From a virus, in IMG/VR virus record IMGVR_UViG_3300025395_000048, positions 1 to 20,584 of that record: a stretch of DNA of 20,584 nucleotides. One strand, given 5' to 3'. A program made the translations under genes and the position numbers. This document shows positions 1 through 20,584 of the stretch, piece by piece. Numbering within the stretch: the stretch's first letter is position 1; each line of letters starts with the position of its first letter. The notes under the pieces were generated by a model. It was given only the letters and a program-made list of their open reading frames with translations. It was not told the DNA's origin and made no database searches.

Positions 1-205
1 TCCTGAATTCGATCTTAATGTGCTACCTACTCGTTGGAAGAAAATGGTAGAATCAAATACTAAGATTGATTCATGGAAGAAATTATATACCAAATTAAAG
101 AAATCTGAATTGAGTTATAGATTTCCTTTTAAATCTTGGAAACAAGATAAAAAGTCTTTAAGTCATATATCTAGAAAATCAAAGATTCTTCTATATTTAT
201 GCTAA
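1..205 (+). CDS. C-terminal fragment of an unrecognised protein (runs in from left edge)
   Basis: An open frame enters from the left edge (first complete codon at base 2) and ends at TAA 203-205, giving about 67 residues. The visible part is very basic and Trp-rich, with repeated Lys-Lys pairs and Trp-Lys pairs, and ends in a short hydrophobic stretch finishing in Cys. No family is recognised. The frame is open back to the edge, so the first ATG-like position inside the window need not be the real start. An AT-rich hairpin with a T-run overlaps the stop codon and may end its transcript. Coding status rests on the open frame and the termination context only. Confidence 0.5.
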   Translation, partial: PEFDLNVLPTRWKKMVESNTKIDSWKKLYTKLKKSELSYRFPFKSWKQDKKSLSHISRKSKILLYLC

Positions 206-228
206 CTCTACAATAGCATACCGTTTTT
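198..228 (+). terminator. Possible weak rho-independent terminator
   Basis: TATGCTA (198-204) pairs with TAGCATA (214-220) around a 9-nt loop and is followed by CCG and five T. The stem has only two G:C pairs, so strength is doubtful. Its position over the stop codon of the upstream gene supports the call. Confidence 0.3.
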
Positions 229-294
229 CGTTAACTATACTAGGCAAACAATTTACGTTTTGTTTTTCGTAGGATATTATTTTCATATCATTTA

Positions 295-528
295 TTAATC
301 AATGTTAACATCTCTTTCCGAAACATTAGCGAGAATTTCTTCGTCCGTTGATTCACCAGAAAGAATTGCTGCAATTTCCTTTTCAATTCTTTTTGCTTCT
401 TCACCAAATGCCTTACTTACTGACTTCTTTTTACTCTTAATAGCAGCCAAATCCTCGTTCAATCGAAGAATTTTAAATGCCTTTTCAGTTTCTGTTGTAT
501 CTCTGTTTGTATTTGCGTTTGTTGTCAT
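295..528 (-). CDS. Small hypothetical charged protein (77 aa)
   Basis: ATG at 526-528, stop TAA at 295-297. The N-terminus is Thr/Asn-rich and probably disordered. Residues 15-60 are a Lys/Glu/Ala-rich stretch likely to form a helix or coiled coil, and the C-terminus is acidic. No family recognised. A longer frame back to a TTG near 600 exists, but a promoter-like pair (540-567) lies inside it, so the ATG at 528 is preferred. There is no Shine-Dalgarno sequence; the predicted transcript would carry only a few leader bases. The gene is divergent from the HNH gene at 594 and convergent with the fragment ending at 205. Confidence 0.6.
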   Translation of the reverse strand: MTTNANTNRDTTETEKAFKILRLNEDLAAIKSKKKSVSKAFGEEAKRIEKEIAAILSGESTDEEILANVSERDVNID

Positions 529-539
529 AATTTGAGATA

Positions 540-567
540 ATATTACACTATATTTTCCGGTTGTCAA
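540..567 (-). promoter_or_regulatory. Sigma70-like promoter for the gene at 528
   Basis: On the minus strand TTGACA (562-567) and TAATAT (540-545) are separated by 16 bp. The ATG lies 11 nt beyond the -10 box, leaving a leader of about 5 nt. Confidence 0.6.
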
Positions 568-580
568 TTTTTCGGAAGAA

Positions 581-588
581 GATAAATA
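581..588 (+). promoter_or_regulatory. T4-late-like promoter box GATAAATA
   Basis: The box ends 5 nt before the GTG start at 594 and resembles the T4 late -10 element TATAAATA. With T4 geometry, transcription would begin at or next to the G of GTG. Confidence 0.5.
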
Positions 589-593
589 AAATT

Positions 594-887
594 GTGGCAA
601 ATAATCGCAAAGCTCAGAAGAAATTAAACTTATCGGGAAATGGTATTTGTGAGATTTGCAAAGAACATCAATTTTTAGTAGAACATCATATAAGAGGAAG
701 AAAAATTAAAAACCCGCATGCTCAATCAAACATTGCTAATATTTGCGAAAATTGCCACAAAAAGGTTCATCATGGAATAATTGTTATCGAAAATCGACAC
801 CTAACAACGAACGGATATGTTTTAATTTGGCATTACTACAAGGATGAATCGATCACAAATAATAATGCCAAACCATATCTATACTAA
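594..887 (+). CDS. Small HNH-type endonuclease-like protein (97 aa)
   Basis: Read from GTG at 594, which sits 5 nt after a late-like box. The longer frame from a TTG at 561 would put that box inside the coding region and is rejected. The protein has the zinc-binding HNH layout: CEIC near residue 23, then EHHIRGR with the His-His pair of the first strand, an Asn about 18 residues later, and CENCHKKVHH carrying the second Cys pair and final His residues. Such small HNH proteins in T4-like phages are often free-standing homing nucleases, and some act in packaging or recombination; the sequence does not choose between these. It stops at TAA 885-887, overlapping the convergent phosphoesterase gene by 9 bp. 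Confidence 0.8.
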   Translation: MANNRKAQKKLNLSGNGICEICKEHQFLVEHHIRGRKIKNPHAQSNIANICENCHKKVHHGIIVIENRHLTTNGYVLIWHYYKDESITNNNAKPYLY

Positions 888-1628
888 AAGAGATTCAAGA
901 TAATCATTCACTTTAATTGTTGAAAATACCCCATCTTCAATAATTCCATGATAATTTCCTGAACAATCAATACAATGCGATTCTCCAAGCGCATGTTTTT
1001 TGTTTGGAACATACTCTGAACGTGGAAGTTTGTCCGGGGTATGTCCAACAATTTGCTTGAAGTTTGGAATAGGTTTTAATTCTGTGCTCCAATGCGCCCA
1101 AGTAATGCCTCCAATCGGTTGTCTTCCTCCACGGTATCTTCCTGCACACAAAACAGGATCATAAACTTCCATTTCCGCATTTTTTAAAGCGCGATCACAC
1201 ATATTTAAAATATGTTCTTCATTCATACCAAGAACTGGATGCTCAAAAACATATTTCGTGATTCCAGCATGAGAAAGCCAAAATCCTTGTGTTTTGTGTA
1301 TCAATTTGAACTTTTTCCAATCTTCTTTTGTCAAAACTTCATTAATTACTTCACATTTCTCTGGTGAAAATCCTGAACACCACAAACTTCCATTATTAGG
1401 AAACATATATGCCAGATCATGATTCCCAGGAATGAAAATATATTTAGGATTATGTAGAATAGACTTTAACCATAGAGCAGTATTTCTATTACTATCTATG
1501 GAATCGTTAAAATCATCGAAGTGATCCCCTAAAAATACAATTTCATCATAATCTTTTCCAAATTTATCTAAAAATACAGAAATAGGTTCAAAATGTGTGT
1601 GGATATCCGCGATTAGTAAAGTTTTCAT
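879..1628 (-). CDS. Calcineurin-like metallophosphoesterase (249 aa)
   Basis: A complete two-metal phosphoesterase signature is visible in order: DIH (Asp8, His10), GDHFDD (Asp35), GNHD (Asn69-Asp71), SHAG (His120) and VGHTP near residue 193. These residues bind the catalytic Mn/Fe ions in the PPP/calcineurin superfamily. Size and layout fit a single-domain serine/threonine phosphatase or a diadenosine-tetraphosphatase-like enzyme, as in phage lambda; the true substrate is unknown. ATG 1626-1628 lies 6 nt after a sigma70-like -10 box. The stop is TAG, which argues that amber is a real terminator in this phage. The 3' end overlaps the HNH gene on the other strand. Confidence 0.9.
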   Translation of the reverse strand: MKTLLIADIHTHFEPISVFLDKFGKDYDEIVFLGDHFDDFNDSIDSNRNTALWLKSILHNPKYIFIPGNHDLAYMFPNNGSLWCSGFSPEKCEVINEVLTKEDWKKFKLIHKTQGFWLSHAGITKYVFEHPVLGMNEEHILNMCDRALKNAEMEVYDPVLCAGRYRGGRQPIGGITWAHWSTELKPIPNFKQIVGHTPDKLPRSEYVPNKKHALGESHCIDCSGNYHGIIEDGVFSTIKVNDYLESLLV

Positions 1629-1634
1629 GCTTGT

Positions 1635-1662
1635 ATATTACTAAAAATCCCACGAATGTCAA
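1635..1662 (-). promoter_or_regulatory. Sigma70-like promoter for the phosphoesterase gene
   Basis: TTGACA (1657-1662) and TAATAT (1635-1640) on the minus strand, 16-bp spacer. The ATG begins 6 nt after the -10 box, so the expected first transcribed base is about the A of ATG. Confidence 0.65.
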
Positions 1663-1850
1663 CATAAATTCCCCCATTTATCGACAGGAATCGAAGAATC
1701 CACTCTAAAATCTACTGGAACGCAACATTCTCCGCAATTTGAGCACGATTCATTACTTGGAGAATAACAATCTCTACATTTTTCTTCCTATTCTTTGCCA
1801 CAATCATCACATTTAAAAATTCTCCATCCTTGTCGAGATTTTAGGTCCAT
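1659..1850 (-). pseudogene. Zinc-ribbon protein gene interrupted by an in-frame amber codon
   Basis: The frame starts at ATG 1848-1850, overlapping the last 10 bases of the preceding gene, and ends at TGA 1659-1661. It would encode 63 residues but for a TAG at codon 21 (1788-1790). Both halves look coding. The first ends GWRIFKCDDCGKE and the second begins EEKCRDC, followed by CSNCGECC and VDKWGNLC, giving three Cys-x2-Cys pairs of a small double zinc ribbon. Related phage zinc ribbons, from memory, have Trp after such a CGxE, so a TGG-to-TAG change is the simplest explanation. Alternatives are a sequencing error, readthrough or a suppressor tRNA. Only 20 residues would be made by normal decoding. 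Confidence 0.65.
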
Positions 1851-2326
1851 AGATATCCTCTTAATTCGATTAATTCTTTATAATAGAACGTATTATGATC
1901 AAATATATATTTTTCGTAATACCAATATTGTTCATCGTTATTAGAATCTAGGAATTCATCCGATAATTTTTTATATTTGGCTCGTTCTCTTGTGACCCAA
2001 TAATAAACATCTCTTAAACGTAGAAAATCATCATAACGATCTTCTTTATAACTAATAAATATATCTTTTCCTCCCCATCTTTTTTTATATTCTTCGTCAG
2101 TTAAGTTTTCAGAAGCTTCAATATCTTTAATTTGATCAAATAGTCCATTTTCGTCTTCAACAAAGGAAACAATAGCAGCATCCAAGAATTTTTCCATAAT
2201 TCCGTCTATATCTTCCCATGTTTTAGGGACAACTTTACGTAATTCTTGATGTTGTGGAAAAATCTCACATTTAACCTTATACCAAAAATTCGAAACCTTA
2301 TATTTGATGTAACTTGCAATAATCAT
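1841..2326 (-). CDS. Conserved phage protein of unknown function (161 aa)
   Basis: ATG at 2324-2326, chosen over an in-frame TTG at 2332 because it lies exactly 6 nt after a promoter-like -10 box. The N-terminal 20 residues are aromatic and basic; the rest is charged, rich in Trp, Tyr and Asp/Glu, and helical. It has a KTWEDIDGIMEKF motif near residue 35 and ends IELRGYLWT. This ending and the Trp/Tyr pattern match a family of phage proteins I recall as widespread but without a known role. The stop overlaps the start of the zinc-ribbon frame by 10 bp, so the two were probably translated together. Confidence 0.75.
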   Translation of the reverse strand: MIIASYIKYKVSNFWYKVKCEIFPQHQELRKVVPKTWEDIDGIMEKFLDAAIVSFVEDENGLFDQIKDIEASENLTDEEYKKRWGGKDIFISYKEDRYDDFLRLRDVYYWVTRERAKYKKLSDEFLDSNNDEQYWYYEKYIFDHNTFYYKELIELRGYLWT

Positions 2327-2332
2327 GATCAA

Positions 2333-2360
2333 GTTATATCACAAAAATGAAACTTTGCAA
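2333..2360 (-). promoter_or_regulatory. Sigma70-like extended -10 promoter for the gene at 2326
   Basis: On the minus strand TTGCAA (2355-2360) and TATAAC (2333-2338), 16-bp spacer, with TGA just before the -10 box (extended -10). The ATG starts 6 nt after the box, the same geometry as at 1628. Confidence 0.55.
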
Positions 2361-2369
2361 GAAAATTAT

Positions 2370-2744
2370 TTATTTTTGTGGAGGATTTGTAGATAACGAA
2401 GGAACAGAAGTATCACCATTCACTATTTTATTGAATTCCACCATTGTTTTATCACCAATCCATCCATCAACCTTCAAATCCGAACCAGTTTTATTAAGAG
2501 CAGTCTGGATATCTTTTGCATATTGAGTTAACCAATGATTTGTAACATAATTTACTAATACCATCAATAACCCCCAAATTGTTGTCACTATCATCGCTTG
2601 GTTTGAAGGATCAATCAAAAATGGAGCTAAAAATGGAACGGATGCAGAAATTTTCATAACTGCTGCTGCAACTAAAATCGTAATAAATCCAATTAATTTA
2701 CCACCCAATTTGCTTACTAAAAATTGTATAAGAGCATCATTCAT
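2370..2744 (-). CDS. Two-TM holin-like protein with peptidoglycan-binding-like tail (124 aa)
   Basis: Two hydrophobic segments are visible, about residues 16-44 (GFITILVAAAVMKI onward) and 49-67 (AMIVTTIWGLLMVLVNYV). The C-terminal part, residues 72-110, reads like a PG_binding_1 repeat: IQTALNK followed by LKVDGWIGDKT and a final hydrophobic helix. The last 15 residues are Ser/Pro-rich. A small two-TM protein with a wall-binding tail fits a holin or a membrane anchor for lysis, but no endolysin is adjacent; the 3D lipoprotein at 13365 is the only other envelope candidate here. It shares an intergenic region with the divergent CCA-enzyme gene. Confidence 0.65.
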   Translation of the reverse strand: MNDALIQFLVSKLGGKLIGFITILVAAAVMKISASVPFLAPFLIDPSNQAMIVTTIWGLLMVLVNYVTNHWLTQYAKDIQTALNKTGSDLKVDGWIGDKTMVEFNKIVNGDTSVPSLSTNPPQK

Positions 2745-2751
2745 ATGAAAA

Positions 2752-2759
2752 TACTTAAC
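2752..2759 (-). promoter_or_regulatory. Weak late-like box GTTAAGTA
   Basis: A one-base variant of the box found at other starts, ending 7 nt before the ATG at 2744. It is the only off-consensus member, so the call is tentative. Confidence 0.3.
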
Positions 2760-2779
2760 TAGAATTGTTGAATTTTTTC

Positions 2780-2787
2780 GTTAAATA
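2780..2787 (+). promoter_or_regulatory. T4-late-like box GTTAAATA
   Basis: Ends 6 nt before the ATG at 2794. No Shine-Dalgarno sequence lies between box and start. Confidence 0.5.
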
Positions 2788-2793
2788 ACTGAT

Positions 2794-2826
2794 ATGATTA
2801 GTTTTAAACAGTTTGTTCAAGAAGCT
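2794..2826 (+). other. Possible capsid-targeting peptide with prohead-protease site
   Basis: Residues 1-11 (MISFKQFVQEA) match the pattern of T4 internal proteins, which begin MKTYQEFIAEA and are cut by gp21 after the Glu of a (L/I)xE site. Here the cut would fall after Glu10 (VQE|A). The match is in pattern (Met, aromatic, basic/Gln, Phe, hydrophobic, x, Glu-Ala). Function is inferred. Confidence 0.45.
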
Positions 2827-4311
2827 TTAGTAACAAAAACACTAGAGAATTGGCATGATATATTAGAAAAAAACGAATATTTAAAGATTGCAACTGAACT
2901 TTTGAGTGATATCGAAAAACTTGGTGGTGAAGCATTAATTGTTGGTGGTGCAGTAAGAGATTTATTACTTGGAAAAATACCCAAGGATGTTGATTTGGCT
3001 ACTAATTGTCCAGTGAAAACTTTAGAAGCAAATTTTCATACAAATGATATAGGAAAGTCAAAAGATTTCGGAATCGTTAATATTTCTTACAAAGGATATG
3101 AATTTGAAGTAGCGAATTTTCGGACTGATGCAAAAACAAGTAATGGCAGACATCCAGACTCTGTAAATATCGTAAATTCTTTTGAAGAGGATTCTAAACG
3201 TCGAGATATAACTTTCAATGCATTAGGATTGACAAAAGATGGAGTTATTTTAGATTATCAAGGTGGCATCGAAGATTTAAACAATAAAATCATCAAAACT
3301 GTAGGTAATGCAAAGGAACGATTCATAGAGGATGGACTTAGGCTAGTAAGAATTTTGCGATTTTCTGCTAAAATGGGATTTACTATTGATCCTGATACAA
3401 AAGCCGCAGTTATTGAGTTAAAACACCTTACACATAACATATCCTCTGAAAGAATCAGGGATGAATTATATAAAGCAGCAACAAGTGGAAATTCTTTAGC
3501 GAACTTTATCGAACATTTAGATGACATTGGATTATTACAAGACTTATTGCCAGAATTAAAAGCATTACAGGGCAAAAAACATTTTCATTTGCATCATGTC
3601 GAGGGAGCAAAAGTAAAAAATAAGATTACTGGACAACTAAAACCGTTTGATATAGAAAATCCTGAACATCAAGATACTACAAAACATGAAATAATACAAG
3701 GAGATGCTTATGATCACACCATAGCAGCAATAAGAGCATCTAAAGAAACCGATCCTGTTCATAACTTAGCAATAATGCTGCATGACGTGGGTAAAGCAAC
3801 AACACATAAAGAAGAAATTGAAGGCAAACATTCATATCACGGACACGAAAATGAATTATATTTGGTTGATGCCATTGCAACTCGATTAAAACTTCCTAAT
3901 AAAGACAAAGAAGCGATAAAATTTGCTATGGAACATCATATGAAGGCACATAAGATCAAAGAACTTAATAAAAATAAGATTCTTGCACTTCGTCAGAATC
4001 CAAATTGGCCTGTTTTAAAATCTACGATATACTCAGATGAAGCTTCTCGTGGAAAGCCTTTATTTAATGAAGAAGAATTCGAGGATAAAATGAACTACAT
4101 CGAACAAATATACAATAAATTTGGAGAAAGTGCTGCATTTGAAAAAAGAATGTCAGAATTAATCACTGGAAAGATGATTATGGAGTTGATACCAGGAATT
4201 AAAGGCACGGATATTGGAAGAATTAAAGAAATAGTTCGTCAATGGATAGTAGAAAACGATTTTGACGTAACAGCAAACCAAGTGAAAGATAAAATAATAT
4301 CACTTAAATAA
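2794..4311 (+). CDS. cca: CCA-adding tRNA nucleotidyltransferase with HD domain (505 aa)
   Basis: The enzyme adds or repairs the 3' CCA of tRNAs using CTP and ATP. The class II nucleotidyltransferase core is clear: GGAVRDLLLG (51-60), DVDLAT (65-70, metal-binding aspartates), then RRDITFNAL and the ERFIEDGLRLVRILRF helix that follows in this family. A C-terminal HD phosphohydrolase-type domain follows with YDHT, LHDVGK (His330-Asp331) and MEHHMKAH, as in the HD-bearing bacterial enzymes. At 505 residues it is longer than the roughly 410-residue E. coli enzyme, partly from an insertion around 265-300. The first residues, MISFKQFVQEA, look like the capsid-targeting peptide of T4 internal proteins. 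No tRNA gene lies in the window. Confidence 0.9.
   Translation: MISFKQFVQEALVTKTLENWHDILEKNEYLKIATELLSDIEKLGGEALIVGGAVRDLLLGKIPKDVDLATNCPVKTLEANFHTNDIGKSKDFGIVNISYKGYEFEVANFRTDAKTSNGRHPDSVNIVNSFEEDSKRRDITFNALGLTKDGVILDYQGGIEDLNNKIIKTVGNAKERFIEDGLRLVRILRFSAKMGFTIDPDTKAAVIELKHLTHNISSERIRDELYKAATSGNSLANFIEHLDDIGLLQDLLPELKALQGKKHFHLHHVEGAKVKNKITGQLKPFDIENPEHQDTTKHEIIQGDAYDHTIAAIRASKETDPVHNLAIMLHDVGKATTHKEEIEGKHSYHGHENELYLVDAIATRLKLPNKDKEAIKFAMEHHMKAHKIKELNKNKILALRQNPNWPVLKSTIYSDEASRGKPLFNEEEFEDKMNYIEQIYNKFGESAAFEKRMSELITGKMIMELIPGIKGTDIGRIKEIVRQWIVENDFDVTANQVKDKIISLK
4303..4310 (+). promoter_or_regulatory. T4-late-like box CTTAAATA
   Basis: Overlaps the stop codon of the CCA gene and ends 6 nt before the ATG at 4317. 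Confidence 0.45.
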
Positions 4312-4316
4312 TATAA

Positions 4317-5456
4317 ATGAGAGACACGCCCTTCCAATTTGAGGTAGAGAATTTAATCGCACAATTTATTTCTGCGATGGATGATATTATTGTGAAGAGA
4401 TATAATGCTAATAGAGAAGCGCAAGATCAGTTATTAGTCAGGATGTTATATTCACCGAAAGAAAGAGTTTTGCTGGATTTGGTAGATAAAGCACAGAACA
4501 TACAGCTTCCAGTGGTTGCCATTTCTATTGCGTCTATTGCTAGGGATCAATCAAGAGTATTCAATAAAATACATGGGTCTAATTATGCATCTTCAAACAC
4601 GAGAGTTGCAGGAAAATTACCACAACCCGTTCCTATTAACATTACAGTAAATTTTTCTATTTTAACTAGATACCAAAAAGATATGGATCAAATTTTAAGC
4701 AATTTTATACCATACTTTGATCCATATATTACATTATCTTGGAGAATTCCTGATATGCAAAATCAGGAGATTAGAAGCACCGTAGAATGGTCAAATAGTG
4801 TTGCGTTGAATTACCCTCTTGCGCAAAATGTTCCGGCTACTACTATTGCAAGATTGGCGGGAGATACATCATTTACTATTAAAGGATGGTTGTTTAAATC
4901 AATACCTGATACTAATAATGGTGGTGGTGATCCATTAATATACACAATATACACCAATTTTTATGCATTATGTTCAATTACTGGTTACGATTCTACAATA
5001 CCAAAAGATTCTGAATATTGGGAAGAAAAAATAATAACAGTCCCTAATATTAATGTATATTCATTATCAGCAACAACATTAAGCGCAGATACCGCATATT
5101 TTTATAATAATGTATATATAGACAATACAATCTTTGCGGAATATGGAGTTTTCGATACTTTATCAGCAAATAGTATAAGTGCTACAAAATTCTATGGTGA
5201 TGGAAGTGGATTAATAAATTTACAAACAAACATTAAAAAATTCTCACAAGTTATTGGTGATGGATCAGCAACAACATATACAGTAACCCATAATTTTAGC
5301 ACATTAAACGCATTAACACAAATATATGATAATAATACCGGAATAGTTGTATATCCTACGATCCAAAATATAGATCAAAACAACACACAGATATATTTCA
5401 AAAACGCTCCTGCTTTAAGTGCATATAAAGTTGTAATGATGTCATATTTTAAATAA
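4317..5456 (+). CDS. 15: gp15-like tail sheath stabiliser/terminator with adhesin-like extension (379 aa)
   Basis: Residues 1-235 correspond to T4 gp15, the ring that caps the contractile tail and joins it to the neck. The matching order is: a YSPKERVLLDLVDKAQ segment (T4 has ASKEHFMMKLNKW), a central VNFSILTRYQKDMDQI followed by LSNFIPYFDPYI (T4: YELSIFTRYEDDMFQI, then ILPYFQPHF), VEWSNSVALNY, FTIKGWLF and IYTNFYA. Residues from about 236 to 379 have no T4 counterpart. They contain a fibre-type FYGDGSGLINL motif and a beta-rich HNFSTLNALTQIYDN module. The same module forms the whole of the next gene. The extension could decorate the neck or tail; whether it is cleaved or displayed is unknown. 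Confidence 0.8.
   Translation: MRDTPFQFEVENLIAQFISAMDDIIVKRYNANREAQDQLLVRMLYSPKERVLLDLVDKAQNIQLPVVAISIASIARDQSRVFNKIHGSNYASSNTRVAGKLPQPVPINITVNFSILTRYQKDMDQILSNFIPYFDPYITLSWRIPDMQNQEIRSTVEWSNSVALNYPLAQNVPATTIARLAGDTSFTIKGWLFKSIPDTNNGGGDPLIYTIYTNFYALCSITGYDSTIPKDSEYWEEKIITVPNINVYSLSATTLSADTAYFYNNVYIDNTIFAEYGVFDTLSANSISATKFYGDGSGLINLQTNIKKFSQVIGDGSATTYTVTHNFSTLNALTQIYDNNTGIVVYPTIQNIDQNNTQIYFKNAPALSAYKVVMMSYFK
5061..5456 (+). repeat. Diverged direct duplication, copy 1 (second copy 5521-5903)
   Basis: The 3' third of the gp15-like gene and nearly all of the next gene encode the same module. Shared protein landmarks in order are YGVF(D/N)TLSANSIS, GDGSGL(I/T)N(L), QVIGDG, (T/I)xHNF, QIYDN, YPTIQNIDQNNT and PALSAYKV. 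DNA identity is still visible in the last 80 bases. Confidence 0.8.
5448..5455 (+). promoter_or_regulatory. T4-late-like box TTTAAATA
   Basis: Overlaps the end of the gp15-like gene and ends 4 nt before the ATG at 5460. Confidence 0.4.
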
Positions 5457-5459
5457 TTT

Positions 5460-5906
5460 ATGAATTTAAACGAAGAACTTTTCGAAAATATAATCAATTT
5501 GCAAAATTTAGAGTTTGAATCTCTTAGTGCAAAGTATATCTATGTTAGTGGAAATGCTAATATCGTTAATGCAACGATACACAACACACTTTCTGCTAGA
5601 TATGGTGTTTTTAATACATTATCCGCAAATAGCATAAGTTCAACTAATTTTTTGGGGGATGGAAGTGGATTAACAAACTTAGTAATCGATACTAGTGGAT
5701 TTTTACAAGTTATTGGAGATGGTATTTCAACTGATTATATCATAAATCACAATTTTAATACACCAAATACAATAATTCAAATATACGACAACGTAACAGA
5801 AACCGTTATATATCCTACAATTCAAAATATAGATCAAAACAACACACTAATACATTTTAAAAATCCTCCAGCATTAAGCGCATATAAAGTTCTCATTTTA
5901 GTTTGA
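5460..5906 (+). CDS. Stand-alone copy of the gp15 extension; putative fibre or neck decoration protein (148 aa)
   Basis: After a short acidic N-terminus (MNLNEELFENIINLQ) the protein aligns along its length with residues 245-379 of the upstream gp15-like protein. It has NTLSANSISSTNFLGDGSGL, then QVIGDG, the HNFNTPNTIIQIYDN strand region and IYPTIQNIDQNNT. These modules, with a GDGSGL turn and a beta-sandwich, are typical of phage fibres and tail decorations. It begins 4 nt after the upstream stop and ends at TGA, 26 nt before the long fibre gene, whose N-terminus carries the same GDGS motif. The likely origin is duplication of the gp15 3' end, or a split of an ancestral fusion. Confidence 0.7.
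   Translation: MNLNEELFENIINLQNLEFESLSAKYIYVSGNANIVNATIHNTLSARYGVFNTLSANSISSTNFLGDGSGLTNLVIDTSGFLQVIGDGISTDYIINHNFNTPNTIIQIYDNVTETVIYPTIQNIDQNNTLIHFKNPPALSAYKVLILV
5521..5903 (+). repeat. Diverged direct duplication, copy 2 (first copy 5061-5456)
   Basis: See the first copy for the shared landmarks. This copy has its own short N-terminal leader and translation start. Confidence 0.8.
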
Positions 5907-5912
5907 TTATAG

Positions 5913-5920
5913 GATAAATA
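5913..5920 (+). promoter_or_regulatory. T4-late-like box GATAAATA
   Basis: Ends 12 nt before the ATG at 5933, leaving a leader of about 7 nt by T4 geometry. Confidence 0.5.
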
Positions 5921-5932
5921 ACAATATATACT

Positions 5933-8900
5933 ATGGCTTTAGATTTTTTAGATGATTTAATATCAACCAGTTTAATAAGTGCGCAGAATTTAGCCTCTCA
6001 AGATGTGAGTGCTAGTGGGTTCTATTATGGTGATGGAAGCAATCTAATAAATGTTAAAGATGTTGTCATAAGAACATTTGTAAGTTCTGCATCTTCTGAT
6101 TGGGAAACTGCATATACAAATTTGGTTTCTAATAGTGCAGCGTATTTAAGTGCTACGGATTTGTCTTTCTTAAGTGTATCTGGCAATTGGAATAATACGT
6201 TCTCTAATGTTCAAAGTAATTCCGCTAATTGGAATTCTGGATATACATATGCAAATACAAACAGTGCAGGAAATATCGCTGTTAATACAACAGTCATATC
6301 AAATTCCGCTAATTGGAACTCTGCATATACAAATTTGGTTTCTAATAGTGCAGCGTATTTAAGTGCTACTGATTTAACTTTCTTGAGTGTATCGGGTAAT
6401 TGGAATGCGGCGTATACATATGTAAGTTCTAATAGCGCAGCAAATAATAATACAAATACTACCGTAAATTCTAATTCCGCTAATTGGAATACTGGATATA
6501 CATATGGAACGATATATTCATTAAATTCAGCAAATCCGACATTTTCCACAATTACAGTAAATGGGTCTGCGTTAATTGGTTCTATGGAAATTGTTGGTGA
6601 TGCGCATATCCAAGGAAATTTAACATTAACTGGTAGCGCAACATACATTAACACAACAGTTCAAATGACTAGTGCAATGAGCATAGTCAATAATGGAACT
6701 GGTCCGGCATTGAGTGTAACACAAAATGGCAATCAACAAGTAGCTGCATTTTATGATGGTAGTTATCCTGCATTAATAGTTGATGGTAGCAATCTAGTAA
6801 AAGGATATGTGGGAATAGGAACGGTTAATCCAAATACTGATTTAACAGTTATCGGAGAAATTAGTGCAACTAACACTATTTACGCAAGTTCATATTTAGG
6901 AGGGAATACCAGTAACTGGAATAGTGCTTATACAAATTTGGTTTCTAATAGTGCTGCTTATTTAAGTGCTACTGATTTGTCTTTCTTAAGTGTATCCAGT
7001 AACTGGAATAGTGCTTATACAAATTTGGTTTCTAATAGTGCTGCTTATCTAAGTGCTACTGATTTGTCTTTCTTAAGTGTATCCAGTAACTGGAATAATA
7101 CAACAACTACAGTAAAATCTAATAGTGCAAATTGGAATAGTGCTTATACAAATTTGGTTTCTAATAGTGCTGCTTATTTAAGTGCTACTGATTTGTCTTT
7201 CTTAAGCGTCTCTTCAAACTGGAATACTGGTTATGCTTATTCTACTGCTTATAATCTAAGTGCTTCTAATTATAATAATACCTTCTCTACCGTTCAAAGT
7301 AATAGTGCGAATTGGATTTTAAATACCACAACAATATCAGGGGTAAATGGGCTATCGGGTGGTGGTAATTTATCAACAAACCAAACACTTTCTTTGGATT
7401 TTACCAGATCAAATATTTGGACTGGACAACAAACATTCAATACTACTAATGCGTCAACAGTAGGGAGTATAATTAAAGGGACAACATCACAGACAGCAGA
7501 TTTATTACAATTTCAAAATAGTGCAGGTTCAGTAATGCAAAAAATCAAGGCAGACGGAACAACAACCATAATAGGAACATCTGCTACAGAAACGCCGATA
7601 TTGGGGTCTGAATTGTTGACTACTGCTCAATGGACTTCAGCAAATTGGACTGGAAATTTCACAACTGGATTTTCTCATATATCTTCAGCAACAATCGATT
7701 CATTAGTAAGTAATATATCCGCCGTAAAATCTTTATATTATACATTAAATATAACAATTTCAAATAGAACAGCGGGATCAGTAACTATGAATTTTGGTGG
7801 ATTATCATATCCAACCATAATATCTTCTAATATATATGCAGATATATCAACATCCACATCACCATTTATTATAATACCAACTAACGATTTTTCTGGAACT
7901 GTTATTGTATCCGTAAAACAAATAATAGCCCCATCCAATCCAATTTTATCGGTTATAGATAGTTTAGGAAATACCATAAATGAAATAAGAACTGGTGCAT
8001 CAACACGATATAGTACATTTATAGGAGTCGCTGCTGGCGGATATCATACAAAAGTATTATTTCCTGTAGGCGCATCAAACAATGCATTTGGTTATACTGC
8101 ATTACAACATCTTACTATGGGTACACAAAATGATGCTTTTGGTTCTGGAGCAGGAACGAGTATTACTTCAGGAAATAATAATGTTTGTTTTGGGTATTTT
8201 GCTGGAAATGGTATTACCACAGGTGGAGATAATGTATGTTTAGGCGCATATTCTGCACCAATAAATAATGGGAGCTATAATATATCTATAGGAGCATATT
8301 CATCACAAAGCAACACTACTGGAGGATATAATACATCAATTGGTAATTGTGCAAGTAATAAAAATACTGTTGGTAATTTTAATGTATCTATGGGAAATGG
8401 AAGTTTATTTTCAAACCTTAGTGGAGGTTTCAATATAGCATTAGGGAACACATCATTATATACCAGTCTTGGTAATAATAATATAGGACTTGGCGCACAA
8501 GCAGGGTATTTTTGGACTGGTTCTAATATGTTATTTGTTGATTCGGTTGCTAATTACAATAGAAAAACTGTAGCAGATAATCTATCAGCATCAATTATTA
8601 CTGGTGTTATGGCGGTAAGCCCCGTTAATCAAATTCTCACATTCAATGCGTTAGTTGGTATTAATGCACAATCACCTTCTGCACAATTCCAAATAAATCC
8701 CATAACAACGTCAACAGTCGGACAGATTATCAGTTCTATATCAGGACAAACAGCGGATTTATTACAATTTAGAAACAATGCGGGAACAATATTAGCAAAC
8801 ATTAATAATAGTGGTGCGTTATCCGCAGCAAGTATAACTAAAACTGGTGGAACTGCTTCACAATTCCTTAAAGCGGATGGTAGTGTCGATAGTAATACAT

Positions 8901-9196
8901 ATTTGACATCAAGTGGTGGATTAACATTAGCATATACAGCACAAACTGCAAATTATGGAATACAATCTACTGATTATCTAATAAATTGCACAACAAATTC
9001 ATTTAGTGTTACGTTGCCATCAGCTACGAGTATTGCAGGTAAAGTGTATATAATCAAAAATTCTGGAACTGGAAACATTACAATATTAACGACATCATCA
9101 CAAACTATAGATGGACAATCTAGTGGGTATTGGATTATATCTAACAAAAATTCGATGGAACTAATGTCTGATGGTGCAAATTGGATAATAACGTAA
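5933..9196 (+). CDS. Large repetitive tail fibre protein (1087 aa)
   Basis: A modular receptor-binding fibre. Residues 1-45 share the YYGDGSNLINV motif with the two upstream genes and may be the attachment end. Residues about 50-450 are a shaft of Asn-Trp-Asn and Ser-Asn-Ser-Ala repeats, including five 29-residue units. A VNGLSGGGNLSTNQTLSL motif follows near 470, as in many phage fibres. Residues about 700-870 are a YadA-head-like run of turns (NNVCFGYFAG, NISIGAYSS, NTSIGNCAS, NIALGNTSL, NIGLGAQAG), which in trimeric adhesins form a left-handed beta-roll. The C-terminus has a KADGSVDSNTYL linker and a beta-sandwich tip (TLPSATSIAGKVYIIKNSG) ending SDGANWIIT. No chaperone or peptidase domain is seen. 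Codon use (AT-rich, Ser/Asn/Thr-heavy) fits a structural gene. Confidence 0.9.
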   Translation: MALDFLDDLISTSLISAQNLASQDVSASGFYYGDGSNLINVKDVVIRTFVSSASSDWETAYTNLVSNSAAYLSATDLSFLSVSGNWNNTFSNVQSNSANWNSGYTYANTNSAGNIAVNTTVISNSANWNSAYTNLVSNSAAYLSATDLTFLSVSGNWNAAYTYVSSNSAANNNTNTTVNSNSANWNTGYTYGTIYSLNSANPTFSTITVNGSALIGSMEIVGDAHIQGNLTLTGSATYINTTVQMTSAMSIVNNGTGPALSVTQNGNQQVAAFYDGSYPALIVDGSNLVKGYVGIGTVNPNTDLTVIGEISATNTIYASSYLGGNTSNWNSAYTNLVSNSAAYLSATDLSFLSVSSNWNSAYTNLVSNSAAYLSATDLSFLSVSSNWNNTTTTVKSNSANWNSAYTNLVSNSAAYLSATDLSFLSVSSNWNTGYAYSTAYNLSASNYNNTFSTVQSNSANWILNTTTISGVNGLSGGGNLSTNQTLSLDFTRSNIWTGQQTFNTTNASTVGSIIKGTTSQTADLLQFQNSAGSVMQKIKADGTTTIIGTSATETPILGSELLTTAQWTSANWTGNFTTGFSHISSATIDSLVSNISAVKSLYYTLNITISNRTAGSVTMNFGGLSYPTIISSNIYADISTSTSPFIIIPTNDFSGTVIVSVKQIIAPSNPILSVIDSLGNTINEIRTGASTRYSTFIGVAAGGYHTKVLFPVGASNNAFGYTALQHLTMGTQNDAFGSGAGTSITSGNNNVCFGYFAGNGITTGGDNVCLGAYSAPINNGSYNISIGAYSSQSNTTGGYNTSIGNCASNKNTVGNFNVSMGNGSLFSNLSGGFNIALGNTSLYTSLGNNNIGLGAQAGYFWTGSNMLFVDSVANYNRKTVADNLSASIITGVMAVSPVNQILTFNALVGINAQSPSAQFQINPITTSTVGQIISSISGQTADLLQFRNNAGTILANINNSGALSAASITKTGGTASQFLKADGSVDSNTYLTSSGGLTLAYTAQTANYGIQSTDYLINCTTNSFSVTLPSATSIAGKVYIIKNSGTGNITILTTSSQTIDGQSSGYWIISNKNSMELMSDGANWIIT
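6914..7216 (+). repeat. Nearly identical 87-bp fibre repeats
   Basis: Units at 6914-7000, 7001-7087 and 7130-7216 encode the 29-residue motif NWNSAYTNLVSNSAAYLSAT followed by DLSFLSVSS. The first two are in direct tandem and almost identical in DNA. Two more diverged units lie near 6095-6181 and 6315-6401. All are multiples of three, so gain or loss keeps the frame. Confidence 0.9.
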
Positions 9197-9204
9197 CATA
9201 AATA
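9197..9204 (+). promoter_or_regulatory. T4-late-like box CATAAATA
   Basis: Ends 5 nt before an ATG at 9210, the same spacing as at confident genes, which suggests the small frame there is or was expressed. Confidence 0.45.
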
Positions 9205-9209
9205 TAACT

Positions 9210-9315
9210 ATGAGCTACTTTAATACGATATCAACTGTCTATAGGATCAAACGGAGAGAGTATAATTGATTTAACATCATTAGACATATACATAAACTTT
9301 TCAGAGGATATATAA
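9210..9315 (+). pseudogene. Short ORF, apparently frameshifted (small structural-type peptide)
   Basis: The ATG at 9210 opens a 19-codon frame (MSYFNTISTVYRIKRREYN) ending at TGA 9267-9269. In the +1 frame the sequence from about 9239 reads SIGSNGESIIDLTSLDIY, then INFSEDI and TAA at 9313-9315, which looks much more like protein. Joining the two near 9236-9240 by a +1 shift gives about 33 residues ending 3 nt before the next gene. Either a one-base insertion killed the gene, or the frame change is used, or the resemblance is chance. A late-like box in the usual place supports a real start. Confidence 0.4.
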
Positions 9316-9318
9316 TTT

Positions 9319-9633
9319 ATGGCAATACAAAAAATAACAGACTTAGGAAACGGGTATACCGCAGAATATTATCGTATTATAAGATTTAACACTTTAATTA
9401 ATAGTAATACTGAAATTGTTCTTGCTCTATATAAAGACAAAGCAACAAGAGATATAAATGATAATGGATATGTAACAGTAAAATATTTTACTATGAACAT
9501 ACCTAAAGAAGTCTTAATTTCTGGTAATATGTTTACATATGCATATCAACAAATAATGTTACCAAATCCATTAACAAATGAAGATGGCAGTATAACAGAA
9601 CAAAATTTCTTTGCGGATGCTATAATAGTTTAA
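9319..9633 (+). CDS. Hypothetical structural-region protein (104 aa)
   Basis: Starts MAIQKITDLGNGYTAEYYRI and is predicted all-beta with a central helix; it mentions no catalytic motif. Similar short proteins with a DLGNGYTAEY-type opening are, from memory, common next to phage fibre or neck genes, so a small virion or tail-assembly role is likely. This is one of the few starts with a Shine-Dalgarno-like purine run (AGAGGA at 9303-9308, 10 nt upstream) and no TAAATA box. It ends 2 nt before the next ATG, so the two genes probably share a transcript. Confidence 0.65.
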   Translation: MAIQKITDLGNGYTAEYYRIIRFNTLINSNTEIVLALYKDKATRDINDNGYVTVKYFTMNIPKEVLISGNMFTYAYQQIMLPNPLTNEDGSITEQNFFADAIIV

Positions 9634-9635
9634 TT

Positions 9636-10079
9636 ATGGTTATTAACTATGATCCCAATATTTATGGAACATTCTTAGAAGGGTTCGTAATTTCTGCTGT
9701 GCCTCAACCTACAAATGTAACTCCGACATTTGCAACAATTGGAGTGTCAAAAGATTTAATTATATCAGGAAAAAGTTTCTTTAGAATTGGTTCCGTATAC
9801 CTTTCTGGTTCTCCATATACGCCATCAAGCACAATATATAATCCATTTTCTGCGTATCATACATTATCTGCCAATTATCCACCATTTAATGCATTACAAA
9901 TATCCACAAGTTCGATAAATGTTAATTCTGATAGCCAAATAACAATAACCATTCCACCACCTTCTGCAACAGGATATTTTGATATTATAATTCAAAATTT
10001 GGCAGGATACGGAAAATTATCAGAGTTTAGTGAATATTATCAAAATGGAATTTTAGCATATATTGATAATAGCATTTGA
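9636..10079 (+). CDS. IPT/TIG-like Ig-fold structural protein (147 aa)
   Basis: Residues 25-130 have the IPT/TIG rhythm: a PTNVTPTFATIG opening, a DLIISGKSFFRIGSVYLSG strand pair, an SINVNSDSQITITIPP segment and GYFDIIIQNLAGYG before a short charged C-terminus. Such Ig-like domains in phages are usually displayed on virions and bind sugars or stabilise tails. No signal peptide or TM segment is present. It directly follows the 104-residue gene and is followed by the promoter region of the portal gene. Exact role unknown. Confidence 0.65.
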   Translation: MVINYDPNIYGTFLEGFVISAVPQPTNVTPTFATIGVSKDLIISGKSFFRIGSVYLSGSPYTPSSTIYNPFSAYHTLSANYPPFNALQISTSSINVNSDSQITITIPPPSATGYFDIIIQNLAGYGKLSEFSEYYQNGILAYIDNSI

Positions 10080-10095
10080 AACATTACATTTTTTA

Positions 10096-10127
10096 GTTAA
10101 ATAATTGTTAATACTAAACAGTAAATA
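10096..10127 (+). promoter_or_regulatory. Two T4-late-like boxes before the portal gene
   Basis: GTTAAATA at 10096-10103 and AGTAAATA at 10120-10127. The second ends 5 nt before the ATG at 10133. Confidence 0.5.
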
Positions 10128-10132
10128 ATATA

Positions 10133-12475
10133 ATGATACAGAAACCTTACGCACCCGCCGCAATACCATCAGGAGGACAATACCCACAAACACAGGGATT
10201 TCCACAGACTTCTCTATTAGGCGCATTTGTTTCTAAATTACCTTACGCATATCAGATTATTGATACAATGGTAAGAAAAAATCCAAAATATGAGATTTTT
10301 AGAGATGTAACACCAAGAAGAGATGATTTAATTGGCGATGAATCTATTTTTATATCACAACCAAACGATCCAAATCTCGCTGGTAATCCTTCTGGTAATA
10401 TAATAATAAATAAAGATTATCAAGCTTTTGTTTACGCTAATGTCGATAAAGATAAAACAAATCGTTTGATGGATTATCGAAGAATGTCCTCTTATGCTGA
10501 AATGTCGGATTGTTTAGATGAAATTTGCGACGAATGTATTGTAAAAGACGAAAATGATAATATCGCAACTTTCCAATTAAGAGGCGAATACTCACAAGAA
10601 GCAAAAGAAAAAGTAGAGAAGGAATTTAAAAGATTCGTAAACATTTTCGATTTAGAAGATTCAGGATGGGAATATTTTAGACAGTTTTTAATTGACGGTG
10701 AAGTATTCTTTGAAAATATTATAGACGAAGAACGTCCTGAATTGGGTATTGTTGGTGTTGTGAATATTCCTTGTGAGTTGATAAATCCTGTATATGCAAA
10801 CACACAAAATGAAATAATAAAAGGATATTTACTAAACAAACCAATAATCCAACCAGTAAATAGCATAAACAAACAAAACAAAGAAGAATTGTTGTTTCTA
10901 CAAAAGAGTCAAGTTACCTATGTGCATTCCGGTATTTGGAACGAATTTAAAACCATTCGTTTGCCATATATAGACAATGCAAAACGAGCTTATAGACAAT
11001 TATCATTAATAGAAGATAGTATTGTTATATATCGATTAGTAAGAGCACCTGAACGTTTAGTATTCAAAGTTTTTACAGGAAATATGCCAGCACCCAAGGC
11101 AGAAGCATATTTAAAACGCCTCATGCAGCAGTATTGGTCTAGAAAAAATTACGATACTACAAATGGAGGAACGGGACCGGGTGGAGGACGAGTAACTAAT
11201 GTATACGATCCACAGAGTATGTTGGATTCTTATTGGTTCCCAAAAGATGCACAAGGTAATGGAACTGATGTAACTACGTTACCTGGTGGATGTTTAGCAA
11301 TGGATACAAAAATTCCATTATTAGATGGCAGAACATTAACATTAACCGAACTAACAAAAGAATACAATGAAGGAAAACAGAATTGGGTATATAGCACAAA
11401 TCCAGATAATGGAGAAATAGTTCCTGGATTAATTTCATGGGCTGGTATAACACAAAAATCTGCAAAAGTTATGGAATTGACTTTTGATAATGGAAAAACA
11501 TTAATTGTTACCCCTGATCATAAATTCCCAATTTTAGGAAAAGGGAAAGTTGAAGCTAAAGATTTGATAATTGGTGAAAGTATGATTCCGTTCTATACTA
11601 AAGAAGAACCCACGAATAACAATCGATGCTTAATATCTGTAAAATACTTAGATAATCATATTGAAGTTGGAACCCTAACTATTGATAAAGAAGAAGAATA
11701 CCATAACTATCACACTTTTGCGACAGATTGTGGGGTATTCACTTATAATAGTAATTTGGGTCAGCTTGATGATCTAAATTATTTCCTTAAAAAACTATAT
11801 AAAGCAATGAAGGTTCCTGCTAATCGTTTTATTACTGATGCAGGTGGCGCAGCAAAATTCACGGATGGTACAGAAATAACTAGAGAGGAATTACGTTTTG
11901 CGCGGTATATTATTCGTATACAGAGACAATTTGCTACTAGTATTCGTGATTCTTTCATAGTTCACTTAAAATTAAAGAAACTTTGGAAAGAATTAAAGCT
12001 TCGTGAACGTGCAATTAATGTAGAAATGAACGTTCCAACTTCTTTCATGGCAATGAGAGAACAAGAACTCTTAAAACTTAAATTTGAAAACTTTGGAACC
12101 GCAACACAGAACCAATCAATGGCACCTTCTTATGCACAAAAGTATTATTTGGGATTAACGGATGAACAGATGCAGGAAAATAGAGAATGGTTAAGAAAAG
12201 ATGCTGCATTAGAATGGGAATTGACACAAATTAAGGCAAGTGGTTCAAATTTCAGAGAACAAATTGCGGCAGCAGCAGGACAAGCAACACCAGCAGGAGG
12301 TTCTGAAGGTGGAATGGGTGGAGGAGGAGGCGCATCAGGAGGAGAAATACCACCAGAAGCAGGAGCATCAGAAACACCACCTGAATTTGGATCAGGAGAT
12401 GTAGCACCAGAAGTAGGAACAGCACCAGAGGCTACAGAAACGCCGGAAACCCCACCCGCAACTCCTACAGCATAA
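10133..12475 (+). CDS. 20: gp20-like portal vertex protein precursor containing an intein (780 aa; 627 after splicing)
   Basis: The dodecameric portal forms the DNA entry/exit vertex and starts prohead assembly. T4 gp20 features are visible: MSSYAEMSDCLDEICDECIV near 120-140, the SYWFPKDAQGNGTDVTTLPG segment before residue 385, then SNLGQLDDLNYFLKKLYKAM and the DGTEITREELRFARYI region (T4 has TTLPGASNMSDMDD at the junction). A 153-residue intein (387-539) interrupts this conserved spot, so the joined sequence reads TTLPGG-SNLGQLDD. The last 75 residues are an unusual Gly/Pro/Glu/Ala-rich low-complexity tail not found in T4 gp20. The portal keeps its frame through the intein, so splicing is presumably efficient. 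Confidence 0.95.
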   Translation: MIQKPYAPAAIPSGGQYPQTQGFPQTSLLGAFVSKLPYAYQIIDTMVRKNPKYEIFRDVTPRRDDLIGDESIFISQPNDPNLAGNPSGNIIINKDYQAFVYANVDKDKTNRLMDYRRMSSYAEMSDCLDEICDECIVKDENDNIATFQLRGEYSQEAKEKVEKEFKRFVNIFDLEDSGWEYFRQFLIDGEVFFENIIDEERPELGIVGVVNIPCELINPVYANTQNEIIKGYLLNKPIIQPVNSINKQNKEELLFLQKSQVTYVHSGIWNEFKTIRLPYIDNAKRAYRQLSLIEDSIVIYRLVRAPERLVFKVFTGNMPAPKAEAYLKRLMQQYWSRKNYDTTNGGTGPGGGRVTNVYDPQSMLDSYWFPKDAQGNGTDVTTLPGGCLAMDTKIPLLDGRTLTLTELTKEYNEGKQNWVYSTNPDNGEIVPGLISWAGITQKSAKVMELTFDNGKTLIVTPDHKFPILGKGKVEAKDLIIGESMIPFYTKEEPTNNNRCLISVKYLDNHIEVGTLTIDKEEEYHNYHTFATDCGVFTYNSNLGQLDDLNYFLKKLYKAMKVPANRFITDAGGAAKFTDGTEITREELRFARYIIRIQRQFATSIRDSFIVHLKLKKLWKELKLRERAINVEMNVPTSFMAMREQELLKLKFENFGTATQNQSMAPSYAQKYYLGLTDEQMQENREWLRKDAALEWELTQIKASGSNFREQIAAAAGQATPAGGSEGGMGGGGGASGGEIPPEAGASETPPEFGSGDVAPEVGTAPEATETPETPPATPTA
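11291..11749 (+). mobile_element. Mini-intein in the portal protein (153 aa)
   Basis: The element begins with Cys (block A CLAMDTKIPLLDG, residues 387-399 of the precursor) and ends with Asn (GVFTYN, residue 539), followed by Ser as the +1 extein nucleophile. Block B is ILVTP-like: TLIVTPDHKF, with the Thr-x-x-His pair. Block F is the LTIDKEEEYHNYHTF region. There is no room or motif for a LAGLIDADG or HNH endonuclease, so it is a mini-intein. The usual penultimate His of block G is Tyr here (YN instead of HN), which may alter Asn cyclisation. Insertion is exactly at Gly|Ser in the conserved portal motif. Confidence 0.93.
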
Positions 12476-12478
12476 TTG

Positions 12479-12486
12479 GTTAAATA
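12479..12486 (+). promoter_or_regulatory. T4-late-like box GTTAAATA
   Basis: Lies just after the portal stop codon and ends 6 nt before the ATG at 12493. Confidence 0.5.
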
Positions 12487-12492
12487 ATATAT

Positions 12493-13356
12493 ATGGCAGT
12501 TTTACCGTCAGGTTCAGGATTTCGTGGAGGAACATCACTAAATACAAGCATTTCGTGTTATGATGATCTAGCTTTACGTATTAAACATCAATTAGGATAT
12601 CCACTAATCAACATTGAAATATCGAATGAACAATTATTTGATAATATTTCAAATGCTATCGAATATTTTACTAAATGGGCTGGATATACTGAAGAATTCT
12701 TAGTGTTTGATACCAAGAAATATGTTAGTGGGGTGGGTATTGATATTGCAACACTAATAAATCAAACACCAGAAATGTATAGTAGTATGGTTTCAGGACT
12801 TTCTACAGGCTTTGATTATGATTTGAATGTTTATCGAAAGGTTGTTGATTGTTTTTCATTTGATATGGGGGAATCTACTGGTATTAACACACTTTTCTCA
12901 ATGGAACAAGCAATGGCACAACAAATTTATTCTTCCTATATGATTGGCAACTTCGGATTTGATCTTACAAGTTGGCAAGTATTAAAAGGATGGATTGATA
13001 CTAGAAAAAGAGTATTAGCACAAACCCCACACTTTAGATTCGATAATAGAACACAAATATTGCGAATTATTCCTGAACCAATACCAACAGAATCATATTT
13101 AGGACTTGTTGGATGCTACTTAGAACGTCCTATTAGAGATTTAGTAAGAGAACTGTGGGTGCAAAAATATTCTTTGGCTTTAAGTCGTATTTCTGTTGGT
13201 GCCGTACGTGAGAAATTTTCCGGGACCACCTTATTCGGTGGAGGAACTATTAGCACTTCTATATTAGCACAAGGATTTCTCGAAAAAGATGCACTCGAAA
13301 AAGAATTAATGAACTCTTATCAGGACAATTTACCCCCCTTATTTTTTCTCGGATGA
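12493..13356 (+). CDS. Putative neck/head-completion protein, gp13-like (287 aa)
   Basis: Residues 25-65 (LALRIKHQLGYPLINIEISN, then EQLFDNISNAIEYFTKWAGY) match the opening pattern of T4-like neck proteins of the gp13 group: an RIK..LG.P...E...EQ...NI..AIEYF stretch. A conserved-looking GWIDTRKRVLAQTPHFRFDN segment and a beta-rich RILRIIPEP region follow, then an RELWVQKYSLALSRI helix and a Gly-rich segment. In T4 gp13 binds the portal side of the neck with gp14, which fits the place directly after the portal. Assignment rests on pattern and context and is less firm than for gp20-gp23. It converges on the 3D lipoprotein gene with only 8 bp between stops. Confidence 0.55.
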   Translation: MAVLPSGSGFRGGTSLNTSISCYDDLALRIKHQLGYPLINIEISNEQLFDNISNAIEYFTKWAGYTEEFLVFDTKKYVSGVGIDIATLINQTPEMYSSMVSGLSTGFDYDLNVYRKVVDCFSFDMGESTGINTLFSMEQAMAQQIYSSYMIGNFGFDLTSWQVLKGWIDTRKRVLAQTPHFRFDNRTQILRIIPEPIPTESYLGLVGCYLERPIRDLVRELWVQKYSLALSRISVGAVREKFSGTTLFGGGTISTSILAQGFLEKDALEKELMNSYQDNLPPLFFLG

Positions 13357-13364
13357 TTTTAAAA

Positions 13365-13874
13365 TTAAATTTTATCTTTCAATATATAAACTTCTGTGTA
13401 ATCACCAATTGCTTCTTCTAATGCATTAAGTTTATGCATAGCATCTTTTCTTGAAGTTACATTCACATAAACATCAAAAACAAAAGTCTTTCCATGTGAT
13501 GCTTTCTTTTTTGTTACATCCGTTCCCCTATCTTCAATAGTAAATTCACCATCACCTATTTTACCATCCAAAGCTGGAATAATTATTTTAGTTCCAAAGG
13601 GAAATTTTGGATGTGCGGCGATTGTTATTCCTTCTTTTGCCCTTCCTTTAATAGATGATGCGATTCTATCCCCTCCAGCTTCTCTTTTATGATAAAACGT
13701 AATTCGAGCAACCATTTTTTGTTGAATTGCTGATAAAGGAGGAACGGAATTCTGATGCATATGTTTTTTAAACTCTTTATAGTTAAATGCCTTGTTATTA
13801 CCACTTTTCATAGAAGCACAAGAGCATAAAAAGAGTGATAACATCGATATTAATATGTAATTTATTGTTTTCAT
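13365..13874 (-). CDS. Lipoprotein with 3D (double-psi beta-barrel) domain (169 aa)
   Basis: A classic lipoprotein signal is present: basic start MKTINY, a hydrophobic core ISMLSLFLC and a lipobox LCSC with the lipid-bearing Cys at residue 19. After a linker, residues 55-150 have the 3D-domain layout: ARITFYHKREAGGD, then AAHPKFPFGTKIIIP, GEFTIEDRGTDVTKKKAS and FDVYV, with the aspartates expected for the barrel active site of MltA/RlpA-type proteins. A peptidoglycan-acting role, in lysis or envelope remodelling, is likely. It is the only minus-strand gene among the head genes and carries its own late-like box, so it is probably expressed late. Confidence 0.85.
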   Translation of the reverse strand: MKTINYILISMLSLFLCSCASMKSGNNKAFNYKEFKKHMHQNSVPPLSAIQQKMVARITFYHKREAGGDRIASSIKGRAKEGITIAAHPKFPFGTKIIIPALDGKIGDGEFTIEDRGTDVTKKKASHGKTFVFDVYVNVTSRKDAMHKLNALEEAIGDYTEVYILKDKI

Positions 13875-13884
13875 ACCTAGGTTT

Positions 13885-13892
13885 TATTTATC
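13885..13892 (-). promoter_or_regulatory. T4-late-like box GATAAATA (minus strand)
   Basis: Lies 10 nt before the ATG of the lipoprotein gene. It shows that the box is strand-specific to the gene it serves, as a promoter would be. Confidence 0.5.
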
Positions 13893-13948
13893 CAAACCTC
13901 CAATTTTAACAAAAATTTAAAAAAATACAAGAAAATTCTCACTTTACA

Positions 13949-13976
13949 TATAAATACATACAAATAAGTATAAATA
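13949..13976 (+). promoter_or_regulatory. Two exact T4 late promoter boxes TATAAATA
   Basis: TATAAATA at 13949-13956 and 13969-13976 are exact matches to the T4 late -10 consensus. The second ends 5 nt before the ATG of the protease gene. Confidence 0.65.
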
Positions 13977-13981
13977 ATAAC

Positions 13982-14656
13982 ATGGGATTAAAATTCATAG
14001 TAGAAGACGTTCACGAAGATATTGACTTCTTAGTAGAAGAACAAAATAAAACTGGTGAGAGAAAAACTTTCATAACTGGTCCTTTCATGATGGCTGGTAG
14101 TCCAAATGGTAATGGACGTATTTACAACATTGATGAAATGGTTAGTGAAGTGGATCGATATACAAAAGAAATGATTTCATCTCGCAGAGCAATTGGAGAA
14201 ATGAATCATCCACAAAGCACAGAAGTAAATCCAGTTAATGCATGTCACGTTGTTGTCGAGTTAAAGCGTAATGGAAACTATTTTATGGGAAAATCACAAG
14301 TATTATCCTCTCCTATGGGTAAATTACTTGAAAGTTTCATTCATGATAAAATCAAACTTGGTATTTCAACTAGAGGATTAGGGCATATTGCAGAATCAAG
14401 TGGTGGAAAAAATGTATCCAATTTCCGTTTAATTTGTTTAGACGTAGTTCATCAACCATCAGTTCAAAATGCGATGTTAGAATCAGTAATGGAAAGTAGA
14501 GAATGGGCAATACGTCCTGATGGTTCTATTATCGAATGTTCAATGGATGCATATAAAAATTTAGATAAAAATTTAAAATCTATTCCAAATAAAATGCGCG
14601 ACGAATATTTAAAAGAACAACTTTTAAAATTCATCAATGCAATTAAAGCAGCATAA
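13982..14656 (+). CDS. 21: gp21-like prohead core protease (224 aa)
   Basis: A serine protease that matures the prohead by cutting scaffold and capsid precursors. The herpesvirus-protease-like catalytic residues are visible as in T4 gp21: the His in GEMNHP (His76) and the Ser in GISTRGLG (Ser129). N-terminal features TGPFMMAGSPNGNGRIY and PVNACHVVVELKRNGNYFMG match the family core. In T4 the enzyme cuts after Glu in (L/I)xE sites and destroys itself; possible sites here occur in the gp22-like, gp23-like and CCA proteins. It heads the head-assembly run of genes, each behind its own late-like box. Confidence 0.93.
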   Translation: MGLKFIVEDVHEDIDFLVEEQNKTGERKTFITGPFMMAGSPNGNGRIYNIDEMVSEVDRYTKEMISSRRAIGEMNHPQSTEVNPVNACHVVVELKRNGNYFMGKSQVLSSPMGKLLESFIHDKIKLGISTRGLGHIAESSGGKNVSNFRLICLDVVHQPSVQNAMLESVMESREWAIRPDGSIIECSMDAYKNLDKNLKSIPNKMRDEYLKEQLLKFINAIKAA

Positions 14657-14659
14657 ATA
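14652..14659 (+). promoter_or_regulatory. T4-late-like box CATAAATA
   Basis: Spans the protease stop codon and ends 5 nt before the ATG at 14665. Confidence 0.45.
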
Positions 14660-14664
14660 ATATT

Positions 14665-14820
14665 ATGAATAACCAAGAAAAACAAGCAATACAACAATTC
14701 ATAGCACATATGTCTGTAAAAGATTATGCAAAAGCAGAGAAATCTTTACAAAATGCTGTGGAAGAAAAGCTAAAAGAAATAATTCGTAAAGAAACTGCCT
14801 CTCCAAACGAAGAAAAATAA
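14665..14820 (+). CDS. Small prohead-region protein (51 aa), possible gp67/gp68-type core component
   Basis: ATG 14665 to TAA 14818-14820. The peptide is highly charged and helical (MNNQEKQAIQQFIAHMSVKD, then AKAEKSLQNAVEEKLKEIIR). It lies between protease and scaffold, where T4-like phages carry small prohead core proteins (T4 order 20-67-68-21-22-23). No catalytic motif is seen, and the homology claim is by position and composition only. A TAAATA box at the standard spacing supports expression. Confidence 0.7.
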   Translation: MNNQEKQAIQQFIAHMSVKDYAKAEKSLQNAVEEKLKEIIRKETASPNEEK

Positions 14821-14829
14821 CACAAAAAG

Positions 14830-14837
14830 GTTAAATA
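14830..14837 (+). promoter_or_regulatory. T4-late-like box GTTAAATA
   Basis: Ends 12 nt before the ATG at 14850, the same longer spacing as at the tail fibre gene. Confidence 0.5.
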
Positions 14838-14849
14838 AATTTATACACC

Positions 14850-15989
14850 ATGAAGAATTTCAAAGAACTCTTAAAAGAACAGTTTACAGACTTAAGCGAA
14901 GATTCCTTAATTGCTATCAACGAAGCCTTTGATTCCGCAGTTGAAGAAAAGGCAAAGCTTCAAGTCGAATCTGCTATCATCACAAATGAAGAAGCACAAA
15001 CTAAAGCAATCAATGAATTAAAAGAATCTATTGATGCTGACCATACTGAAAAATTAGAAAAATTAGTAGAAGCTATCGATCAAGACCACGCTTTCAAATT
15101 CGAATCTGCAATTTCCAAACTTGACGAAAAACATGCTGGTATGTTGAAGGAAGCAATGGCAGCAATCGACGAAGATCATGCTGCAAAATTCCAACAAGCA
15201 TTAGATCGCATTGACGAAGAACATACTACAAAAATGTCAGAAGTAGTTACTGCTATTGACGCTGACCATGCAAAGAAATTTAAATTAGCATTCAATAAAT
15301 TAGACGAATCACACACCAACAAATTACAATTAGTGATCGATAAATATGAATCACTATTAAAAGAAGAAGCTGTTGCATATAAAGAAAGCATCATTGAAGA
15401 CATTGATGGTTATATGAACGTTTATTTAGAAAAATTGATCCCTAAAGATCAAATCTCGGAAGCCGTTGCAAACATCAAGGCTAAAAAAACTTTGAACCAA
15501 ATTAGAGACTTAGTTTCCATCAGTGAAGAATATATCGACACTGAAGTTAAAGAAGCACTCCAAGATGGTAAAAAAATAATTAATTCTTTGAAAAAGGAAT
15601 TGAACGAAGCACTTAAAAGCAATGTTGAAGTCAACAAGAAGTTGAACCAAACAGAAGCTGCTTATTTGCTTGAACAAAAAACAAAAAATTTAGCAGACGC
15701 TACAAAGGCGCATGTTAATAAGCTACTTAGAAATAAGTCACCCGAATTTATTCAGGAAAACTTTCAGTATGTAGTTGAGATGTTCGAAAAAGAAAGCATC
15801 GAAAAAGAAGAAGACGCAAAAGAAAAGATTATGTCAAAACGAATCAATGATTCGATAGACCGTCCTGAATTTGTGTTCGAAGCTGAAACGATAGCTACTT
15901 ATCCAACTGAGAAGGAAACCTCTCCTGTTGGGGGATATCTGAACGAGATGAAGAAAAAAGATGGGGGTAGATTAAGTTTTACTCGCTAA
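14850..15989 (+). CDS. 22: gp22-like prohead scaffold protein (379 aa)
   Basis: A long, highly charged, Glu/Lys/Ala-rich, nearly all-helical protein directly before the major capsid gene, the place and character of T4 gp22. That protein forms the prohead core and is degraded by gp21 during maturation. The opening MKNFKELLKEQFTDLSEDSL gives a possible LKE|Q cut site. Residues 61-165 are seven 15-residue repeats with a (I/L)DxxH signature; the rest is coiled-coil-like to about residue 330, with a less ordered end (SPVGGYLNEMKKKDGG). At 379 residues it is longer than T4 gp22 (about 269), consistent with repeat expansion. Confidence 0.9.
   Translation: MKNFKELLKEQFTDLSEDSLIAINEAFDSAVEEKAKLQVESAIITNEEAQTKAINELKESIDADHTEKLEKLVEAIDQDHAFKFESAISKLDEKHAGMLKEAMAAIDEDHAAKFQQALDRIDEEHTTKMSEVVTAIDADHAKKFKLAFNKLDESHTNKLQLVIDKYESLLKEEAVAYKESIIEDIDGYMNVYLEKLIPKDQISEAVANIKAKKTLNQIRDLVSISEEYIDTEVKEALQDGKKIINSLKKELNEALKSNVEVNKKLNQTEAAYLLEQKTKNLADATKAHVNKLLRNKSPEFIQENFQYVVEMFEKESIEKEEDAKEKIMSKRINDSIDRPEFVFEAETIATYPTEKETSPVGGYLNEMKKKDGGRLSFTR
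15030..15344 (+). repeat. Seven 15-residue (45-bp) repeats in the scaffold protein
   Basis: Units start IDADHTEK, IDQDHAFK, LDEKHAGM, IDEDHAAK, IDEEHTTK, IDADHAKK and LDESHTNK. Each is exactly 15 residues with an invariant His at position 5. Fifteen residues over four turns (3.75 per turn) is not the left-handed heptad pattern. Confidence 0.9.
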
Positions 15990-16041
15990 TCGCTTTATAC
16001 TCAATTTAAAGGTCGAAAAAAGGAAAAAAATACACAAAACT

Positions 16042-17496
16042 ATGGAAAATCTTCTACACATCGATAAAGTGAGAGCAGAACAACTTGTTGAAAAGTGGAG
16101 TCCAGTATTGGATTACACTTCAGACAAAGTTTCCGCTATTACCGACGATCATACAAGACTCAACACCGCTATCTTGCTTGAAAACCAAGAGAAATGGTGC
16201 TTCGAAGCGGGTAATACTAGTGGTGCAGGTGGTGTTTTCGGTTCTGGTGGCAGCAATGCAACTCAGTTCTCTAATGACACTTATGCTACTGGCGATGCTC
16301 GTTTACCTAAAGTTCTGATTCCAATGATTCGTCGTACTTTCCCCGAACTCATCACAAATGAGATCGTGGGTGTGCAGCCAATGACAGGTCCAGTCGGACT
16401 TGCCTTTGCTTTGCGCTACAAGTACGAAGCATCTCCTCTTGGTTATTCTGGTGGGTCTACCGATGGTAGCTTATCAAATAGCGTTGTAGGTGGAGCACAG
16501 AACATTAGTCAGGGAGCAGAATTAGGTTACAATTACTTGAACACCGCTTTCACTGGTACATCCAGTCAGGCGTTGACAGGTGATTCTACTTATTTCGTTA
16601 ACCCTGTCGAAGACACTGGTGTTGCACAGTTATTGAGCCAATTTGAATTAACTTCAAACATCCCTCAAATGACTGTATCTTTCGAGAAAACTGCTGTTGA
16701 AGCAGGAACTCGTAGGTTAGCTGCTCGTTGGTCTGTCGAACTCGAACAAGACTTGAAGAACATGAATGGTATTGATATCGACAGCGAGTTGACAAACGCG
16801 ATGTCCTATGAAATCCAAGCGGAAATCGACAGAGAAATGATCATGAGAATGATTCAGGTCTGTTTGAACGCTGGAGCTAACATTGGATATAGCATTTGGA
16901 ATGCTGCAAGTGCTGACGGTCGTTGGTCTGGAGAACGTGCTCGTGACTTCTACAACAGAATTGTTGTTGAAGCTAACAGAGTCGCAATCCGCAACCGCCG
17001 TGGTGCTGCAAATTTCATAATTGCAACTCCTCGTATCTGCGCTATTCTTGAAACACTACAGAATTTTTCTTGGCAGTCCGTAAATGGTAATGTTAACACA
17101 ACACCAGTCGGTATTGCTAAGGTAGGTTCTATTGGTGGTAGATTCCAAATTTATCGTGATACAAGAACAGAAGCTCAAATCAATCAGGGAACAGCACCTT
17201 ATGGTGCTCCTGGTAAGAATGCTAGTTACCACCCACAAGGTCGTGCTGCAATCGATTACGCTCTATTAGGTTATAAAGGACCTGAGTATTATGATACTGG
17301 AATCGTTTATTGTCCGTATATTCCTGTGATGGTTCAGCGCACAGTTGGACCGAATGACTTCTCTCCAAGAGTTGGTTTAATGACACGTTATGGTGTTGTT
17401 GATCATATCTTTGGTGCAAATCTATATTATCATTTGGTAATATGCCAAGGTTTGGGAACTGCATTCACACCGGGACAAACGGCAGTATACCTCTAA
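16042..17496 (+). CDS. 23: gp23-like major capsid protein precursor (484 aa)
   Basis: The HK97-fold shell protein of T4-like phages. Diagnostic segments are ILLENQEKW near residue 45, LIPMIRRTFPELITNEIVGV followed by QPMTGPVGLAFALRYKY near 90-130, GTRRLAARWSVELEQDLKNM near 225 and the IYRDTRTEAQ region. The N-terminal 55 residues probably form the delta-domain removed by the protease, with a candidate cut after Glu55 (CFE|AG); the T4 site has LTE|A. It differs from neighbours: no TAAATA box, a C-free purine-rich leader with AAGGA 17 nt upstream, and more G+C-rich codons typical of a highly expressed gene. A strong terminator follows. Confidence 0.96.
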   Translation: MENLLHIDKVRAEQLVEKWSPVLDYTSDKVSAITDDHTRLNTAILLENQEKWCFEAGNTSGAGGVFGSGGSNATQFSNDTYATGDARLPKVLIPMIRRTFPELITNEIVGVQPMTGPVGLAFALRYKYEASPLGYSGGSTDGSLSNSVVGGAQNISQGAELGYNYLNTAFTGTSSQALTGDSTYFVNPVEDTGVAQLLSQFELTSNIPQMTVSFEKTAVEAGTRRLAARWSVELEQDLKNMNGIDIDSELTNAMSYEIQAEIDREMIMRMIQVCLNAGANIGYSIWNAASADGRWSGERARDFYNRIVVEANRVAIRNRRGAANFIIATPRICAILETLQNFSWQSVNGNVNTTPVGIAKVGSIGGRFQIYRDTRTEAQINQGTAPYGAPGKNASYHPQGRAAIDYALLGYKGPEYYDTGIVYCPYIPVMVQRTVGPNDFSPRVGLMTRYGVVDHIFGANLYYHLVICQGLGTAFTPGQTAVYL

Positions 17497-17538
17497 GGTC
17501 TGCTCGAAAACGCGAACTAAGTTCACACAAAAATATTG

Positions 17539-19152
17539 CTATGGTAAAGGACACTGTAAAAGGTGTCCTTTACTTTTTGTACACATAACGAACTTATAAT
17601 TACCACAATCCCAAATTCTAGTATATCCATTCGCTATCATATTTTTATTTTCTGATAATTCGGGATTGTATATTTCTAATTTCTTTTCTTGTATAGACTT
17701 TCTGAATCCGAATCTGTATAATCTTTCCAAATATGTTTTAGTATAGTAATAATTAGGTGTTGTTACGTGTGCTAAAGTGAATCCTAATTGTTTATATAGG
17801 TTTCCTTGTGACCATCTTCTATCAGCATATGAAGTTATTGATATTGGATTATAATGAGTTTTAAAATGTGATAACAATTTTCCCGCACCACCCACAATAG
17901 AAAAATTATTAACGGAACAATATCTTATTAGTTCATATACATCTTTAGTATTATTAGAACCCAAGACTATCCGTAAATTAGAAAAAGTCATAATAGCAAC
18001 CATACGATCCTTATAAAATAGTCCTAAGTTTATTGGAGTATTTACATTTCCTTGGATATGATATTTATTCAAAAATTTGCTTTTAGTTTTATTATCTATT
18101 TCTTTTACTATACATTTTCTTGCATATATTCTTCTATTAACTTTTCCTAATATATGTTTAATTCTACTGAATACTATTTGTTCTTTTGATATTAATTCAT
18201 CTTCGAATATTTGTAATAGTTGAATTCCTTGAGATTCCGCATTTTTAGTCTTTTTAATATGGTAATTTTTATCAGGTATACATTTCTCACTATGCCAATA
18301 CAATCCATTAATTTCTATACCAATTGATTTGTCTGGTATATAAAAATCTATCTCCTGTCCTGTTGTTAATATTTTTCGTGTTCTATATTCATAAGAAACG
18401 CCTAAACTTTCTAAGAAACGTTTCATTTTTATTTCGCTTTTAGTTCCTTTGGGTGAGCAATACGGACAATATAGTGGGTAATTATTGTTTAACCATCTTT
18501 GAAAATGTTTACTACAGTGCTTACATTCCCAATTGTAAAGAATGTCATATGATCCCGCTCCTTTATATTCTTCTCTAGTAAAAAGTGGAATTAGATCAGG
18601 ATATTTCTCGTTCAAAGAATTATAATGTTTATCCAATGATGTTTTAGACAATGCTGCACCATTACTATTCCGTTTTATGTCTCCTGATTTTATTCTGTTT
18701 TTATATTCTTCGGTTTTTGTATAATTATCAACACCATATTTTTGTATGTTGGTATTTCTGATCTTATCTTTTCCATATTCACTAGATAAAACATTACCAG
18801 TTCCATATTTTATTATGTTTGTTTTTCTTTTAACATCTTGTATTGTATCCATGTCTTTAAATCTGCATGAATTTGAACAATATATAGGATATCCATTATT
18901 AGCATTAAAAACAACTGGCGAATTGCATATTCTACATAGTGGTATTGATGTAATGTCATTTATAAAGCAGTATACTCTTCGTGAAAATGGTGTAGTATTA
19001 GAATCCAAGAACAAAGTAGCCTGTAATATTTCTTTATATGATAATTCTCCAAAATTATCAATAAACAATTTCGGTTTCATGAATCTCGTAGAACCTTTAT
19101 ATTTCGTTTCTAAGAAATTCTGTATATTATGTTTTAAATCTTGGAATATCAT
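17539..19152 (-). CDS. Homing-endonuclease-like protein: zinc fingers, Vsr/PD-(D/E)XK-like nuclease, GNAT-like C-terminus (537 aa)
   Basis: The order is: a Cys4 site (Cys73, 76, 92, 96), short repeats of the type KYGTGNVLSS and QKYGVDNYTK (about 116-146) probably binding DNA, a second Cys4 site (Cys210, 213, 229, 232), then a nuclease core EIDFYIPDKSIGIEINGLYW with following HSE (Glu280, His287) and IFEDE (315-319). This resembles the EDxHD/Vsr-like phage homing endonucleases such as I-Bth0305I. Residues about 366-460 carry INLGLFYKDRMVAIMTFS, IVGGAGKLLSHF and GNLYKQLGF, which look like acyltransferase (GNAT) motifs. The start ATG overlaps the stop of the upstream paralogue by ATGA. The last 13 residues run through the capsid-gene terminator. 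Confidence 0.8.
   Translation of the reverse strand: MIFQDLKHNIQNFLETKYKGSTRFMKPKLFIDNFGELSYKEILQATLFLDSNTTPFSRRVYCFINDITSIPLCRICNSPVVFNANNGYPIYCSNSCRFKDMDTIQDVKRKTNIIKYGTGNVLSSEYGKDKIRNTNIQKYGVDNYTKTEEYKNRIKSGDIKRNSNGAALSKTSLDKHYNSLNEKYPDLIPLFTREEYKGAGSYDILYNWECKHCSKHFQRWLNNNYPLYCPYCSPKGTKSEIKMKRFLESLGVSYEYRTRKILTTGQEIDFYIPDKSIGIEINGLYWHSEKCIPDKNYHIKKTKNAESQGIQLLQIFEDELISKEQIVFSRIKHILGKVNRRIYARKCIVKEIDNKTKSKFLNKYHIQGNVNTPINLGLFYKDRMVAIMTFSNLRIVLGSNNTKDVYELIRYCSVNNFSIVGGAGKLLSHFKTHYNPISITSYADRRWSQGNLYKQLGFTLAHVTTPNYYYTKTYLERLYRFGFRKSIQEKKLEIYNPELSENKNMIANGYTRIWDCGNYKFVMCTKSKGHLLQCPLP
17544..17578 (+). terminator. Strong rho-independent terminator after the capsid gene
   Basis: GTAAAGGACAC (17544-17554) pairs perfectly with GTGTCCTTTAC (17563-17573) across an 8-nt loop and is followed by five T. 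The hairpin lies inside the last codons of the convergent endonuclease gene. Confidence 0.9.
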
Positions 19153-20584
19153 TGGTTATAAGTTTTTATGAATTTATAATGTCCACAGTCCCATATTCTA
19201 GTATATCCATTTAGAATCATATTTTCATTTTCAGTCAAGTCATGATTATATGTAACTAGTTTATCTTTTAATAAATGTTTTTGGAATCCGAATCTATGTT
19301 TTCTGGTATCATTAATGACATACCAGTAATTGGGAACGGTTATACCTTTCAATTCAAAATTAAGAGATTTATAAAGATTCCCAATTGACCATCTTCTATC
19401 CGCGTAAGAAATAAGTTTGGATGGTGTATATGTCTTTTCAAAATACGAAAGCAATTTTCCTGCTCCTCCGATAACAGTAAAATTAAAAATTGTACAATAT
19501 CTAGCAAGTTCACATTCTCCAATTTTTTGGTTTTTATATCCTAATGCTTGTCGAGTTGCGGAGAATGTCATTACAGAAACTAAATGGCTCTTATAATACA
19601 ATCCCAATGAAACTTTACTTTTGTCGTTTCCTTGTATGTGATATTTCCTCAAGAATTTACTTTTAGTTTCCGTATCTATTTCTTTGACTTCGCATTTTCT
19701 CGCATATATTTTTCTTGATGTTTGTTTAAAGATATGTTTTAGTCTTGATTTACATATTTTATTTTTTTCTTTCCATTCATCTTCAAAAATATGAATTAAT
19801 TGTATACCTAAATCTTCGCAAAGTTTTGTTTTTTGTGAATGATACCATTTAGTTTTTCCCATTTTATCTGAATGATAATATAATCCATCCAATTCTATTG
19901 CTACTGACAATTCAGGAATGTATACATCTAATTCCATAGGTGATATTACATCTCTTGTTTGTTCGATTATTTTAAAACCAAAAGTCTTACAATAGTCTAT
20001 CAATTCTTTTTCTATAATTGATTGTCCACCACTTTCTATTTTTGGGTGGCATGTAAAGCACCTTGGTATTTTTCCATCATCAAGATTACTTTTTGTTATA
20101 TTTCCGCATGATATACATTCAAAATCATATATAGCATTAACACCTTTATAATCATCCTTCGTGAATAACAACTTAAAATTCTCCAATCTTGTATTGTTTG
20201 TTAATTTATTGAAAAAATTCTGTAAAAATTTTTCTGTTCTTTCTTTTACTAGATGTTTTTGATTTTCTTTATGCCATTTTTGTATTTTTTCTTGAACTTC
20301 TGGAATTTTAGAAGGATTATCCACTCCATATTTCTCGATCCATATGGGTTCCATAAAGGTTCTATCAAATGGCGAAGTAACTCCTATAGATTTTAAAGTG
20401 GTTTCTTTCTTTTTATCTTTAACTTCTTGTATTTTAGAAACATTATCCACTCCATACTTTTTTTGTATAGCGTCCTTTTTTATTTGTTTTACTACATCTG
20501 ATCTATTCGAATGCCCCTGTAGAAATTTAGTTTTCCAAGGTGTTTTTATGGGATTTTCGCAACCACAAAGGCATAATATAGGGG
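19149..20584 (-). CDS. Paralogous homing-endonuclease-like protein, N-terminus cut by right window edge
   Basis: The frame stays open from the stop at 19149-19151 to the right edge, so the gene begins outside the window; a GTG near 20450 lies inside a KKYGVDNVSKIQEV repeat and is not the start. Residues near the edge read CLCGCENPIKTPWKTKFLQG, a zinc-finger-like opening. Next come KYGVDNPSKIPEV repeats, a Cys4 site (CISC...CFTC), a nuclease core ELDVYIPELSVAIELDGLYY with following HSD, IFEDEW, and the same GNAT-like C-terminal part (IGGAGKLLSYF, GNLYKSLNF). It is clearly paralogous to the 17539 gene over its last 300 residues, but lacks the first-domain detail needed to compare full architecture. 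The ATGA overlap implies one transcript. Confidence 0.8.
   Translation of the reverse strand, partial: PILCLCGCENPIKTPWKTKFLQGHSNRSDVVKQIKKDAIQKKYGVDNVSKIQEVKDKKKETTLKSIGVTSPFDRTFMEPIWIEKYGVDNPSKIPEVQEKIQKWHKENQKHLVKERTEKFLQNFFNKLTNNTRLENFKLLFTKDDYKGVNAIYDFECISCGNITKSNLDDGKIPRCFTCHPKIESGGQSIIEKELIDYCKTFGFKIIEQTRDVISPMELDVYIPELSVAIELDGLYYHSDKMGKTKWYHSQKTKLCEDLGIQLIHIFEDEWKEKNKICKSRLKHIFKQTSRKIYARKCEVKEIDTETKSKFLRKYHIQGNDKSKVSLGLYYKSHLVSVMTFSATRQALGYKNQKIGECELARYCTIFNFTVIGGAGKLLSYFEKTYTPSKLISYADRRWSIGNLYKSLNFELKGITVPNYWYVINDTRKHRFGFQKHLLKDKLVTYNHDLTENENMILNGYTRIWDCGHYKFIKTYNQ

Follow-up and report, generated by a model that had tools for sequence, protein, structure and literature searches.

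A lone amber codon in a zinc-ribbon-like orphan reading frame of a T4-like phage

Introduction

Phages that recode TAG (genetic code 15, TAG read as Gln) carry many in-frame TAG codons, especially in late genes, and avoid TAG as a terminator. Phage accessory genes interrupted by nonsense codons (pseudogenes) present a different picture, in which one in-frame stop lies in a small orphan gene and the standard code is used elsewhere. In-frame stops in prokaryotic genes are described, in the part of PMC7918605 available, as widespread and often associated with dN/dS <1, as tending to be short-lived and as commonest among genes of the mobilome category, and the authors take nearly all of them to be something other than functional recoding. 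A literature search returned no paper on an amber or premature stop codon in a phage zinc-ribbon gene.

The window considered here, which is the whole stretch of DNA analysed, is a 20,584-bp IMG/VR virus record, the genes of which match T4-like phages, and it contains a short Cys-rich open reading frame (ORF) with a single internal TAG. The likeness to phage pseudogenes extends to the single stop, the small orphan gene and the standard code elsewhere; the difference is that the searches described below found no intact relative of the Cys-rich ORF, and loss from an intact ancestor is something that we infer. Code-15 phages such as the crAss-like phages (PMC9523058, in the part available) are similar in that they are large phages with many tRNAs and in-frame TAG, unlike which this phage has one convincing interrupted frame, 13 of 157 ORFs ending in TAG, and no credible CUA tRNA in the ∼120 kb at hand.

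The interrupted reading frame and its locus

Translation of the minus strand from 1850 to 1659 gives MDLKSRQGWRIFKCDDCGKE*EEKCRDCYSPSNESCSNCGECCVPVDFRVDSSIPVDKWGNLC*, a zinc-ribbon-like ORF of 63 codons, delimited by translation, coding score and a Cys-motif control, in which the only internal stop is the TAG of codon 21 (1788..1790, minus strand; context TGTGGCAAAGAA-TAG-GAAGAAAAATGT; identical in locus L002). The first-pass annotation of a zinc-ribbon-like gene with one amber at this codon is thereby borne out, as is its statement that both halves keep Cys-x2-Cys pairs: the nine Cys of the ORF include four CxxC pairs, one upstream of the TAG and three downstream. The first start codon in the 42-codon post-TAG part is a GTG 28 codons in, and the second part is therefore without a start of its own near its beginning.

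Upstream lies a gene for a 163-aa protein (1841..2332, minus strand), the last codons of which (ATGGACCTAA) contain the ATG of the Cys-rich ORF; downstream lies a calcineurin-like phosphoesterase gene (879..1628, minus strand; Pfam accession: PF00149, E=1.3e-10), and the Cys-rich ORF occupies almost all of the gap between the two (1841 to 1628). Its ATG is preceded by AGAGGA, a Shine-Dalgarno-type motif of a kind that is unenriched in this phage (9 of 148 starts, versus 56 of 1000 random ATGs). The closing TGA falls inside the TTGACA hexamer of a promoter-like sequence, TTGACA-16-TAATAT, located before the phosphoesterase gene (1635..1662, minus strand); this is a consensus match only, such sites numbering 19 in window positions 1-3000 versus 16.6 in shuffles.

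Relatives of the 163-aa protein, themselves of unassigned function, were detected (E <= 1e-3) at 24 of the 79 loci that carry a related phosphoesterase, near-copies being present in this set. At locus L144, the phosphoesterase of which is the most similar (identities of 67% for the CCA-adding enzyme, 50% for the phosphoesterase and 56% for an HNH protein), the CCA-adding enzyme and phosphoesterase genes adjoin, and over the 6.7 kb read the Cys-rich ORF, the 163-aa gene and a 124-aa gene are absent between them, an absence that would suit a cargo gene. Elsewhere (G043) the phosphoesterase gene and a gene of the 163-aa family are both retained, separated by two different ORFs. Judged from these gene orders, the place of the Cys-rich ORF is variable among relatives.

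Coding signal and cysteine pattern

Coding signal was scored with a three-periodic Markov model fitted to this phage's ORFs of 120 aa or longer. The 20 codons preceding the TAG obtained 4.0 nats and the 40 codons following it 2.6 nats, with margins of 6.7 and 9.4, respectively, over every other frame; each flank thus scores best in the Cys-rich frame, in keeping with the sense composition claimed at first pass for both halves. Fourteen of 909 stops with long enough flanks were coding on both sides (9 TAA, 3 TGA, 2 TAG), three of them with no start codon among the 10 codons that follow: the TAG of codon 21; the TAA of the overlapping 163-aa gene, the downstream side of which mostly covers that same DNA, read in a different frame; and a TGA lying antisense to the window gene at 5933-9196. 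The remaining TAG has a start codon soon downstream, and the scan of 909 stops with this model gave no other convincing stop-interrupted gene. The frame of the 163-aa gene past its own TAA also scores as coding (3.6 nats), which counts against an easy reading of the locus.

Across ∼120 kb, 12 windows of 63 codons hold at least 8 Cys with at most one stop; other windows among them reach 10-11 Cys, so that the Cys count alone is not unique, and one has three CxxC, four being found only in the Cys-rich ORF. In 20 simulated genomes (first-order Markov), four windows had at least nine Cys, and none of the four had three or more CxxC. These CxxC counts favour the Cys-rich ORF.

Search for relatives

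Searches with tblastn gave no relative of the Cys-rich ORF in phages, at E 1 with the ORF and at E 10 with a 54-aa part of it, and plasmids gave no match at E 10. An IMG/VR peptide-pattern search recovered the same phage only, and degenerate DNA motif searches of IMG/VR recovered nothing or, again, the same phage only; a broader DNA motif drew 31 stretches, its own and 30 others, none of the 30 looking homologous when their translations were read. The only hit in genome contigs, a 23-residue NESCSNCG-type match within an uninterrupted 394-aa Oceanobacillus ORF, was rejected, as was, on reading, a 24-residue match at the end of locus L019 (E 0.30). Sequences of the PDB gave 32 matches, of which the best (E 3.2e-4) is a designed zinc-finger array, where several repeats contribute to the score, and the others include retroviral nucleocapsid knuckles, zinc fingers and PKC C1 domains, all judged to be Cys-pattern matches.

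Relatives were also sought by way of the capsid and phosphoesterase genes. At least 80 capsid relatives were fetched; 48 of these records, many of them fragments, were searched whole and yielded nothing similar to the Cys-rich ORF at E <= 1, and the other 32, mostly shorter, were covered by local tblastn over fetched loci only. Among 28 records, a subset of the 49 made up of the 48 capsid-related records and the phage's own, the phosphoesterase was matched in six and the 163-aa protein in three (E <= 0.01, own phage included). A viral scan yielded 103 phosphoesterase relatives, of which 80 were kept, 79 other than the phage's own; the ∼3 kb around these 79 genes contained no credible relative of the Cys-rich ORF, 11 weak matches lying at E 0.9-4.6.

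Zinc-ribbon likeness and the residue before the probable change

Zinc-ribbon families have two CxxC knuckles about 20 residues apart, a pattern fitted by C14/C17 and C36/C39 of the Cys-rich ORF, and its product would presumably bind zinc. Pfam gave no family above cut-off for the ORF, and PHROG matches were weak. The CxxCG...CxxCG spacing is shared with Zn_ribbon_8 (Pfam accession: PF09723) and DZR (Pfam accession: PF12773), with alignments covering residues 12-42; the ORF differs in scoring 6.7-11.7 bits for Zn_ribbon_8, depending on the residue set at the TAG, against a curated cut-off of 34.4, and 12.6-15.6 bits for DZR against 27.3 (the best, 15.6, with Leu), and in its extra CxxC pairs and tail, which fall outside or between these matches. 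AlphaFold prediction of the read-through protein from the single sequence was poor (mean pLDDT 50.9), and the model was not used.

A TAG codon is one change away from codons for Gln, Lys, Glu, Leu, Ser, Trp and Tyr. Residues were substituted at the TAG and the resulting sub-threshold profile scores compared, the differences being of a few bits. For DZR a match appeared when the residue was Leu (15.6), Trp or Tyr (12.6 each) or Phe, and none with Gln, Lys, Ser or Glu; DUF7836 was listed with Trp (12.9), Tyr and Phe, Trp being the best of the one-step residues; Zn_ribbon_8 ranked Phe (11.7) before Trp (8.9), Leu (8.5), Tyr (8.1), Ser (7.4) and Lys (7.1), Trp thus narrowly leading the one-step residues. 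Leu was favoured over Trp by phrog_28724 (16.8 and 14.5), which barely separated the rest (13.4-14.9), and DUF7835 placed Leu (11.1), Gln (9.3), Lys (9.1) and Ser (8.9) all above Trp (8.0). A hydrophobic residue is the likelier former occupant of codon 21 on these profiles, and Trp a plausible one. As to the Trp-to-stop change proposed at first pass, a single change stands as the simplest cause; Trp specifically is one candidate among several, the sub-threshold profiles being mixed and the searches having found no relative.

Origin of the interruption

The most economical order of explanations places a nonsense mutation first, a sequence variant or error next and low-level readthrough third. 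An ordinary nonsense mutation, disabling an accessory orphan gene that this T4-like phage can do without, is assigned a probability of roughly 0.55. One nonsense change would have turned codon 21 of a small Cys-rich gene into TAG, and translation begun at 1850 would end after 20 residues; since no downstream start occurs until the GTG, the full protein would not be made in useful amounts. The change would be a recent one, and the gene both inactivated and dispensable. In favour of a nonsense mutation, the TAG sits in coding sequence that continues in frame downstream, TAG is an ordinary stop in this phage, no credible CUA tRNA was found in ∼120 kb, and neither a second convincing stop-interrupted gene nor a relative of the ORF came out of the searches; against it, that downstream part still looks coding, with no second lesion visible in the ORF and no decay seen there beyond the one stop, the searches found no relative to supply an intact copy or evidence of relaxed selection, and the occurrence of the same TAG in two records also fits a maintained site. 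As found, the case amounts to one isolated stop in a phage orphan, where only the open downstream frame favours suppression.

Next in order, at well under half that weight, is an error of sequencing or assembly, or the entry of a minority variant into the consensus, with the phage population carrying an intact gene. That the sequence is an IMG/VR record suits this reading; that the change is of substitution type, not a frameshift, argues against it. A second public record, IMGVR_UViG_3300025838_000023 (G001; 106,782 bp), has window positions 1-7076 in common at 100% identity and agrees on the TAG of codon 21, which lowers, and does not remove, an explanation by error: the two records may share reads, the 7,076 bp being without mismatch and both contigs ending at repeats. 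Further copies of window positions 1-215, and of the sequence at the other end of the common stretch, occur in the two records, so that assembly of both contigs probably broke off at repeats and they probably represent the same phage, the genome of which is probably incomplete across the two.

Somewhat more doubtful than an error is low-level UAG readthrough or suppression in the natural host, by which a little full-length protein would be produced (amber-regulated expression). The coding signal carries on past the TAG, and in-frame stops with dN/dS <1 are reported to be widespread in bacterial genes (PMC7918605, in the part available), both of which suit readthrough; against it stand the ordinary use of TAG, the tRNA complement and the RNA structure. 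A simple script applying a non-overlap rule selected 157 ORFs of 80 aa or more, of which 100 end in TAA, 44 in TGA and 13 in TAG; TAG closes both the phosphoesterase gene and an endonuclease-like gene (17539-19152; weak Vsr- and DUF7487-like matches), as the first-pass annotation had stated in holding, correctly, that amber is not globally recoded. Two hallmarks of code 15 are absent: TAG is not avoided as a terminator, the frames of the capsid gene (16042-17496; product sharing 34.6% identity with gp23 of Prochlorococcus phage P-SSM2) and of the T4-type portal gene gp20 (10133-12475) are open under table 11, and a second convincing TAG-interrupted frame was not found.

No CUA-anticodon tRNA was called by ARAGORN at its normal or 95% threshold in G001 and the window (∼120 kb), or at 95% in tRNA regions fetched from five relatives. 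G001 has 14 tRNAs over the Rfam cut-off and 23 by ARAGORN at 95%, or ∼40 candidates when laxer ARAGORN lists are merged by eye. At an ARAGORN threshold of 75%, the window gives two 'Pyl' (CUA) calls, which both overlap protein genes and were not accepted. Nor was a CUA candidate from a custom cloverleaf scan (G001 74,062-73,982): it falls within a 209-aa ORF, and its score does not exceed those of comparable candidates with other anticodons; the scan also gave a plausible CCA (Trp) tRNA (G001 85,551-85,471), which reads UGG, not UAG. RNA folding of window 1800..1700 around the TAG was unremarkable (z = 0.23). The suggestions made at first pass of readthrough or amber suppression at codon 21 thus gained no support from a credible CUA tRNA in ∼120 kb of a probably incomplete phage genome, from an unusual structure or from a second convincing case. 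It is quite improbable that the amber acts as a throttle, with a suppressing or leaky host making a little zinc-ribbon protein and most ribosomes stopping at residue 20. Full-length protein, if shown in an infected cell, would give the case weight as a sign that amber suppression occurs naturally in a host of T4-like phages.

Equally improbable is that the frame encodes nothing, with a Cys pattern owed to chance or to the shadow of the other frame: the lack of relatives in the searches or of a Pfam family above cut-off, the -35-like hexamer overlapping the ORF end and the coding score of the 163-aa frame beyond its TAA would fit, but the CxxC pattern was unmatched in the phage and in the simulations, the start overlaps the upstream gene end as in coupled genes, and the ORF nearly fills its gap.

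Promoter-like sequences, repeats and other features

TATAAT-like hexamers are enriched 0-11 nt before starts (85 sites for 123 genes versus ∼30 expected from all ATGs), and those with a TTGACA-like partner number 18 versus ∼5 expected; examples are found at window 1635-1662 and near the G001 gene start at 55,635 (minus strand). Together with the lack of Shine-Dalgarno enrichment, this suggests that the phage mRNAs may be very short-leader or leaderless, the control being unmatched for the A+T-richness of gene starts. Part of these sites may be T4-type late promoters (TATAAATA). A literature search gave no paper on leaderless mRNAs or Shine-Dalgarno sequences in T4-like phages.

A large tRNA array and a phage-encoded tmRNA (tag ADNTELALAA) are located at G001 73,450-86,750, accompanied in the same phage by the CCA-adding-enzyme-like gene (window 2794-4311). 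The portal gene has an intein-like insert (Pfam accession: PF14890, E 1.5e-7, under the profile cut-off). Downstream of the capsid gene, the endonuclease-like gene adjoins the gene at 19149-20582, and the two look paralogous by eye. A dispersed repeat of ∼215-250 bp occurs in five copies, three ∼98% identical and two ∼85% (window 1-215; G001 13332-13546, 96468-96680, 80141-79937 and 63621-63416), the window contig starting at one of them.
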